Part shown: piece by piece, positions 1 to 64,000 of the stretch
Layout: every line of letters starts with the position of its first letter
Numbering within the stretch: the first letter of the stretch is position 1
Notes under the pieces: generated by a model
What the model was told of the DNA's origin: nothing
The model's database searches: none
The model's input: only the letters and a program-made list of their open reading frames with translations
Program-made: the position numbers and the translations under genes
Source: a bacterium HR15
Lineage (GTDB): Bacteria; Armatimonadota; Fimbriimonadia; Fimbriimonadales; GBS-DC
NCBI GenBank assembly: GCA_002898555.1
Contig: BEHR01000002.1
Coordinates: 1-64,000 of the forward strand
Direction of reading: 5' to 3'
DNA length: 64,000 nt

Positions 1-96
1 AATCGCGGCGGTCAAAGTGGTTTTGCCGTGGTCCACATGACCGATTGTGCCGATGTTGACATGCGGCTTCGTACGCTCAAATTTCTGTCGTGCCAT
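1..96 (-). CDS. tuf: Elongation factor Tu, 5' end only
   Basis: The 32 codons visible read as the N-terminus of EF-Tu: a MARQKFER start, then [20 protein letters not shown]. This contains the G1 nucleotide-binding motif [10 protein letters not shown]-Tu carries aminoacyl-tRNA to the ribosome as a GTPase. A GGAGGAG ribosome-binding site lies about 9 bases before the ATG. The rest of the gene is beyond the left edge. tRNA-Thr and tRNA-Tyr lie just upstream in the same direction, an arrangement also known from other bacteria, so the three are probably one transcript. Confidence 0.97.
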
Positions 97-212
97 TGTC
101 CTGTCTCCTCCGTTTTTTTGTTCTCCTGTTTGATCGCTTGCTTTAAGGATACCCGATTTTCTCGCTGATTCAAGGGCATCCTTTGCGGGATGTTCTTATG
201 GATACCCGAAAA

Positions 213-287
213 TGGAGCCCACGACGGGATTCGAACCCGTGACCTCGTCTTTACCAAAGACGCGCTCTACCCCTGAGCTACGTGGGC
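213..287 (-). tRNA. tRNA-Thr (anticodon GGT)
   Basis: A full cloverleaf is readable. The acceptor stem GCCCACG pairs with CGTGGGC, the D-arm is GCTC/GAGC, the anticodon loop is TTGGTAA inside a CGTCT/AGACG stem, and the T-arm carries GGTTCGAATCC. The 3' CCA is encoded (213-215). Position 26 is G. It sits between tRNA-Tyr and tuf. Confidence 0.97.
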
Positions 288-294
288 TTCTGTC

Positions 295-380
295 TGGTGG
301 GGGGAGCAGGATTCGAACCTGCGAAGGCGTCCGCCACCAGATTTACAGTCTGGCCCCTTTGGCCGCTCGGGCATCCCCCC
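295..380 (-). tRNA. tRNA-Tyr (anticodon GTA)
   Basis: This is a class II tRNA with a long variable arm. The acceptor stem is GGGGGGA/TCCCCCC, the anticodon loop CTGTAAA sits in a CCAGA/TCTGG stem, and the T-arm contains GGTTCGAATCC. The CCA end is encoded (295-297). It is the first gene of the probable tRNA-Tyr, tRNA-Thr, tuf transcript. Confidence 0.96.
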
Positions 381-390
381 GCAGGCAGAG

Positions 391-421
391 ATTATACCCA
401 CTTGGTTGTGGGCTGTGTCAA
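391..421 (-). promoter_or_regulatory. Promoter of the tRNA-Tyr/tRNA-Thr/tuf transcript
   Basis: On the minus strand a perfect TTGACA (416-421) is followed after 19 bases by a perfect TATAAT (391-396), ending 10 bases before tRNA-Tyr. The 19-base spacer is slightly long for a sigma-70-type promoter. Its -35 box lies 9 bases from the -35 box of the opposite promoter at 431-460. Confidence 0.85.
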
Positions 422-430
422 GGGGGGGGC

Positions 431-460
431 TTGACAGGGCAGGTGGGTATCGAGTATAAT
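431..460 (+). promoter_or_regulatory. Promoter of tRNA-Leu/tRNA-Val
   Basis: TTGACA at 431-436 and TATAAT at 455-460 are both perfect consensus and are 18 bases apart. The predicted transcription start falls a few bases before tRNA-Leu at 472. This is one of only two full -35/-10 consensus pairs I see in the window; both serve stable RNAs. Confidence 0.9.
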
Positions 461-471
461 AAGAGCGTCAG

Positions 472-557
472 GCGCGGGTGGTGGAATTGGTAGACACGCA
501 TGGTTGAGGGCCATGTGGGTATCACCCGTGTGGGTTCGAGTCCCACCCCGCGCACCA
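472..557 (+). tRNA. tRNA-Leu (anticodon GAG)
   Basis: This is a class II tRNA: acceptor stem GCGCGGG/CCCGCGC, anticodon loop TTGAGGG in a CATGG/CCATG stem, a long variable arm, and GGTTCGAGTCC in the T-arm. The CCA end is encoded. Only three bases separate it from tRNA-Val, so they are probably one precursor. Confidence 0.97.
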
Positions 558-560
558 TCG

Positions 561-635
561 GGGCGGTTAGCTCAGTGGCAGAGCGCCTCGTTCACACCGA
601 GGAGGTCGCTGGTTCAAGTCCAGCACCGCCCACCA
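561..635 (+). tRNA. tRNA-Val (anticodon CAC)
   Basis: The cloverleaf has acceptor stem GGGCGGT/ACCGCCC, D-arm GCTC/GAGC, anticodon loop TTCACAC in a CCTCG/CGAGG stem, and a T-arm with GGTTCAAGTCC. CCA is encoded at 633-635. folK begins 16 bases later with no visible promoter between them. Confidence 0.97.
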
Positions 636-651
636 TGTGATTATTCCTGCG

Positions 652-1167
652 ATGGCACGAGTCTATCTAAGCCTCGGCTCGAATCTGGGGGATCGGCTCA
701 GGAACCTGCAGGTGGCAATCCAACGACTGCCCGCGTATGGTATCTATCCACGCCAGATTTCGCGCGTGTACGAAACCGCCCCGGTAGGGGAAACGCCCGA
801 TCCACGCCCCTACCTGAACCTTGGTATGTGGGCAGAGACTGCCTTATCGCCTTTGGAGCTGCTGGACGCGCTCAAAGCCCTGGAACGCGAAATGGGACGC
901 ACGGAGGAAACGGGGAGGCGATGGCTGCCGCGAACGCTGGATATCGACATCATTCTGTACGACAATCTCACCTTTCAGCATGAACGGCTAACCATTCCCC
1001 ATCCGCAGATGCGTGAGCGGGCATTTGTGATTCTGCCACTTCTGGAGATGACGCCCGATTGGATCCTGCCTGATGGCACGCCCGTCCGCGCCCTGCTGGA
1101 CAATCCTACCTTGCGCGAGCAGGAGATACGCCCGTATGAAGCGAGCCTTTCGTTATCAGGCGATTGA
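652..1167 (+). CDS. folK: 2-amino-4-hydroxy-6-hydroxymethyldihydropteridine pyrophosphokinase (HPPK)
   Basis: The 171-residue product has the HPPK pattern: SLGSNLGDR at the N-terminus, SRVYETAPVG near residue 40, the signature RWLPRTLDIDIILYD near residue 95 (acidic residues that bind magnesium), and IPHPQMRERAFVLPL-type sequence after it. The enzyme transfers pyrophosphate from ATP to the pterin in folate synthesis, the step before FolP (23277). I chose the ATG at 652; an in-frame GTG at 637 would start inside the tRNA region. The gene follows tRNA-Val directly and its 3' end overlaps the next gene by 32 bases, so it is probably read from the tRNA promoter. Confidence 0.95.
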   Translation: MARVYLSLGSNLGDRLRNLQVAIQRLPAYGIYPRQISRVYETAPVGETPDPRPYLNLGMWAETALSPLELLDALKALEREMGRTEETGRRWLPRTLDIDIILYDNLTFQHERLTIPHPQMRERAFVILPLLEMTPDWILPDGTPVRALLDNPTLREQEIRPYEASLSLSGD

Positions 1168-2416
1168 CCCTGCGGGGCGCCCACAGATGGGCACGGTACA
1201 AGCGGAGACCCCCCTGGAAGCACAGCGATTGCTACAGGCGCATGGTTATCTCGTGCAACAACTGGTAGAGGTGCGCGAACCGCCCGGTCAAACGGGACCT
1301 ACTCCGGTTGCACCCTCTCAACCCATAGTTAGCGCTGCACCTGGACGGTGGGAGAGCGCGGATGTGAACGACCGCTCGTTGGGACTGCTCTTCGCGCAGT
1401 TAGCCAGTTTCCTGAAGGCGGGCTATACGCCGGCAGATGCCTTTCAGCACTTGAGCCGTCGCGTGTTGGAGAGCCGTCTGCAACACGCCTGTATGGAGTT
1501 GTCACGCATTGCCCAGCAGGGCGGACGCCTTTCGGAAGGTATGGCACAGTTCCCACAACTGTTTCCTGCTTTCACGGTAGGCGCGATACGTGCCGCGGAG
1601 GTGGGGGGCTACCTGCCCGAAGCAGCAAGCCATTTAGCCGATTACTTTGAGGAGCGCTGGCGACGACGGCTCTGGTTCTGGATGCCGCGCCTGCTATTGA
1701 TTAATGGCATTCTCGTTGTGCCGATACTTGCCCCGGCTTCAGCCGCTTTTTTGATGGGGTTGAAGCTCTATTCCCAATCGTCGAATCTGACGCCGATGGG
1801 CGCCATTTTGCAGGCGTGGGGTCTGCTTGTGCTGCGCTATGGCGTGCCCTTCTGGCTGCTTGTGCTGATGCTGTGGCTGATTTGGCACTTGCTGATGCGG
1901 TCGGCGCGGCTGGAGCGGTGGCGTTCCGCTGCCTCGCTCGTCGTGCCTTATCTATGGGGCTATAGCGACTGGATTCGCGCCCGTGCCTTGCAGTGCTTCA
2001 TCGAACACCTGATGCGGCTGATGCACGCCGCGATTATGCCCGGCACGGCTTGGGAACTGGCAGCCCATGCGGTGCCCAACCGTGCAATTGCCGAAGGGCT
2101 GCTGCAGGTCAAACTCGGCTATGGCGATCGCCCAGAGCCAGTCGATGCGGCGATCGCTCGCACGGGGCTTTTCTCGCCCGATGAGGTTGCCCTGCTAAGC
2201 ACAGGGGTGCAGACGGGCGATGTGGTCGGAATGCTGGCTCGGCTGGCGCAGATGTACGAGGCACGGTGCGAGCAAGCGGCACGCCTCTATCGTTTCTCGG
2301 TGGCACGCTTTGCCCTCCTGATCGCGATTCTGACAATCGGCGCGAACTGCATCGGCTATTATGGCGGCTACGGTAACCTCTTCCAGTTTGTGGAGGAGTG
2401 GATCGGCACGCCTTAG
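1136..2416 (+). CDS. Type II secretion / type IV pilus inner-membrane protein (GspF/PilC-like)
   Basis: The 426-residue product starts FRYQAIDPAGRPQMG, the usual N-terminus of GspF/PilC platform proteins. Two GspF-type helical domains follow (about residues 75-190 and 290-410). Hydrophobic segments lie near residues 185-215, 235-265 and at the C-terminus. In this family the protein forms the membrane platform on which the pilus or pseudopilus ATPase works. No ATPase, secretin or peptidase gene is adjacent, but a pilin-type gene is at 42656. The start overlaps folK, which implies translational coupling. Which of the two systems it serves cannot be told from sequence alone. Confidence 0.85.
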   Translation: MKRAFRYQAIDPAGRPQMGTVQAETPLEAQRLLQAHGYLVQQLVEVREPPGQTGPTPVAPSQPIVSAAPGRWESADVNDRSLGLLFAQLASFLKAGYTPADAFQHLSRRVLESRLQHACMELSRIAQQGGRLSEGMAQFPQLFPAFTVGAIRAAEVGGYLPEAASHLADYFEERWRRRLWFWMPRLLLINGILVVPILAPASAAFLMGLKLYSQSSNLTPMGAILQAWGLLVLRYGVPFWLLVLMLWLIWHLLMRSARLERWRSAASLVVPYLWGYSDWIRARALQCFIEHLMRLMHAAIMPGTAWELAAHAVPNRAIAEGLLQVKLGYGDRPEPVDAAIARTGLFSPDEVALLSTGVQTGDVVGMLARLAQMYEARCEQAARLYRFSVARFALLIAILTIGANCIGYYGGYGNLFQFVEEWIGTP

Positions 2417-2450
2417 AGAAGAGGGCGAGTCGCGCGTATGGGATGGCATG

Positions 2451-3560
2451 CTACATCAACCGTCGATAAATCCGAGCGGTTTGGGCAACGGTGTGGCGGA
2501 GGTCGAAGCGGTCGGCAAGCGCGCGGGCATTGGCTGTGAGTTCCGCCGCGAGGGCGCGGTCTTTCAGCAGGCGGAGCACCGCCTCCGCCAGCGCCACAGG
2601 GTCCCCAGGCGGAACCAGCAAGCCGTTCACCTCGTGCTGCACCAATCGCTCCAGGGGTGGGATACGACTGGCGACCACGGGTAGCCCGCAAGCCATCGCC
2701 TCCATGATAGCCAGCCCCAGTCCCGCGTCGCGTGCAGGCGCGACCAGCACATCCGCCGCCACATAGAGTTCCTCCACATGACCCCAGTAGCCAAAGAAGC
2801 GAATATGGTGGGGACGACTGCTCCGCAGGCTCAGCTTCACCAGTCGCGCGTTATCGGGCCCGTCTCCCGCCAGCCACAGGTCGGCTTCGGGCAAGGTCTG
2901 CCAGATATGCTCCATCGCTTGGAGCGCGATATCGAACCCTTTATGGGGCACGAACCGCCCGACACCCAGCACAATCGGCCGATCGCGTGGCACATGGAAC
3001 TGCATGCGCATCGCGACCCGATTTGGCAACGGTTCAAACAGGGCGAGGTCGATGCCACCATAAACCACTTCGATGCGTTCTTTCGGAATGCCGCCCCGTA
3101 CCAGCCCCGCCTTCACGCTGTCCGATACAGCGGTTATTATGCGCGGGTAGCGGGCAATCCAGCGCCACACCGCACGCACCAGCGCGCTTTTATGAAGCAA
3201 CAGATGATGCACCGTCCAGACCCATGGCTGGCGGTTGCGTAGCGCCCACGCGCAGATCCAGCCTGCACGCACCCCATGACAATGCACAATCGGAAAGTTT
3301 TTGGCTTGTTCGCGCAGGGTCCGAACGGCACGCAAATCGGCGAACAGCCCGATTCGATCGCGAATGAAGTCGGGTCCGGTCAGCGTGGGCGCGAAGTGGT
3401 GCTCGGGCAGATACTTGATTAAGCCTTGCACATGCCGAAGCATCCCGCTGCTGCTGGGGCGCACCACGAGCAGCACAGGGGTCATCGCTACGCCCGGTTC
3501 TTCCCAGGCGGGCGCAGGTTCCGCGCGCAGTTCCGGTTTTTCCAGCAGTGCGGTTGCCAT
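2451..3560 (-). CDS. GT4-family glycosyltransferase
   Basis: The 369-residue product has two Rossmann-like halves. The N-terminal half (VLLVVRPSSSGMLRHVQGL, then IVHCHGVRAG) fits the acceptor domain. The C-terminal half carries VLGVGRFVPHKGFDIALQA, LAGDGPDN and a donor-binding stretch ending IMEAMACGLPVVAS, all hallmarks of GT4. Such enzymes transfer a sugar from a nucleotide sugar in polysaccharide or glycolipid synthesis; the actual substrate cannot be inferred. Its ATG overlaps the stop of the MoxR gene by one base (TAATG), so the two are co-translated. There is no signal peptide, so it is cytoplasmic or membrane-peripheral. Confidence 0.9.
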   Translation of the reverse strand: MATALLEKPELRAEPAPAWEEPGVAMTPVLLVVRPSSSGMLRHVQGLIKYLPEHHFAPTLTGPDFIRDRIGLFADLRAVRTLREQAKNFPIVHCHGVRAGWICAWALRNRQPWVWTVHHLLLHKSALVRAVWRWIARYPRIITAVSDSVKAGLVRGGIPKERIEVVYGGIDLALFEPLPNRVAMRMQFHVPRDRPIVLGVGRFVPHKGFDIALQAMEHIWQTLPEADLWLAGDGPDNARLVKLSLRSSRPHHIRFFGYWGHVEELYVAADVLVAPARDAGLGLAIMEAMACGLPVVASRIPPLERLVQHEVNGLLVPPGDPVALAEAVLRLLKDRALAAELTANARALADRFDLRHTVAQTARIYRRLM

Positions 3561-4519
3561 TATCGGGGCACAGGAATCTGATCTAACAGCGTTTTCAGGA
3601 TGCGGTCAGCGGTCAACCCTTCTACTTCGGCTTCAGGCTTCAGGATGAGGCGGTGGCGCAGAGTGGGCAGTGCCATCTGTTTTACATCGTCAGGTGTGAC
3701 GAAGTGGCGTCCTCGCATAGCGGCGAGCGACTTGCTTACCAATAGCAGGGCGATGCCAGCGCGCGGGCTGGCGCCCACCAGCAGATAGTCGCTTTGGCGC
3801 GTACGGCGCACAATTTGCAAAATATACTCCATCACTTCAGGTGCGACCTGCACCTCACGCACGATCTCGCGGCACATCTCCAGCTCGTTCGCGTGCAACA
3901 CCGTTTCCAGTCCCACCTCTTCCAGACGATGAGTGCGGAAGCCTTCGTCATGCAGGCGCAAAATCGCGCGCTCCTCCTCCTCTGCCGGGTAGCCCATGAC
4001 CACCTTCAGCAGAAATCGGTCTAACTGCGCTTCGGGCAAGGGATAAGTTCCTTCATATTCAATCGGGTTCTGCGTGGCGAACACCATGAAGGGGCGTGGC
4101 AGCGGATGGGAGATGCCGTCGATGGTCACACGGCGCTCCTCCATCGCCTCCAGCAGAGCGGCTTGGGTTTTGGGCGGGGTGCGGTTTACTTCATCCGCCA
4201 GCACCATATTGGCAAAAATGGGTCCATAGCGCACGCGAAACTCGCCCGTGCGCGTGTCGAAGATAGTCGTGCCAATCAAATCAGAGGGCATTAGATCGGG
4301 CGTGAACTGGACGCGCCGGAACTCCAGCCCCAATGTTTGCGCCAGCACACGCACCAGCAGCGTTTTAGCGATGCCGGGCACACCCTCAATGAGCAGATGC
4401 CCATCCGCAAGCAGGGCACACAGGGCTTGCTGCACCACCTCCTGCTGCCCCATAATCACGCGCCCAATCTGCTCCTGCACCCGCGCCGTCGCCTCTGCCA
4501 GATGACTTAGGCTAACCAC
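3560..4519 (-). CDS. MoxR-family AAA+ ATPase
   Basis: This is a 319-residue AAA+ protein. It has Walker A GVPGIAKT near residue 45, the MoxR motif FTPDLMPSDLIGT, Walker B MVLADEVNRTPPKTQ, and a sensor-1 region FVFATQNPIEYEGTYPLPEAQLDRF. MoxR ATPases act as chaperones, often for von Willebrand-A proteins or metal-enzyme maturation; no such partner gene is adjacent. I chose a GTG start at 4519 because GGGAGG lies 7 bases upstream and homology begins there. The open frame runs 81 codons further upstream, but those codons run through a dispersed repeat and a terminator. Confidence 0.9.
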   Translation of the reverse strand: MVSLSHLAEATARVQEQIGRVIMGQQEVVQQALCALLADGHLLIEGVPGIAKTLLVRVLAQTLGLEFRRVQFTPDLMPSDLIGTTIFDTRTGEFRVRYGPIFANMVLADEVNRTPPKTQAALLEAMEERRVTIDGISHPLPRPFMVFATQNPIEYEGTYPLPEAQLDRFLLKVVMGYPAEEEERAILRLHDEGFRTHRLEEVGLETVLHANELEMCREIVREVQVAPEVMEYILQIVRRTRQSDYLLVGASPRAGIALLLVSKSLAAMRGRHFVTPDDVKQMALPTLRHRLILKPEAEVEGLTADRILKTLLDQIPVPR

Positions 4520-4603
4520 CGACGAACCTCCCAAAAGCCGTTCATTCTGGTATGCATCATCAAGTAGTTCGCCAACGGGGAGCGACTTCCTGCTGCCACA
4601 CCA

Positions 4604-4632
4604 CAGAGATTCTTCGCTTCGCGCGGAATGAC
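4604..4632. repeat. Dispersed repeat (in one frame encodes HSARSEESL)
   Basis: The unit reads AGAGATTCTTCGCTTCGCGC then GGAATGACA. Its reverse complement translates to the string HSARSEESL that turns up as a spurious peptide in many bacterial genomes. I see only one copy in this window. It lies between the amidohydrolase terminator and the MoxR gene. Confidence 0.5.
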
Positions 4633-4652
4633 AAAACGACCAAAGGCATTTG

Positions 4653-4682
4653 AAAAAAAGAGGCGGGACTCTTCCGAGTCCC
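4653..4682 (-). terminator. Intrinsic terminator after the amidohydrolase gene
   Basis: On the minus strand a perfect 7-base-pair stem (GGGACTC/GAGTCCC, 4665-4682, four-base loop) is followed within a few bases by a run of seven T (complement of 4653-4659). It lies about 150 bases after the amidohydrolase stop. Confidence 0.75.
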
Positions 4683-4834
4683 ACCGAGAGGGAGGTTGGG
4701 TAACAAGGCTGTGCGGTCTGCTCTTGCCACGGTTGAGTGGCATGCCCATTATAACCCACCATGTCCCCTATTGGAACTGGGAAAAATACCAGATTTGGGC
4801 ATTAGAGGATAGCCACCCTCGCGGCTTTTAGGCT

Positions 4835-6421
4835 CTAATCGCCCAGATGCGCGCTGGTGGTCAGCACTCTCATATCGGCAACTGCCACCGTTTCTGGGGG
4901 ATGGGAAAGCAGCACCCAGCGTGCCTGCGCGCCGGGCGCAAGTATGCCCAGCTCAGGGTCGCGAGTGGCATAGGCACCGCCCAGTGTGAACAGGCGCAGT
5001 GCGGTCAGCGGTTCCAGCCCCTCTTCAGGTAGCAGGCAGGTGCCATCCATGCTGGTGCGCGTCACGGCGGCGCGCCAGCCGATGATAGGGTCCCCTGGTA
5101 CCACAGGCTGATCGGAACTGAAGGCGACCGCGATGCCGCGCTGCAGCCAGCTGCGATAAGGCATCAAAGCACGGGCACGCTCGCCCAGACCTTTGCGGTA
5201 GGCAGTCGTAAGCCACCAAAGAAACTCCGGCTGCGGCACCGCGACCACACCCAGCGATTGCATTCGGTCCAAAAGGTCATCCGCCATGAGCATGGCATGC
5301 TCGATGCGATGGCGGTGGTCATCTCGCGGAAATGCCGCCAACGCACGCTGATAGCCTTGCAGCACCAGTTCAATCGCGCGGTCGCCAATTGCATGCACTG
5401 CACATTGCCAGCCTGCGCGATGCACGGCGAGAATCCGCTCCATCAGCTCCTCGGGTTCATGCATGAGAGTGCCCGTGGTGCCCGTGTCAGCGTAGGGTTC
5501 GCGCAGGGCAGCGGTGCGCGTGGTGAATGCGCCGTCGGCAAAGAGCTTAATTGCACCCCAGCGCAGGTCGGGATGTGGGGCGGACGGTTCAGGTGAGAAG
5601 CCAGTTGCCTCGCCTGCCGATTCGGAATGCGCCAGCCAGCCCGCACGCGCGGCTGCATTATAAAGCGGCATCAGGGTCAGGCGTACAGGGGCGCCCTGTT
5701 CCAGCGCACGCGCATAGGCGCTGACTTCTTCCTGCAGATCGAGCCAGCCGGTGCTGGCGTCCGACGCCGCCAAGATGCCTCGCCGTGCCATGTCCTGTGT
5801 GGCGCGATGCACCGCTTCGACCAACTCCACACCTGTAGGCTTCGGGATATGGCGCGAGACCAGAGTGGCTGCACTCTCCAGCAAAATACCTGTCGGTTCA
5901 CCACGCTCATCGCGCCCAATGGTGCCATCGGGCGGGTCGGGCGTCTCGCGCGTGATGCTTGCAATCGCCAACGCACGGCTATTGGCAGCGGCGCCATGCT
6001 TGCTTACATGGTTGAGGAAAACAGGACGCTCGCGGCTCACAGCGTCCAGGTCGTGACGGGTTAGGTGGCGACCTTCCTGCAGCAGGTTCTGGTCATAAGC
6101 ACGCCCCAGAATCCATGCCGCATCGGGATGTTGCGCTGCCCATTCGCGCAACCGATGCTGGATTTCGGGAATAGAGGTGCAGCCACGCAGGTCCGCCTTG
6201 CCCAGATCGATGCCGAGCGCCAGCACATGGCAGTGGCAGTCGTTAAAAGCGGGCACAATCGCGCCACCGTCCAAACGAACGCGCTTGACACCGCGATAGC
6301 GCGCCCGCAACTCCTCGCGGGGACCAACCGCCACGATGCGCCCTGCCTGCACCACCATCGCTTCCGCAACAGGACACGGCTCCCAAAAAGTATAAATCGG
6401 CACGCCCTCTATCAGCTTCAT
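4835..6421 (-). CDS. Amidohydrolase, YtcJ-like (amidohydrolase family 3)
   Basis: The 528-residue product has the metal-dependent amidohydrolase layout. A short beta-sandwich start leads to [14 protein letters not shown] with the metal-binding HxH; then follow [22 protein letters not shown], and [13 protein letters not shown] with the late aspartate, plus the closing [11 protein letters not shown] strand. Family members hydrolyse amides or related bonds; the substrate cannot be told. ATG starts exist at 6421 and 6445. A TATAAC box at 6434-6439 would lie inside the longer version, so I prefer 6421. A terminator follows at 4653-4682. Confidence 0.88.
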
Positions 6422-6478
6422 CGGAGTTTGTGTGTTATACCCCATGCCGCCAACAGCCGGTTAGATGACGATTTGGGT

Positions 6479-6484
6479 TATAAT
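6479..6484 (+). promoter_or_regulatory. -10 box of the Asp-box protein gene
   Basis: TATAAT preceded by GGGT lies 32 bases upstream of the ATG. No clear TTGACA is seen 16-19 bases further upstream. Unlike the leaderless genes, this one has a leader with a strong GGAGG ribosome-binding site at about 6504-6508. Confidence 0.6.
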
Positions 6485-6516
6485 TGAAACAAGCGACAGG
6501 AGAGGAGGTTAAACCA

Positions 6517-8151
6517 ATGCACAGATGGACGACGGTGTGGGCGTCATGGCTGGGTTTGATAGGGATGATGGCTTTGGGGCAGCCATCTTTTCCTCATCGC
6601 GAAACACCCGATGATCCCTATCGCCCGAATCAGGGTGGGTTCGCACCTGCAGGTGGCAGTTTTGTGCAGCGCGGTCCGTATATCAGTCGGCAAGTGAATG
6701 TGAACGCGGCAGGCGGCAACATTACGGGTGATGCCGCGAACGAACCCTCCATCGCGATGGACCCGACCAACCCGAACCGCCTCGTGATTGTCTGGCGCCA
6801 GTTCGACTCGATCCAGTCGAATTTTCGCCAGGCGGGTTGGGCGTATAGCCACGATGGGGGCTTGACCTGGACCTTTCCGGGCGTGCTGGAACGGGGCGTG
6901 TTTCGCAGCGACCCAGTGGTGCGTGCCGATGCCAACGGTGTGTTCTATTATATGAGCCTGCGTGGCGACTTCACCTGCCAGGTGTTCCGCTCCTTAGACG
7001 GCGGTGTGACCTTCCCGGAGCGATATGACGCTTTCGGTGGCGATAAGGAGTGGTTCACTATCGACCTCACAGGAGGTCCGGGGCACGGCAACCTCTATTT
7101 GGCGTGGAGCACCGCTGCAAGCAGCACGGGCAACCGCACCTTCACCCGCTCCACGAATGGGGGCGTTGCGTGGATGACACCGATTGAGATGCCGAACCGC
7201 CCCATCTGGGGCACGCTGACGGTAGATGCCGATGGCACCCTTTATATCGGGGGCGTCTCTTCTAACCAGTGGCCCCTGTTTTACCTGGTGCGCTCCTCCA
7301 ACGCGCGTAACGGCTCCCAAACACCCGTGTTTGACTTGAGCCAGCCGGTCAATCTTAACGGCACGCTGGTTTATGGTGCGGGACCTAATCCGGGCGGTTT
7401 GCTGGGGCAGGTGTGGGTCGATGTGGATCGCTCGCAGGGGGGCTATCGTGGGCGGCTCTACTTCCTCTGCTCGGTGGATCCGCCTGGCGTCGACCCGTTG
7501 GATGTTTATCTGGCGTTTAGCACGGATAAGGGAGTCACTTGGAGTGCGCCTATCCGCGTGAATGATGACCCGCCTGCCGCAAATGCATGGCAATGGTTCG
7601 GCACGCTTGCGGTCGCACCCAACGGGCGCGTGGATGTTATCTGGTACGACACGCGCAACGACCCGAACGGGCTGCTCTCGGAGCTGCGCTACACCTATTC
7701 CTATGATGGTGGCATCACCTGGGCGCCTTCGATCCCGATCAGCCCCGCGTTCCACCCCCACATCGGCTGGCCAAACCAGAACAAGATTGGCGACTACATC
7801 GATATGATCGCGCTGGAGGCAGAAACCCTTATTGCCTACGCTGCCACTTTCAACGGGGAGCAGGATGTCTACTTCGTGCGCGTGGGCGACTGCAACGGCA
7901 ACGGCGTCCACGATGGGCTGGATATAGGGCACGGCTCCACGGACCGCAATCGGAACCTGATCCCTGACGAGTGCGAAACGCGCCCCGGCGATGTGGACTT
8001 CAACGGCTGCGTGGACGACGCCGATTTACTGCGCGTGCTGTTTGCCTTCGGGCAGGCAGGTTCTAATCTATTCGAGGATCTAAACGGGGACGGCATCGTG
8101 GATGACGCCGACCTGCTCCTGGTGCTGTTTAACTTCGGCAACGGGTGCTGA
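6517..8151 (+). CDS. Secreted Asp-box (BNR/sialidase-type propeller) protein with dockerin-like tail
   Basis: The 544-residue product has a signal peptide (hydrophobic stretch WLGLIGMMALG). It then has a beta-propeller body with at least four Asp-boxes of type SxDxGxTW (SHDGGLTW, STNGGVAW, STDKGVTW, SYDGGITW). After it comes CNGNGVHDGLDIGHGSTDRN, a calcium-loop-like segment, and a tail of about 54 residues made of two DxDxNGxVDDADLL repeats. Asp-box propellers include sialidases and many non-enzymatic proteins; I see no convincing sialidase catalytic set. The ATG is fixed by GGAGG 8 bases upstream. Three other genes in the window share the tail. Confidence 0.85.
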   Translation: MHRWTTVWASWLGLIGMMALGQPSFPHRETPDDPYRPNQGGFAPAGGSFVQRGPYISRQVNVNAAGGNITGDAANEPSIAMDPTNPNRLVIVWRQFDSIQSNFRQAGWAYSHDGGLTWTFPGVLERGVFRSDPVVRADANGVFYYMSLRGDFTCQVFRSLDGGVTFPERYDAFGGDKEWFTIDLTGGPGHGNLYLAWSTAASSTGNRTFTRSTNGGVAWMTPIEMPNRPIWGTLTVDADGTLYIGGVSSNQWPLFYLVRSSNARNGSQTPVFDLSQPVNLNGTLVYGAGPNPGGLLGQVWVDVDRSQGGYRGRLYFLCSVDPPGVDPLDVYLAFSTDKGVTWSAPIRVNDDPPAANAWQWFGTLAVAPNGRVDVIWYDTRNDPNGLLSELRYTYSYDGGITWAPSIPISPAFHPHIGWPNQNKIGDYIDMIALEAETLIAYAATFNGEQDVYFVRVGDCNGNGVHDGLDIGHGSTDRNRNLIPDECETRPGDVDFNGCVDDADLLRVLFAFGQAGSNLFEDLNGDGIVDDADLLLVLFNFGNGC

Positions 8152-8189
8152 GCATGCTCCTCGCGCCCTCAGGTATGATTTTGGGCGCG

Positions 8190-8993
8190 ATGGTGGACTG
8201 GCTGCAAAGGCACTGGGAGCAATGGTCTGGGGCGGTGCTGACTGGCGGGCTGAGGATCGTTCTTGTGCTGGCGCTGGTGCTTGTGGTGCGCTGGTTGAGC
8301 GTACGCACCATTTATGCGACTTTGAACACCTTGCAACGGCGCCTCGATATGCCCGAACGGCGTGCGGCACAGCTTCAGACCCTGGCATCGCTCTTGGTGA
8401 GCATCGTGAACTACACCCTGCTCTTTGTCGGGCTGCTCACGATTCTCAGCGTGTTGGGGGTCAATTTGGGGCCTGTGCTGGCAACGGCAGGCATCACAGG
8501 ACTGGCAATCAGCTTTGGGGCGCAGCGGCTCGTGCGCGACCTGATCAACGGTTTCTTTATCTTGTTGGAAGACCAGTTCGCGGTCGGTGAATATGTCACG
8601 GTGGATGGCATCAGCGGCACCATCGAGACGATGGGCATGCGCATCACACGCCTGCGCGACGACGAGGGGCGACTGGTCACCATCGCCAACGGCGATATTA
8701 ATCGGGTCATTAACCACAGTCGGGGCGAACAGCGGCTGACGCTGGAGGTAGGCATTGCCAGCACGCTGCCACTGCCTGCTGCACGCGAATGGTTGCAGCA
8801 TACCCTCGAGACATTTCAGCACCCTGCCTTACGCGCCCCACTGAGCTTCCAAGGACCTGCCTCGCTGGAAAGTACACGCTATCTGTTCCGTGTCGAGGGG
8901 CGTGTCGCCAACCGACAGGGTACCCTCGTGCAAGATGCTCTGCGCGAACATCTTCTCCTCTCTGCGCAACGGGATGGGGTTCCCCTTGCATAA
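8190..8993 (+). CDS. Mechanosensitive channel, MscS family
   Basis: The product has two or three N-terminal membrane segments. Next comes the pore helix region LGPVLATAGITGLAISFGAQ and the beta domain (LVRDLINGFFILLEDQFAVG, then VDGISGTIETMGMRITRLRD), then a soluble vestibule domain, as in MscS. MscS channels open on membrane tension and release solutes on osmotic downshock. Start candidates are 8145, 8154, 8175 and 8190. I prefer ATG 8190 (267 residues) because homology starts MVDWLQRHW and TATGAT lies 10 bases upstream. Confidence 0.92.
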   Translation: MVDWLQRHWEQWSGAVLTGGLRIVLVLALVLVVRWLSVRTIYATLNTLQRRLDMPERRAAQLQTLASLLVSIVNYTLLFVGLLTILSVLGVNLGPVLATAGITGLAISFGAQRLVRDLINGFFILLEDQFAVGEYVTVDGISGTIETMGMRITRLRDDEGRLVTIANGDINRVINHSRGEQRLTLEVGIASTLPLPAAREWLQHTLETFQHPALRAPLSFQGPASLESTRYLFRVEGRVANRQGTLVQDALREHLLLSAQRDGVPLA

Positions 8994-9032
8994 ACCATGT
9001 CCTGCGGAATTGAGCGCAGGGTACAATTGTGA

Positions 9033-9539
9033 ATGATGAAGACGCGCGTCAACTTTCTAAGGGAGCTGCTGATTCAGGCATACGAAGGCAGCCGCTGGCA
9101 CAGTTTTAAGGCAGCCATCAAAGGGCTGACACCGGATGAGGCGCTTTGGAGACCGCCCGGTGGCTACCGAGGCTTCCGCTGGGCAGATGGCTCCATCCTG
9201 AGAATCATCTTTCATCTGGGCGCGGACAAAATCGTGCAGATAGCGACGGCGTTCGGCGAGGGCGCGATCGACTGGACCGCGATGGAGCATCGTTTCAAGG
9301 CGATGGGGGGTGACCTCGAAGCCGCGTTGCAAATCGCTCAAGAAGGGCACGAAGCCGCCCTGGACGCACTCGCCCCGCTGAGCGACGACGACCTCGGCGT
9401 GGAACGCCCTTACTGGGGCGGTGGGCGCATGTCCACCGGCGACCTGTTCCTGATGCTGGCGGAACACGATTTTTATCACGCGGGGCAGATCCAGTACATT
9501 CGGGGGCTATATGCTGCCCAGAAGGAGGCAAGCGCATGA
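9033..9539 (+). CDS. DinB-like four-helix protein
   Basis: The 168-residue product has the DinB/YfiT four-helix pattern. An early histidine lies in [12 protein letters not shown] and a late HxxxH lies in [18 protein letters not shown]; in DinB proteins these bind a metal ion. Members include thiol-dependent transferases and proteins of unknown role. TACAAT at 9022-9027 ends 5 bases before the first ATG and 8 before the second, so the mRNA is probably leaderless. Its TGA overlaps the pgk ATG (ATGA), so the two are coupled. Confidence 0.85.
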
Positions 9540-10705
9540 AAAAGACCGTACGCGACATCGAGGTCCAAGGGAAGCGGGTGCTGGTGCGCGTCGATTTCAA
9601 TGTGCCTCTCCAGAACGGGCAAATTACTGACGACCGCCGTATTCGCGAATCGTTGCCAACCATTCAGTACCTTCTACAGCATGGGGCGAAGGTGATTCTT
9701 ATGTCCCATTTGGGGCGTCCGAAGGGTAAACGCGACCCCCAATACTCCCTGCGCCCCGTCGCGGAACGGCTGAGCGAACTGCTCCAGCGCCCAGTGCGCT
9801 TTCTGGAGGATTGTGTTGGGGAGGCAGTGGAGCAGGCGGTTCAGACGATGGCACCGGGCGAGGTGGTGCTGTTGGAGAACCTGCGCTTCCACCCCAAAGA
9901 GGAGGCAAACGACCCCGCCTTCGCTCAGGCACTGGCGCGACTGGGCGAGATTTATGTGAACGACGCCTTCGGCTCCGCGCACCGTGCGCACGCCTCCACG
10001 GAGGGTGTCGCGCATTACCTGCCTGCCGTTGCTGGCTTGCTCATGGAAAAAGAGTTGCGCTATCTGGGCAACGCGCTGATGAAACCTGAACGCCCCTTCA
10101 TCGCCATCTTGGGCGGGGCAAAGGTGCATGATAAAATCGGCGTCATTCAGAACCTGTTGCCCAAAGTGGACCGCTTGCTGATTGGTGGCGGGATGGCGTT
10201 CACTTTCATTAAAGCGCGGGGCTATGAAATCGGTCGCTCGCTGCTGGATAGTGAGAGCGTCGAGTTTGCCCATCGCGTGCTACAAGAGGCGGGCGATAAA
10301 ATTCTTCTGCCCGTGGATGTGGTGGTTGCGCCGGAGCCACGCGCAGACGCCCCGACGCAGATCGTACCCATCGAACAGATCCCACCCGATCAGATGGGGC
10401 TGGATATCGGTCCGCAGACGGTGGCGCGTTTTGGCGAGGTGATACGCACGGCGCGCACCATCGTGTGGAACGGTCCGCTGGGGATGTTCGAACTCGCACC
10501 TTTTGCCGCGGGCACACGGGGCATCCTGCAAGCAGTTGCCGAATCGGGGGCAGTCTCCATTCTCGGTGGAGGCGATACCGCGGCGGCAGCAGAGCAACTT
10601 GGCTTCGCTGACCGCATCACCCATCTCTCAACAGGTGGGGGCGCGTCGCTGGAGTTTCTGGAAGGGCGTGAGCTGCCCGGCATCGCCGCGCTCATGGAGG
10701 CATGA
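9536..10705 (+). CDS. pgk: Phosphoglycerate kinase
   Basis: This is a full-length 389-residue kinase. It has the N-terminal [18 protein letters not shown] motif, [42 protein letters not shown] and the C-terminal nucleotide loop [13 protein letters not shown] with [13 protein letters not shown]. It makes ATP from 1,3-bisphosphoglycerate in glycolysis. AAGGAGG lies 6-8 bases before the ATG. The stop is immediately followed by the nadK ATG. Confidence 0.99.
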
Positions 10706-11557
10706 ATGTCTCATGTGCTGCTCGTGTATAATGCCGGTAAAGCGGAAGCGGTGCGCTATGCCCAAGAGGCAGCGCGCTACCTCCGCACCCAAAGGCACGA
10801 AGTGGTGCTTGCCGATCAGCAGACCGTCGCGACCTGGGAGCAGCTGCCCGACCCACAAATCGCCCTGGTGGTGACGCTGGGCGGCGACGGCACACTGCTT
10901 ACAGGCGCCCATCTGGCAGCCCCTGCAGGCGTACCCCTTTTAGGAGTGCACCTGGGACGGTTCGGATTTATCGCGCAAGTGGAGCCAGAAGAGCTGCACG
11001 ACGCGCTCGCACGGTGGCAACAGGGCGACTATACGCTCCAAGAGCGACTCATGGTGCAGTCCCAGGTGGCGGGCGAGAGGCGACTCGCATGGGCACTCAA
11101 CGAAATCGCCTTGCTGCGCCACCCAACCTCACCCATGCTCGATTTCAGCATTACCATCAACGGACTGCCGTTGACCACTTATCCCGCAGATGGCTCATTG
11201 GTGGCGACACCGACAGGTTCCACTGCTTACGCGCTCTCTGCAGGCGCGCCCGTGGTGCATCCTGCCACCGAGGCGCTGGTGCTGGCGCCCATCTCGCCAC
11301 ACACGCTGGGCGCACGCCCGCTTGTGCTGCCGCCCACTGCACGAATCGAAATTACCGTGGGTTGCGAAGCAACAGGCGACCCAGAGGTGCAGGTGCTGAT
11401 GACCGCCGATGGACGCCGCCACCAGTGGCTTACTGTGGGGCAAACTATCATCGCCTCCGCCGCACCCTTCCGCGCCAAGCTGCTCGTGTTCAACGAAGGG
11501 GAGTTCTTTGAGAAGCTACGCGACCGCCTGCTATGGGGCGTGCGTGTGAATGAATAA
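10706..11557 (+). CDS. nadK: NAD kinase
   Basis: The 283-residue product carries the GGDGTLLTGAHLA motif near residue 57, LGVHLGRFGFI, the NE pair in ALNEIALLRH, and the glycine-rich DGSLVATPTGSTAYALSAG. These are the catalytic and NAD-binding motifs of bacterial NAD kinases. It phosphorylates NAD to NADP. It starts directly after the pgk stop, so pgk and nadK form an operon probably led by the DinB-like gene. Confidence 0.97.
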   Translation: MSHVLLVYNAGKAEAVRYAQEAARYLRTQRHEVVLADQQTVATWEQLPDPQIALVVTLGGDGTLLTGAHLAAPAGVPLLGVHLGRFGFIAQVEPEELHDALARWQQGDYTLQERLMVQSQVAGERRLAWALNEIALLRHPTSPMLDFSITINGLPLTTYPADGSLVATPTGSTAYALSAGAPVVHPATEALVLAPISPHTLGARPLVLPPTARIEITVGCEATGDPEVQVLMTADGRRHQWLTVGQTIIASAAPFRAKLLVFNEGEFFEKLRDRLLWGVRVNE

Positions 11558-11591
11558 ATCTTTTTCGGGGTGAGTAGCGAATTGGCTCGGT

Positions 11592-12758
11592 TCACTCCTT
11601 GTTTCGGGACGAATCGCAGATGGCTCGGATACGAGCCACTTCCTGCTCCAGGACCGCCACCACATAGTCCAGTTCCGCTTGCGTTGTGTGGCGTCCGAGC
11701 GTGAAGCGGATGCCCTGCTGCGCTGCGTCTTCCTCCCAGCCGAGCGCAAGCAACACATGGGAAGGTTCGAGCGAGCCTGCGCTGCATGCTGCCCCGCTGC
11801 TCGCCGCGATACCGTTTCGATCCAGCGCAATCAGCAAACTATCGGCGGGCACTCCCACAAAACGGAAATGCGCGTTGCTGGGCAATCGCTGTTCGGGATG
11901 CCCGGTGAGGATAGTGTCAGGGATGCGCTTCAACACCTGGTCGATGAAATGGTCGCGCAGGGCAGCAAGCCTTTGTGCATCTTCGTCGCGACGCGCTTCG
12001 GCGATCTCCACCGCTTTCGCGAAACCGACGATGCCCGCCACATTTTCAGTGCCTGCCCGCCGCTCGCGCTCCTGACCACCGCCCACCAACAATGGCTGCA
12101 GGGGCGTGCCCGCCCGAATATAGAGCGCGCCCACACCCTTTGGTCCGTAGAGCTTGTGCGCTGAAACACTCAGTAAATCGCTCCCGATTTGCTCCACCTG
12201 CACATGGAGCAACCCGAAGGTCTGCACCGCATCCACATGAAAAAGCACCCCACGCTCGCGACAGATGGCGCCGATGACCTCCACCGGTTGCAGCGTGCCA
12301 ATCTCGTTATTCGCGTGCATGACCGAGACGAGCCAAGTATCGGGTCGGATTCGGCGACGCACCTCGTCCGGGTCTACCTGCCCGTATGAGTCCACAGGGA
12401 GCTGCTCCACCTCATAGCCGATGGGGCGGAGCCACTCGGCAGCATTTAGCACAGCATGATGTTCCACGGCAGAAACGAGCAGATGGCGCCGATGAGCAGG
12501 TGCTTTAAGGGATGTGCCGATAATCGCCAGATTGCACGCCTCGGTGCCCGATGAGGTAAAACAGATTTCGGCAGGGTCACAGCCCAGCGCACGGGCGATG
12601 GTCTCTCGCGCCTCATCGATGGCGAGCCGTGCTTGCCGTCCCCAGCCATGCAGGCTGGAGGGGTTACCGAACGCATCCTTGAGAAACGGCTCCATTGCCC
12701 GCCTCGCCTCTGGGTCTAAGGGCGTAGTCGCCGCGTGGTCTAAATAGACACTGCGCAT
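11592..12758 (-). CDS. Cysteine desulfurase (NifS/IscS family)
   Basis: The 388-residue pyridoxal-phosphate enzyme starts VYLDHAATTPLDPEA and has SAVEHHAVLNAAE, VMHANNEIGTLQP, HVDAVQTFG and the PLP lysine in SVSAHKLYGPKG. The catalytic cysteine loop is SSGAACSAGSLEPSHVLLALG. It moves sulfur from cysteine to a protein persulfide for iron-sulfur clusters, thiamine or tRNA thiolation. No iscU or regulator gene is adjacent, so I do not assign Isc or Nif. TACAAT at 12766-12771 stands 7 bases before the ATG; no ribosome-binding site is seen. Confidence 0.95.
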   Translation of the reverse strand: MRSVYLDHAATTPLDPEARRAMEPFLKDAFGNPSSLHGWGRQARLAIDEARETIARALGCDPAEICFTSSGTEACNLAIIGTSLKAPAHRRHLLVSAVEHHAVLNAAEWLRPIGYEVEQLPVDSYGQVDPDEVRRRIRPDTWLVSVMHANNEIGTLQPVEVIGAICRERGVLFHVDAVQTFGLLHVQVEQIGSDLLSVSAHKLYGPKGVGALYIRAGTPLQPLLVGGGQERERRAGTENVAGIVGFAKAVEIAEARRDEDAQRLAALRDHFIDQVLKRIPDTILTGHPEQRLPSNAHFRFVGVPADSLLIALDRNGIAASSGAACSAGSLEPSHVLLALGWEEDAAQQGIRFTLGRHTTQAELDYVVAVLEQEVARIRAICDSSRNKE

Positions 12759-12765
12759 CAGCCAG

Positions 12766-12771
12766 ATTGTA
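12766..12771 (-). promoter_or_regulatory. -10 box for leaderless cysteine desulfurase mRNA
   Basis: TACAAT on the minus strand ends 7 bases before the ATG at 12758. This leaves almost no 5' leader. No matching TTGACA is visible. Confidence 0.55.
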
Positions 12772-12775
12772 CCTT

Positions 12776-13711
12776 TTATAGAAGGCTCAACTGGTGTTTC
12801 CGACGAAGCCCAGATACCGGGTCTGACTCCTGTACCGGAGCAGCAAAGCCGGGGCGAATTAGCAATGCTTCATGCATCCAGCTGCGCAAATCTTCAGTAG
12901 CACCCAGATGATAGAAATGACGACATACTCTTAGCTCCAAATCACTCCATAATGCCTCGATCAAACCATTTCTCCGATAGGGATTTTCCCACCACATGGA
13001 AAGCGCATAGCCACAGGGTAGCTGCCGCATCGCATCTGCCAAGCGCAAGGTGTCTTCTATTCCCCAGTGATTATAGTAATCCGTATGCCTACCGATGTAA
13101 GGAGGGTCGAGATAGATAAAATCCAAAACCTCTGCCTCTTGAAGGGTTTCTTCCCACGAGGCAACTCGAAATTCCCATTCCTTTCCTTGTATCTGATGAT
13201 AAACCCAGCGAATCTGATTGACAATCTTGCTGATGTAGGCCGGCGTAAAACGATTCGGCTTTCGACAGAAAGGCACATTAAACTCACCACTCCGATTGAA
13301 ACGCATCAAACCATTGAAGCATGCACGATTGAGAAAAAGGAAGTCCAGTGGTGAACCTGTCCGATTGAAGCGTTCACGCACCTCATAGTAATAGTCCTCC
13401 CCACCGCGTTCCAACTTGCGTCCCTCATCGGCAAGATATTCACGCACGACGGTAGGCGTCACCTCCCCTTGCTGAACGGCTTGATAAAAACGGATGATAT
13501 GCTGATTAGTGTCCGCCAATAGCGCGCGCTGAGGCGCGAGATTAAGAGCCACCACCCCTGAACCCAAAAATGGCTCGATCCAGCGACCCCCAGCTGCTTC
13601 ATCCCAGTAAATACTGCGAAAGATAAAGGGTACCAGCTTGGTTTTAATCCCTTGACACTTAATGGGCGGTGCTTTTGCAAAGCGAATCTGCCGCGGTAAC
13701 CCCTGCATCAT
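12776..13711 (-). CDS. DNA adenine-N6 methyltransferase, Dam/M.EcoRV family
   Basis: The 311-residue product shows the alpha-class amino-methyltransferase order. EPFLGSGVVALN (SAM motif I) is near residue 46; the Dam-family block NRACFNGLMRFNRSGEFNVP is near residue 128; and the catalytic DPPY is near residue 202. It should methylate adenine in the site cut by the partner nuclease. Because that nuclease is EcoRV-like, GATATC is the likely site; this is inference. Its start overlaps the nuclease stop by 4 bases, so translation is coupled and the nuclease is made first. Confidence 0.93.
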   Translation of the reverse strand: MMQGLPRQIRFAKAPPIKCQGIKTKLVPFIFRSIYWDEAAGGRWIEPFLGSGVVALNLAPQRALLADTNQHIIRFYQAVQQGEVTPTVVREYLADEGRKLERGGEDYYYEVRERFNRTGSPLDFLFLNRACFNGLMRFNRSGEFNVPFCRKPNRFTPAYISKIVNQIRWVYHQIQGKEWEFRVASWEETLQEAEVLDFIYLDPPYIGRHTDYYNHWGIEDTLRLADAMRQLPCGYALSMWWENPYRRNGLIEALWSDLELRVCRHFYHLGATEDLRSWMHEALLIRPGFAAPVQESDPVSGLRRKHQLSLL

Positions 13712-14514
13712 ATCATGCCTCCTTGTTTATATCGTTGATAGCTTTCCAGATCTGAATAAGGTGGTTTTTCAAGCCCTTCTGCCCGCGCCATATCGGTGGT
13801 CAAGTAGTGCATCCAATAATCATCGAACACCTCCTCGCCCAGCTCGGCAAATGGGCCTCTGCCCTTGACGAGATCCTCAATACGAGTGATCGCACCTATG
13901 TTTTTTGTATTACCACTTCCAGGTTTATCACTTGTAATTTTATATTTGTATTGAACAAAAAGAAGTATATCACTAATCACTGCTGGAATACTATTTAACT
14001 CCTTCAAAGCATACGCGCGGGAACGATTGATGGAGCTATCATTGCGCGTATAGATAATCCCCAGCACAAAGTGTGCCGAATACTCTTCATAAGGAAGGGT
14101 TATGTTCTTTCTGGAGCGACGATTTCGAAAGTAGCCGGTGAACGCTCCAAGTGTCATCATGCTTACCTCTGTATCAGAAAGTCGATATGCGCTTTTTATG
14201 TCGAGAGCAAACTTGTGCCTGTGAGGTGTATCATCAATAAAGGTTATATCTGGATAGTAATTTTGCTTCGGAGATAGTACTGTTTTGTACTTATGCTTTT
14301 GAGCAAACTGAAGCATGTGTGGTAGAAGCACGATTTCCATAATCTTGGAAATAAGCTTTGTGTCTGCTGAGAGGGCGTATATCTGCTGGAAAGTATCTAT
14401 CACACCCCGTATCGCCCAATCCCTGCCTTGCCCACTCAGCAGGCAATTGAGCTGTTCAACCTGTTTCTGAAGACGTTTCAGAAAGGCATCCGCTGCTCTT
14501 TGTCCGGCGGACAT
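13708..14514 (-). CDS. EcoRV-like type II restriction endonuclease
   Basis: The product aligns by eye with EcoRV over most of its length. Numbered from the ATG at 14514 (268 residues), SADTKLISKIMEI matches the EcoRV GSDTKVLSTIFEL block. YYPD (D89) and LDIK (D105, K107) match its catalytic D74, D90 and K92. Next come TLGAFTGYFRN, EYSAHFVLGIIYTR, and GSGNTKNIGAI (about 199-209), equivalent to the EcoRV base-contacting recognition loop. I start at ATG 14514 because TATTAT lies 6 bases upstream; an ATG at 14535 would put that box inside the gene. Base composition is more AT-rich than the neighbours, suggesting transfer. Confidence 0.93.
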   Translation of the reverse strand: MSAGQRAADAFLKRLQKQVEQLNCLLSGQGRDWAIRGVIDTFQQIYALSADTKLISKIMEIVLLPHMLQFAQKHKYKTVLSPKQNYYPDITFIDDTPHRHKFALDIKSAYRLSDTEVSMMTLGAFTGYFRNRRSRKNITLPYEEYSAHFVLGIIYTRNDSSINRSRAYALKELNSIPAVISDILLFVQYKYKITSDKPGSGNTKNIGAITRIEDLVKGRGPFAELGEEVFDDYWMHYLTTDMARAEGLEKPPYSDLESYQRYKQGGMI

Positions 14515-14520
14515 ATCTAT

Positions 14521-14526
14521 ATAATA
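14521..14526 (-). promoter_or_regulatory. -10 box for the restriction-modification operon
   Basis: TATTAT on the minus strand ends 6 bases before the preferred ATG of the EcoRV-like gene. No ribosome-binding site intervenes. I see no C-box operator or controller gene. Confidence 0.5.
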
Positions 14527-14559
14527 CCTCAACATGTTGGACGAAGTGTAGCGATCAGA

Positions 14560-15138
14560 CTATTCTGCTTCTTTCGCTTCAGATCGCCCCCATAGTCCTC
14601 CTATGCCCAGGGCAAGCCAATACACTCCCAGTGCCCAGCCGAACACGGGGATCCAGACCACCAGCAAGAAGAGAGCGCTCCCGAGCAGCACACACCAGCC
14701 CATGCTCAGATCACGCCAGCCAAAAAGCTGGGCTGCGGCATCGCCCAATACAGCTGCCACGCTGCCAAAGCCCAGCAACGCCAGCAGGAGATATGCCAAC
14801 GCAATCGTCAGCGCAATCAACCCTGCAAAGCCCGCCGTGCGTTCGTCACCTGCCTTTTTCAGGCTATCGCCGAGTGCGCCAAACAGTATGGTCAGCAGCA
14901 ACGCGACGGCAGTGATGGCAAGCCCTCGCCAGAACAGGGCGCGCTCTCCCTCGCGAATCGCGCGGATATGTGCCTGCGCCCGTTCACGACGCAATATCAG
15001 CCCTACCAGCCCAATCGCTGCCAGCGTTAGATAAAGCAGGAATGGCCCCAGCGCACTTGCATCCGCACGCGCCTGCTCCTGAGCTATGGCATCGGTCAAC
15101 AAAAACAAGCCGTTCAGTATCAGAACCGTTGTTCTCAT
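14560..15138 (-). CDS. Membrane protein of the ECF sigma operon, function unknown
   Basis: The 192-residue product has about five hydrophobic helices (near residues 30-50, 70-90, 105-130, 145-160 and 165-185) with a basic, Arg-rich loop after the first. I recognise no enzyme motif. Its ATG overlaps the stop of the preceding gene by 4 bases, and it is the last gene of a tight operon with an ECF sigma factor. A role in sensing or transmitting a membrane signal is possible but is only context. Confidence 0.75.
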   Translation of the reverse strand: MRTTVLILNGLFLLTDAIAQEQARADASALGPFLLYLTLAAIGLVGLILRRERAQAHIRAIREGERALFWRGLAITAVALLLTILFGALGDSLKKAGDERTAGFAGLIALTIALAYLLLALLGFGSVAAVLGDAAAQLFGWRDLSMGWCVLLGSALFLLVVWIPVFGWALGVYWLALGIGGLWGRSEAKEAE

Positions 15139-15509
15139 CCCAGCACCTCACGCAGTAGTTGCAATCCTGTCAGCAGGGTGTGTTGCGCTTCCTGAAGCAG
15201 CCCTTGCCAGTGTGGGTAAGGCGTCGTCTGCAGCGCGGTCTCTGTGAGGGAGGGCGCAAACATCTGCTGAAGGAGATAGGCGGTAGGTAGCAGCAACAAC
15301 AGCCAGAGGAACGCAGCCGGTTGAAGCCAGCTGCGTGGGGATGGGGGCAATGCGCAGGATGTGGGCGCGGGCAGGGTTGGCAGCGCACGCAACAGCTGCC
15401 CCACCGCATCCATCGCCGCGGCGTCCATTTTGCTCGGCTCGGCAGGAGCCTCGCCCTCCAAGTTCGGCTCGGCAGGAGCCTCGCCCTCCAGTTTGTGCCA
15501 ATCACTCAT
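15135..15509 (-). CDS. Single-pass membrane protein, candidate anti-sigma factor
   Basis: The 124-residue product has one membrane segment near residues 68-86 (FLWLLLLLPTAYLL) and a short C-terminal outer part. It overlaps the sigma factor stop by 4 bases, where anti-sigma genes normally lie. It lacks the HxxxCxxC zinc motif of classical anti-sigma factors. Residues 8-25 are two copies of EGEAPAEP-type sequence, encoded by a 30-base tandem repeat. The repeat looks like a dispersed element captured in frame rather than native protein. The anti-sigma role is inferred from position only. Confidence 0.65.
   Translation of the reverse strand: MSDWHKLEGEAPAEPNLEGEAPAEPSKMDAAAMDAVGQLLRALPTLPAPTSCALPPSPRSWLQPAAFLWLLLLLPTAYLLQQMFAPSLTETALQTTPYPHWQGLLQEAQHTLLTGLQLLREVLG
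15435..15494. repeat. Two tandem 30-base dispersed repeats inside a coding region
   Basis: Two units beginning CGGCTCGGCAGGAGCCTCGC lie at 15435-15464 and 15465-15494. They differ only in the last few bases. The three frames give EGEAPAEP, GGRGSCRAE and GSAGASPS, peptides seen as low-complexity insertions in many genomes. A related stretch lies in the ssb linker near 49541-49567. Confidence 0.75.
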
Positions 15510-16045
15510 CCCAGTTCCTCCTCGATCCAGCGTCGGAGCTGTTCCCGCCCGCGATGGAGCCATGTCTTAACCGTGCCGATAGGCGCACCGAGCTGCGCCG
15601 CGACCTCTTTGAGGGGCAGCCCCTCGGTATAGTGCAGCAGGAGCGCGGCTCGCTGTTCCGCAGGTAAGCGCAACAGCAGCCGCTGGAGTGTGCGTTGCCG
15701 TTCACGCTCGTAAATCTGCTCCTCTATGGTCGGCACATACGGCATGGCTTTAGCAGCGCGTTCCATTCGTTCCTGTTCCACCCGGTGGTCGCGCAGCGCG
15801 TTCAGGCACAGGCGCGCCGTGATGCACAGCAGCCAGGTGGCAAAGGGTTGCGCGGGGTCATACAGCCCCAACCGTGTGTAGGCACGCAGGAACGCTTCTT
15901 GAGTCAGGTCCTCCGCCCATGCGGCGTCGCCCAGCATGCGGAACGCCAGTGAAAAGACACGGTCGCGATAGCGCTCCATCAATCGGTCAAACGCTGTTAG
16001 ATCGCCTTCCAGACACCGCGCCACGAGCCATTCATCGGAAAGCAT
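15506..16045 (-). CDS. ECF-type RNA polymerase sigma factor
   Basis: The 179-residue product has sigma region 2 (FDRLMERYRDRVFSLAFRML, then AEDLTQEAFLRAY) and region 4 (LLRLPAEQRAALLLHYTEGL with the helix-turn-helix LKEVAAQLGAPIGTVKTWLH). It has no regions 1 or 3, as in the extracytoplasmic-function class. It would direct RNA polymerase to a small stress or envelope regulon. It lies 3 bases after the upstream gene and overlaps the downstream one, so all four genes from 17110 to 14560 form one operon. Confidence 0.95.
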   Translation of the reverse strand: MLSDEWLVARCLEGDLTAFDRLMERYRDRVFSLAFRMLGDAAWAEDLTQEAFLRAYTRLGLYDPAQPFATWLLCITARLCLNALRDHRVEQERMERAAKAMPYVPTIEEQIYERERQRTLQRLLLRLPAEQRAALLLHYTEGLPLKEVAAQLGAPIGTVKTWLHRGREQLRRWIEEELG

Positions 16046-16048
16046 CGC

Positions 16049-17110
16049 TCAGTGCTCCAACTTCACTGCTCGCACCAGCCAGCGATTGGCAGGCTGCGCC
16101 TCGCCGGTGACGACTCCCATGTCAATCAGCGAGAGCAATTTCACGCGTGCAGGCACCAGTTTGCCGTTGCCTTTGCCCTTCGTGTCGTCGGTGAGGGTGA
16201 ACGCGTTCCACTCCAGGCGCAGCGTTTCGGGTTTATCTTCCCCGCCCACTGCCCGACTCGCCATCCACCGCTCACCATCCTCCTCTTCCAAGACGACGGC
16301 AAGTGTGGTCGCGTTTTTGACCTGCAGGGTGATGATCAACCCTTTTGCCTCGGCGAGCGCGCCTTTCGGCAGTGGACGCCCCACTGCCAGCAACCACGGA
16401 AACTCTTGCTTATACTCTACCTGCATGCCGCCTGCTTCGGGTCTGATACGCACACCCTGGGTGGCGAACCACATGAGGTAGTCGCGCTGGAAATCGTCCA
16501 GAATGTCCTTGTTCGGTGTGCGTGGTGGGGCTTTGCTCAAGAATTCGAAATCGTCCAGCCAGAGCAGGCGTGTACCGCGCATCTCACCAAAAAAGGCAGC
16601 AGCTTCTGGCGTCGCCGCAAAGAGTGCGCCCGCATCCAGTATGCCGATACCTTCTGCCCGATCCATATCGAGCTTGCCGTTCTGTGGCTGGCTATCGTCG
16701 GTTGGGATAAAGTCGCTCAGAGCAAGGGTGACTCGTTGCCACTCGTTATGCCCGCACCAGAAGGGCACCTGCCACCGCTCACCCCCTTCTTCCGACACGA
16801 TGAACACCAGCATCGTGGGGCGGTCGGTTTTGACCCAGAAACGGAAGCCTTGCGCCCAGCTTTCAGGCTCCAGACGCACAATCGCGTTGAACTTGCCCTG
16901 TGCCACCGTGTAGGTATAGACCAAAGCATACTTCCCGCTTTTCACATCGCGCTCGTTGCTGGTGCGCTCCACCTTCCCATCGGCGCCGGGAAGCACGAAC
17001 CAGCCGTGATCCTCGCGCTCAAAATCGATCACGCTTTTCGGCTCCTGCTGTGCCAAGTTCAGCGCCCCCAGCCCCAGCAGCCCGCTTACAACTGCCAGCC
17101 ATCGTTTCAT
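16049..17110 (-). CDS. Secreted protein with two CIA30/CBM11-like jelly-roll domains
   Basis: The 353-residue product has a signal peptide (MKRWLAVVSGLLGLGALNLA). Two similar beta-sandwich halves follow. Each opens with a DFExxDHG-type or DFQRDY strand and contains the pattern of a strand, WQRVTLALSDF or LRLEWNAFTL, then a region naming a small acidic loop. This is the layout of CIA30 or CBM11-like carbohydrate-binding modules; the ligand is unknown. GGAGG lies 6 bases before the ATG at 17110. It is the first gene of the ECF sigma operon, which is unusual for a cargo protein. Confidence 0.75.
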   Translation of the reverse strand: MKRWLAVVSGLLGLGALNLAQQEPKSVIDFEREDHGWFVLPGADGKVERTSNERDVKSGKYALVYTYTVAQGKFNAIVRLEPESWAQGFRFWVKTDRPTMLVFIVSEEGGERWQVPFWCGHNEWQRVTLALSDFIPTDDSQPQNGKLDMDRAEGIGILDAGALFAATPEAAAFFGEMRGTRLLWLDDFEFLSKAPPRTPNKDILDDFQRDYLMWFATQGVRIRPEAGGMQVEYKQEFPWLLAVGRPLPKGALAEAKGLIITLQVKNATTLAVVLEEEDGERWMASRAVGGEDKPETLRLEWNAFTLTDDTKGKGNGKLVPARVKLLSLIDMGVVTGEAQPANRWLVRAVKLEH

Positions 17111-17200
17111 CGCTTGCCTCCACAACAGTTTACACGGCGGATAGCGGAAAGGTTTCAGGCGCGTGTGGGACAGACTGCCATGCTACACTATATCTTTGCG

Positions 17201-18313
17201 ATGGCGATGGAGATTTATCGGGAAGGCGCGGTGGAGTTCTCTCTGCCCGTCAGCGAGCGGGTGTTTTACAATCCTCGCGCGCGGCTGGGACGCGACATGG
17301 GCGTGTTGGCGATGCGGGTAGAGGCGGAACGGCTGGAGCGACCGCTGGAGGTGTTGGAACTGATGGCGGGGCTGGGGCTGCGCACGCGCCGCTACCTTAC
17401 CGAGGCACCCGTCGCTCATCTCCTTGTGAACGATGCCAATTACGACGCCTTCGCCTACCTGCAAGAAACGCTCAAGGACGAAACCCGTGTGGAGCTGCGG
17501 AATGAACTTGCCCAACGATTGCTCGCCCGACTCTATCTGGAGGATCGGCGGTTTGACTGGGTGGATTTGGACCCGTTCGGTTCGCCCGCGCCCTTTGTGC
17601 CCTGGGCGACGGGGGTCATCCGTTGGGAGGGGCTGCTCTATGTGACGGCGACCGACGCGCCCGTGCTGTGTGGTGCGCAACGGGGCGAGGCGCTCAAATC
17701 GTATGACGCGGTTTCCGCGCTGGGGCGCGAATGTCATGAGTTCGGGTTGCGCATTCTGGTTGGCTTTCTGCAGCGACGGCTGGTGCAAGCCAACATGCAC
17801 GGTGTGCCTCTATTCAGCCTCTTCGATGGCTATTGCTGGCGGGTGTTGATGCGTGTGTTCAAGGGCACGCGCGGCTTTAATACCGAGCATTTGGGTTTTA
17901 TCGCGCAGATGCCCGACGGCGAGTATCGCGCCACGCATGCCGGCGTGCCTGCCCCGGTCATCCATACCTATGACCCCGCGCAGACAGTGCGCTGGATCGG
18001 CCCACTATGGCTGGGCCCCCTGCATGACCATGCCTTTCTGGGCGCGATGTTCCGCGCTGCGCACGAGGATTACTTTGCCGAGACGCGTCGATTCCTCACC
18101 AGGCTCAATCGCGAGTTGGACGAGCTGCCTGTGATTTATAACCTGTCGGCACTGGCGGACAAATTAGACCGTTCCGTCCCGCCTACGCGCGAGGCGATTA
18201 AGTTTTTGCGCGAGCGGGGCTACCGTGCTTCGGGAGTTCATCATTCAGGCAACTCCATTCGCACCGATGCCCCTCTCTCCACCATTTTACAACTGTGGGA
18301 GTACCAGGTATAA
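17201..18313 (+). CDS. trm1: tRNA (guanine-26-N2) dimethyltransferase, Trm1 type
   Basis: The 370-residue product starts with the Trm1 opening: EIYREGAVEFSLP, then VFYNPRARLGRDMGVL. It then has the SAM motif LELMAGLGLRTRRYL near residue 54 and the hallmark DLDPFGSPAPFV near residue 123. The C-terminal part resembles the Trm1 tail with GPLWLGPLHD. Trm1 puts one or two methyl groups on N2 of G26 in tRNA. It is standard in archaea and eukaryotes but known in few bacteria, such as Aquifex. TACACT at 17184-17189 is 11 bases upstream. The open frame extends far upstream only as a shadow of the opposite gene. Confidence 0.9.
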   Translation: MAMEIYREGAVEFSLPVSERVFYNPRARLGRDMGVLAMRVEAERLERPLEVLELMAGLGLRTRRYLTEAPVAHLLVNDANYDAFAYLQETLKDETRVELRNELAQRLLARLYLEDRRFDWVDLDPFGSPAPFVPWATGVIRWEGLLYVTATDAPVLCGAQRGEALKSYDAVSALGRECHEFGLRILVGFLQRRLVQANMHGVPLFSLFDGYCWRVLMRVFKGTRGFNTEHLGFIAQMPDGEYRATHAGVPAPVIHTYDPAQTVRWIGPLWLGPLHDHAFLGAMFRAAHEDYFAETRRFLTRLNRELDELPVIYNLSALADKLDRSVPPTREAIKFLRERGYRASGVHHSGNSIRTDAPLSTILQLWEYQV

Positions 18314-18314
18314 T
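18309..18314 (+). promoter_or_regulatory. -10 box for leaderless thiS mRNA
   Basis: A perfect TATAAT overlaps the stop codon of trm1 and ends 9 bases before the thiS ATG. No ribosome-binding site lies between. There is no room for a TPP riboswitch leader. Confidence 0.65.
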
Positions 18315-18323
18315 TTTGTTGCC

Positions 18324-18524
18324 ATGCGAGTGCGCATCAACGGTACGGAGCGCGACCTGCCCGAAGCGACCACGCTGCTGCAATTGCTTCAGGAGCGCGG
18401 ATTGGACCCCCGTATGGTCGTGGTAGAGCATAACTACGAGATTGTTCCCCGCGAGCGTTATGGCGAGGTGGTGCTACATGAGGGCGATAATGTGGAAATC
18501 GTGCAGATGGTAGCAGGGGGCTGA
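18324..18524 (+). CDS. thiS: Sulfur carrier protein ThiS
   Basis: The 66-residue product has the ubiquitin-like ThiS pattern: MRVRINGTERDLPEATTLLQ, then VVEHNYEIVPRERYGEVVLH, then DNVEIVQMVAGG. The terminal Gly-Gly is the site that is adenylated and thiocarboxylated. It donates sulfur to the thiazole ring of thiamine. thiO begins 3 bases after its stop. No thiG or thiF lies in the window. Confidence 0.95.
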   Translation: MRVRINGTERDLPEATTLLQLLQERGLDPRMVVVEHNYEIVPRERYGEVVLHEGDNVEIVQMVAGG

Positions 18525-18527
18525 GCG

Positions 18528-19634
18528 ATGACGGTGCTGGTGATAGGGGCAGGCGTGATTGGGTCCGCTATCGCATGGGAATTGCGGCGGCGAGGGGCGT
18601 CGGTGGTGCTGTTGGAGAGCCTCTCGGAGGGTGGGCAAACCTCTGTCGCTTCCGCTGGCATGGTGAACCCGTTCAGCCTGACCCCCGCGGAGACCCCTGC
18701 GCTCCCTTTTATGTTGCACAGCCTGAACCTCTACCCCGACTGGGCAACGCAGCTGTACGAAGCGGTCGGCATCGATATCGAGTGGTGTCGCTGTGGCAGC
18801 CTGAGGGTCGCGCTCCACGATTCGGATGCTCAAAGCGTGCGTGCGACCTATGAATGGGTTGTGCGCTATGAGGCACAAGCCCAACTGCTCAGCGCGCGTG
18901 AGGCGCGTGAACTGGAGCCTGTGTTAACCGAGGAGTGCAGCCTTGCGCTCTGGCTACCGAACGAGGGCTGGGTGCATACAGGGCGGCTTATGCGCGCCCT
19001 GCATGCGGCGGCGGTGCAGGCAGGGGTGGAGTTCTATCGGGGTCAGCCTGTGGTGGGATTTCTGCAGGAGAATGGGCGCATCGTGGGCGTGCGCACGGCA
19101 GGCGGTGTCCTACGCGGCGATGCGGTCGTGGTGGCAGCGGGCGCATGGACAGGCGCGCTGCTCCATACGCTCGGCATCCATGTACCCATTGAACCGGTGC
19201 GCGGGCAGATTCTGGTGTTGAGCGATCTGCCGCAGCCAGTGCGTCATATCATGACTTCTCTGATTGGCTATTTGGTGCCCCGCGCGAATGGCACCGTGCT
19301 GCTGGGCGCAACGCGCGAACATGCGGGTTTCGACCTGCGAGCAACAGCGGCAGGCATGCACCACCTGCTGCAGACTCTCGCACGCCTGTTTCCTGCGCTA
19401 ATAAGCGCCACCGTGCTTAAGCACACGGTTGGCTTGCGTCCCGGCACACCCGACGCGAACCCGCTTATCGGTGGCATAGCGGGGTTTGAACAGCTCTATC
19501 TGGCAAGCGGGCACGCTTATCACGGCATCCTGCTTGCGCCCGCCACCGCGCAAGCCGTCGCTGACTTGGTGCTGAACGGTCAAACCGACCTGCCTATCGC
19601 CCCCTTCGACCCCGCGCGGTTCCTTTCAGCCTGA
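18528..19634 (+). CDS. thiO: Glycine oxidase ThiO (FAD-dependent amine oxidase)
   Basis: The 368-residue product begins with a dinucleotide-binding fold (VLVIGAGVIGSAIAWEL, then VVLLES). It has the DAO-family VRGQILVL and PRANGTVLLGATRE blocks and ends GLRPGTPDANPLIGG and ASGHAYHGILLAPATAQAV. ThiO oxidises glycine to the imine used for the thiazole of thiamine. The pairing with thiS, 3 bases upstream, supports ThiO over other DAO-family oxidases. Its end overlaps the convergent amidase gene by 9 bases. Confidence 0.92.
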   Translation: MTVLVIGAGVIGSAIAWELRRRGASVVLLESLSEGGQTSVASAGMVNPFSLTPAETPALPFMLHSLNLYPDWATQLYEAVGIDIEWCRCGSLRVALHDSDAQSVRATYEWVVRYEAQAQLLSAREARELEPVLTEECSLALWLPNEGWVHTGRLMRALHAAAVQAGVEFYRGQPVVGFLQENGRIVGVRTAGGVLRGDAVVVAAGAWTGALLHTLGIHVPIEPVRGQILVLSDLPQPVRHIMTSLIGYLVPRANGTVLLGATREHAGFDLRATAAGMHHLLQTLARLFPALISATVLKHTVGLRPGTPDANPLIGGIAGFEQLYLASGHAYHGILLAPATAQAVADLVLNGQTDLPIAPFDPARFLSA

Positions 19635-20138
19635 GAGTGGACGGCGTGGGCTTACTAAGTGCGCCCGAATCAGCTTGCGCACCATGTCCATATTCACCAG
19701 CCGACCGGGACAGCTCTTGGTCGTCGGGATGGGCGCAAGTCCGCGTCGCACCAGCTCGTTCACCTCGCGATGCCCCATCACAATCAACGCCTCTGGCTCG
19801 GCAAGGAACCGCTCCACCAGTCCATAGCGTTGGAGCATCTCGATAGTGTGCCGAACGCCGCTCTCTAACTGCTGTGGGGTCAGTGGTGCGATGTCGCCAT
19901 GTCCAGAGAAGCAGAGATGGTAGGTCGTCTCGTTTAGACCACGCACCGCGGCAGGGATTTTCTCAGGGTCGCGCCCCGGCTCAATAGTGCCATCAAAGCG
20001 GATGACCACATTGTAGCCAATCTCCTTCCAGCCGCGCTCGCGATGCCACTGGTCGATTTGCGCGGCGGTCGTGTCGAACGCCTGTCCGTCGCGTCCATGC
20101 GCCGCGGTGTGCCATACGATGCGTTCCACTCGTCTCAT
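19626..20138 (-). CDS. N-acetylmuramoyl-L-alanine amidase (amidase_2/PGRP fold)
   Basis: The 170-residue product matches T7-lysozyme-like zinc amidases. IVWHTAAHG supplies the first zinc histidine; GYNVVIRFDGTIEPGRD is the core strand; MGHREVNE supplies the second histidine; and TKSCPGRLVNMD supplies the cysteine. It cleaves the bond between muramic acid and the peptide in peptidoglycan. No signal peptide is seen, so it is cytoplasmic or exported by another way. GAGGAGG lies 11 bases before the ATG at 20138. The longer open frame upstream is a shadow. Confidence 0.88.
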   Translation of the reverse strand: MRRVERIVWHTAAHGRDGQAFDTTAAQIDQWHRERGWKEIGYNVVIRFDGTIEPGRDPEKIPAAVRGLNETTYHLCFSGHGDIAPLTPQQLESGVRHTIEMLQRYGLVERFLAEPEALIVMGHREVNELVRRGLAPIPTTKSCPGRLVNMDMVRKLIRAHLVSPRRPLSG

Positions 20139-20214
20139 AGAGTAGGCGACCTCCTCTCGAATCGGGACAATCTTGACAGATGGGGTAAACTTTCTACGGG
20201 GGAATCGAAAGCAA

Positions 20215-22407
20215 GTGTGGGACCTGGTGCGCGGGGTTGGGCTGGCAGCGATAAGCTGGCTCCTGTGGAGTCGTGGTTGGACACCTCTGGGAGGGTGGCT
20301 GCTTATAGCGGGTGCCCTTCTGCTGGGCGCGCTGGCTATGCTGGAGCGCTGGACATTCAGGGAAGAAGGCAATCTGCGCGGCAGGCTCTTCCTTCGCATA
20401 GCGGGACTAATCTATGACCTCGCACTGGTCAGTGTCCTCATCGCTCTCTGGCACGGCGGAGAGCAACTACCGTTGCCGCTCCTTTACTTATTGCCCAGCG
20501 CGCATGTCGCGTGGCAGCTGGGCAGTGCCGGCGGCACCCTAAGCGCGATTCTAACTCCGCTTGCCTTCTGGCTCATGCACTGGGCAACAACGCGCTCACC
20601 GCTGTTCGATTCACCCGCTGATTGGGGCTGGCTTGGCGGGCTTGTTGCCAGCGGTTTCTTGCTCACTTGGGTGGCAGCCCGCCCAGCGACTGAACCAGGC
20701 ACAGCGGGCAACGAGATGGACACCGCGCTTCAGGAAAAGGTGGTGCGTGTGCTGGAGGAGACAGAGGCGGCACATCGCGAGCTGCGCGTTAGTTATCGGG
20801 AGCTGGCACACCATTACCAGCGGCTGCAGGACGCGTTGACCAATGCGCAGGACGCGCTGGAACTGTTGACCGCGACTCGGCAAGCAAGCACGCCTCAACA
20901 ACTCTATCCCCTCCTGCTGGATCGCTTGCGGGAACGGTTCCACGCGGCGGGCGCCGCACTTTGGCTGGTGGACGAGCAAAAGCTTCAGATCCAAATTGCC
21001 CAAGCATCGGGCGTACTTACAGGATGGAATCGAACACTGAGCGGCAGCGGTGCGCGTCCCGCATGGCAGCACAAGGTTGCGCTGGAGACGGTGCAGTACC
21101 TGAAATCGCTTGCTCTCGATGCAGGCGAAGCGTTCGCGGAGGCGCACCAACTGGGCGCGAAAGCGGACCCGCGCGTGCTGACCGTACCCCTGCGCACAGG
21201 AACGCGCTACTACGGGGTGGTGGTACTGACTGCCCCTTTGGGCAAGGGCTTTGAACCGGGCATGGAGGAGCGCGTGCAGGCATTAGCGCCTCACCTAACC
21301 GCTATCGTGAGCCTCTATGAACAACTCAGTTTGATGGAGGCGCGCCTGCAGGAGACGCAGCTGCTCCATGATTTGGACAAGCTGCTGTTCACCGTCGCGA
21401 CACCTGCCGAAATCCCGCCGCGTGCGCTGGCGATTGTACAGCCCGTGCTGCGCTTCGAGTCGGCGCTGCTTGCGCTGCGAGCGGGTGCTGCACCTCTTGC
21501 CCAACCCCTTTCGGCGGGCGTGGAACGCGAAGAGATGAATGAGCGTGTCCAGGAGAGCGATTTTCAGGTGGTGGCTCGCTGGCGCGAGATGCCCGACATT
21601 CTGTCCTCTCTGCGCTTTGAGAAGGGCATCGGGCTGCAGGGCTGGCGTGCGACGCGGGCACGCCCACTGCTCATTCGGGATGCCCGTAACGATTCACACG
21701 CTGCCCCGGAGCTTTATCAAGCAGGCATCGGCAGCCTGATGCTCGTTGGACTCTCCGCGGGCGCGCGGCTCAACGGTTTTCTCCTGATGGCGCATTCGCA
21801 GCCAGACTTTTTCACGCCCGCCGATCTGGAGGCAGCCCAGGTCGTGGCAACCCATCTCACTTTGCTCATGGAGCGTGCCCGCCTGCTGCATCAACTGGAG
21901 CAGCTCGCCGTGACGGATGGTCTCACAGGGCTGTATAATTACCGCCACTTCCACGAGCGTTATCAGGAGGAGGTGCGTCGTGCCCGCCGCTACCAGACAC
22001 CGTTTGCAGTGATGCTCATCGATATGGATAACTTCAAACAAGTGAATGACCAGTATGGGCATCTGGAGGGTGACTATGTGCTGATGCAGGTTGCCGATTT
22101 GATTCGGCGCACCGTGCGAGAGACGGAGCTGGTGGCGCGCTACGGAGGCGATGAGTTTGTTATCTTATTCCCTGCCACCAATCTGCAAGGGGCACGAATC
22201 GCCGCGGAACGCCTGCTCCAGGCTATGCGCACAAGCCGGTTCGCCACGACCGAGGGCGAACCCATCGCGAACCTCACGCTCAGCATCGGACTCGCTGCCT
22301 ATCCCGATAGCAGCAGCAACCCCGCCGAAATCTTGGAAAAAGCGGACGATGCCCTCGAAACTGCCAAAAAGACGGGCAGGAATCGCCTCGAAGCCGGTGT
22401 AAATTGA
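20215..22407 (+). CDS. Membrane-bound GAF-GGDEF diguanylate cyclase
   Basis: The product of about 730 residues starts with several membrane helices (to about residue 160) and a coiled linker. Two GAF-like sensory regions follow, then a C-terminal GGDEF domain with TDGLTGLYNYRHFHERY, IDMDNFKQVND and the catalytic YGGDEF. It should make cyclic di-GMP from GTP. The inhibitory I-site RxxD five residues before GGDEF reads RETE here, so product inhibition is probably weak. I prefer the GTG at 20215, which has a GGGGG tract and TAAACT (20186) upstream; the TTG at 20173 is less likely. Confidence 0.9.
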   Translation: MWDLVRGVGLAAISWLLWSRGWTPLGGWLLIAGALLLGALAMLERWTFREEGNLRGRLFLRIAGLIYDLALVSVLIALWHGGEQLPLPLLYLLPSAHVAWQLGSAGGTLSAILTPLAFWLMHWATTRSPLFDSPADWGWLGGLVASGFLLTWVAARPATEPGTAGNEMDTALQEKVVRVLEETEAAHRELRVSYRELAHHYQRLQDALTNAQDALELLTATRQASTPQQLYPLLLDRLRERFHAAGAALWLVDEQKLQIQIAQASGVLTGWNRTLSGSGARPAWQHKVALETVQYLKSLALDAGEAFAEAHQLGAKADPRVLTVPLRTGTRYYGVVVLTAPLGKGFEPGMEERVQALAPHLTAIVSLYEQLSLMEARLQETQLLHDLDKLLFTVATPAEIPPRALAIVQPVLRFESALLALRAGAAPLAQPLSAGVEREEMNERVQESDFQVVARWREMPDILSSLRFEKGIGLQGWRATRARPLLIRDARNDSHAAPELYQAGIGSLMLVGLSAGARLNGFLLMAHSQPDFFTPADLEAAQVVATHLTLLMERARLLHQLEQLAVTDGLTGLYNYRHFHERYQEEVRRARRYQTPFAVMLIDMDNFKQVNDQYGHLEGDYVLMQVADLIRRTVRETELVARYGGDEFVILFPATNLQGARIAAERLLQAMRTSRFATTEGEPIANLTLSIGLAAYPDSSSNPAEILEKADDALETAKKTGRNRLEAGVN

Positions 22408-22450
22408 AAATGAGATCGTCGGGCAAGTCGGACAGGTTCGCCGTGTCAGA

Positions 22451-22503
22451 TGAAATTTTTTCTCTGGGGTACCCAGCGCAGCGGGGTCAGAGAAAAAATT
22501 TCA
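22451..22503. repeat. 53-base palindromic dispersed repeat, copy 1
   Basis: Perfect 16-base arms (TGAAATTTTTTCTCTG and its complement at 22488-22503) enclose a 21-base GC-rich loop. A near-identical copy lies at 32606-32658, and a diverged relative at 43032-43102. All are intergenic. The A/T-rich arms could act as a terminator in both directions. Confidence 0.85.
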
Positions 22504-22537
22504 GATTGGTCTGGCTGGCTCAACTGAGACACGCACG

Positions 22538-23293
22538 ATGAAAGCAGCTCTTGTGCAACAGGTGGAGAAGTGCATTCGGCAAGGTAAGATGCGGCGTGCA
22601 ATCCGCTTACTGCGTCAAGCTGCGGACGCGGGCGAAACTCCATCGCTCTGCTACCGCAAGCTGGCGGAACTCTATCGGATGCAACGGCAATACCAGCGTG
22701 CCATCTGGGCACTGCGCCAAGCCATGCGCCACACGACCGACCGTGACCCGCTACGCACGCTGCTGATCGAGGTCATGATGGAAAGTGGCAATTGGGACGG
22801 CGCGGTGCAGGAATGCCGCCGCTGGCTGCGCGAATCGCCCGACCACCCGGTACCGCTGGAGCATCTTATGGACGCCTACTGGCGCCGAATGGAGTTTCAG
22901 CAAGCGCTGGAATTTGCCAATCGGCTGGTACAACTGCAGCCATCCTCGCCCCATTACCGGTTGCGTCGCGCACGCTTGCTGGATGATATGGGACGCCGCG
23001 CACAAGCGGTGGAAGAGTATCAACGGCTTGTCACGGATATGGACGCGCCCATCGAGGTCGTTTTCCTGGCGCAGATCGAGCTGGAACGGCTGGATCAACA
23101 GCAGCTGGAGGTGCTGATGCCCTTGTTGATGGAAGACCCTGCCTTCCGCCTGGAGTTCATGCGCGACCCTGTCAAAGCGGTGCGTCAGCGCGGCTTTTGC
23201 TTCAGCGCCGCCGGCGAAGAGATGCTTGCCTACCTCCCTGAAGAGATGCGCCAGATGGGTGATCAGGCGAAGCGCTATGGCAGCTATTCCTGA
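22538..23293 (+). CDS. Tetratricopeptide-repeat protein
   Basis: The 251-residue product is helical with TPR-like repeats over residues 5-165 (for instance LYRMQRQYQRAIWALRQAM, and ARLLDDMGRRAQAVEEYQRL). A C-terminal tail of about 70 residues follows (VKAVRQRGFCFSAAGEEMLA). TPR proteins mediate protein contacts; the partner is unknown. It has no signal peptide or membrane segment. Its end overlaps the folP start by 17 bases, so it is coupled to folP. Confidence 0.75.
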   Translation: MKAALVQQVEKCIRQGKMRRAIRLLRQAADAGETPSLCYRKLAELYRMQRQYQRAIWALRQAMRHTTDRDPLRTLLIEVMMESGNWDGAVQECRRWLRESPDHPVPLEHLMDAYWRRMEFQQALEFANRLVQLQPSSPHYRLRRARLLDDMGRRAQAVEEYQRLVTDMDAPIEVVFLAQIELERLDQQQLEVLMPLLMEDPAFRLEFMRDPVKAVRQRGFCFSAAGEEMLAYLPEEMRQMGDQAKRYGSYS

Positions 23294-24128
23294 AGTGCTT
23301 CAACGGCTGCGCCACGCGCTTGGCAAGCGCACGCTGGTGATGGGCGTCCTGAACCTGACGCCCGACAGCTTCTACGACGGCGGGCGATACACCACGCTGG
23401 AACGCGCGCTTGCCCGCGCCGAGCAGATGATTGCCGAGGGGGCAGATATTCTTGACATCGGGGGCGAATCGACGCGCCCCGGCTCTGAGCCCGTGCCGAT
23501 GGACGAAGAGCTGCGCCGTACCCTTCCCGTCATCGAAGCGATTGCCTCACGCTCCGACATCGCCCTCTCCATCGATACTACCAAGAGCGAGGTGGCGCGG
23601 CGCGCTTTGCAAGCCGGCGCCCATATCGTGAACGACATCAGCGGCATGACCTTTGACCCCCACATGCCCGAAGTGGTGGCAGAAGCAGGCGCACTCGCAA
23701 TCCTGATGCATATCAAGGGCACGCCCAAAACAATGCAACAGAATCCCACCTATGATGATGTGGTGCGCGAAGTGCGCGATACTCTGGCGCAACACGCCGA
23801 ACGCGCCCAGCAAGCAGGCATCCCGAAGGAGCATATCTGGCTCGATCCGGGCATCGGCTTCGGCAAAACGCTGGCGCATAACCTCCAATTGCTGCGCCAT
23901 TTGCCCGACCTGAAGGCACTGGGCTATCCGGTGCTGGTGGGCACTTCGCGCAAGTCCTTTATCGGGCTGATTCTGGGTGGATTGCCCCCTGAAGAGCGTC
24001 TGGAGGGCACTTTGGCGACGCTCGCGCTCGCCGTGGCTTGGGGCGCCGACGCCGTGCGCGTGCACGATGTGAAGGAAGCAGTACGCGCCGTCAAGGTCGC
24101 CGACGCCCTCGTGCGTGGGTTATCCTGA
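23277..24128 (+). CDS. folP: Dihydropteroate synthase
   Basis: The 283-residue TIM-barrel enzyme has VMGVLNLTPDSFYDGG, DILDIGGESTRPGS, LSIDTTKSEVARRAL, HIVNDISGM, IWLDPGIGFGKTLAHNLQLL and VGTSRKSFIG, which are the full set of DHPS motifs. It joins the pterin pyrophosphate made by FolK to p-aminobenzoate. The gene starts within the end of the TPR gene, and the open frame before 23277 is not part of it. The convergent secreted-protein gene ends 5 bases away. Confidence 0.97.
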   Translation: MAAIPEVLQRLRHALGKRTLVMGVLNLTPDSFYDGGRYTTLERALARAEQMIAEGADILDIGGESTRPGSEPVPMDEELRRTLPVIEAIASRSDIALSIDTTKSEVARRALQAGAHIVNDISGMTFDPHMPEVVAEAGALAILMHIKGTPKTMQQNPTYDDVVREVRDTLAQHAERAQQAGIPKEHIWLDPGIGFGKTLAHNLQLLRHLPDLKALGYPVLVGTSRKSFIGLILGGLPPEERLEGTLATLALAVAWGADAVRVHDVKEAVRAVKVADALVRGLS

Positions 24129-24133
24129 TGCGT

Positions 24134-25255
24134 TCAGTCGCAGCGCCGTCCGAAGTTGAACAGCACAATCAGCAGGTCCGTGTCGTCTACAACCCCATCG
24201 CCGTTCACATCGCCTTCCACATGGCAGCGTCCCGTATCCAGCAGGAAGCCCTCCCAGCGCCGTGTCGCCGCGTTATAGCCCTCGCCCACGATGTAGCGTC
24301 CATTCGGGGAGATGGCATAGGCGGTGCGTAGAAGGGAACCACCTACCACAAGGCAGGCGTAGACCTCGTTGAGGTCCTCCAGGCCACGCGCGGCGGTCCA
24401 GCGAAAGGCGCGAAGCCCAAACCCTGGGCGTTCTGTCCCACCAACCACGATCGCGCCATCGGCAGACGCGCCGTAGGCGACGCTTTCGTTCCCACCAAGT
24501 GTGCCAAGATCCTGCATCCCGCCCGCCGCTGTCCAGCGAAAGGCGTGAACATGACCATTGGCGGTGCTTGCCCTTCCGATGACGACCGCGCCGTTCGCCG
24601 AAACGCCACGCGCATCGCTCCAATTGCCACCGAGCGTGCCGAGGTCCTGCATTCCGCCCGCGGCGGTCCAGCGGAAGGCACGCGCCTGACCATTGGCGTT
24701 GTCTGCCCGTCCGACTGCCACCGAACCATCGGCAGAGACACCATAGGCAACGCTGGCATTCCCTCCAAGGGTACCAAGATATTGCAGTCCTTCTGTAGCG
24801 GTCCAGCGAAAGGCATGTCCACGACTACCAACCACAACCGAGCCATCGGCAGAGACATCATAAGCTGCACCGCCATCGCTGAGCCATTGCATTCCGTCCG
24901 CTTGCGTCCAGCGAAACGGCACAACATCTCCACCAACCACCACGGCGCCATCCGATGACACGCCGTGGGCAATTAACCACTGACCCAGATCCTGGGTGCC
25001 GGTGCTTGTCGTCCAGCGGAAGGCGTGAGGGACTTCCTGACCATAAAACATGGAGTAGATTGCACCCACGACCACCGAACCATCGGCGGACACAGCGTAG
25101 GCGATGCTGCCGGGGGATGTACTGCCGAGGGAGCCAAACCATCGCAGGGTTTGGGCTTGGAGCGAGTTCGTGCCGAGAACCAGTCCCAGCGTTCCGAGAG
25201 CAACCAGCTTTGTAAGCGCGATCAGTCGCGCACGCCACCGCTTGAATTGTATCAT
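24134..25255 (-). CDS. Secreted HAF-repeat protein with half a dockerin-like tail
   Basis: The 373-residue product has a signal peptide (hydrophobic ALTKLVALGTLGLVLGTNS). It then has about six repeats of the form AYGVSADGSVVVG...AFRWTAAGGMQDLGTLGG, which is the HAF extracellular repeat, likely a beta-propeller. It ends with GDVNGDGVVDDTDLLIVLFN, one half of the paired dockerin-like tail seen at 8151, 35047 and 38640. The function is unknown. GGGAGG lies 6 bases before the ATG, and a TATAAT box lies at 25332-25337. Confidence 0.85.
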   Translation of the reverse strand: MIQFKRWRARLIALTKLVALGTLGLVLGTNSLQAQTLRWFGSLGSTSPGSIAYAVSADGSVVVGAIYSMFYGQEVPHAFRWTTSTGTQDLGQWLIAHGVSSDGAVVVGGDVVPFRWTQADGMQWLSDGGAAYDVSADGSVVVGSRGHAFRWTATEGLQYLGTLGGNASVAYGVSADGSVAVGRADNANGQARAFRWTAAGGMQDLGTLGGNWSDARGVSANGAVVIGRASTANGHVHAFRWTAAGGMQDLGTLGGNESVAYGASADGAIVVGGTERPGFGLRAFRWTAARGLEDLNEVYACLVVGGSLLRTAYAISPNGRYIVGEGYNAATRRWEGFLLDTGRCHVEGDVNGDGVVDDTDLLIVLFNFGRRCD

Positions 25256-25331
25256 CTCTGACCTCCCGTATCCGAAAGGGGCATCGCGAATCGCTCATTA
25301 GGCGCGATCCACGCCTGATCCTTTCATACCA

Positions 25332-25337
25332 ATTATA
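25332..25337 (-). promoter_or_regulatory. -10 box of the HAF-repeat gene
   Basis: A perfect TATAAT on the minus strand lies about 77 bases before the ATG at 25255. It implies a real 5' leader with a Shine-Dalgarno site. I see no convincing -35 box. Confidence 0.5.
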
Positions 25338-25419
25338 CACCAAATGGGCTTTAAAATAAGTTTGCCCTGACTGGCTGCCACACCCGGCAAAGCGTGACCC
25401 CGTGCTGGAGATCGAGGGG

Positions 25420-25425
25420 TATACT
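25420..25425 (+). promoter_or_regulatory. -10 box for leaderless dsbD mRNA
   Basis: TATACT ends 6 bases before the dsbD ATG at 25432. No ribosome-binding site is present. Confidence 0.6.
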
Positions 25426-25431
25426 AAGAAT

Positions 25432-27225
25432 ATGCGACTGTACGGGACAGGGTTGATTGTGGGGCTATTCCTGTGGACAAGTGCAACGGCTCAACTGCCC
25501 GATTTAAAATTCCCCGCCCGATTCGTGATGGACCGTAAGGCATATACGCCCGGCTCTCATGGGAAAGGGTTGCTCCTGCTGGAAATCCCTGCACCCTACC
25601 ATGTGAACGCCAACCCCGCTTCTGAAGACTATCTGATCCCGACCGAACTGCGGTTCGAGAAGAGCAACACCTTCAGCGAACTGAAGGTGGAGTACCCTGC
25701 CGCCATCGAGAAAGCCTTCGAATTTTCAGGGGGCAAGCCGCTCAAGATTTACGAGGGACGAGTGCTGGTTAAATTTCAACTGAAGCTGGCGCCCACCGTC
25801 AAGCCGGGCACACTGAACCTGCCTGTCACCCTGCGCTACCAAGCGTGCGACGACAAGGCGTGCTACCCGCCCCAGCGACTAAAACTCACGCTAAGCCTCA
25901 CGATTGCCTCGAAAAACGGCGCCCTCAATCCGGAGTACGAGCGTCTGTTGAAGGAAGGGGAGACAAACACGGGTCGCAAACTGAAGGAGTATTCCAGCGC
26001 GGCAGGTGGCTTTGCAGGCTTTGTGGAGGAACAGTTTCGTCAGGGGAGATGGTTCCTGTTCGTGGGCGTTCTCTATGTGGGTGGACTGGCGCTGAACCTG
26101 ACACCCTGCGTGTTGCCGTTGATTCCTATCACGCTGGGCTTTTTCTCGTTGCAGGCGCGTGGTCAGCGTGGGCGGCGCGTGGCACTCAGCGCGCTCTATG
26201 CTCTGAGTATGGCAGCCATCTATGCCCTGCTGGGCACGATCGCTGCGCTGACGGGTAAAGCGTTCGGCTTTCAGTTCCAAAACCCCCTTGTGACAGGTGT
26301 GCTGGTCGTGTTGCTGGTGCTATTTGCGCTCTCCCTGTTCGGGGTGTACAAGTTTCAGCCGCCACCTGCCCTTATGCAGTATATCGGTGCGCGTCAGGGC
26401 TGGCTCGGCGCGATCATGATGGGCTGTCTGGCGGGGGTCGCTGCCGCGCCTTGCATCGGCCCTGTGATTGCCGCGCTCATCCCGATTGTGGCAGCGCTGG
26501 CGAACCCAACCGTGGGCTTCCTCTTGTTCCTCGCGCTGGGGCTGGGACTGGGCACGCCTTACTTCGTGCTGGGACTGTTCTACGAAAAGCTCCAGAACCG
26601 CATGCCGCGCTCTGGTGAGTGGACGATTCTGGTGGAGCGACTGTTCGGTGTGTTGCTGTTGTCCGCCGCGCTCTTTTTTGCCCGCAGCTTGATGTCGCCC
26701 AAGCTGTACGCGATGGCGTGGTTGCTGTTCTTTGCGCTGGTGGCAATCTACTTCTTTGCCTTCGAGCGGCGCGAGATTACCCAACCGCGTGTGGTGCGCT
26801 TTAAACAGGCGTTGGGTGTGCTTTTTTTGCTGTTCGCGCTCAATAACGGCTACTCGTTGCTGCGCCCCAAGGTCCATATTCGCTGGGAACCCTATTCCGA
26901 AACGCGGCTGGAGCAGGCGGTTCGTGAGCGCAAACCCGTGATCATCGATTTCACGGCATCTTGGTGTCAGGCATGCACGGAGCTGGAGGAATATACCTAC
27001 ACCCATCCACGCGTCGTGCGCGAATCGGAACGCTTTGTGCGCTTGGTGGTGGACGCCACGCGCGAGGATGACCCGAATGTACAGCGCATTCTAAAAAAGC
27101 ATGCGGTGGTCGGCTTGCCAACGGTGATTTTTATCGGCTCGGATGGGCAGGAACGGCGCGACCTGCGCCTGACCGGTTTCGAACCCCCCGACGCCTTTCT
27201 GAAACGCTTGCAGCAGGTACACTGA
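25432..27225 (+). CDS. dsbD: Thiol:disulfide interchange protein DsbD
   Basis: The 597-residue product has all three DsbD parts. After a signal peptide comes the alpha domain with the cysteine pair in YQACDDKACYPP (C139, C144). The membrane core has about eight helices with the redox cysteines in LTPCVLP (C226) and AAPCIGP (C341). The thioredoxin-like gamma domain carries WCQAC (C512, C515). DsbD passes electrons from cytoplasmic thioredoxin to periplasmic oxidoreductases and cytochrome c assembly. It therefore also supports a periplasm. The upstream open frame from 25402 would span the -10 box. Confidence 0.96.
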   Translation: MRLYGTGLIVGLFLWTSATAQLPDLKFPARFVMDRKAYTPGSHGKGLLLLEIPAPYHVNANPASEDYLIPTELRFEKSNTFSELKVEYPAAIEKAFEFSGGKPLKIYEGRVLVKFQLKLAPTVKPGTLNLPVTLRYQACDDKACYPPQRLKLTLSLTIASKNGALNPEYERLLKEGETNTGRKLKEYSSAAGGFAGFVEEQFRQGRWFLFVGVLYVGGLALNLTPCVLPLIPITLGFFSLQARGQRGRRVALSALYALSMAAIYALLGTIAALTGKAFGFQFQNPLVTGVLVVLLVLFALSLFGVYKFQPPPALMQYIGARQGWLGAIMMGCLAGVAAAPCIGPVIAALIPIVAALANPTVGFLLFLALGLGLGTPYFVLGLFYEKLQNRMPRSGEWTILVERLFGVLLLSAALFFARSLMSPKLYAMAWLLFFALVAIYFFAFERREITQPRVVRFKQALGVLFLLFALNNGYSLLRPKVHIRWEPYSETRLEQAVRERKPVIIDFTASWCQACTELEEYTYTHPRVVRESERFVRLVVDATREDDPNVQRILKKHAVVGLPTVIFIGSDGQERRDLRLTGFEPPDAFLKRLQQVH

Positions 27226-27899
27226 TCCACCCATCCGATGTGTTAGTCCTGTCCGAACTTCCTAACCGCTCACCTTGCCTGTTATCGGTAAAATAACGAA
27301 TTCGCGTGTACGATCTATGCAGGAAAGAACTCAGGTTATCATTTGATAAAGGATCGGGTCTCGTTGCCCCTCCTGTGCTTCTCCAAGTATCTGCAAGGAT
27401 AAAGTAAGCATCATCAAGATACTGTGGTATAGGTTCATAAAGTCTGCCGCCAGGCAGCGCCATAATCAAGACAGTATCACCTGCTTGCGGAAAGCTCTGA
27501 CGTTCCAGAACACGCAACTGGTTAGCAGGAAGACTGGAGATAGTATATACTAGTGAGCGAACAAGCTGATCGGGAGTGGGGGTATCAAAATGGAGACGCC
27601 CTGACACATTTGCCAGACGTGGTTGCCTATCATGATAGTATCCTGCTAAATCGTCCATGAAAGATGGCAGGAAGGCGTATCGCCCGAAACGAGTCATGCG
27701 GTCTTCTGGAATTTGAATCACTACCGTGTGCTGTCCCAACGAAAGCTTTTCAGGCGGTACATTAACACGCCAGATCTCTTGATTAGCAGGATCTACCACA
27801 CGGAAGATGCCAGAGGAAGCCCCGCGACTAACAGACCTGACGAGGTTGTGCCGGCAGGTGAGGTTTAGCCATGCGCCCTATGACCGTTCTACCAAACAT
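27131..27899 (-). pseudogene. Frameshifted gene of unknown function with intact promoter
   Basis: A promoter (27956-27985) and GGAGGTGAG lead to an ATG at 27899. That frame runs MFGRTVIGRMAKPHLPAQPR, then QVC and a stop. One base later in another frame, a long open frame continues as VSRGASSGIF, VVDPANQEIWRVN and on for about 220 codons. Skipping one base near GTCTGTTAG joins the two. The body is soluble-looking with beta-rich spacing (LSLGQHTVVIQIPEDRMTRF). I recognise no family. The last 95 bases overlap dsbD antisense and are probably not native. It is more AT-rich than its neighbours. Confidence 0.5.
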
Positions 27900-27955
27900 T
27901 GCTCACCTCCACTTTTGGTTTCTGCTCAGTGTGCTATCTGCTTATATTATAGCAC

Positions 27956-27985
27956 ATTGAAAGGGGGTTTTTCAAGGGGAAAAGG
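27956..27985 (-). promoter_or_regulatory. Promoter of the frameshifted gene
   Basis: On the minus strand TTGAAA (27980-27985) and TATAAT (27956-27961) are 18 bases apart. A GGAGGTGAG ribosome-binding site and ATG follow about 57 bases downstream. The -10 box lies inside a hairpin with TGTGCTAT/ATAGCACA arms. Confidence 0.65.
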
Positions 27986-28079
27986 GCTGGGGGTGAAGGC
28001 TGAAAGCGAATTTTCGAACAGCCTCGAACAGCATCGCCTCAGAGGAACATCACGGCGACTGCCGAAAATCGAAAGCGAG

Positions 28080-28745
28080 ATGAGCCTCGTGACCCTGGAA
28101 ATGGTGCGCAACGACCCTACCGTGCGTACCTACATTCGAGCAGCGAACGAAGCATTGAGCGCGATGGGCTATACGGAACATGGCTTGCGCCATGCGGGCA
28201 TTGTCGCGAATAACGCGCGTCGCCTCTGCCTCAAACTGGGCTATACCGAACGCCAGGCGGAGCTGTCCGCGATTGCCGGCTTTCTGCACGATGTGGGCAA
28301 TGTCATCGCACGCGACCACCATGCCCAAACAGGCGCGCTCATCGCTTTCCATCTGCTGAGCCAGATGGGCATGCCAGCGGAGGAACTTGCCATTATCATC
28401 AGCGCGATTGGAAACCATGAGGAAGCCTCTGGCTACCCCGTCAACTACGCGGCAGCGACCGTCATTCTGGCAGACAAGTCCGATGTGCATTTCTCGCGCG
28501 TGCAAAACCCCCATCGCGACCAGTTCGATATTCACGATCGGGTCAATTTTGCGACACAGCGCTCGCGCCTGCGCGTGTTCCCCAAAGAACGCATTATCGA
28601 ACTCAACTTGGAGATTGACACAAGCGTTGCCAGCTTGATGGAGTATTTCGAGATTTTTCTGGAGCGCATGGTGATGTGCCGCCGCGCAGCGGACGCGCTT
28701 GATTGCCGATTCCATTTAACAGTCAACGGCTCGCCCATCGGCTAA
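28080..28745 (+). CDS. HD-domain phosphohydrolase
   Basis: The 221-residue product has an HD domain. The metal ligands are EHGLRHAGIVANNARRL, AGFLHDVGN (the HD pair), RDHHAQTGA and ISAIGNHEEASG, then the late aspartate in ILADKSDVHF. Such proteins hydrolyse nucleotides or cyclic nucleotides; the substrate is not evident. I chose ATG 28080; the open frame before it covers the promoter region of the opposite gene and low-quality sequence. No clear ribosome-binding site is seen. Confidence 0.85.
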   Translation: MSLVTLEMVRNDPTVRTYIRAANEALSAMGYTEHGLRHAGIVANNARRLCLKLGYTERQAELSAIAGFLHDVGNVIARDHHAQTGALIAFHLLSQMGMPAEELAIIISAIGNHEEASGYPVNYAAATVILADKSDVHFSRVQNPHRDQFDIHDRVNFATQRSRLRVFPKERIIELNLEIDTSVASLMEYFEIFLERMVMCRRAADALDCRFHLTVNGSPIG

Positions 28746-28843
28746 GGACTGAACATTTGCCCCCTGCTCTCGTCTAACTGGGTGGCAGGGACATCCTGCC
28801 CACATGGGCAGATGTGCCTGACTACTGGAAGGAGGGATGTCTG

Positions 28844-29359
28844 ATGCGTAAACTGATGTGGCTGGCTGTACTGACGCTGGCGAGCGCTATGGCGATGGCA
28901 CAGACCTGTGTCGTCGAGGGCGCGTTTGGCGCAGGGGCTGCGGGTATGCCCGATGCGGACCACCCCAATGCCTTCTTCGGGCTGAATGTCGTCCACGCCG
29001 TCTGTGGCGATCGTGAATTTCAAGCCGGCGCGTTCCGCTTCGCAACCCGCCAGGAGAACCGCCTCATTGAGATTCAGATGGTGCGCCTGGCACGGCTGGA
29101 AGTGGATGTGGAACATCATGCGGCTGCCTTCGCGGGGCCGGCGGTGATGACCATCCGCACGCGCGAGGGCATGCGCCATGTGCGCGGCATAGTGCGTGTG
29201 CAAGTGCGTGATAACCGCCCACGCGACAGCGAGGAGGGCGATCCCGACGCAATCGCGGTGCAGTTCTTTGTGCCCGATCGTGAAGATCCCGTGTTCACTT
29301 ATCGGGGTGTGGTGCGCCGCGGTGACATCCTCGTGTTTCATCACGAGCGATCGCGCTGA
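28844..29359 (+). CDS. Secreted small beta-rich protein, unknown function
   Basis: The 171-residue product has a signal peptide (KLMWLAVLTLASAMAMAQ) followed by an extracellular part with alternating short strands and acidic loops (VVEGAFGAGAAGMPDADHP, then RVQVRDNRPRDSEEGDPDA). It ends near DILVFHHERSR. I recognise no catalytic motif. AAGGAGG lies 8 bases before the ATG at 28844, which fixes the start. A hairpin and a remnant of another gene follow. Confidence 0.75.
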   Translation: MRKLMWLAVLTLASAMAMAQTCVVEGAFGAGAAGMPDADHPNAFFGLNVVHAVCGDREFQAGAFRFATRQENRLIEIQMVRLARLEVDVEHHAAAFAGPAVMTIRTREGMRHVRGIVRVQVRDNRPRDSEEGDPDAIAVQFFVPDREDPVFTYRGVVRRGDILVFHHERSR

Positions 29360-29390
29360 TGCTTCGCCATGCGCGAAACTTGTAGTGGTT

Positions 29391-29427
29391 CTACCCCCCT
29401 CCCCAACGCTTTGGGAGAGGGGGGTAG
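29391..29427. repeat. Strong GC-rich hairpin (REP-like)
   Basis: CTACCCCCCTC at 29391-29401 pairs perfectly with GAGGGGGGTAG at 29417-29427, and CCCAA/TTGGG extends the stem inside. There is no T-run on either side, so it is more like a repetitive extragenic palindrome than a classical terminator. Confidence 0.7.
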
Positions 29428-29431
29428 AATT

Positions 29432-29461
29432 TCAGCAGCCCGAACCGAAGTTGAACAACAT
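29432..29461 (-). pseudogene. Remnant of a dockerin-like C-terminus
   Basis: Read on the minus strand these bases encode LMLFNFGSGC and a stop. LFNFGSGC-stop is exactly the end of the FG-GAP protein at 35047, and a close variant ends the protein at 8151. No coding sequence of the same type continues upstream on this strand. It is therefore probably the last scrap of a lost secreted protein. Confidence 0.55.
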
Positions 29462-29493
29462 TAAGGTATGATACACAAAGCGAGGGCAAAAGC

Positions 29494-30321
29494 GTGTTTC
29501 TGGTGCTGGTAGGGCTTACTCTCTTGGGCGCGACGAGTGGGGTGCTGGGCGCGTTTGCCCTGTTGCGTCGCAAAGCGTTGCTCAGTGATACATTCGCGCA
29601 TGCTACTTTGCCCGGCGTCTGCCTCGCTTACTTGCTGGGGGGCAAACAGATGGGCTGGCTGCTTGCAGGCGCGTTTATTAGCAGTCTGCTCAGTGTCGGC
29701 TGGGTCTCAGTGATCACGCACCGCACACGCCTCAAGGAAGACGCTGCCCTCGCGCTGACCCTCTCGGTCTTTTTCGGGTTTGGGATGGTGCTATTGACAG
29801 GCATCCAACGCTGGGGCGATGGATATCAAAGCGGGTTGGATCGCTTCCTGTTTGGTCAGGCGGCTGCGCTGCTGCCTCACGAGGTTGGCTATCTGGCGAC
29901 GGCTTGCCTTCTCATCCTGCTCGTGGTGGGTGCGTTGTTCAAGGAGTTCACCCTGATGTGCTTCGATCGGGACTATGCCCTTGCCATCGGACTGCCTGTG
30001 CGCTGGCTGGATGCATTGCTGATGGGGCTGATCGCGCTGATGGTGGTGCTGGGCTTGCAGAGCGCGGGCGCATTACTGATGGTGGCGTTGATGATTACGC
30101 CGGCAGCGGCCGCGCGCCTGTGCACACATCGGCTCAGTCTGATGATTTGGCTGGCTGCTCTGTTTGGCATGCTCTCGGCAGCGGGTGGTGTGCTGATGAG
30201 CGCGCTGTATGGACGCCTGCCCACCGGACCCGTGATGGTGCTGATTGCGAGCGCGCTTTTCGCGGTAGCATTTCTCTTCAGGTATACTGTGCGCGGTGAG
30301 CGGCGATGGCAAAGACCTTAA
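29494..30321 (+). CDS. Zinc/manganese-type ABC transporter permease (ABC-3 family)
   Basis: The 275-residue product has about eight membrane helices. It has the ABC-3 signature FALLRRKALLSDTFAHATLPGVCLAYLL near the N-terminus and the coupling-loop region FKEFTLMCFDRDYALAIGLP. It resembles ZnuB/MntB permeases for divalent metals. I use the GTG at 29494, with TATGAT about 24 bases upstream. A Uma2 gene overlaps its end by 16 bases and a second ABC-3 permease follows. No ATPase or substrate-binding protein gene is nearby. Confidence 0.88.
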   Translation: MFLVLVGLTLLGATSGVLGAFALLRRKALLSDTFAHATLPGVCLAYLLGGKQMGWLLAGAFISSLLSVGWVSVITHRTRLKEDAALALTLSVFFGFGMVLLTGIQRWGDGYQSGLDRFLFGQAAALLPHEVGYLATACLLILLVVGALFKEFTLMCFDRDYALAIGLPVRWLDALLMGLIALMVVLGLQSAGALLMVALMITPAAAARLCTHRLSLMIWLAALFGMLSAAGGVLMSALYGRLPTGPVMVLIASALFAVAFLFRYTVRGERRWQRP

Positions 30322-31055
30322 CGAAACGCATGCCCGAACTGCCCGACATTCCGCTGCTGGAAGGAGACGGCGAACCGTTGGAAAGCGATTGGCATGGGGT
30401 GCAAATTAGCCTGTTGGACGAACTGGTGCGCCAGTACTGGAAGGGGCGCAGCGACTTTTTCTGCGGCGGCAATATGTTCATCTATTACAGCCGTCGGCAA
30501 GCCGAAAGCGTGTGGGAGGGGCAACCCCTTTATAAGGGTTCTGACTTCTTTGTGGTCAAAGGCGTAGATGGCACGAAGCCACGCAAGTACTGGGCAGTTT
30601 GGGACGAAGAAGGTCGCTATCCTGATGTCATTATTGAACTGCTTTCACCCACGACCGCCAAGGAAGACAAAACCCACAATAAGGAACTCTATGAACGGGT
30701 CTTTAAAACCACTGAGTATTTCTGGTACGATGTGGATACGCGGGAGCTGAAAGGCTTCCGCCTGCACGACGGGCGTTACACGCCTATCGAGCCGAACGAG
30801 CGCGACTGGCTCTGGAGTGTGGAACTCAATGCCTACCTGGGCCTCTGGGAAGGCGAGTATCGTGGGCGACGCTACCCATGGCTGCGCCTCTATACAGCCG
30901 ATGGCGTGCTGGTCCCTACCAAGGAGGAACAGGCAGAAGCGGAACGCCAGCGGGCGGAAGCAGAACATCAACGGGCAGAAGCAGAACGCCAGCGAGCAGA
31001 GCGATTCGCACAGCGGTTGCGTGAACTGGGCATCGACCCGGAGACCGTGGCATGA
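30306..31055 (+). CDS. Uma2-family (DUF820) nuclease-fold protein
   Basis: The 249-residue product has the Uma2 PD-(D/E)XK-type core: GSDFFVVKGVDG, then YPDVIIELLSPTTAKEDK, then EYFWYDVDTRELKGFRL. Its tail is a charged coiled coil built of AEAERQR-type heptads. Uma2 proteins are expanded in several phyla and their role is unsettled. It overlaps both neighbouring ABC permease genes (16 and 4 bases), so it is co-translated with them although nothing links their functions. A paralogue lies at 60403-61281. Confidence 0.88.
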   Translation: MAKTLTKRMPELPDIPLLEGDGEPLESDWHGVQISLLDELVRQYWKGRSDFFCGGNMFIYYSRRQAESVWEGQPLYKGSDFFVVKGVDGTKPRKYWAVWDEEGRYPDVIIELLSPTTAKEDKTHNKELYERVFKTTEYFWYDVDTRELKGFRLHDGRYTPIEPNERDWLWSVELNAYLGLWEGEYRGRRYPWLRLYTADGVLVPTKEEQAEAERQRAEAEHQRAEAERQRAERFAQRLRELGIDPETVA

Positions 31056-31942
31056 TCGATTGGCAAAGTACTCTATGGGTTTTACTGGCAGGTGGACTTA
31101 TGGCAACCAGCTGTGCGCTCATAGGTTGCTGGCTATTGTTGCGGCGAATGGCGCTGCTGGGGGATGCGATTAGCCATGCCGTGCTGCCTGGCATCGTGCT
31201 GGCGTTCTGGCTGACGGGCAGTCGCGCGACGCTGCCGATGCTGTTGGGGGCGGGAGTCGCAGGCTTGCTTAGCACAAGTATCATTCAGTGGCTGAGCCAG
31301 CGACGATTTGTTCAATCGGACGCTGCGATAGGCATCACTTTCACCGCCCTCTTTGCACTGGGCGTGCTGCTCATCTCGCGCTACAGTGGGCAGGTCGATT
31401 TAGACCTCGATTGCGTGCTTTACGGCGAGATTGCTTATGTGCCGTGGGACCTTTGGATAATAGGCGACACGGTGCTGGGTCCGCGTGCGATCTGGACACT
31501 GAGTGGCGTGTTGCTTATCACTATCCTGTTCACCACGGGGTTGTATAAAGAGCTGCTGGTCAGCACTTTTGACCCGGTTTATGCGCAGGCAGCAGGAATT
31601 CCCACCCGCGCAATGTATCATTTATTAATGGCGGTGGTTGCCCTGGTGGTGGTTGCCAGCTTCGAGGTCGTGGGCGCGATCCTGGTGCTGGCGTTCCTTG
31701 TGGTTCCTCCGGCAACTGCGCTGTTGATTTCGCGCCGATTACCGATGATGATTCTCATGAGCGTGGTGTTTGGCTGGTTGGCGGTGCTGCTGGGCTATAT
31801 CGCTGCGCATCTGCTAAATGTGTCTATTACGGGGTCGATGGCGACCGCAAGCGGGATTCTATTTGCTTTGACGCTCCTGGCAACGGGGCTGCGAGCTGGT
31901 AAGGGCAGACCTGCCATTTCTGCCCAACGGATAGAAAGGTAG
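31052..31942 (+). CDS. Zinc/manganese-type ABC transporter permease (ABC-3 family), second
   Basis: The 296-residue product has about eight membrane helices. It carries the same ABC-3 signature, LLLRRMALLGDAISHAVLPG, and the coupling loop YKELLVSTFDPVYAQAAGIP. It probably pairs with the permease at 29494 as a heterodimer. Its ATG overlaps the Uma2 stop by 4 bases. The ATP-binding subunit must be encoded elsewhere. Confidence 0.9.
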   Translation: MIDWQSTLWVLLAGGLMATSCALIGCWLLLRRMALLGDAISHAVLPGIVLAFWLTGSRATLPMLLGAGVAGLLSTSIIQWLSQRRFVQSDAAIGITFTALFALGVLLISRYSGQVDLDLDCVLYGEIAYVPWDLWIIGDTVLGPRAIWTLSGVLLITILFTTGLYKELLVSTFDPVYAQAAGIPTRAMYHLLMAVVALVVVASFEVVGAILVLAFLVVPPATALLISRRLPMMILMSVVFGWLAVLLGYIAAHLLNVSITGSMATASGILFALTLLATGLRAGKGRPAISAQRIER

Positions 31943-31976
31943 ACCGGCGCGTCTACCTGCTTCGGAGGTGAAGGCA

Positions 31977-32591
31977 TTGGCAAATCGTGAGCGTGGTTTA
32001 CTCATCGTGCTTTCGGGTCCGGCAGGGGTCGGTAAAGACACCCTCATAGAGCAGTGGCAGCTGGTCGCCCCTAACTTGCGGCGACTGGTGACCTACACCA
32101 CGCGCCCCCGCACGCCAGGCGAGCGACACGGGCTGGATTATTACTTCGTCAGCGAGCAGGAGTTCCAGCAGCTGATTCAAGAGGGCGCGTTCCTGGAGTA
32201 CGCCCATGTGCATGGGCACTGGTATGGCACGCCTCTACGCGAGATGCGGGAGTGGCGCGAGCGTGGTTATGATGTGGTGCTGCGCATCGATGTGCAAGGC
32301 GGAATGCAGGTCAAGCAGCAGTTTCCTGAAGCGGTGCTGATCTTTGTCGCGCCCCCCTCATTAGAAGAGCTGGAGACACGCTTGCGCAAGCGTGGACGCG
32401 ACGACGAAGCAGCCATCCAACTCCGACTGGAGAACGCACGCAAAGAGATGGAGTATATCCCGCAGTACGACTATTGCATTATCAACGATGACCTGAACCG
32501 TGCGCTGGAGACGCTGCGCTGCATCCTGATTGCGGAACGGCACCGGGTTCGGACCCAACCATCGGGGGAATCCATCGCCCAGAGTGCATAA
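31977..32591 (+). CDS. gmk: Guanylate kinase
   Basis: The 204-residue product has the P-loop LSGPAGVGKDTLIEQW, the GMP-binding TYTTRPRTPGERHGLDYYFV, LEYAHVHGHWYGTP and LRIDVQGGMQVKQQFP. It converts GMP to GDP using ATP. I chose the TTG at 31977 because GGAGG lies 8 bases before it; the in-frame GTG at 31968 overlaps that ribosome-binding site. A palindromic repeat follows the stop. Confidence 0.95.
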   Translation: MANRERGLLIVLSGPAGVGKDTLIEQWQLVAPNLRRLVTYTTRPRTPGERHGLDYYFVSEQEFQQLIQEGAFLEYAHVHGHWYGTPLREMREWRERGYDVVLRIDVQGGMQVKQQFPEAVLIFVAPPSLEELETRLRKRGRDDEAAIQLRLENARKEMEYIPQYDYCIINDDLNRALETLRCILIAERHRVRTQPSGESIAQSA

Positions 32592-32605
32592 GCAGCGCTA
32601 TCCGA

Positions 32606-32658
32606 TGAAATTTTTTCTCTGGGGTACTCCGCGCAGCGGGGTCAGAGAAAAAATTTCA
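32606..32658. repeat. 53-base palindromic dispersed repeat, copy 2
   Basis: It has the same 16-base arms as the copy at 22451-22503 and a 21-base loop that differs at two positions. It lies between gmk and the NlpC/P60 gene, 14 bases after the gmk stop. Confidence 0.85.
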
Positions 32659-32677
32659 GGTGCCCGACGGAACCGAC

Positions 32678-33355
32678 ATGGAGCGACCATCGCGTGCAAC
32701 TCGCACACCTGCCACGCGGAGCAAACCCTCCGCGAGGCAAGCCGAGGGCTATGTGAAGCATCGGCTGGGACGGCTGATTAAGGTGGTGCGCCCAACGCCC
32801 ATCTATCAGCGTCCCGATCCGCATGCGCCCATCTATTGGTATGTGCCTGCCCGTTATTATCTCATGATGCAGCAGCAGCGGGGTAGTTGGTGCGGGGTGC
32901 TCATGCAAAATGGGACGCTTGGCTGGCTACCGCGCCGTGCGGTACAGTTTACCCCCTACGAAGTGCTCTATACCCTGCCGCGGGGGGTGGACCCAAACTA
33001 TGTTACGCGCCTTGCGATGCAATACCTGGGTGTGCGTTATCGCTGGGGCGGCAACGACCCACGCACCGGGATGGACTGCTCTGGCTTCGTGAAGCTGGTT
33101 TATGAACAGTTAGGTGTTCCGCTGCCGCGCCGTGCCCGCGAGCAAGCTTTGAAGGGCATCCCGATTACCCGCATCCAACATTTGCAACCGGGCGACCGCC
33201 TCTACTTCTCAGTCAAGGGCAAAGAGATTGACCACACAGGCATCTATATCGGCGATGGCTACTTCATCCACAGTGCGCGCTCGCGTGGCGGCGTTGCGAT
33301 TGACCACTTGAGCCATCCACTTTATCGCAGGAGCCTGGTCGCTGCGCGTCGATAG
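32678..33355 (+). CDS. NlpC/P60-family cysteine peptidase with SH3-like domain
   Basis: The 225-residue product has a basic N-terminus, an SH3-like region (residues 30-105) and an NlpC/P60 domain. The catalytic cysteine is in TGMDCSGFVKLVYEQ, the histidine in DHTGIYIGDGYFIHS, with the usual RWGGNDP before them. Such enzymes cut peptide cross-links in peptidoglycan. I see no clear signal peptide. I prefer ATG 32678; the GTG at 32660 abuts the palindromic repeat. Confidence 0.88.
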   Translation: MERPSRATRTPATRSKPSARQAEGYVKHRLGRLIKVVRPTPIYQRPDPHAPIYWYVPARYYLMMQQQRGSWCGVLMQNGTLGWLPRRAVQFTPYEVLYTLPRGVDPNYVTRLAMQYLGVRYRWGGNDPRTGMDCSGFVKLVYEQLGVPLPRRAREQALKGIPITRIQHLQPGDRLYFSVKGKEIDHTGIYIGDGYFIHSARSRGGVAIDHLSHPLYRRSLVAARR

Positions 33356-33520
33356 TACATGCGCGTTCGTAGGTGGAGGCGCGTGGACAGCCGGGCACGG
33401 TGCTGCCCCTGCGCCCTTCGCCCTGCTGCGCACGCTGCCTGTTCTACACAGGAACTCTTTTGCACAGACCTGTCGGCAATGCAAACGGCTTCACAGGTAA
33501 ACTTAAAGCGGAGGGCAGCG

Positions 33521-35047
33521 ATGACAGCATGTCTGCGATGGATTAGCGGCATGGCGATTACGATGGGGATGCTCCACGCTCAACCGCCCTATAACACACT
33601 CCCCGACTGGCGCTCTGATGATCGGCACTACGCCACAGGAGGCGTGTTTGCGGATATCGACCGCGACGGACTGCTCGACTTTGTAGTGTCCAACGGCAAC
33701 GACATGGCGCGCGAGCGGGTCGCTGTGTACTACAATCGCAACGGCATCTTGGAGACGACACCCAGCTGGCAATCCAGCGATATTGGCTATCACGGACACC
33801 TCGCGGTCGGCGATATGAACGGCGACGGCTGGCTGGATGTAGCGGTAACACTCTTGAGACCACAGGGCGGGCCAGGGGTGAAGGTGTATTTGAATCAGCA
33901 AGGTACACTCTCATCTTCACCGAGCTGGACCGCAGCGATTTCGTTCCCCAGCTGGTGGTGCGCGTGGGGTGATGTAGATAGCGACGGCGATTTGGATTTG
34001 GCAGTGGGAGCGACCTGGCCCTACGGCTCGCAGCCTCAAACGCGCCATTACATTTTCTACAATCAAGGTGGGACGCTGGAGCGCACGCCCCGCTGGCAGC
34101 TCGACGGCGTGCCCGAGGTGGCACATATGGAGTTCTGCGATGTCGACGACGACGGCGACTTAGACCTCGTACTCGCAGCACGGTCGGGCAACGCTGTTTA
34201 TCTGAACACTGGTGGCGTTATTTCTACCACACCTCACTGGGTGAGCACGGATAATAACCAGCAGTTTGCAAACACGCTGGCGCTCGGCGATGTCTCGGGC
34301 GACGGACGCCCCGACCTGATTGTGAGTGACAACAACCAGCTCACAGGCGGCTCGGGCTTTCATAAACTCTATCGGCAGGTCAACGGCGGTATTTACGAAT
34401 CGACCCCCAGCTGGCAATTCTTTGACGGCTACGCATCCGCGGTGGCACTGGCGGATATTGACAGCGACGGCAGGCTCGACTTAGCCGTAGGCAAGTGGTG
34501 GGGAACGGTGCGCCTATTCCTCAATCAGGGAACAGGGTTCGCTAACACTCCCAGCTGGACATCCGGTGTGTCGTTGGTGGTAGAAGCCATTTGTTTCGGC
34601 GATTTAAACCGCGATGGTGTCCAACAAGCCACCTTTCGCTCCTCTGCGCCCCGTAAACTGTTCTATCTGGGCAGGCAACCCGTGCAGCGTATCTTGCGCG
34701 TGGTGGTCGACGGACAGGAACTGGCACCAAATCAGTTCTGCTACAATCTGCGCTACGGCTGGGTCTCTTTGGCGATCGCCCCCATGAACGAGGTGCAGAT
34801 AGAGTACGAATATTCCACGCGCATGGAAATGGGCGTCACTGACTGGGAGCGCCGCGGCAATATTGTGTTCTATCACCGCCAGCCAGGCGATGTGGACAAC
34901 AACGGCTGCGTGGACGATGCCGACCTCTTGCGTGTGCTGTTCGCGTTCGGACTGATTGGCGCATATCCAGAAGACCTAACACTGGATGGTACGGTGGACG
35001 ATGAAGACCTCCTGATCGTTCTGTTTAACTTTGGCAGCGGGTGTTGA
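33521..35047 (+). CDS. Secreted FG-GAP/VCBS-repeat propeller protein with dockerin-like tail
   Basis: The 508-residue product has a signal peptide and about seven FG-GAP/VCBS repeats, each with a calcium loop such as DIDRDGLLDFVV, DMNGDGWLDVAV, DVDSDGDLDLAV and DIDSDGRLDLAV. This suggests a seven-bladed propeller like integrin alpha. It ends with the paired tail GDVDNNGCVDDADLLRVLFA, then DEDLLIVLFNFGSGC. A cell-surface or secreted binding role is likely. The start is fixed by GCGGAGGGCAGCG before the ATG at 33521; the frame upstream is non-native. Confidence 0.87.
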   Translation: MTACLRWISGMAITMGMLHAQPPYNTLPDWRSDDRHYATGGVFADIDRDGLLDFVVSNGNDMARERVAVYYNRNGILETTPSWQSSDIGYHGHLAVGDMNGDGWLDVAVTLLRPQGGPGVKVYLNQQGTLSSSPSWTAAISFPSWWCAWGDVDSDGDLDLAVGATWPYGSQPQTRHYIFYNQGGTLERTPRWQLDGVPEVAHMEFCDVDDDGDLDLVLAARSGNAVYLNTGGVISTTPHWVSTDNNQQFANTLALGDVSGDGRPDLIVSDNNQLTGGSGFHKLYRQVNGGIYESTPSWQFFDGYASAVALADIDSDGRLDLAVGKWWGTVRLFLNQGTGFANTPSWTSGVSLVVEAICFGDLNRDGVQQATFRSSAPRKLFYLGRQPVQRILRVVVDGQELAPNQFCYNLRYGWVSLAIAPMNEVQIEYEYSTRMEMGVTDWERRGNIVFYHRQPGDVDNNGCVDDADLLRVLFAFGLIGAYPEDLTLDGTVDDEDLLIVLFNFGSGC

Positions 35048-35076
35048 GTGCAAGCGAATAGCGAGTTGGATGGCGG

Positions 35077-35255
35077 GGCTGCCAGGTGCCCGAGATGAAC
35101 GGTTATGAGGCGAAGCGCGTGTTGCGCGAGCGCGGGCATGCCGATCGTTGCGTTCACCGCCAACGCTTTGGAAAGTGACTGCAAAAAGTGCCTTGCTTGC
35201 AGCATGCGCGATTACCTGAGCAAGCTCATTCAAGAGGACGCCCTGCACGCCCTAA
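35077..35255 (+). pseudogene. Remnant of a response-regulator receiver domain
   Basis: One frame reads CQVPEMNGYEAKRVLRERGH, the loop after the phospho-acceptor aspartate of CheY-like receivers. The next frame continues MPIVAFTANALESDCKKCLA, then CSMRDYLSKLIQEDALHAL, which is the beta-5/alpha-5 end with its conserved lysine. A frameshift near 35138 joins them. The N-terminal half with the acidic pocket is missing. It is debris wedged between two genes and overlaps the end of the FtsX-like gene. Confidence 0.75.
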
Positions 35256-36391
35256 ACGATCCGTCGTTCCACGATCGCGACGGGATCAAAAGTGCGCAGT
35301 CGCCAGCCGATAGTGCCCAGCGCAAAAAGGAGCACCATGATCGGCACGGGCAGCGTGTAGCGGTAGGCGATGGGATCCAACGGCTCCAGGTAGAGCCCGC
35401 GCGGCTCCATCACGCTCGATTTCGCCCAGCTCAACACACCAAATGCCACCACTACTCCGAGCACCCAGCTGAGTAGCACGATAAGGATGGTTTCCGAAGA
35501 GACTCGTATGAGTAAACTCCGTCGTGTATAGCCGATCGCCTGCAACAGCCCGAACTCTACCAGCCGCTGCTGGAAATAGATGTTTGCCAACAACCCTGTC
35601 ATTGTTGCCAGCATCAGCGACACCAGCATGACCACAACCCCCGTGATGAAATAGAGGTTCCTGAATGCGCGGTGGGTCTCCTGTTGCAGCTCGGCGTAGG
35701 TCCACACACGCGCCTGCTTGCCACGCAGGTGCTCGCGCAGCCACCGGTCCAGCTTCGGCTGCTGGCGTACATTAGCAGCGAACACCAGCAAGTTGCGCAG
35801 TGGCGGGAAGAAGTGGGTGCGGGTGAACTCTTCGGTGGTAATTGCCAGCCATGTGTCGCCCTTCAGCACACCCACCACGCGCACTGGCACAGGCGAATAT
35901 TGGTCGGGGGTGAGCGGTGACAGCACCACATCGCCCAGTCGCAGCTTTTTGTTGCGCATCAGGGGTTCCGAGAGGGCGACTTCGGGCGCGCCTGGGGCGG
36001 GGTAACGCCCCGCGCCCAGCGTCAGCCCGCAGCGGGAAACAAGCTGCTCCATCTTATTGGGAGGCACACCGAAGATAACGAAAGGCATCTTGCCCACGAT
36101 CGTCTCCGCGTTCATAAAGCAAACAATCGTCTCATACACTTCGCCCACGCCGGGCGCGCGTTCCACCAGTGCACGCAATTCAGGCTTCAGCATCTCACCT
36201 CCACGCGGCGTCACCGCGGCGAAATAGCGGTTATAGTCATAGATTTTGAGAATGGTCCGGTCGATGGAGTTGAGCAGGGCAACCACACTGGCAATGGTCA
36301 ATACCGCCATCGCCAGCACTAAAGCCAGAGGTAGGCTCCGCCCCGGATTGCGCAACAGGAACAGCACAGGGGAAAGGGGATGACGCTTCAT
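35252..36391 (-). CDS. FtsX/MacB-like ABC transporter permease
   Basis: The 379-residue product has one N-terminal helix (LALVLAMAVLTIASVVALLN), an outer domain of about 200 residues, and three C-terminal helices, which is the FtsX/MacB permease layout. Such permeases work mechanically with a cytoplasmic ATPase, which is not adjacent here. I chose ATG 36391 because TACAAT lies 8 bases upstream. The last 45 codons and stop are repeated at 52361-52498 with about 96 percent identity. Confidence 0.87.
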   Translation of the reverse strand: MKRHPLSPVLFLLRNPGRSLPLALVLAMAVLTIASVVALLNSIDRTILKIYDYNRYFAAVTPRGGEMLKPELRALVERAPGVGEVYETIVCFMNAETIVGKMPFVIFGVPPNKMEQLVSRCGLTLGAGRYPAPGAPEVALSEPLMRNKKLRLGDVVLSPLTPDQYSPVPVRVVGVLKGDTWLAITTEEFTRTHFFPPLRNLLVFAANVRQQPKLDRWLREHLRGKQARVWTYAELQQETHRAFRNLYFITGVVVMLVSLMLATMTGLLANIYFQQRLVEFGLLQAIGYTRRSLLIRVSSETILIVLLSWVLGVVVAFGVLSWAKSSVMEPRGLYLEPLDPIAYRYTLPVPIMVLLFALGTIGWRLRTFDPVAIVERRIV

Positions 36392-36399
36392 CACGCACA

Positions 36400-36424
36400 A
36401 TTGTACCCCAGCATGGGCTATAAT
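36400..36424. promoter_or_regulatory. Divergent -10 boxes for two leaderless mRNAs
   Basis: TACAAT on the minus strand (36400-36405) ends 8 bases before the FtsX-like ATG. TATAAT on the plus strand (36419-36424) ends 8 bases before the M1 peptidase ATG. The two start codons are only 41 bases apart and neither gene has a ribosome-binding site. Confidence 0.7.
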
Positions 36425-36432
36425 TAGGTGTT

Positions 36433-38640
36433 ATGCGACGGCAAATGGTTCTCTGGTGTGTATTGGTGCTGGCGATACCTGTTTGGGCAGGCGCAGGACA
36501 TGAATGGTGCAGCCGAGCGCGCCCTATCGCGCCACTTACCGCGGACGCCTTCCCCATCTGGACACCACCCCTGCTGCAAGACCCAACCCTGACCGATGTG
36601 CTTCATTACGATCTCACGCTGGAGGTCCGCCCCAGCACGCAAGAACTGATTGGCTCCTGTGTGATGACGGTCAAGGTGAAGCAGCCAACCCTCAACGCGT
36701 TTCGGTTCCGCCTGCGCGAAAATTTCACGATAACGAGCCTGCAACTCGACGGGCGTCCGATCCCCTTCACACGCGAAAGCATCACCACGGTCCGAGCGAA
36801 CTTTGACCGCCCCTACACACTGGACGAAGTATTCCAACTGCGTGTGGACTACCAGGGAGTGCCCGTTTCGCGCGGCTTCGGTTCTATTGAGTTCACGACG
36901 CGCTCGTCGGGGGCGACAATCGTGTGGACATTAAGTGAGCCGTGGTACGCTTACACATGGTGGCCCGCCAAGGATGAGAACACTGACAAGGCGACGCTCA
37001 CCTTCTCTATCATCGTGCCTGACAATATGGTCGTCGCGGCGAACGGAGTCCTGCAAGGAGTGGATACCTTGCCGAATAATCGGCTACGCTACCGTTATCG
37101 GCACGACTATCCTATTACGGTTTATCTGGTAGCGTTCAGCGCGACAAACTATAACACATGGACGCGCACCTTTAGCTATCACGGCAATACCATGCCTGTG
37201 GTGTTCTACATCTACCCCGAAAACGACTCGGCAAGCAACCGTGCAGCGTGGGAGCTGTGTATCCCGATGTTAGGCACTTTCAGCGACCTGTTCGGCGTGT
37301 ACCCATTCATTAACGAGAAATATGGCATTTACCAGTTCCCCTTTGGAGGTGGCATGGAGCATCAGACTATCACTGGTCAAGGCGGTTTCGGTGAGTCGCT
37401 CACGGCGCATGAGCTGGCGCACCAGTGGTGGGGTGATATGGTGACATGTGCCACATGGCACGACATCTGGTTGAACGAGGGCTTTGCTACCTATTCGGAA
37501 GCCCTTTGGCAAGAGTTCAAACCAGGCAGCAGCGGGTTCCCCGCACTCAAAGCGGCGATGCAGGCACGACGCCCCTCAAGTGTCAACGGCAGCGTTTACC
37601 GCTATGATATCAGCAGCATTAACACCATTTTTGATTCCAACTTCAGTTATCGCAAGGGAGCGTGGGTGCTCCATCAGTTGCGCTGGGTGCTGGGCGATAC
37701 GCGCTTTTTCGAGCTGCTGCGCCAGTATCGGCAGCAGTTTGAGTACAGCAGCGCGACCACCGAAGATTTTATTGCGGTCGCGGAGCAGCTCTACGGCGGG
37801 CCGATGCGCTGGTTCTTTGACCCGTGGGTATATGGCGTGGGCGCGCCCGATTACCGTTGGGGCTGGAGCAGCACCCGCGTGAACAATCGCGATTACCTGC
37901 TGCTTTCCGTTCGACAGGTGCAGCCGAGCAGCTACGGGCTGTACACAATGCCGATTGGCATCCGTGCAACGGTTGGTGGCAACAATCAGGACCTGCGCAT
38001 CTGGAACAGCGCCGCCACGCAGTATTATGTGCTGCCTGTGAACGGCTCCGTCACCGCCGTGCAATTCGATCCCGACGAGTGGATCCTGAAGGTGGGTGTG
38101 GCACAGGAGTCGTATCAGCCTGGTCCGCCCGTGATTGTGGAGACAGTGCCATCGCCGGGCACTTTGACGAATGCACCGACGCAGTTCGCGCTCTATTTCC
38201 AAACGGATGTGCAAGCCACCGCCACCGATTTCAATCTGTCGGGCAGCACAACTGGTGCGGTTCCCTTCACCTTCAGCTACGACAGCGCGAATCGTCGCGC
38301 GCTGATTACGCCGAATACCCCGCTAAAGCCCGATCTCTATACCCTGCGTGTACGCGACACGGTGCGCGCCAACGATTCGGGACTGTCGCTGGATGGCGAA
38401 GTTTTTGATGAGTTGCCCACGGGCGACGGTGTGCCGGGGGGCGAGGCAAATTTGCCATTTAGATTGTTGGCAGTGAATGGCGATGTAGATGGCAACGGCT
38501 GTGTGGAGGATGCGGACCTGCTGAGGGTGCTGTTTGCTTTCGGTAGTACAGGCGCATTGCCTGAAGACACAAATGGCGACAATCAAGTGGATGATGTGGA
38601 TCTGTTGACGGTGCTGTTCCACTTTGGCAGTGGGTGCTGA
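36433..38640 (+). CDS. Secreted M1-family aminopeptidase with dockerin-like tail
   Basis: The 735-residue product has a signal peptide (VLWCVLVLAIPVWAG), an N-terminal saddle domain and an M1 catalytic domain. The zinc site is HELAHQWWGD (H326, E327, H330), with the third ligand E349 in WLNEGFATYSE, and the substrate motif FPFGGGMEHQ replaces the usual GAMEN. A helical domain, a small beta domain (about 575-680) and the tail GDVDGNGCVEDADLLRVLFA, then DVDLLTVLFHFGSGC follow. It would remove N-terminal residues from peptides outside the cell. Confidence 0.93.
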   Translation: MRRQMVLWCVLVLAIPVWAGAGHEWCSRARPIAPLTADAFPIWTPPLLQDPTLTDVLHYDLTLEVRPSTQELIGSCVMTVKVKQPTLNAFRFRLRENFTITSLQLDGRPIPFTRESITTVRANFDRPYTLDEVFQLRVDYQGVPVSRGFGSIEFTTRSSGATIVWTLSEPWYAYTWWPAKDENTDKATLTFSIIVPDNMVVAANGVLQGVDTLPNNRLRYRYRHDYPITVYLVAFSATNYNTWTRTFSYHGNTMPVVFYIYPENDSASNRAAWELCIPMLGTFSDLFGVYPFINEKYGIYQFPFGGGMEHQTITGQGGFGESLTAHELAHQWWGDMVTCATWHDIWLNEGFATYSEALWQEFKPGSSGFPALKAAMQARRPSSVNGSVYRYDISSINTIFDSNFSYRKGAWVLHQLRWVLGDTRFFELLRQYRQQFEYSSATTEDFIAVAEQLYGGPMRWFFDPWVYGVGAPDYRWGWSSTRVNNRDYLLLSVRQVQPSSYGLYTMPIGIRATVGGNNQDLRIWNSAATQYYVLPVNGSVTAVQFDPDEWILKVGVAQESYQPGPPVIVETVPSPGTLTNAPTQFALYFQTDVQATATDFNLSGSTTGAVPFTFSYDSANRRALITPNTPLKPDLYTLRVRDTVRANDSGLSLDGEVFDELPTGDGVPGGEANLPFRLLAVNGDVDGNGCVEDADLLRVLFAFGSTGALPEDTNGDNQVDDVDLLTVLFHFGSGC

Positions 38641-38703
38641 GAGTCCGTTGCGATGGCAGGAAGAAACACCCGTCGTGGCGAATCAAGCTCATGAGGTGAG
38701 ACG

Positions 38704-40656
38704 ATGGAAACAACAACCATTGAGGCATTGCTGCAGGAACAGCGGGTGTTCCCGCCTTCAGAGGAGTTTGTGCGTCAGGCAAATGTCAGCGACCCGTCCA
38801 TCTATGAAGAAGCGTCGCGCGATTACGAAGCCTTCTGGGCAAAATGTGCTGAGATTCTCGACTGGTACGAAAGATGGCACACCGTGTTGGAATGGAACCC
38901 ACCTTACGCCAAATGGTTCATAGGTGGCAAGTTGAACGCCTGCTATAACTGTGTCGACCGCCATGTGAAAACCTGGCGGCGCAACAAAGCCGCCCTTATT
39001 TGGGAAGGCGAACCGGGCGAGGAGCGTGTATTGACCTACGGCGATCTCCACCGAGAAGTGCAGAAGTTCGCCAATGTGCTGAAATCGCTGGGTGTGCGCA
39101 AGGGCGACCGCGTCTGCATCTATATGCCGATGGTGCCCGAAGTGGTGATCGCCATGCTTGCCTGCGCCCGCATCGGGGCTCCCCACTCCGTCGTGTTCGG
39201 CGGATTCAGCGCGGAAAGCCTCACCGACCGCATTAACGATGCCCAAGCCAAACTCCTTATCACCGCTGATGGCGGCTGGCGACGGGGCAATATCGTCCCT
39301 CTCAAGCGCAACGCAGATGATGCCCTGCGCAATGCGCCCTCCATCGAGAAGGTCATCGTGTTCCAGCGTATTGGAGGCGACTACATGGTGCCCATGCAAG
39401 AAGGGCGCGACCTCTGGTGGCACGAACTCATGGCAAACGCACCGCTCACCTGTGAACCTGAGCCGATGGACAGCGAAGATCTCCTCTACCTGCTCTACAC
39501 TTCCGGCTCCACAGGCAAGCCCAAAGGCATCATGCACACCACAGGCGGCTATCTCGTCGGCGTTGCCATCACCACCAAATGGGTGTTCGATATCAAAGAC
39601 GAGGACATTTACTGGTGCACTGCTGATGTTGGCTGGGTAACGGGGCACAGCTATATCGTCTATGGACCGCTTGCCATTGGGGCAACCGCCCTGATGTATG
39701 AAGGCGCGCCCGACTACCCCGACCGCGACCGCTTCTGGGCGATTGTGGAGAAGTACCGCGTGAACATTCTCTACACGGCACCAACCGCTATCCGCGCCTT
39801 CATGAAGTGGGGCGAACAGTACCCCCAACGCCACGATCTGAGCAGCTTGCGCCTGCTTGGCACTGTGGGCGAGCCGATTAACCCCGAAGCATGGATGTGG
39901 TACCACGAACATATCGGTGGCGGTCGCTGCCCCATCGTCGACACCTGGTGGCAAACCGAAACCGGCATGATTCTCATCACACCCCTGCCCGGCATCACCG
40001 CGACGAAGCCTGGCTCCGCCACAAAGCCCTTCCCTGGGGTCTTTCCCGACATCCTGGACGAGCAGGGCAACCCCACGCCGCCGGGCAGAGGCGGCTACCT
40101 CGTGCTGACGCGCCCCTGGCCTGCGATGACGCGCGGACTGTATGGCGACCCTGAACGCTTCCAGCAAATCTATTGGAGCAAATACCCAGGCATCTACTTC
40201 ACAGGCGACGGTGCAAAGCGCGATGAAGACGGCTACTTCTGGCTGCTTGGGCGCGTGGACGATGTAATCAATGTCGCTGGGCACCGCCTTAGCACGATGG
40301 AAATCGAGAGCGCGTTGGTGGATCATCCTGCCGTCGCGGAAGCCGCGGTCATCGGCAAACACCATGAAATCAAAGGGCAAGCGGTTGCCGCCTTCGTCAT
40401 CATCAAGGAGGGTTATCGCGCGGACGAACAGCTCCGTGAGGAACTTAAGCAGCATGTCGCCGCGAAAATCGGTGCGATTGCCCGCCCCGATGATGTAATC
40501 TTCACCGCCGACCTGCCCAAAACTCGCAGCGGCAAAATCATGCGCCGCCTGCTGCGCGACATCGCCGAAGGACGCGCCCTCGGCGACACCACCACCCTCG
40601 CCGACCCTGCCGTCGTACAAGCACTCAAAGAAAAATATGAAGGGCAGGAGGAGTAA
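38704..40656 (+). CDS. acs: Acetyl-CoA synthetase (AMP-forming)
   Basis: The 650-residue product is full length for Acs. It has the adenylation motif [70 protein letters not shown] and the acetylation-site region [15 protein letters not shown] near the C-terminus. It makes acetyl-CoA from acetate, ATP and CoA. GAGGTGAG lies 5 bases before the ATG. Its minus strand also carries a 709-codon open frame that is only a shadow of its codon bias. Confidence 0.97.
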
Positions 40657-40689
40657 CGCGCTTAGCTCATTGACTCCGCCCCTCCGACC

Positions 40690-40875
40690 GAAGGGTTCGA
40701 AATGCTGTGGCGAGTGGAGGGTGGGGCTGCCGGCCGAGCCGTTGGGAGGTTTTGTGGGGCATACACCCAGGTCTGCCCCTACAAGGTTGTGGGATGGGGT
40801 GCAAGGGCGCACCTGCGTGTGCGCCCCCCTTCTGCCCCGATAACCCATCCTGTAGGGGCGCACCGATGTGTGTGT
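40690..40875. repeat. Dispersed repetitive stretch before the histidine kinase
   Basis: This gap contains variants of the phrases GTAGGGGCGCACC, GGGCGCACCTGCGTGTGCGC and GGGGCATACACCCAGGTCTG, in both orientations. They form imperfect palindromes. Similar phrases are common dispersed extragenic repeats in other genomes. I see no gene in it. Confidence 0.5.
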
Positions 40876-40915
40876 CCTATTCCCCAATGTGGAAGAATCC
40901 CCTCTGGCAGCAGCA

Positions 40916-42424
40916 ATGCTCGAACTCTGGAAATACGGACTGCTCTGGTTCAGCGCGGGATTTTACGGCTACCTGATCGTGCACCACACGATTCAGGCGT
41001 TCTTGTCCGAGCAGCGCAAAGCCAACTTGCGGCTCGTGATATTGCTGGTCAACTGCCTCGTGTTCTCCATCGTCGACAGCCAGCTGCTAAGCCCTATCCC
41101 CGTACCCCATCCTGCTGTGCGCTTGCTCACCACGGTGCAGTTCGTCGCTTCGGTTTTCTGCGCGGTGCTTTTTGTTGAACTGCTCAACGAGCTGCTGGCG
41201 TTGCGAATAGACCGCGGAGTGCGCTGGCTATGGGGCGCGACCGCAGGGCTTGGTGCGATGGTGCTGCTGGGTCTCATTGTAGGAACCCGGACCGAGGTCA
41301 TTTTTCTGCCCCTTCTGCAGGGCTACTATGTTCGAAATGCCAGCACGCCATTGGGCTATATCGCCTCCGCCCTTTTTCTGAGCGCGTTTTTAGGCGCGTT
41401 CGGGCTGGCATTTGCTTCCTGGCGCAGACAACCACCCCCGAATCGCTGGATGCTCTCCATAGTGAGCCTGATCGTGCCGTTGGTGCTGGTGGATATGCTA
41501 ACCTACTATGGAATCCTTGCGGTTGTGCCCACATGGAACCTCTGCTACGCCATTATCTCGGCTGCGCTCTCCACGCGACTGAACGCTCAGATCTACGAAC
41601 TGACCAACCACCTGCGTCAAGCGCATGAGGAACTCCAAGCCGCTTATCGCCAAATGATTGAGCAGGAACGGCTAAGCACCATCGGGCAAATTGTCCGGGG
41701 CATCGTGCACGACCTGAAGAACTTCTTCAACACGGTGCAGTCGCTCGCCGATGTGGGCATCTTGCGTCTGAAGCGAGATCCTACCTTTGACCCCGCGGAT
41801 TACTTTGCCAACATCGGCTCCACGACGCGCAAGGCACACCAATATCTGCTGGATATGCTGGAGATGACGCATGAACAAGGGGAAATGCAATGGGAGGAGG
41901 TATCGCCTGCGGAACTCGTTCAAGAAGTGGCACGATTGTCAGGTGCGCGCTTTCTCAACCCGCCTGTGCAAGTGGTCAACCACATCCCCACTCACTTACG
42001 TATGCAAGCAGACCGCCGCTACATGACTCAGCTCTTCCTGAACCTCACCCTGAACGCCATTCAGGCAATGCGTGACTGGCAAGGCGAACGGCTCATCGAA
42101 TTCGGTTGGATCGAACAGCCCGACTGCACGGTGTTGATGATGCGCGACACGGGTCCTGGCTTGCCCGAGCAAGTGAGCGCCCACCTGTTCGAACGGGAAG
42201 TGACCACGAAACAGGGAGGCAGTGGGCTTGGGCTTATGCTGGCACGGCGCGCTTTGGAAAAGCATGGCGCCCAAGTCGAGGTCCATTCCGTCCCAAACGC
42301 GGGTACCCAATTCATTTTCCGATTCCCGACTCCGCCCCGTTTCGCCTCCACAAGTGACGGTTCTGCCGTTCCGACCCATCCCCCCGATCCTTCCGAGTCG
42401 CAGGCACGCCACCTCGCCGCCTGA
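40916..42424 (+). CDS. Membrane-bound sensor histidine kinase
   Basis: The 502-residue product has six or seven membrane helices (residues 5-235) and a coiled linker. The phospho-acceptor region is IGQIVRGIVHDLKNFFNTVQ, with the histidine in HDLKN. An ATPase domain has N-box LNLTLNAIQAM, G1 MRDTGPGLPEQ and G2 GGSGLGLMLARRALEKHG. The tail is low-complexity. No response regulator gene is adjacent; only the remnant at 35077 is nearby. I chose ATG 40916; earlier codons lie in the repeat. A hairpin follows the stop. Confidence 0.92.
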   Translation: MLELWKYGLLWFSAGFYGYLIVHHTIQAFLSEQRKANLRLVILLVNCLVFSIVDSQLLSPIPVPHPAVRLLTTVQFVASVFCAVLFVELLNELLALRIDRGVRWLWGATAGLGAMVLLGLIVGTRTEVIFLPLLQGYYVRNASTPLGYIASALFLSAFLGAFGLAFASWRRQPPPNRWMLSIVSLIVPLVLVDMLTYYGILAVVPTWNLCYAIISAALSTRLNAQIYELTNHLRQAHEELQAAYRQMIEQERLSTIGQIVRGIVHDLKNFFNTVQSLADVGILRLKRDPTFDPADYFANIGSTTRKAHQYLLDMLEMTHEQGEMQWEEVSPAELVQEVARLSGARFLNPPVQVVNHIPTHLRMQADRRYMTQLFLNLTLNAIQAMRDWQGERLIEFGWIEQPDCTVLMMRDTGPGLPEQVSAHLFEREVTTKQGGSGLGLMLARRALEKHGAQVEVHSVPNAGTQFIFRFPTPPRFASTSDGSAVPTHPPDPSESQARHLAA

Positions 42425-42432
42425 AGGCGAAC

Positions 42433-42462
42433 AGGCTTTGCTCCCATACTGAAGCAAAGCCT
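42433..42462 (+). terminator. Hairpin after the histidine kinase gene
   Basis: A perfect 10-base stem, AGGCTTTGCT/AGCAAAGCCT, with a 10-base loop lies 9 bases after the stop. Four T follow at 42467-42470. It is a plausible but T-poor terminator. Confidence 0.55.
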
Positions 42463-42513
42463 GGCACTTTTGCGAGGTACACACGGTTCCCCGCAGCCTC
42501 TGTCCGTGAAAAA

Positions 42514-42615
42514 CCCGCACTCTTCGCAGGTGAATCGGGGGCGTGGTCTATGGAATAACTTCGTCAGTGGGGGAGAGACCGCGGGAACACTGCCGCCCGA
42601 ACCGCTGAGGTTTTT
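42514..42615 (+). other. Possible structured leader of the pilin gene
   Basis: GTGGTCT (42543-42549) can pair with AGACCGC (42576-42582), while CCCGC (42514-42518) can pair with GCGGG (42581-42585). The two helices compete for 42581-42582. A T5 run lies at 42611-42615. It could be a regulated leader, but I cannot match it to a known riboswitch class, including the cyclic di-GMP ones. Confidence 0.3.
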
Positions 42616-42655
42616 CCCCCGCCAACCCAGAATAAGGAGGATGGAGGGAGACACT

Positions 42656-43006
42656 ATGATGCACAAATTGATGAACCGACGCCGTGAGCGAGGCTTCACG
42701 CTCGTCGAGATTATGATCGTGGTGCTGATTATCGGCATCCTGCTCGCGATTGCCGTGCCGAACTTTATGAGCGCACGCGAGCGTTCCCGTGCGAATGCTT
42801 GCCGTTCCAACCTGCGCCAGATTCAAGCCGCCAAGGAGCAGTGGGCAATGGCGAACAACCAGGGTCCCACAGCCACACCGACCCAAGCGGACCTGTCACC
42901 TACCTTTATTCAGACCTGGCCCAGCTGCCCTTCAGGGGGAACCTACACTATCGGCAACATGAGCACGAACCCGACCTGCAGCGTTGGCGGCGATCACAGC
43001 CTGTAA
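42656..43006 (+). CDS. Type IV pilin / type II pseudopilin
   Basis: The 116-residue product has a short basic leader (MMHKLMNRRRERG) and then FTLVEIMIVVLIIGILLAIA, the prepilin-peptidase site and hydrophobic helix of type IV pilins. Glu at +5 of the mature chain is present. The small C-terminal domain has a cysteine pair (CPSGGTYTIGNMSTNPTC) near the end. It may be assembled by the GspF/PilC-like platform at 1136. GGAGG lies 8 bases upstream. A strong terminator lies at 43108-43140. Confidence 0.93.
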   Translation: MMHKLMNRRRERGFTLVEIMIVVLIIGILLAIAVPNFMSARERSRANACRSNLRQIQAAKEQWAMANNQGPTATPTQADLSPTFIQTWPSCPSGGTYTIGNMSTNPTCSVGGDHSL

Positions 43007-43031
43007 TCGCCCGAAGATGGCCCTATCTGAC

Positions 43032-43102
43032 AAAATTTCTTCTCCGGCACAGCAGCAACATTTTTCCTCTGACCCGCAAGGGTACTCTGGAGAAGAAAAT
43101 TT
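43032..43102. repeat. Diverged relative of the 53-base palindromic repeat
   Basis: The stretch CCTCTGACCC...GGGTACTCTGGAGAA inside matches the core of the copies at 22451 and 32606 read in reverse. AAATTTCTTCTCC on the left pairs with GGAGAAGAAAATTT on the right with one extra A. It lies just after the pilin gene. Confidence 0.5.
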
Positions 43103-43107
43103 GGGAT

Positions 43108-43140
43108 GCCCCATCCACGATGGATGGGGCTTTCTATTTT
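43108..43140 (+). terminator. Intrinsic terminator of the pilin gene
   Basis: GCCCCATCCA and TGGATGGGGC form a perfect 10-base stem with a three-base loop, followed by TTTCTATTTT. It lies between the pilin gene and the convergent M42 peptidase gene. Confidence 0.88.
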
Positions 43141-43146
43141 CTTGGG

Positions 43147-44211
43147 CTATGTGCCGGGCACGAAGCTCATGTCAGGGGTGAGGCGTCGGGTGAATGCTGC
43201 CAGCAAGCGGGCAGCATTCTCCACATCGTCCAACGCCAGCAGCTCGCAAGGGGTGTGCATATAGCGTAAAGCCACCGACACCAACCCGGTAGCCATGCCG
43301 GCACGGCTGATCTGCATCGCGTTGGCGTCGGTGCCTGTGCCACCCCCGATCGCCTCAATCTGATAGGGGATGCCCTCTTCCTGCGCAGTTTGCACCAGCA
43401 GTTCAAACACGCGCGGATTGATGTTCGCTCCCCGGCAGATCACAGGACCTTTGCCCGGCACAATCTCGCCGACGCGCTTTTTGTCCACACCCGGATAGTC
43501 GGAAGCGTGCGTTACATCGACCGCGATGCCGACCTGGGGGTCCAGCCCGTACGCGCTGGTGCGTGCGCCGCGCAGCCCAATCTCTTCCTGCACGGTCGCG
43601 ACGGCGAACACAGCCGCGGCCGGGCGGCTTTCACTGAGCAGGCGCAGCGCCTCCGCCACGATAAATGACCCCATCTTATTGTCGAACCCACGCGCGGTGG
43701 CAAAGCCGTTCATCAAGGGGGTAAACTCCGCGGCAAAGGTGATAGGGTCGCCGATGCGCACCTTTTCCTCGGCGGCTGCTTTGCTACCCGCGCCAATATC
43801 GACCCATAGCTCGTGCAGTTTGGGCGCCTTGTTGCGTTCATCCTCTTCCAGCAAATGGATAGGCTTGCGCCCGATAACGCCCGGGAGAGGTCCTGATGCG
43901 GTATGCACATAGACGCGCTGCCCCACAGGGATGACCGAATCGTGCCCTCCGATGGGTCCGAAGTAGAGGAAACCTTCATCGGAGATATAGCGCACGATAA
44001 AGCCGATTTCATCCATATGTCCCGCGAACATCACGCGCGGCTTGCCCGACGGGTTCAGCGCCGCAATCACATTGCCCATTACATCGGTGGTCACCTCATC
44101 GGCAAACTCGCGCGTGTAGCGACGATAGATTTCCGCGGCGCGATACTCATAGCCCGATGGCGACGGTGCGTTCACGATAGCCCGGAAAAACTCCAACGAT
44201 TCGGGTCTCAT
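43147..44211 (-). CDS. M42-family metallo-aminopeptidase
   Basis: The 354-residue product has the M42 (TET/DHM-like) motifs: VMFAGHMDEIGF, ARGFDNKMGSFI, VATVQEEIGLRGA, VDVTHASDYPG and GGGTGTDANAMQISR. These give the two metal sites and the catalytic glutamate. Such enzymes form large cytoplasmic tetrahedral complexes that trim peptides. AGGAGGG lies 5 bases before the ATG, which overlaps the ribH stop by 4 bases. Confidence 0.93.
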   Translation of the reverse strand: MRPESLEFFRAIVNAPSPSGYEYRAAEIYRRYTREFADEVTTDVMGNVIAALNPSGKPRVMFAGHMDEIGFIVRYISDEGFLYFGPIGGHDSVIPVGQRVYVHTASGPLPGVIGRKPIHLLEEDERNKAPKLHELWVDIGAGSKAAAEEKVRIGDPITFAAEFTPLMNGFATARGFDNKMGSFIVAEALRLLSESRPAAAVFAVATVQEEIGLRGARTSAYGLDPQVGIAVDVTHASDYPGVDKKRVGEIVPGKGPVICRGANINPRVFELLVQTAQEEGIPYQIEAIGGGTGTDANAMQISRAGMATGLVSVALRYMHTPCELLALDDVENAARLLAAFTRRLTPDMSFVPGT

Positions 44212-44681
44212 TTCTTCCCTCCTGATCGATGTAGTAGATTGGTCATTTCTAATGCGCTGAGGGCAGCTTCGGCGCCTTTGTTGCCCGCCTTGCCCCCGGC
44301 GCGTTCCAGGGCTTGCTCAAAGGTCGCCTCGGTCAGGATCCCCAGCGCCATAGGCACTTCCGTCTCCAGCATCAGCTGTGTCAGCGCGTGGCAGACCGAG
44401 GCGCTGATATGGTGTGCGTGGCTCGTTTCGCCCTGCAGAACCGCGCCCAGACAGATGACGGCATCGTAGCGTTTGGAGCGAGCGCAACGAGCAGCAACCA
44501 GAGGGATTTCCCAGCTGCCCGGCACGCGGTAGATGTCGATGGCATCGTCCGATACGCCATGCCGATGCAGCACGCTCAGCGCGCCCGTTAGGAGCTGCTC
44601 GGTGATCAGTGCGTTATAACGACTGACCACTATCGCGAAGCGCTGTTCCTTCGCCTGCAAACCGCCCTCATACACTGGCAT
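44208..44681 (-). CDS. ribH: 6,7-dimethyl-8-ribityllumazine synthase
   Basis: The 157-residue product has FAIVVSRYNALITEQLLTGA, VPGSWEIPLVA, VICLGAVLQGETSHAHHISA with the catalytic histidine, and PMALGILTEATFEQALERAG with the GNKG motif after it. It condenses two precursors to lumazine in riboflavin synthesis. TATAGT at 44690-44695 ends 8 bases before the ATG. No other rib gene lies nearby. Confidence 0.97.
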   Translation of the reverse strand: MPVYEGGLQAKEQRFAIVVSRYNALITEQLLTGALSVLHRHGVSDDAIDIYRVPGSWEIPLVAARCARSKRYDAVICLGAVLQGETSHAHHISASVCHALTQLMLETEVPMALGILTEATFEQALERAGGKAGNKGAEAALSALEMTNLLHRSGGKK

Positions 44682-44689
44682 CGCACATA

Positions 44690-44695
44690 ACTATA
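44690..44695 (-). promoter_or_regulatory. -10 box for leaderless ribH mRNA
   Basis: TATAGT on the minus strand ends 8 bases before the ribH ATG. There is no FMN-riboswitch-sized leader between them. Confidence 0.55.
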
Positions 44696-44777
44696 CCCGC
44701 CAAGCGTTTGGAGGGCGTGTAGGGGAGCAGATTAGGTCGGGCAGCCATTTGGGTTATAATAAACCCTCGGTGAGAGC

Positions 44778-45036
44778 ATGCCTGACGGAAAGAATCCCCT
44801 TCAGGAGGTTGAGGTGCTGGTATTGGGTGCCGGTTTAGCAGGCTCAGTGGCTACCTATCGCTTGCAACAGGCAGGCTGTCGGGTGGCGCTGATCGAGGCG
44901 CGTGCGCGTGTGGGGGGCGCGTGTACACAACCTACGACTGGGCAGAAGGGCAGTATGCGGAATTAGGACCGGAATTTATCGATACCGGGCAGCACAGACG
45001 ATTCTCAAGCGGCTCAAGAGGTACACTACTGCAAGC
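44778..45036 (+). pseudogene. N-terminal remnant of a flavin amine oxidase
   Basis: One frame reads VEVLVLGAGLAGSVATYRLQ and VALIEARARVGG, an FAD-binding fold. A single missing G in the run after it shifts the frame. The next frame continues RVYTTYDWAEGQYAELGPEF and IDTGQH, which is the expected next part of such oxidases. The gene then breaks off against the thioesterase promoter; more than 80 percent of an amine oxidase is missing. GGGTTATAAT lies just upstream at about 44753-44762. Confidence 0.7.
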
Positions 45037-45081
45037 GATGGAAGGCAGAGCGCCCCGCGAAAGTGAGGTTGTGCTACCCAG

Positions 45082-45507
45082 ATGATGAATCCCGAGCACG
45101 CAAACCCGCTGGGGAATGTGCATGGGGGATGGATTCTGAAGTTGATTGATGAGGCAGGTGGGATTGTTGCTTCCCGCCATGCGCGTCGCCCCGCAGTGAC
45201 CGTCGAAATCGACTCGGTCAGCTTTCAGGCGCCGGTGCATGTGGGCAATCTGGTGCATGTGCGGGCGCGCATTACACGCGCATGGCGTACCTCGATGGAG
45301 ATTGAAGCGGTGGTCGAGGCGGAAAACTTACTTACGGGTGAGCGACGCTTGACCTCACAGGCGTATCTGGTCTATGTCGCGCTGGACGAAGCAGGTCGCC
45401 CTACCTCGGTACCGCCTGTGATTCCCGAAACGGACGAGGAGCGCCGCAAATGGGAGCAAGCCGACCAGCGCCGTGCCGAGCGCCTCGCCCGGCGCGAGCA
45501 CGGGTAA
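45082..45507 (+). CDS. Acyl-CoA thioesterase, hotdog fold
   Basis: The 141-residue product reads PEHANPLGNVHGGWILKLID and EAGGIVASRHARRPAVTVEID, typical of YciA/BACH-type acyl-CoA thioesterases. They hydrolyse acyl-CoA to free acid and CoA. A likely original start is ATG 45038, 10 bases after TACACT (45022-45027). That frame gives MEGRAPRESEVVLP and would join this one as VVLPQMMNPEHANP if one C had not been lost from the CCC run at 45077-45079. As it stands the protein must start at 45082. Confidence 0.85.
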   Translation: MMNPEHANPLGNVHGGWILKLIDEAGGIVASRHARRPAVTVEIDSVSFQAPVHVGNLVHVRARITRAWRTSMEIEAVVEAENLLTGERRLTSQAYLVYVALDEAGRPTSVPPVIPETDEERRKWEQADQRRAERLARREHG

Positions 45508-47079
45508 TCACGGCAACCCAGTCAACGATACACCCATCAACAACACACTCGGTTCTCGTCGCCAGTACAGGAACGGCTCGATACAGTGCTGTCGCCAGCC
45601 AAGCAGCAGCTGCACATCGTACAGCTGCTGCCGATTCAGGTCATATTTCAGCAGGGCACCCAACCGAAGGTTACCCCATTGCCCCTCCCCACGCAACGCG
45701 AGTTCGTTCCGTGCCACAGGGCGGTCTACAACGAAAGGGGTGCTGCCCGTGGTTTGAGCAAAGGCATAGCCAAGCATGAGTCGGAACCGTTCCGAAGGTT
45801 GATAGGATATCTCGATTTGGGGACGCAGCCAGTCCAGACGCTGGTTGCTCTCATAACGCACATGGCTTGCCCACAAGTGCAGATTCAGCTCGAACGGCCG
45901 ATGCATCAGGGGCTGCAACCATTCCGCTTCCAGAGCGAGCCGCCGTTGCGTGGGAGTGTGCTCGCGCATCTTCCCCACGCGCAGAGTTAGCCCACCTGCA
46001 CCTTCCCCCAGGGCAAACCCTGTGCTGAGCGCGATCTCAAAGGGGCGCGAAACACGCAGGTGTGCCTCCCTTCCCAACAGGGGGCGTATATTGGATGCAT
46101 GCTCAATGCGTAGAGTGGTGGTCCGCTCATGCAGCGCGGTGCGTTCACGGTCGGGTGTGATGCGCAGGTTGTACAGTGTGCTTGCTTCCAGTCGCTGGCT
46201 CAATTCGGGTTCCATCAGGGTGGGCATATCCCCTGTCAGCGCGACGGCAAGCGCGAGGCGCGTTTCGGGCACGGCATGTCCGTAGAACGCGCCATGCAGC
46301 GCAAGCAGGGCACGCTCTCCGAGAGGTAGCTCCCATTGATACCGTGCGCCCAGCCCTGTGTCGGGGCTGTAGGTCGGGGTGGGCAGCTCCAGGGTTTCGC
46401 GTCGCTCACGCAGGCGCAAAGTGAGTGTTGGTAATCGTAACAGCGTGCGCCCTTTCCAGCGTAGGCGGGCATTAAAAAGGCGCAACCGCTCGCCCCCGAG
46501 CAAGCGCACGCGCTCCGCCTCCACCGTAAAATCGGGTGGATCGCGCTCGCAGACGGTGGCGCGCACCCTTTGCGCCTCGAACTGTTGGAGGTCGCCTGCC
46601 ATCTCCTGCGCCCAGAGGCGCAACGGCGGGGGATGGGTAGTAGGGGATAAGTAGCGAGAGGAATGCCTTCCCGCCCCACTATCCGAAACGCGCCCCTCGC
46701 TACCCGCTAAAGGGTAGAGAATCGCTTCCACCTGACTGAATCGCCCGCGCCGCTGCTCATAGAAATATTCCAGTCGCTGCCCGCGCAGGTGACCTTCTGG
46801 GGCAATCAGCTCAAAAGGGGTCTCCCCACGCACACGCGCTTGGGCGGTGTCCACCTGTAGTCTCTCCGTGCGGAGAGAACGCCCCCCATAAAGCAGCTCA
46901 ACAGCACCTTGTAGCTCCAACTGCAGCGTGCCATCTGGCTGGCGAGTCGCACGAGAATAGAGGGCACGCAGGGTGAGAGATTGGGTAGCAAGGAAGCCTT
47001 CTGCCTTGACCTCATGCCCAAGCCACACAGAAAACACAGGGAGCGCAAGCAGGGAGGCGAGCCGACACACCGCCCTCAC
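45508..47079 (-). CDS. lptD: LptD/OstA-like outer-membrane protein
   Basis: The 523-residue product has a signal peptide (ASLLALPVFSVWLG). An OstA-like N-terminal beta region follows (LQGAVELLYGGRSLRTERLQ, RVRGETPFELIAPEGHLRG). Then comes an LptD-like stretch with CERDPPDFTVEAERVRLL and RWKGRTLLRLPTLTLRL. The rest is a beta-barrel-like sequence to the C-terminus. LptD places lipopolysaccharide in the outer membrane; this copy is shorter than proteobacterial LptD. It starts with GTG one base after the speE stop. It supports a diderm envelope. Confidence 0.75.
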   Translation of the reverse strand: MRAVCRLASLLALPVFSVWLGHEVKAEGFLATQSLTLRALYSRATRQPDGTLQLELQGAVELLYGGRSLRTERLQVDTAQARVRGETPFELIAPEGHLRGQRLEYFYEQRRGRFSQVEAILYPLAGSEGRVSDSGAGRHSSRYLSPTTHPPPLRLWAQEMAGDLQQFEAQRVRATVCERDPPDFTVEAERVRLLGGERLRLFNARLRWKGRTLLRLPTLTLRLRERRETLELPTPTYSPDTGLGARYQWELPLGERALLALHGAFYGHAVPETRLALAVALTGDMPTLMEPELSQRLEASTLYNLRITPDRERTALHERTTTLRIEHASNIRPLLGREAHLRVSRPFEIALSTGFALGEGAGGLTLRVGKMREHTPTQRRLALEAEWLQPLMHRPFELNLHLWASHVRYESNQRLDWLRPQIEISYQPSERFRLMLGYAFAQTTGSTPFVVDRPVARNELALRGEGQWGNLRLGALLKYDLNRQQLYDVQLLLGWRQHCIEPFLYWRREPSVLLMGVSLTGLP

Positions 47080-47080
47080 C

Positions 47081-48007
47081 TCAGGCTTCCCAGGCGAACG
47101 GCTCGGCGTCGGTCAACACGCGCGCCGTTTGGATGACCTCGCGCAGGTAGGGCGGAATGGCGAACATCGCAAAATGGGTCTGCGGGTCATAATAGCGCAG
47201 CCCGCGTACTCCGCGCACCTCCAATCGATTTGCCACCTCGTCAGGCGTGAGCGCAAGCGGATCGTGCTTCTTGGATGCCAGCACGAAGCCCCATGGTAGC
47301 ATGAACGATGCGACGAACGACCAATAAGGGCGCACGATGGGGAATACCTCTTGTAAAGTGCGCACGATGCAGCCGTACAGCTGGGGATAGAGAGGATCGC
47401 CTGCACCCGACTGAACCGTCAAGACGCCCTCGTCGGTCAGCGCGTCATAAATCATCTGATAGAATTCACGCGTAAATAGATATTGCGAGGGTCCTGCCTC
47501 CAGCGGGTCCGTCAAATCGGACACAATCACATCGAAATGGTTGCGATACCGAGGAATGACTTGGCGAGCATCATCAAAAATGAGCGTCGTGCGCGGATCG
47601 GAGAAGGAACCCTGATGCCATTCGGGCATGTATTGCTCGCAGTAGCGCACCAGCTGCTCGTCGATATCGACCATCACGGCTTGCTGCACTGTTTGATGGC
47701 GCAAAACCTCGCGCAGCGTTGCGCCTTCGCCACCCCCTGCGACCAACACGCGCTGTGGGTTCGGATGCGTCACCATGCCGGGCTGAACCATCGGCTCATG
47801 GAACATGTATTCGTCCAGCAGCGCAGACTGGATTTTGTTATCCAGAAAGAGCGTCTTGCCGTAGCCTGCCAGTTCCACCAGCATCGCGTGCTGGAAGCGG
47901 GTCTGGGCGATCTGGTATACCTGTTTCACGCGATAGGTGTACATCACCGCATCGGTGTGTGTCTCCGAAAGCAATAACCCTCCGCATACATGGTGTGCCG
48001 CCGCCAT
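47081..48007 (-). CDS. speE: Polyamine aminopropyltransferase (spermidine synthase family)
   Basis: The 308-residue product has YKTLFLDNKIQS-type N-terminal strands (GKTLFLDNKIQSALLDEYMF), then VLVAGGGEGATLREVLRH, MVDIDEQLVRYC, FDDARQVIP and the catalytic loop IVSDLTDPLEAGPSQYLFT. It transfers an aminopropyl group from decarboxylated SAM to a diamine or polyamine. In thermophiles such enzymes may make longer or agmatine-based polyamines; the acceptor cannot be told. GGAGG lies 8 bases before the ATG. Confidence 0.93.
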   Translation of the reverse strand: MAAAHHVCGGLLLSETHTDAVMYTYRVKQVYQIAQTRFQHAMLVELAGYGKTLFLDNKIQSALLDEYMFHEPMVQPGMVTHPNPQRVLVAGGGEGATLREVLRHQTVQQAVMVDIDEQLVRYCEQYMPEWHQGSFSDPRTTLIFDDARQVIPRYRNHFDVIVSDLTDPLEAGPSQYLFTREFYQMIYDALTDEGVLTVQSGAGDPLYPQLYGCIVRTLQEVFPIVRPYWSFVASFMLPWGFVLASKKHDPLALTPDEVANRLEVRGVRGLRYYDPQTHFAMFAIPPYLREVIQTARVLTDAEPFAWEA

Positions 48008-48041
48008 GTTTTTTTCCTCCTTACAGTGAGTAGTGAGTTTG

Positions 48042-49118
48042 CTATTCGCGATTCATCAGCTTTGCCAGTTCCGCCTTGAGCCGATCGATGTAGTCGATGG
48101 TATACGGATCTACGCCGTTGAGGTATGCCAGATAGAGGCTGACGAAATCGCCGAGATAGGTCAGTGTGAGTAGGCGTTCAAGCAGACTCTCGCCTTCTGC
48201 CCAAACCTCGTGCCAGTCGGCCGCGTCTCCCACGAGCTGGCGTGTGACCTCGATGCGCGTGCGCGTTTGAATGCTCTCGTCGGGGTCGCGCAGCGCCACG
48301 ACGGCAAAGTTTTTTGCCTGCTGCTTCGCACCGACCCAACCCAAAATCTCATTATGGTTCAGTTCGGGGAAGGTGTTTGCGAAGGCGTGTTGCTTTGCGT
48401 TCTCGTTGAACTGCCCCTTCCAGCGTGTGGCAACAATCGCGCGATAGCTGCCTGAACCATAGAGCAGGGGGAGCTTACCGTGGAGTGCGGAAGCGAGCTG
48501 CTTTGCGGGATTCTGCTCATAAGGCGTGCTGATGCCCCAGTGGTCGCGTCCCTGCACCAGTCGCTGCAGGGTTCGGATACGCGCCTGCTCCAGGTTGGGT
48601 AGCAGGTGCCACCGCTCACATAGCACCACCATCGGCAGAAGGAGGTAGCCGAGCGCGGTACGCGGCGGTTGACCACTTGGCACCTGCAGGTGGGGGATGC
48701 CCTCCATCTGGGCACGCGCTTGAAGCTCGCCTCCGCTGGAGATCGCGACCACCATCGCGTTGCGCGCACGCGCCTCCGCATAGCACGCAAGCGTCTCCTC
48801 CGTATTGCCTGAATAGCTTACTGCGAAGAGCAGCGTGTGGTCATCGGCGCAGTGCGGCAGGTGATAATCGCGCACCACCAGCACGGGCAGGTTGCCCAGC
48901 GCTTCGAACAGGGCGCGTAAGTAATCGCCCCCGATGCCGGAGCCACCCATGCCGCTGACCACGACCAAGCGCGGCTCACGGGGCAGCGCGGGCAATCGCC
49001 ATTCCAGTGCAATGGCGACGGCACGCTCATATTGTGATGGAAAATCGAGCGTGAGCGCCATCATACCGCGCGGGTCCGCAGTGTGAAGCACTCCCTGTTC
49101 ATCCAAAAGGTGTGCCAT
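48042..49118 (-). CDS. Bifunctional phosphoglucose/phosphomannose isomerase
   Basis: The 358-residue product has two SIS domains. The motifs are VVVSGMGGSGIGGDYLRALF, FAVSYSGNTEETLACYAEA, LLYGSGSYRAIVATRWKGQF and FNENAKQHAFANTFPELNHNE-type sequence with the catalytic glutamate and histidine. This is the dual-specificity PGI/PMI family. It interconverts fructose-6-phosphate with glucose-6-phosphate and mannose-6-phosphate. It lies between rpsR and speE on the same strand. Confidence 0.92.
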   Translation of the reverse strand: MAHLLDEQGVLHTADPRGMMALTLDFPSQYERAVAIALEWRLPALPREPRLVVVSGMGGSGIGGDYLRALFEALGNLPVLVVRDYHLPHCADDHTLLFAVSYSGNTEETLACYAEARARNAMVVAISSGGELQARAQMEGIPHLQVPSGQPPRTALGYLLLPMVVLCERWHLLPNLEQARIRTLQRLVQGRDHWGISTPYEQNPAKQLASALHGKLPLLYGSGSYRAIVATRWKGQFNENAKQHAFANTFPELNHNEILGWVGAKQQAKNFAVVALRDPDESIQTRTRIEVTRQLVGDAADWHEVWAEGESLLERLLTLTYLGDFVSLYLAYLNGVDPYTIDYIDRLKAELAKLMNRE

Positions 49119-49127
49119 CCATGCTCC

Positions 49128-49412
49128 TCACTGGGCGATGTAGGGTAGCAGCGCTAATTCGCGCGCCCGTTTAATCGCCAGTGCCAGTTGCCGTTGGCAC
49201 TTGGCGCAGGTGCCTGTCTGGCGGCGTGGGAGAATCTTACCGCGCTCCGAGATGTAGCGTCGCAGACGCGCCACATCTTTGTAGTCGATGGGTTTCTTCT
49301 CAAGACAGAAAGCGCATGTCTTCCGCTTGCGTCGGACACGACGCAGTTTCGCACCAACTTCCAGCTCCTCGTCCAGTTCCTTCTTTTCCAACTCCAACGG
49401 TTCGATCGCCAT
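49128..49412 (-). CDS. rpsR: Ribosomal protein S18
   Basis: The 94-residue product has [20 protein letters not shown] and [20 protein letters not shown], then [20 protein letters not shown], the S18 core. Its N-terminal 25 residues are an acidic extension. Four cysteines in two CxxC pairs suggest zinc binding. GGAGGTG lies 4-6 bases before the ATG. It forms an operon with ssb and rpsF; rplI is missing here. Confidence 0.98.
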
Positions 49413-49436
49413 TTTTCACCTCCGTCTAAGCGCGAA

Positions 49437-49919
49437 TTAGAGCTGTTCGAAGGGGTCGCCCTCGACATCGAAGTTCTCCTCCGCAAATTCGTCCAGCGGT
49501 TCGAGTTCCTCTTCGGGTTCGGGAACGGCAGGGATTCGGGAAGGAGCCGAAGCTCCTGCTGAGCCAACCGCTGCTTGGGTAGGAGCTGCCTCGGCTTCCG
49601 TTTCGCGCGGGCGATCCAGCAGGCGCACCGTCTGCGCGACGATTTCATAAGCTCTGCGCTGAACGCCTTCTCGGTCCGTGTAGGAGCGACTCTGTAGGCG
49701 TCCCTCCACCAGCACCAATCGTCCTTTGGTGGCGTAGTTCGCCATGAAGTCGGCTTGTTGTCGGAAGGCGACCACATCGAAGAAATCCGCCACATCCTCA
49801 CCTGAGGTGGGGCGGTTCACCGCGATACGGCAACGCACCACCGCGATCCCATCCGGGGTGGTGCGCAGCTCCGGATCGCGCGTGAGACGACCAATCAGAA
49901 TGATGCGATTGTAGTTCAT
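49437..49919 (-). CDS. ssb: Single-stranded DNA-binding protein
   Basis: The 160-residue product starts MNYNRIILIGRLTRDPELRT and contains FFDVVAFRQQADFMANYATK and GRLVLVEGRLQSRSYTDREG, the SSB OB-fold. A linker and an acidic tail follow. The end is unusual: DPFEQL in place of the common DDDIPF. The linker includes VGSAGASAPS, a relative of the dispersed repeat at 15435. The start at 49919 is fixed by homology; the open frame continues upstream into rpsF. Confidence 0.97.
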   Translation of the reverse strand: MNYNRIILIGRLTRDPELRTTPDGIAVVRCRIAVNRPTSGEDVADFFDVVAFRQQADFMANYATKGRLVLVEGRLQSRSYTDREGVQRRAYEIVAQTVRLLDRPRETEAEAAPTQAAVGSAGASAPSRIPAVPEPEEELEPLDEFAEENFDVEGDPFEQL

Positions 49920-49929
49920 CGTTAACCCC

Positions 49930-50253
49930 CTATGCGTGCGCCAGTGCGGCGACCTCCTCCGGTTCCAGGCGGAAGATGCGAAAACGCAAGATGCTCTCGG
50001 TGATGCTGAGTACCCTCCGCAATTCCTCCGCGGCTGCGGGCATGCCCTCGAACCGGAAGAGCAGGTAGATGCCCTCACTTACATGCTTGATTTCATAAGC
50101 GAACTTGCGCTTATCCCATATTCGCGCCTCGTGAACGGTTGCACCCTGATTTTCGAGCAGTGTACGAAACCGTTCTATCAGGGCATCCACCGCCTCCTGC
50201 TCCATACTGCTGGGCAGAATGACCATCGCCTCATACATTCTCGGTTTGACCAT
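49930..50253 (-). CDS. rpsF: Ribosomal protein S6
   Basis: The 107-residue product reads MYEAMVILPSSMEQEAVDAL, RIWDKRKFAYEIKHVSEGIY and LLFRFEGMPAAAEELRRVLS, the S6 core. ATG 50253 has GGAGG 11 bases upstream. It leads the rpsF, ssb, rpsR cluster. Confidence 0.98.
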   Translation of the reverse strand: MVKPRMYEAMVILPSSMEQEAVDALIERFRTLLENQGATVHEARIWDKRKFAYEIKHVSEGIYLLFRFEGMPAAAEELRRVLSITESILRFRIFRLEPEEVAALAHA

Positions 50254-50351
50254 GCCGTATTGACCCTCCTGTCGTGCGTGGCGTGGTAGGGGCGCAAAGT
50301 CTTTTGCTCCTACCAATGCGTGCAATCCGTTCGCCACTTACCACCGCAAGA

Positions 50352-50600
50352 TTATACCTCATCGCCCGATTGCAACTCCTTCAGCGTTTGTTCGATCTGT
50401 TGGTGGATGCGTTGCTGGGTCTCGGTATCGGGCTCGAAGGTGACCAGCAGCCAATGGCTCTCCTTGGTGTTGGGCGGGAGCCATTCGAGGGGCACGACCC
50501 AGGTGAAGTAATCGCCTGGCTGCCAGCGTACGACCAGCACAGCGACCCGCTCGCCCTCTTCGAGCGTTTCGATTCGATCCACAAATGCGCGCACAATCAT
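50352..50600 (-). CDS. Small DUF3006-like protein
   Basis: The 82-residue product begins MIVRAFVDRIETLEEGERVA and continues VLVVRW...WVVPLEWLPPNTKES, which fits the short beta-rich DUF3006 pattern. The C-terminal third is a predicted helix. The function is unknown. AGGGAGG lies 8 bases before the ATG, which overlaps the polX stop by 4 bases, so it is coupled to polX. Confidence 0.75.
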   Translation of the reverse strand: MIVRAFVDRIETLEEGERVAVLVVRWQPGDYFTWVVPLEWLPPNTKESHWLLVTFEPDTETQQRIHQQIEQTLKELQSGDEV

Positions 50601-52330
50601 GGATAAGCCTCCCTGATGCTCTGGAGCCATGCGTGCAACTCGGCAAGGGGGCGTGTGTTCAGAACGCGCTCGGGCATGAGCCAGCCGCGCTGGGCTAACC
50701 CAACGGCCAGCTCCATATAGCGCAAGTCGCTGGCAACATGGGCATCCGTGCCCAGCGCGACCGGTGCGCCACTCTCGTTCAGCACGCGCACCAACGGCGT
50801 GGGCGGGTCCATGCGCGTATAATAACCGTTCACCTCGACCGCCTTCCCCAGCTGCGCTGCACGCTTGAAAACGCGCTCCCAGTCTGCCTCATTCGATTCG
50901 CGCTTCCCAAACCGCCTTCCTGTCGGATGCGCCAAAATTTGCACGGCTGGATGCTCCAGTGCGCGAATTAAGCGGTGAGTCATCACTTCAGGCGGTTGTC
51001 CATGCGTATGGTGTACGCCCGCTATGACGATCTCAGCGCGGCGCAATAGGTCGCTGGGCGCGTCGATGCTGCCGTCCGCTTCGATGTTCACTTCCAGACC
51101 GTTCATCAGGTAGGGCTTGCCACCGAATTGCTCATTGAGCCGTTCGATCTCCTGCTGGCGTCGTTGGAACACTTCACGCAACTCACCGTGCCACATCAGC
51201 ATCTCCACATGGTCGGTCAGCGCGAGGTATTCGTAGCCAAGGCTCTGGGCGACCTGGAGGAGCTGTTCGATGGAGCTGCGTCCGTCGGACCAGCGCGAAT
51301 GGGACTGCAGGTCGCCGCGAACCTGTTCCAGCTGGATAAGAGGGGGCAAGGTGCCCTGCTCAGCCGCTTCCAGTTCGCCCTGGTCCTCGCGGAGTGGGGG
51401 CGGTATCCACGGTAGCCCCAGCGCGGCATAGACCTCCTCCTCCGTCAGGCTGGCGATTCGCTCGGTGCCGCGCCACACGCCATACTCGTTCAGCTTCAGC
51501 CCGCGTTCTATCGCGCGCTCACGCAGGCGGATGGAGTGGGGTTTGGAACCTGTGATGTAGAGCATGCCGGCGCCCCAGCTATCGAGTGGTACCAGCTTGA
51601 GATCTACCTGTAAGCCGTCGCTGAGGAACACTTGCGCTCGGTTCTCACCCCGTGAATAGACCTCGGCCACGCCCGGCATGCGTACGAACGCTTCGATGAC
51701 CGCCTCATTCTGCTCCGTCGCGACCAAATAGTCCAAATCCCCCACCGTTTCTTGCATGCGTCGAACGGAACCGCCCAGCAGCACTTTCCGTACGCCGGGC
51801 GCATGGCGCAGCCATTCCAGCCGTTCGCGTGCCAGCCACAGCACAGACCCCAGCGGGCGACGCGCACGCGACTTTTTCACCAGGTCGATGAGGTGCAGCA
51901 GACGCTGGCGCTTCTGCTCGCCAAAGCCAGGTAGTTTCTGCACTTGCGGGCTTTCCAGCGCGCGTTGCAGGCTCTCCAGGTCATGGACGCCCAGCGCTTC
52001 TGTGAGGAGGCGAGCCGTTTTTGCACCTATCCCCGGCACCGCCATCACTTCCAGGATGCCTGGCGGCGCCTGCGCAAGCAACTGTTGATGCTTTGGGATA
52101 ACGCCCGTTTCCAGATAGGTTCGAATCTTTTCCGCAATCGCCTTGCCGATGCCCGGGATCGCCTCTAAGGCTTCTTGACCCTGTTCGGCGATGGTCTCGA
52201 TGGGCGTCTGCATCGTCTCCAGCAAGCGCGCTGCCTGACGATAGGCACGCGATTTGAACGGGCTATCACCGAAATAGTCCGATAAGTCCGCTAATTCATA
52301 GAGTAATCGTGCCACTTCGTTGTTTCGCAC
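50597..52330 (-). CDS. polX: Family X DNA polymerase with PHP domain
   Basis: The 577-residue product has the bacterial PolX order. An 8-kDa-like helical domain with helix-hairpin-helix AIPGIGKAIAEKIRTYLETG and VPGIGAKTARLLTEALG comes first. The polymerase palm has GGSVRRMQETVGDLDYLVAT and VDLKLVPLDSWGAGMLYITG. The C-terminal PHP phosphoesterase domain has GDLQSHSRWSDG, LALTDHVEM, AGVHHTHG, ILAHPTGR and ALGTDAHV. It fills small gaps in base-excision repair and has nuclease activity. The GTG start lies 6 bases after TACAAT. Confidence 0.96.
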   Translation of the reverse strand: MRNNEVARLLYELADLSDYFGDSPFKSRAYRQAARLLETMQTPIETIAEQGQEALEAIPGIGKAIAEKIRTYLETGVIPKHQQLLAQAPPGILEVMAVPGIGAKTARLLTEALGVHDLESLQRALESPQVQKLPGFGEQKRQRLLHLIDLVKKSRARRPLGSVLWLARERLEWLRHAPGVRKVLLGGSVRRMQETVGDLDYLVATEQNEAVIEAFVRMPGVAEVYSRGENRAQVFLSDGLQVDLKLVPLDSWGAGMLYITGSKPHSIRLRERAIERGLKLNEYGVWRGTERIASLTEEEVYAALGLPWIPPPLREDQGELEAAEQGTLPPLIQLEQVRGDLQSHSRWSDGRSSIEQLLQVAQSLGYEYLALTDHVEMLMWHGELREVFQRRQQEIERLNEQFGGKPYLMNGLEVNIEADGSIDAPSDLLRRAEIVIAGVHHTHGQPPEVMTHRLIRALEHPAVQILAHPTGRRFGKRESNEADWERVFKRAAQLGKAVEVNGYYTRMDPPTPLVRVLNESGAPVALGTDAHVASDLRYMELAVGLAQRGWLMPERVLNTRPLAELHAWLQSIREAYP

Positions 52331-52336
52331 GCATCG

Positions 52337-52342
52337 ATTGTA
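52337..52342 (-). promoter_or_regulatory. -10 box for leaderless polX mRNA
   Basis: TACAAT on the minus strand ends 6 bases before the GTG start of polX. The FtsX-like gene copy begins 19 bases beyond it in the opposite direction. Confidence 0.55.
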
Positions 52343-52360
52343 CCTGATAGTAGAGGCACA

Positions 52361-52498
52361 CTGGAGCCGTTGGATCCCATCGCCTACCGCTACACGCTGC
52401 CCGTGCCAATCATGGTGCTCCTTTTTGTGCTGGACACTATCGGCTGGCGACTGCGCACTTTTGATCCCGTCGCGATCGTGGGGCGACGGATCGTTTAG
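52361..52498 (+). pseudogene. 138-base copy of the 3' end of the FtsX-like permease gene
   Basis: The frame encodes LEPLDPIAYRYTLPVPIMVL, continues LFVLDTIGWRLRTFDPVAIV and ends GRRIV-stop. It equals the last 45 residues of the permease at 35252 except for four changes (A to V, G to D, E to G and one silent). Homology begins exactly at CTGGAG and ends at the stop codon. Nothing of the permease lies before it. Confidence 0.9.
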
Positions 52499-52513
52499 AG
52501 CGATTCACGCTGC

Positions 52514-52585
52514 TGGTTCCGGGCGGCTTTGAGGGCGGCGCAGAAGCTTGCCCGCCAGATCCGGGAGGGGGTGCTCTTAGCATAG
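52514..52585 (+). pseudogene. Short C-terminal coding remnant of unknown origin
   Basis: One frame reads WFRAALRAAQKLARQIREGV and LLA-stop, a typical amphipathic protein end with no start. It follows the FtsX copy in a different frame. I cannot assign a family. It may be chance. Confidence 0.3.
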
Positions 52586-52632
52586 TGCCCGTCCCAATTG
52601 CCAGGCATCATATAAGGTTCCGCCGTGGCCCC

Positions 52633-54495
52633 CTACTGGCTTACCATTCGCCACTCACTGCTCGCCACTTGCCCCAAAACCAGCTCCCGCACCGTCTTCT
52701 CGACCAAATCGGTCTCCAGCACTAAGCATGGATGACCAAAATACTCCGCGTCTCGAACGGGAATCTCGCTGCTTCCCGTTCGTGCCCACCCCTTGAGTGG
52801 CGTGAACAGCAGCACCGTTACACGCCCCATCGACATTGCCGATAGCAACGAAAGCTGCATCTGGTCTGCTATGTTGGCAAACCGGTGACGAATGGCGGTG
52901 CGTGCGGTGTGCCAGCGTACAAGCTCCGCTGCGGTGATCCATTCGTAGCCTGCGCTACGAATGGCGGCCATCAGCCGAATAAAAGCGTCCGCCTTCTCCT
53001 CGCTCTCCACTACGGTGGGTCGAACGGTGAAATGGCACACCCCGCCAACTGACTGCACTCCGCGCAGGATCGCCCGTGCCTCCATCATCCCGACACGCTC
53101 CATCAGGTGATAACCCAGTAGGGGGATCACATACAAATTATGCAGCTCGCCCGGGCGGGTTTGCTGGAGGGGGCGCCACGGATGCGCACTGCCAAAGGCG
53201 AACCCTGCTGCGCCTGCCGAGTAGCCGCCACGGCTCAGATCGCTTAAAATCTGCGCCTGCTCCGCATAGGTGTAGAACTCGGTGCAACCACGCCATTGCA
53301 AATTCGCCACCTGCACCGCCGTAATACTGCGTACTCCGCTGAATCGGCGCAAGCTGTCCACTTGATTCTGCAGCAGAGCTGCCGAGCGACAAAAAACACC
53401 CGCTTCGGGCACATAACGCAGCCCAATCTCATGTCCACGCTTGGCTAAGTCACGATAAAACGCGGGTCCGTGACTCGCCTCACTCAGACACCAGACCGCG
53501 CGCAATCCTGTCAGCGTCAGCAACCGATGGAGGGTCGTCTCGTGATGCGCCGCGGCAGGCTCCGCATCAATGCTCAAAACCGCCACGCCCGGCAAAGCAG
53601 CGGGATAGAACCAAAGCATCGGCACAACCGCACCACACTGCTGCCCACTCCACAAAATCGCACGGATGAGGCTCTCTTGCCAGAGATCGGCCACAGGCTT
53701 CAGAAAGAGGCGCGGAGTGACTGGCGCGTGGCGCGGGGGATCTATCCCCTCGCTTCCTCGATCCAGATACCAATCCAACCGAACAGCATCCTCGGCACGC
53801 AGGGCATGGTCATCTGGTTCGCGCTCCACATCGGGAGGCAGCACCGCCTGTTCCACCACTGGGCGTCCATGCCGGATGCGGGCAATGCTTTCGCCAGGGT
53901 GTACCGCGAACAGGATGGCATGTCCTGCGCTATGCGCTTGATGGACAATCGCGGGCAGTCCTGTTTCGCGTCCGTGTGCATCGAGCCAGTGCGCCCAGAC
54001 CGTGCCCTCCTGCACCTCCACGGCGATGCCGCCGAATCCATGCAGCAGTCCCCATTCATGGGGCACCAGGGGATTCGAAGGCGAGCCAATGGCATAACCT
54101 TCGCCCAGCCCTATGGAGTGAGCAGAAGATGGTTCACCCTCTGCCCCACGCTCCCCGTATGTCAAAGGGCGCACGCCAAACATCTCTGGCAGCGAGCAGG
54201 TCCCGCCCAGCGCAAGCCAGACACCACCTGCTTTCACAAACGCTTGCAGCGCACGCTGCCCCTCCTCGCTCAGTTCGCCCTCGCCTATGGTCAGTAAAAC
54301 ATCCAGCCCGGCGACTCGTGCAGGCAGCTCCCCCGGCGTGAGCCAATCCACCAGAAAGCCGCAATACTGCACCAGCTCGCAGGTCAGTCGATCAAATGGC
54401 TGGAGCGTGACAGGCATTGCGCCTGCGCCCGCTTTCCCTTTTGCACTCATCGGGCAAACCCCGATTCGCGCCCAACGCCATTCAGGTGAACGCAT
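52633..54495 (-). CDS. Two-domain protein: ThuA/glutamine-amidotransferase-like plus deacetylase-like
   Basis: The product of about 620 residues has an N-terminal Rossmann-like part (LDVLLTIGEGELSEEGQRAL, FVKAGGVWLALGG), like ThuA or beta-galactosidase trimerisation domains. A central part has PGVAVLSIDAEPAAAHHETT, FYRDLAKRGHEIGLRYV and ITAAELVRWHTAR, which is the layout of polysaccharide-deacetylase-like barrels. The metal histidines typical of active deacetylases are not obvious. The role is unknown, perhaps in glycan metabolism. I chose ATG 54495; 54450 is also possible. Confidence 0.65.
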   Translation of the reverse strand: MRSPEWRWARIGVCPMSAKGKAGAGAMPVTLQPFDRLTCELVQYCGFLVDWLTPGELPARVAGLDVLLTIGEGELSEEGQRALQAFVKAGGVWLALGGTCSLPEMFGVRPLTYGERGAEGEPSSAHSIGLGEGYAIGSPSNPLVPHEWGLLHGFGGIAVEVQEGTVWAHWLDAHGRETGLPAIVHQAHSAGHAILFAVHPGESIARIRHGRPVVEQAVLPPDVEREPDDHALRAEDAVRLDWYLDRGSEGIDPPRHAPVTPRLFLKPVADLWQESLIRAILWSGQQCGAVVPMLWFYPAALPGVAVLSIDAEPAAAHHETTLHRLLTLTGLRAVWCLSEASHGPAFYRDLAKRGHEIGLRYVPEAGVFCRSAALLQNQVDSLRRFSGVRSITAVQVANLQWRGCTEFYTYAEQAQILSDLSRGGYSAGAAGFAFGSAHPWRPLQQTRPGELHNLYVIPLLGYHLMERVGMMEARAILRGVQSVGGVCHFTVRPTVVESEEKADAFIRLMAAIRSAGYEWITAAELVRWHTARTAIRHRFANIADQMQLSLLSAMSMGRVTVLLFTPLKGWARTGSSEIPVRDAEYFGHPCLVLETDLVEKTVRELVLGQVASSEWRMVSQ

Positions 54496-54566
54496 GCCGT
54501 TTGTTTCTCTGCCCCTCTTTCTGATTATCGGCAAATCACTCGCCTTCCGCTACTCGCCCATCGAGG

Positions 54567-54572
54567 TATACT
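54567..54572 (+). promoter_or_regulatory. -10 box of the LTxxQ-protein gene
   Basis: TATACT lies 51 bases before the ATG at 54624. The leader contains a strong GAGGAGGAGG ribosome-binding site. Confidence 0.5.
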
Positions 54573-54623
54573 ATACATAGCCGTTTGCGAACGGCACCCA
54601 TCACAACGAGGAGGAGGTATAAG

Positions 54624-55343
54624 ATGAAAAGTTTCTGGATTACACTGGCAGCAGCGATCGTGCTGAGCATTTCGACCGTCTCTGCCCAGAATGATCAGGG
54701 CAGCGATAAGGGTGCAGCGGTCAAGACGGAAAGCAAGGTGCAGACTCAGCAGCCGCGCCCGAATGTGTTGGAGCCGAGCTACCTTGCGCGCGCACTGAAC
54801 CTGAACGAGGAGCAGCGCGCCCGCATCGATGGGCTGTGGAAACAGTACCGCGACCGCGATGAAGCCATTAAACGCGATACTTCCATCACCCCTGAACAAC
54901 GCATGCAGCGCTTCCGACAAAGCCGAGAAGAGTATATCCGCCTGGTGCGTTCCGTGCTCAACGAGGAGCAACTCAAAAAGTTCGAGGAGCTGCTCCAATC
55001 GGAAGAGAGCCAATCCAGCACCACGCCTAACATGCGCTTCTCGCCCGAACAGATTAACAAGATCCGGGAGATCACTCAACGCTATAACGCCTTACGCAAC
55101 CAGATCCAGCAAGACACCTCTTTGGACGCGCAAACTCGCCAGCGTCGCCTACAGGAGCTTAACAAGCAGATGCTGGAAGAGATCCGCAATGTGTTGACCC
55201 CCGAGCAGCGCGCCCAGTGGGATAAAGCTCTGAAGAAGGATAAAGAGAAGAGCGACCAGAAAGAGGGCGACAAGAAAGACGAGAAGAAGGACGAGAACAA
55301 GAACCCACCCAGCACAGGAGGAGGGACGAACGGCGGATCGTGA
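54624..55343 (+). CDS. Secreted LTxxQ (CpxP/Spy-like) helical protein
   Basis: The 239-residue product has a signal peptide (WITLAAAIVLSISTVSA). Two similar all-helical halves follow, each with the motif pair EQRARIDGLWKQY...ITPEQRMQRF and SVLNEEQLKKFEELL, or SPEQINKIREITQ...VLTPEQRAQW. This resembles periplasmic CpxP/Spy chaperones. The tail of about 35 residues is Lys/Glu/Asp-rich and ends in Gly/Ser. The ATG at 54624 follows GAGGAGG by about 7 bases. dnaB begins at its stop. Confidence 0.82.
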   Translation: MKSFWITLAAAIVLSISTVSAQNDQGSDKGAAVKTESKVQTQQPRPNVLEPSYLARALNLNEEQRARIDGLWKQYRDRDEAIKRDTSITPEQRMQRFRQSREEYIRLVRSVLNEEQLKKFEELLQSEESQSSTTPNMRFSPEQINKIREITQRYNALRNQIQQDTSLDAQTRQRRLQELNKQMLEEIRNVLTPEQRAQWDKALKKDKEKSDQKEGDKKDEKKDENKNPPSTGGGTNGGS

Positions 55344-55345
55344 AT

Positions 55346-56716
55346 ATGCGTACAGCGCATGTGCCGCCCCACAGCCTCGAAGCCGAGATGAGTACGCTCG
55401 GCTCCATGATGCTCGACCAGCACGCGATAGAGAAGGTCGCCGAAATCCTTAGACCCGACGACTTCTATCGTGATGCGCACCGCATCCTGTATGAGGTCAT
55501 TCTCTCGCTGGCGGAGCGGCACATCCCCGTCGACCTGCTCACGGTTCAGGAGGAGCTGAAGCGGCGCGACCAGTTGGAGGAGGTGGGCGGATTGGCGGCA
55601 CTGGCACAAATCGTGGAGAGCGTGCCCAGCGCCTCCAACGCGGAATATTACGCTCGCATCGTGGAGGAGAAAGCCATTCTGCGCCGCCTCATCCGCGCCG
55701 CCCACGACATTCTCCAACTGACCGAAGACACCGACCTCGAACTGCAGGAGATTATCGATCGCGCTGAGCATGCTGTGTTCGGTGTGGCACAACGGCGACT
55801 CGGACGCTATTTCACCCCCATCGATCGCCTACTTATCCAAGTGCTGGAGCATATCGAGCAGGTGCAACTTTCGGGGCGCGGTATCCTCGGCGTTCCCACT
55901 CACTTCCCGGACCTCGATTACAAAACCTCAGGGCTGCAGCCTTCGGAACTGATTATCTTGGCGGCACGCCCCAGCGTGGGCAAAACCTCACTCGCGCTCA
56001 ATATCGCCGAAAATGTCGCCCTGCGTGAGAACCGCCCCGTCGCTATTTTTAGCCTGGAGATGTCACGCGAGCAATTGGTGCAGCGCATGCTCTGCTCGCA
56101 GGCAGGCGTCAGCGGCAGCCGCATCCGACGCGGCAATCTCACCAATGAGGATTGGGAACGACTGCAACTGGCTGCCGAGCGGCTGTTCCGCGCCCCTATC
56201 TATATCGACGACACCAGCAGCCTTTCCGTGCTGGAAATGCGCGCTAAGTGTCGCCGTCTCAAAGCGGAGCGCAACGACCTCGCACTCATTGTGGTCGACT
56301 ACCTGCAGTTGATGCGTTCGCACACACGCCGCGCGGAGAACCGCAATCAAGAGATTGGTGAGATTGCCCGTGCTCTGAAATCGCTCGCCCGCGAGTTTGA
56401 AGCGCCCGTGTTGGTGCTCTCGCAGCTCTCGCGTGCCGTGGAACGGCGCGAGGAGAAACGCCCCATCTTGTCTGACCTGCGTGATAGCGGCTCCATCGAA
56501 GCGGAAGCCGATGTGGTAATGTTTCTCCATCGCCCTCACCGAATCGAAGGCGAATTCGAAGACGAGCCGCGCGAGGCAGGCGTCGTCCGCACCGAAGAGG
56601 TAGAATTGATAATCGCTAAGCAGCGCAACGGCCCTACGGACAGGGTCCCCTTGGGCTTCCAACCCGCCCTCTTCCGCTTCGTGACGCTGGAGCGTGCGGT
56701 CTCAATAGGTGAGTAG
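55346..56716 (+). CDS. dnaB: Replicative DNA helicase DnaB
   Basis: The product of about 456 residues has the DnaB N-terminal domain (VPPHSLEAEMSTLGSMMLDQ) and a RecA-like C-terminal domain. The latter carries Walker A ARPSVGKTSLALN near residue 210, FSLEMSREQLVQRML, Walker B LALIVVDYLQLM, LSQLSRAVERREEKRPILSD and the arginine-bearing LRDSGSIEAEADVVMFLHRP. It unwinds DNA at the replication fork. ATG 55346 and GTG 55340, which overlaps the previous stop, are both possible starts. Confidence 0.97.
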   Translation: MRTAHVPPHSLEAEMSTLGSMMLDQHAIEKVAEILRPDDFYRDAHRILYEVILSLAERHIPVDLLTVQEELKRRDQLEEVGGLAALAQIVESVPSASNAEYYARIVEEKAILRRLIRAAHDILQLTEDTDLELQEIIDRAEHAVFGVAQRRLGRYFTPIDRLLIQVLEHIEQVQLSGRGILGVPTHFPDLDYKTSGLQPSELIILAARPSVGKTSLALNIAENVALRENRPVAIFSLEMSREQLVQRMLCSQAGVSGSRIRRGNLTNEDWERLQLAAERLFRAPIYIDDTSSLSVLEMRAKCRRLKAERNDLALIVVDYLQLMRSHTRRAENRNQEIGEIARALKSLAREFEAPVLVLSQLSRAVERREEKRPILSDLRDSGSIEAEADVVMFLHRPHRIEGEFEDEPREAGVVRTEEVELIIAKQRNGPTDRVPLGFQPALFRFVTLERAVSIGE

Positions 56717-56824
56717 CGCGTAGTGAGTGGATCAAACTCCCCTCGCTGCCATTTCGAATCCGGCAGCGGAACCTCCGCGTCTGCCAAGAAGGGGAAAATC
56801 GATAACGCTTCCAGACACACCTTC

Positions 56825-57382
56825 TCACCATAGGTCGCGCTCGATTTCGCTGCGGAAGCGACGGAAACTCTCCGCTGCCATGCGTTCCCACTGCTGACGC
56901 ACATTATATAGCCCCTGCATACAGACCTCGAAATGTTCCGAGAGTTTGCGGAACAGCGGGGCTTCGTCGCGCCATTCCCCGATATCGAACAGCGACACAA
57001 TATAGTACGATTGTTTGCCCTGCTTCACATAGTCGATCAGGTGATCTTTGCGTGTGTGTGCCCGCAAGCGCGGCAAGGCTTCTGGATAGACCCCCGTCCA
57101 GAACAGCGTATAGTCGCCGATATGGCGGTGGACCTCCCGCTCCTGATAGAACGACTGCGCACCAAGTCGCACATCCGCATAATAAAGCATATCGGCGACC
57201 TCTTCCAACGGACGCCCGCGCAGGTCACGCAATTTGTACAGCTCGCGCATATGCACGAACTTCAACAGCAAATCGCTCAAATAGTCCACCACCTGCGGAT
57301 CGTCCCACCGCAACGAAATGACGAACGCCCGCTCCACCAAGTTCCGAAACAGTTGTGCCAGTGGATGATTCTTCGATACCAT
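56825..57382 (-). CDS. Conserved-looking soluble protein, unknown function
   Basis: The 185-residue product is helical and charged (PLAQLFRNLVERAFVISLRW, then LLLKFVHMRELYKLRDLRGR and PLEEVADMLYYADVRLGAQS). It ends FRRFRSEIERDLW. I recognise no motif. GAGG lies 8 bases before the ATG at 57382. The frame continues upstream to 57508 but those codons cover an AT-rich promoter-like stretch around 57430-57445. It lies downstream of nothing on its strand and converges on dnaB. Confidence 0.7.
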   Translation of the reverse strand: MVSKNHPLAQLFRNLVERAFVISLRWDDPQVVDYLSDLLLKFVHMRELYKLRDLRGRPLEEVADMLYYADVRLGAQSFYQEREVHRHIGDYTLFWTGVYPEALPRLRAHTRKDHLIDYVKQGKQSYYIVSLFDIGEWRDEAPLFRKLSEHFEVCMQGLYNVRQQWERMAAESFRRFRSEIERDLW

Positions 57383-57509
57383 CGTGATCGACCTCACCTC
57401 ACTTTTTGGACGCTTCTGCTCCCAAAGGGTTCCCAATCTTAAATATACTATTCCATGAGCCTGTCCCATTTCCACCACAGCAACCCCTACTTGCTCGCCT
57501 CTTGACACT

Positions 57510-59711
57510 TTATCGAACAGAGGCAGGCAGGCGGTGCAGATATTCGTCTGGTGTCCGTGAGAGCTGCCTTAGCATGCGCTCGCTGCGGGTGGAGTAGAAA
57601 GGCAATCCCACCAACAGCAACGGTGCGAACATGCATGCCAGCATCGCGCAGCCGCTGTAAAACAAGGAAAGCACCGTTGCCCGCACCATCGAGGGGCGTT
57701 CACGACGGCTGAGTGCTGTGAGCGTGTCCTGAATCGCGATCGGTGCTGCCAGAAAGAGCTGCGAACCGAGCAAAACGAGCAACACCACGAAAACAAACAT
57801 CAGCATCCCACCCACCACCATCATCGTCAGTGGGACAGCAGGCGAAGGCGCACCTTGAAACGCCTCATAGAAAGTCCGTAGCCATACTGCCAGGGCGCCA
57901 CAGCCATACAACGCAAGGAGCAGGCGTACCTGCCAGATCCATACACTCAGCACGATGCCCCAGTAGATAGTGAACGGCGCGAGTCCCGCCAGAAACCACT
58001 GACGCAGCTCGCCTGTCTCCACTAATCGCTGCACACGCTGACTCGCCAACCGATAGCCCAGCCACCAGAGCGCAATAAGCATCGGTAAGGCGATGAAAGC
58101 TGCCCAAGCGATAGCAACGCCAGAAGGCAGCACCAACCCCAGCAGCCAACCAAGCGCTGCTAATAACGGTGCCGCATCGAAGCGACGCTCCGCCATGAAA
58201 AAGCGCGTCACTGGATTGGTCGTCATGCGCTGATGCAACCAGTCATACAAGGGGTAGACCAACACGGGGGCAAGCCCCTTTTGCAATTGCGCCCATCGCA
58301 TCTGGAACAGTTTGTTCCTTCCCCAAGCACCGTTCACCCAGATCCACGCCATGGTCAGCAGCAAGCCGCGCCACAGTAACGGCATCACCAGCAGCAGTGT
58401 GAAGGGCGGGGGAGGCAGGCGAACCACTTGGCCCCAAAGGGGCGTTTGTGCCGCAAGCGCGACCAGAGGACTCAACACACCTAAACTGGCATAGCGATCA
58501 GGCGCGAGCAGAAACCACAAGAGAGGCGCAGATTCCAGCAGCGCAAGCCGTGTCAAGGGGATGCGCATGCAATAGGCACGCTGCAGCAGCACACGAAACC
58601 ATGCGCTGAACGGTACATCTGCCAGCGTGAGCAAAAGCCAGAGTGTCCAGAATGAGCTGCCCGCTAACCCGACACCGCTCCAGAGTGCCCAGCCGAGCAG
58701 CACCACGATGCTCAGCACACGCACAAGGGCAACCTCGCCCAAGTGAACTATCCCACGCTGGTGCACCGGGTCGTGCCCGCGTACGAGGGTCACTAACCGC
58801 ATATTCAGCCAGCCCGCTATCAGAAAGAGCAGCACAGCCGATGCCTGCAACCGCTGCGTGTCGTTCCACATAGGTGTCCATTCCCCCACCATCGGGAACA
58901 CCATCAGCATCAGCCCCGTTGCAGGTAGCAGCCAGCCATATCGCCACCATCCCGACGGCATGTTTAGCCAGCGGGCGCGCCATTCCCAGCGCAATCCCTC
59001 CACCAGAAGCCACACCAGCGCGAATCGTCCCGTGTCCGGCAGCGTGTACAGCCATGCGAGCGGCATCAGCAGGCGCAGCAAGATGGGCAGGCTAATCAGC
59101 AGCGCGAATAGCCATCCGCTAAGGGAGCCTAACCGCGTCCTGTCGATTTCGCGTAGTGAGCCGTACCCAAACACAAGGAGGGCAAGCGTTAGAGGCTCCC
59201 AGAAGCCGATAAAAGAGAGGGTCAGATAAAAGCCCATCAGGATCAGTACCAGCGGATCGGCAAAGGCAAAGAGCAGCCACAGAAGCGCGCTTTCCCATCC
59301 AGACACACCCACCCAGGCACCCCACGCTCCATACAGTGGCAGCCATAAGCTCTGGCTCGGCAGACGATAGAATAGCGCAGGCAAACTGCGCTGCAGCAAC
59401 AGCGCGTGTGGAGTGAGGTCCAGCATGCGGAACTGATCCAAATGACCCGTCTGAAGGTCGCGTTGGAACGAGGGATTCGGCAACTGGCGATCCAATCGGC
59501 TGCGCGCCATCAGATGCGCCACGACCAACGCGGTGAGCGAGAGATAAGGAGCGGCAAACCCCTGCTTGAATGCCAGCCCGAACAGCGCCGCCAGCCCAAG
59601 CGCCAGCGCACCAAGCAAGGCGTAGCTCCACATGGATCGAATGAGTGTTCCCCCCTCAATACGCCGATACTCCAGCTGCCAGAACGGTAGCTCCCGCCAG
59701 TGAGTCTCCAT
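57510..59711 (-). CDS. Very hydrophobic membrane protein, unknown function
   Basis: The 733-residue product has roughly 16-18 membrane helices over its whole length. Short basic loops such as RDLQTGHLDQFRMLDLTPHA and ERRFDAAPLLAALGW separate them. The pattern of a first half with a loop naming membrane-bound residues and a second similar half resembles ABC-2 permease components, but no ATPase is adjacent and no diagnostic motif is seen. The C-terminus is short and charged. It diverges from the ExoD-like gene. Confidence 0.75.
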   Translation of the reverse strand: METHWRELPFWQLEYRRIEGGTLIRSMWSYALLGALALGLAALFGLAFKQGFAAPYLSLTALVVAHLMARSRLDRQLPNPSFQRDLQTGHLDQFRMLDLTPHALLLQRSLPALFYRLPSQSLWLPLYGAWGAWVGVSGWESALLWLLFAFADPLVLILMGFYLTLSFIGFWEPLTLALLVFGYGSLREIDRTRLGSLSGWLFALLISLPILLRLLMPLAWLYTLPDTGRFALVWLLVEGLRWEWRARWLNMPSGWWRYGWLLPATGLMLMVFPMVGEWTPMWNDTQRLQASAVLLFLIAGWLNMRLVTLVRGHDPVHQRGIVHLGEVALVRVLSIVVLLGWALWSGVGLAGSSFWTLWLLLTLADVPFSAWFRVLLQRAYCMRIPLTRLALLESAPLLWFLLAPDRYASLGVLSPLVALAAQTPLWGQVVRLPPPPFTLLLVMPLLWRGLLLTMAWIWVNGAWGRNKLFQMRWAQLQKGLAPVLVYPLYDWLHQRMTTNPVTRFFMAERRFDAAPLLAALGWLLGLVLPSGVAIAWAAFIALPMLIALWWLGYRLASQRVQRLVETGELRQWFLAGLAPFTIYWGIVLSVWIWQVRLLLALYGCGALAVWLRTFYEAFQGAPSPAVPLTMMVVGGMLMFVFVVLLVLLGSQLFLAAPIAIQDTLTALSRRERPSMVRATVLSLFYSGCAMLACMFAPLLLVGLPFYSTRSERMLRQLSRTPDEYLHRLPASVR

Positions 59712-59750
59712 TTAAGAACACCCATGTCAGTGTACCCCAACCAGAAGAGG

Positions 59751-59756
59751 TAAACT
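59751..59756 (+). promoter_or_regulatory. -10 box for leaderless ExoD-like mRNA
   Basis: TAAACT ends 5 bases before the ATG at 59762 and 8 bases before the next ATG at 59765. No ribosome-binding site lies between. Confidence 0.45.
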
Positions 59757-59761
59757 CATCG

Positions 59762-60394
59762 ATGATGAACTCGTTGCCAACGGCGGAAGCGCGATTATCG
59801 GAGCTGTTTAGCGCCACCTTGGACACCGACGCCGACGGAACCGTCTCGCTGGAGGAGATAGTCGCCCGTGCAGGGGATCGAGGGTATGGCATCATGCTAT
59901 TGCTGCTGACCATTCCCTGCTTTATTCCGGTGCTGCCACCGGGCACATCGGGCGTTGTGGGAGTACTAATGATATTAGTCGCGTCGCAGATGTTGGTGGG
60001 CAGGCGGCAGCTGTGGCTGCCTGCGCGCTGGCGACGGAAACGGCTTGCGCCTGCGACGGTGCAGGCAATTCAGACCAGAGGTATCGCGCTGCTACAGCGT
60101 ATCGAACGGGTCTCCTATCCACGGGGGCGATGGCTAACACGCAACGGGGTGCTATTGCGCGTCTCTGCCCTGATTGTGATTCTGCTCAGCTTGGTACTAT
60201 CCTCGCCAATGCCCTTTATGAACACGCTGCCTGCCTTTTCGATCGCGCTGATTGCCATAGGGCTGATGAACCATGATGGCTATCTGCTCCTGGCGGGCAA
60301 CTTGTTAGGTGTTGCCGTGCTGCTGGTGGTAGGGCTCGGACTGGAAGCCCTGCTCCATGCATGGCAGTGGATTCGGATGTGCTTCTACGGCTAA
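59762..60394 (+). CDS. ExoD-like membrane protein
   Basis: The 210-residue product matches the ExoD family (exopolysaccharide synthesis, ExoD). GDRGYGIMLLLLTIPCFIPV, LPPGTSGVVGVLMILVASQM and the late SSPMPFMNTLPAFSIALIAI and GLMNHDGYLLLAG are typical. It has about five membrane helices. ExoD proteins are needed for normal exopolysaccharide in rhizobia; the biochemical role is unknown. Two ATGs (59762, 59765) are possible. Confidence 0.85.
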   Translation: MMNSLPTAEARLSELFSATLDTDADGTVSLEEIVARAGDRGYGIMLLLLTIPCFIPVLPPGTSGVVGVLMILVASQMLVGRRQLWLPARWRRKRLAPATVQAIQTRGIALLQRIERVSYPRGRWLTRNGVLLRVSALIVILLSLVLSSPMPFMNTLPAFSIALIAIGLMNHDGYLLLAGNLLGVAVLLVVGLGLEALLHAWQWIRMCFYG

Positions 60395-60402
60395 TGTGAA
60401 GA

Positions 60403-61281
60403 TTATGCCTCGATTCCTCGTTCGCGAAGCAAGGCGCGGAGCCGTTCCAGTTCCGCTTCCGCTTGCTCGGCACGCTGCCGCTCCTGTTCAGCACGCTGCC
60501 GTTCTTGCTCAGCACGCTGCCGTTCTTGCTCAGCACGCTGCCGTTCTTGCTCGGCACGCTGCCGCTCCTGTTCAGCAAGCTCGCTGGGTGTTGGCACTAA
60601 GCTCCCATCAGCGCGGTAGAGTCGCAACCACCGATAGCGACGACCGTTGTAAACGCCCTCCCACACACCTAAGTATGCGCCCAATACACGGCTCCACAGC
60701 CAGCCATGCTCGTTGGGTGTGATGGGTTCGTAGTGCCCGTTCGCCAGATGGTATCCGCGCAGCTCGCCCTTGTCTTGGTCGTACCAGTAATACTCCGGCA
60801 CACGCAACACCTCTGCATAGAAGCGCAGGTTCTCCTCCTTGTCCTTCTTCGCGGTGCGTGGCGAAATCAGCTCGATGACCAGGTCGGGATAACGACCATC
60901 CTCCTCCCACGCCACCCAGTAGCGACGGGGCTTGGAACCATCCACATTGCGCACCACAAAAAAGTCGGGACCTTTATACGCCGACTTCCCTGCATTAATG
61001 GCGCGTGCCTGTTCGGTGCTGTAGTAAACAAACATATTGCCGCCACAGAAGTAATCGTTGCTGGGCCCCAGATGCTGGCGCACGAGGTCATCCAGAAGAT
61101 GGATCTGTACCACATGCCACTCGCTTTCCAATGGTTCGCCGTCCTCCTCTAACAGTTCCAGGCTTTCCAGTTCCCGCAGCATCTGCTCGATGTCGCGGGC
61201 GAGTTCAGGGGGTATCGCAGCGCGCTGGGATTTGCGCCGCGTGCGCGGTTTCGGGGTCGGTTGTGCAGCGACTTTCGCCAT
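60403..61281 (-). CDS. Uma2-family (DUF820) nuclease-fold protein with long coiled-coil tail
   Basis: The 292-residue product is a paralogue of the one at 30306, sharing LEEDGEPLESEWH, NDYFCGGNMFVYYS, GPDFFVVRNVDG, GRYPDLVIELISPRTAKKDK and GWLWSRVLGAYLGVWEG. It has an N-terminal basic extension and a C-terminal coiled coil of five or six perfect AEQERQR heptads, encoded by a 21-base tandem repeat. TATACT at 61290-61295 ends 8 bases before the ATG at 61281. The function of the family is unsettled. Confidence 0.87.
   Translation of the reverse strand: MAKVAAQPTPKPRTRRKSQRAAIPPELARDIEQMLRELESLELLEEDGEPLESEWHVVQIHLLDDLVRQHLGPSNDYFCGGNMFVYYSTEQARAINAGKSAYKGPDFFVVRNVDGSKPRRYWVAWEEDGRYPDLVIELISPRTAKKDKEENLRFYAEVLRVPEYYWYDQDKGELRGYHLANGHYEPITPNEHGWLWSRVLGAYLGVWEGVYNGRRYRWLRLYRADGSLVPTPSELAEQERQRAEQERQRAEQERQRAEQERQRAEQERQRAEQAEAELERLRALLRERGIEA
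60461..60590. repeat. 21-base tandem repeat encoding AEQERQR heptads
   Basis: About six units close to GCACGCTGCCGTTCTTGCTC plus one base follow one another with few differences. They encode the coiled-coil heptads of the Uma2 tail. The copy number is likely to vary between strains. Confidence 0.85.
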
Positions 61282-61289
61282 CCCAACCA

Positions 61290-61295
61290 AGTATA
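61290..61295 (-). promoter_or_regulatory. -10 box for leaderless Uma2 mRNA
   Basis: TATACT on the minus strand ends 8 bases before the ATG at 61281, with no ribosome-binding site. Confidence 0.6.
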
Positions 61296-61406
61296 CCCCA
61301 CACCGTTTGCTGCGTGGTATCCTATTGCTGCCTGAAAATTTTCCTCCGGGCATGTGGGTCGGAGGAAACATTTGTGGAGCCACAGAGAACCCGGAGAGGA
61401 GGGTGT

Positions 61407-62324
61407 ATGCAGGAAGTTATCCAAGGAGTTTGGCTGATCGATCTGAATTTTCTGGGCTATCCGCTGGCGATTGCTGCCTATTTACTGATAGGCAGGGATG
61501 AAGCCGCGCTGGTGGAGGTAGGTCCCGCCAGCACGGTGGAAACCTTGTTGCGCGAGGTGGAGCGAGCAGGCGTTCCGTTGGACACGGTGCGCCATCTGCT
61601 CGTGACACATATCCATCTTGACCATGCGGGCGCGCTCGGTGTGCTGATGCAACGGCTGCCCGATGCCACTTGCTATGTACATCCGATAGGCGCGCCGCAC
61701 TTAGCCGATCCATCGCGTCTAATCGCCAGCGCGTCGCGCCTCTATGGCGAGTTGATGGACACCCTATGGGGACCTGTGCTGCCCGTGCCGAAAGAGCGCA
61801 TTCGTATCGTACAGGATGGCGAACGGCTGCAGGTGGCAGGGCGTACCCTGATCGCCCTCGACACGCCCGGACATGCCCGCCACCATCACGCCTACCTGGA
61901 TGATGCCAGTGGGCTGCTTTTTGCAGGCGATATAGCGGGTGTGCGCATGCCGAACACAACCTATGTGCGCCCACCCACTCCCCCACCCGAACTGGATATC
62001 GAAGCGTGGCAGGCAAGCCTCAGTCGACTGCGCACGGTGCCTATTCGCCAGCTTGCATTGACCCACTTTGGCGTCTTTGAGGATGTGAAGCGCCATCTCG
62101 ATGAGTTAGAGCAGCGACTGCTCGACTGGGGCCATTTCACGCGGCAGCTGGTTGAGCATGGGCGAAGCGATGAGGAGATCATTCGCGCGCTCCAAGAATA
62201 CGGGAACGCCGAGATGCAGGCACAGGGTGTGGACCCCTCCAGCTACGACCTCGGCGCGGGCTATCAACTCATCGCGATGGGCTATGCCCGCTACTGGCGC
62301 AAGAAGTTGGGAGCGTCGCCATGA
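61407..62324 (+). CDS. Metallo-beta-lactamase-fold hydrolase
   Basis: The 305-residue product has the MBL motif LLVTHIHLDHAGALGVLMQR (HxHxDH), the later ligands VHPIGAPHL, IALDTPGHARHHHAYLDDA, FAGDIAGVRM and ALTHFGVFED. It resembles glyoxalase II or quorum-lactonase-like hydrolases, with an extra C-terminal helical region. The substrate is unknown. GAGGAGGG lies about 5 bases before the ATG. The ABC ATPase gene overlaps its end by 4 bases. Confidence 0.9.
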   Translation: MQEVIQGVWLIDLNFLGYPLAIAAYLLIGRDEAALVEVGPASTVETLLREVERAGVPLDTVRHLLVTHIHLDHAGALGVLMQRLPDATCYVHPIGAPHLADPSRLIASASRLYGELMDTLWGPVLPVPKERIRIVQDGERLQVAGRTLIALDTPGHARHHHAYLDDASGLLFAGDIAGVRMPNTTYVRPPTPPPELDIEAWQASLSRLRTVPIRQLALTHFGVFEDVKRHLDELEQRLLDWGHFTRQLVEHGRSDEEIIRALQEYGNAEMQAQGVDPSSYDLGAGYQLIAMGYARYWRKKLGASP

Positions 62325-63478
62325 GCGCGTTCGCCGTGCGGTTCGAAAATGTCACCAAGCGGTTCGGCAACATCGTCGCGCTGAACCGGCTGAATCTGGA
62401 GGTGCAACCCGGTGAGTTCATGGTGCTGGTGGGACCGTCGGGTTGCGGCAAGACAACCGCGTTGCGCCTCTTGGCAGGGTTAGAGGAGCCGACCGAAGGC
62501 AAGCTTTATATTGGCGAGCGTTGTGTGAACGAGATCTCGCCGCGCGACCGCGATGTGGCGATGGTGTTCCAGAACTACGCGCTCTATCCCCATATGCGCG
62601 TGTACGACAACATCGCCTTCGGACTGCGCCTGCGCGAGCTGAAAGGCTTCTGGTGGCAACTGCTGCATTACCAGCAGGCGCGAACGATTCGGCAGCAGAT
62701 CGATCAGCGTGTGCGCCACGCCGCCCAGCTGCTGGGCATCGAGAACTTGTTGTTCCGTCTACCAGGTGAACTCTCTGGTGGGCAGCGTCAGCGTGTCGCG
62801 CTCGCTCGCGCAATCGTGCGCCAGCCGAAAGTGTTCCTGATGGACGAACCACTTTCGAATCTGGACGCCCAGCTGCGCGACCAGACCCGTGCGGAACTCA
62901 AAAAACTGCAGGAACGGCTGGGCATCACCACGCTCTATGTAACCCATGACCAAAAGGAGGCGATGACGCTCGGCTCGCGCATTGCCATCCTCAAAGACGG
63001 CATCCTCCAACAGGTCGGCACACCCGAAGCGGTCTATTATTGCCCGCACAATGTGTTTGTAGCGACCTTTATTGGCACGCCACCGATGAACCTGCTGGAA
63101 GTGCAGGTCGTGGAGGAGAATGGAAAGCCCATGCTGAAACTCGGCTCTTTCCACCTGTCCTTGTTGCAGGGGCAGCAGTCGCTGCTAAAAGCGCGAATCG
63201 GGCAAACGGTGCTGCTCGGTGTTCGCCCACAGGATATTTACACCCCCTCCACCGCCCCCCCTGATGCAATCCTTTCAGAGCCGTTGCACGGGCTGCTGGA
63301 TGTGGTGGAACCGCAAGGTGACCGCAACGATTGCCATATTCTCCTCGACGGGGAACGAGTGATTGCCCAGCTCAGTGCGCGGGTGAAGGTCCAGGAGGGT
63401 GAACGGCTCGATCTGTGTCTCCACCTGGAGCATCTGCATCTGTTCGACCCAGCAACGGGCGTGCGCCTGCAGAGTTGA
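62321..63478 (+). CDS. Sugar-type ABC transporter ATPase (MalK/UgpC family)
   Basis: The 385-residue product has Walker A GPSGCGKTT near residue 39, the Q-loop MVFQNYALYPHM, the signature LSGGQRQRVALARAI, Walker B VFLMDEPLSNLDAQLRD and the switch histidine in YVTHDQKEAMTL. A C-terminal MalK-like regulatory (TOBE) region follows. Between the Q-loop and the signature, an extra segment of about 20 residues (ELKGFWWQLLHYQQARTIRQ) is longer than in MalK. It would power import of a sugar or similar solute; no permease is adjacent. Confidence 0.95.
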   Translation: MSAFAVRFENVTKRFGNIVALNRLNLEVQPGEFMVLVGPSGCGKTTALRLLAGLEEPTEGKLYIGERCVNEISPRDRDVAMVFQNYALYPHMRVYDNIAFGLRLRELKGFWWQLLHYQQARTIRQQIDQRVRHAAQLLGIENLLFRLPGELSGGQRQRVALARAIVRQPKVFLMDEPLSNLDAQLRDQTRAELKKLQERLGITTLYVTHDQKEAMTLGSRIAILKDGILQQVGTPEAVYYCPHNVFVATFIGTPPMNLLEVQVVEENGKPMLKLGSFHLSLLQGQQSLLKARIGQTVLLGVRPQDIYTPSTAPPDAILSEPLHGLLDVVEPQGDRNDCHILLDGERVIAQLSARVKVQEGERLDLCLHLEHLHLFDPATGVRLQS

Positions 63479-64000
63479 CCTTCTCTGAGTGGGTCCACAT
63501 CATCACGGTCCGCAGCACGGCTTCACCACAGGTATAGAAGTGGGGCAGCAGTAGGCGTTCCTGGGGGGTGTGGATGGCGTCCGCCCCTGTGGGGAACACA
63601 AGGCACTGAATCCCGTGGGTGCTGAAGGCGTTGGCATCGGAGCCGCCTCCAGTGCGGGTGAGCTTCGCGTCGATGCCCAGCTCCTTCAGTGCGGCGACGG
63701 CTGCCTTCACGATGGGCGCGTCGGGCGACACACGCACCGCATCGAAAGTTTTGCTGAAGGTCACTTCCACCTTGCCCTCATGCGCCTGCGCCACACGCTC
63801 GCAAATCTCGCGCCAGCGGTTCGCCAGCGATTCCACTCGCTTCGGGTCGAAGCTACGGAACTCGCCTATAAGTTTGACTCGGTCTGGCACGATATTCATC
63901 GCTTGCCCCCCTTCAATGGTGCCGATGTTCGCGGTGGTCTCCTCGTCGAGGCGTCCCCACTCCATCTGCGCAATCGCCTTCGCTGCCATCTGGATCGCGT
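63372..64000 (-). CDS. M20-family metallopeptidase, C-terminal part only
   Basis: The visible part reads IGTIEGGQAMNIVPDRVKLI and GEFRSFDPKRVESLANRWRE (dimerisation domain), then LTRTGGGSDANAFSTHGIQC and LVFPTGADAIHTPQERLLLP with the late catalytic histidine. These are typical of PepT-like M20 peptidases. The N-terminus lies beyond the right edge. The open frame runs 107 bases into the ABC ATPase gene on the opposite strand, so its last about 35 codons may not be native. Confidence 0.88.
   Translation of the reverse strand, partial: AIQMAAKAIAQMEWGRLDEETTANIGTIEGGQAMNIVPDRVKLIGEFRSFDPKRVESLANRWREICERVAQAHEGKVEVTFSKTFDAVRVSPDAPIVKAAVAALKELGIDAKLTRTGGGSDANAFSTHGIQCLVFPTGADAIHTPQERLLLPHFYTCGEAVLRTVMMWTHSEKVNSAGARPLLGRTDADAPGGDTDRAVHPPGPSPAH

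Follow-up and report, generated by a model that had tools for sequence, protein, structure and literature searches.

A short stray piece of an FtsX-like permease gene upstream of polX is, with a probability that we put at about 70%, the stump of a chromosomal inversion of ~17 kb that was accompanied by a duplication at the breakpoint and that moved the intact gene away. The piece was found in a window of 64,000 nucleotides, by which we mean the whole stretch of DNA analysed, and it forms an inverted repeat with the end of the single full copy of the gene.

Results

An inverted repeat of 142 bases bounds a block of 17 kb

Positions 52361-52502 on the forward strand (D') align without gaps to positions 35389-35248 on the reverse strand (D), with 136 of 142 bases identical and 6 mismatches. 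At a BLASTN E-value of about 1e-62 in a search inside the window, this is the top self-match of the window and far beyond chance, which was rejected as its source. The copies are separated by 16,971 bases (35390-52360), so that both ends of this block (S), the putatively inverted one, carry one sequence on opposite strands. D' comprises the last 45 codons of the gene, the stop codon and four further bases, the first of which differs. The near-identical copy of the gene end and the roughly five, mostly transitional changes reported in the first-pass annotation were thus borne out, with the length revised from 138 to 142 bases: five differences lie inside the 138 bases, a sixth follows just past the stop codon, and all six are transitions. 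The copy does not end exactly at the stop codon, as had been stated there, but reaches 4 bases beyond it.

In the complete set of contigs of this genome (3,036,312 bases, 72 contigs) the sequence of D occurs at two places only. As it is coding sequence with just two copies, there was no pre-existing repeat or mobile element to mediate the event. A mobile element was also rejected on account of the flanks, whose only multi-copy matches are two short weak ones on the right-hand side.

The stray copy is decaying

The intact FtsX-like gene lies at 35252-36400 on the reverse strand (Pfam FtsX, E 3.8e-07), with a likely ATG start near 36391 as judged by inspection. Some match to it was found in 39 of the 41 genomes searched, and in most genomes of the family the orthologues share 60-79% of their amino acids. 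We compared the gene end with the loci of ten relatives drawn from these 39 genomes. For four of the five coding differences, none of the ten carries the base of D', while at the fifth both bases occur. Two of the changes affect conserved residues: an alanine kept in 9/10 relatives has become valine, and a glutamate kept in 10/10 has become glycine. Since the intact gene retains these family-conserved residues and D' has lost them, D' is decaying, and, judged by the bases that D' does not share with the relatives, the working gene is the one at 35252-36400, and an unconstrained remnant of its 3' end lies at 52361-52502 (forward strand).

An assembly or binning artefact could produce such a pair, given that the assembly is split into 72 contigs and that two tandem copies of 4,072 bases elsewhere on the contig (C2:100649-108786), 99.975% identical, are either a very recent duplication or an artefact themselves. 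However, the two copies studied here show six differences over 142 sites, and the changes are polarised to one copy, which argues against a mere assembly duplicate; completeness and contamination of the genome are rated at 98.29% and 0.73%, respectively. We therefore regard this explanation as very improbable.

The first-pass annotation had further considered a second permease gene, but a second full or near-full copy, as expected for a recent whole-gene paralogue, is absent, and a second whole permease was rejected because the genome shows only the tail beside the single full copy. A search of the genome for further truncated copies gave nothing beyond D and D', and a comparable stranded tail was found in none of the other 40 of the 41 genomes searched. 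In one of these (G010) a partial FtsX match runs into a contig end, and weak FtsX-domain matches in other genomes look like other permeases.

The intact gene adjoins a truncated histidine-kinase remnant

The left side of the block provides the strongest anatomical clue. Directly beside D, at 35076-35239 on the forward strand, lies a frame-broken remnant of the receiver domain of a hybrid histidine kinase, which matches positions 69-107 of the 111 of the Response_reg profile weakly and below the curated Pfam cut-off. It was compared with seven homologous stretches, six of which matched at the nucleotide level (72-78% identity), while L096 gave no match at the threshold used. Homology extends no further than 35239, and the first base of D is 35248. 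The six matching homologues all run 14-18 residues further to their stop codon, with a continuation that reads, by eye, (A/T)LA-x-WL or very similar. Because they all extend beyond this point, the remnant is truncated where the repeat begins, to within about 9 bases, and the supposed source side of the repeat is thus itself a rearrangement junction. On this sequence comparison, the junction on the 3' side of the intact gene is a real break. In the rest of the genome no homology to this left flank was found. An intact kinase lies ~6.6 kb from polX in two relatives (G011 and G009), but on the other side of polX.

If a rearrangement brought the working gene to this place, a truncated remnant is what one would expect; if 142 bases had merely been copied from here, it would be a coincidence. 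This bears on the idea of a templated insertion, in which template switching during repair of a break upstream of polX copied the 142 bases from the FtsX-like gene, 17 kb distant, without any inversion. Such a scenario requires one event only, an inverted orientation is expected half of the time, and direct local gene fragments are known both in this genome and in the relative G003; it leaves unexplained, however, why the kinase remnant breaks off so close to the boundary of the copied piece, and it does not explain the reciprocal sucC case described below. We consider it unlikely. Of the origins proposed in the first-pass annotation, recombination debris therefore holds up, while a retro-event or template-switch copy has become less likely, since the remnant stops about where the match stops. 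The truncated kinase and the stranded tail would both be accounted for as well if the whole gene had been duplicated in inverted orientation into the left site and the old copy then deleted down to its tail. Yet this takes two events and more junctions than a single inversion, and near 52361 there is no trace of a remaining second copy other than the tail, so that we hold it to be quite improbable.

The polX side of the block

The other inferred breakpoint lies upstream of a polX-like DNA polymerase gene (50597-52330, reverse strand; HHH_8, DNA_pol_B_thumb and PHP in Pfam), directly left of D', where the first-pass annotation had rightly placed it. A -10-type box GGTACAATC (52336-52344, reverse strand) adjoins its start codon, and a GGTATAAT/GGTAGAAT/GGTACACT-like box stands close before the polX start in 10/10 relatives shown. 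The box of this genome reads GGTACAAT, and the stray tail begins 16 bases upstream of this GG-TACAAT box. Only the -10-type box is conserved among the relatives; nothing upstream of it is comparable. A -35 hexamer at the usual spacing would coincide with the edge of the repeat, and the rearrangement may therefore have altered polX expression. Similar -10-like boxes lie a few bases before the start codons of polX (52336-52344), FtsX and M1 peptidase (36391-36433), which suggests leaderless transcripts for these genes.

On the other side of D', positions 52503-52632 would be the stretch that once lay downstream of the FtsX-like gene. This right flank is unique in the genome save for the two short weak matches mentioned above. 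It is followed by a gene for a protein of 632-633 amino acids (52633-54534, reverse strand) without a Pfam family above the cut-off, whose 3' neighbours in relatives are all different.

A second pair of reciprocal fragments

In a self-comparison of 697,815 bases of this genome including the window (pairs of at least 60 bases and at least 88% identity) we found 14 two-copy pairs. Several of these are local and direct, some link different contigs, one is tRNA-like and one is the tandem 4-kb pair. The only inverted pairs on one contig are D/D' and two pieces that belong together. As a control, 400,000 bases of the complete genome of G003 contained three two-copy pairs, all of them direct. One direct pair of our genome is another stranded fragment, a 140-base part of a LuxR-type regulator gene with a copy of 96.4% identity 6.8 kb away (C1:25603-25742 and C1:32565-32704).

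The two pieces that belong together lie beyond the window (C2:92113-92294, 91865-91948, 128508-128689 and 129235-129318). About 165 bases upstream of an intact sucC-like gene (92117-93277) 84 bases of the gene at 128869-130503 recur as a fragment, and this second gene, intact as well, adjoins a 182-base fragment of the sucC start. Both fragments are inverted, their order and relative orientation agree, and the two ends are 36 kb apart on the same contig. The partner gene, named SBBP/dockerin-like by inspection, proved lineage-specific in a search with this gene apart from its dockerin-like end. Further matches to the pieces were not found in the whole genome, nor was the adjacency of sucC and its partner found in the relatives' loci reaching 1.5 kb to each side. 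After a simple copying event the two fragments would be expected to lie in one place. Two intact genes that each lie beside a fragment of the other, in inverted orientation and at the ends of a 36-kb block, are hard to explain otherwise than by an inversion with duplicated ends.

Other repeats in the sampled sequence are dispersed. Two small hairpin repeats, with the cores ATTTTTTCTCTGGGG (window 22446-22504, 32601-32659 and others) and AAATTTTCTTTTCCG (C1:63975-64028, C2:76007-76060), gave 18 and 20 matches, respectively, and a third repeat with the core GGCTCGGCGGGAGCCTCGC (C2:71697-71863, 128700-128866 and others) gave 15, compared to none for each of them in the G003 sample. In addition, dockerin-like C-terminal ends, named by inspection, are repeated in the window (7984-8152, 34883-35048, 38479-38641), and a search with one dockerin-ended protein returned at least 76 matches in the genome.

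Gene order and composition

None of the 41 genomes searched for the FtsX-like gene is listed as belonging to the same genus, and 20 stretches around FtsX and polX from relatives show that gene order has been reshuffled between the family genomes compared. As a consequence, the ancestral order is not directly readable from the relatives, and the direction of the inversion rests on anatomy. In the fetched neighbourhoods neither the right-hand nor the left-hand gene was found beside FtsX or polX, beyond shared domains; the relatives share neither flank of the block, and synteny does not separate the old from the new order. Strand skew at fourfold sites inside versus outside the block was weak and mixed.

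Discussion

Taken as an inversion, the events could have proceeded as follows. Before the event, the FtsX-like gene would have been located on the forward strand with its stop codon at the present position 52498, adjoining the right flank, while polX would have faced the histidine-kinase remnant at the left flank. One break near the end of the FtsX-like gene, in which the two strands were cut about 142 bases apart or a repair fork copied that stretch, and a second break upstream of the polX promoter would have released the block, which was then rejoined in flipped orientation. Fill-in of both ends would have placed the 142 bases at both junctions, so that the intact gene reached 35252-36400 as part of the block and its tail stayed behind at the old address (52361-52502), where it now decays. 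Several observations count against this reading: synteny does not separate old from new order, strand composition gives no signal, the relatives' loci do not show sucC beside its partner, D/D' comes without a reciprocal fragment of the right-hand gene at the left flank, unlike the sucC case, and the local duplicates in direct orientation in this genome and in G003 need no inversion.

There is also a very slight chance that the block still flips by homologous recombination between D and D'. In that case either orientation would keep an intact FtsX-like gene, as both copies hold the last 45 codons in frame together with the stop codon, while the tail would alternate between ERRIV and GRRIV and the DNA before polX, a DNA repair polymerase, would change, making a slow switch out of an inversion scar. 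Against continued flipping stands the finding that nearly all changes sit in D', including one at a residue that 10/10 relatives retain.

An inversion scar of this sort is ordinary in kind, and its mechanism is already known. The original description of DNA duplication associated with inversion (DDAI) is reportedly that of Furuta et al. from 2011, with the duplicate sitting inverted at both ends. DDAI is treated as a known mechanism, also with regard to pylori, in papers that cite a 2011 original (PMC8963470, PMC3120642, PMC6933940). As described there, DDAI resembles our case in that an inversion is tied to DNA duplication and to gene birth or death at the breakpoints; it differs in that here the ancestral order is unavailable and the duplicated piece is a decaying gene tail rather than a whole gene. 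In Thermus tengchongensis 15W, likewise a thermophile, a 128-kb inversion is ascribed to DDAI; one of its breakpoints disrupts a gene and an additional gene lies near the second, whereas there strains of one species were compared and the inversion spans about 128 kb instead of 17 kb (PMC8963470). According to a study on Drosophila subobscura, staggered-break inversions leave gene fragments and, at each breakpoint, inverted duplications similar in length to ours (in O8 the duplicated fragments measure 380 and 128 bases), but this is a eukaryote in which both arrangements were sequenced (PMC5080602). By analogy, the length of 142 bases fits a staggered-break mechanism.

If the inversion is real, the short copy marks the old address of the gene and is not an insertion, which reverses the direction assumed in the first-pass annotation. 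One contig would then hold two inversion scars whose ends are duplicated, within a family (Fimbriimonadales) that varies in gene order around the FtsX-like gene in nearly every genome compared, and such scars could serve for counting and dating inversions where a close reference genome is lacking. This would be ordinary genome wear, yet it helps to show how chromosome flips happen.
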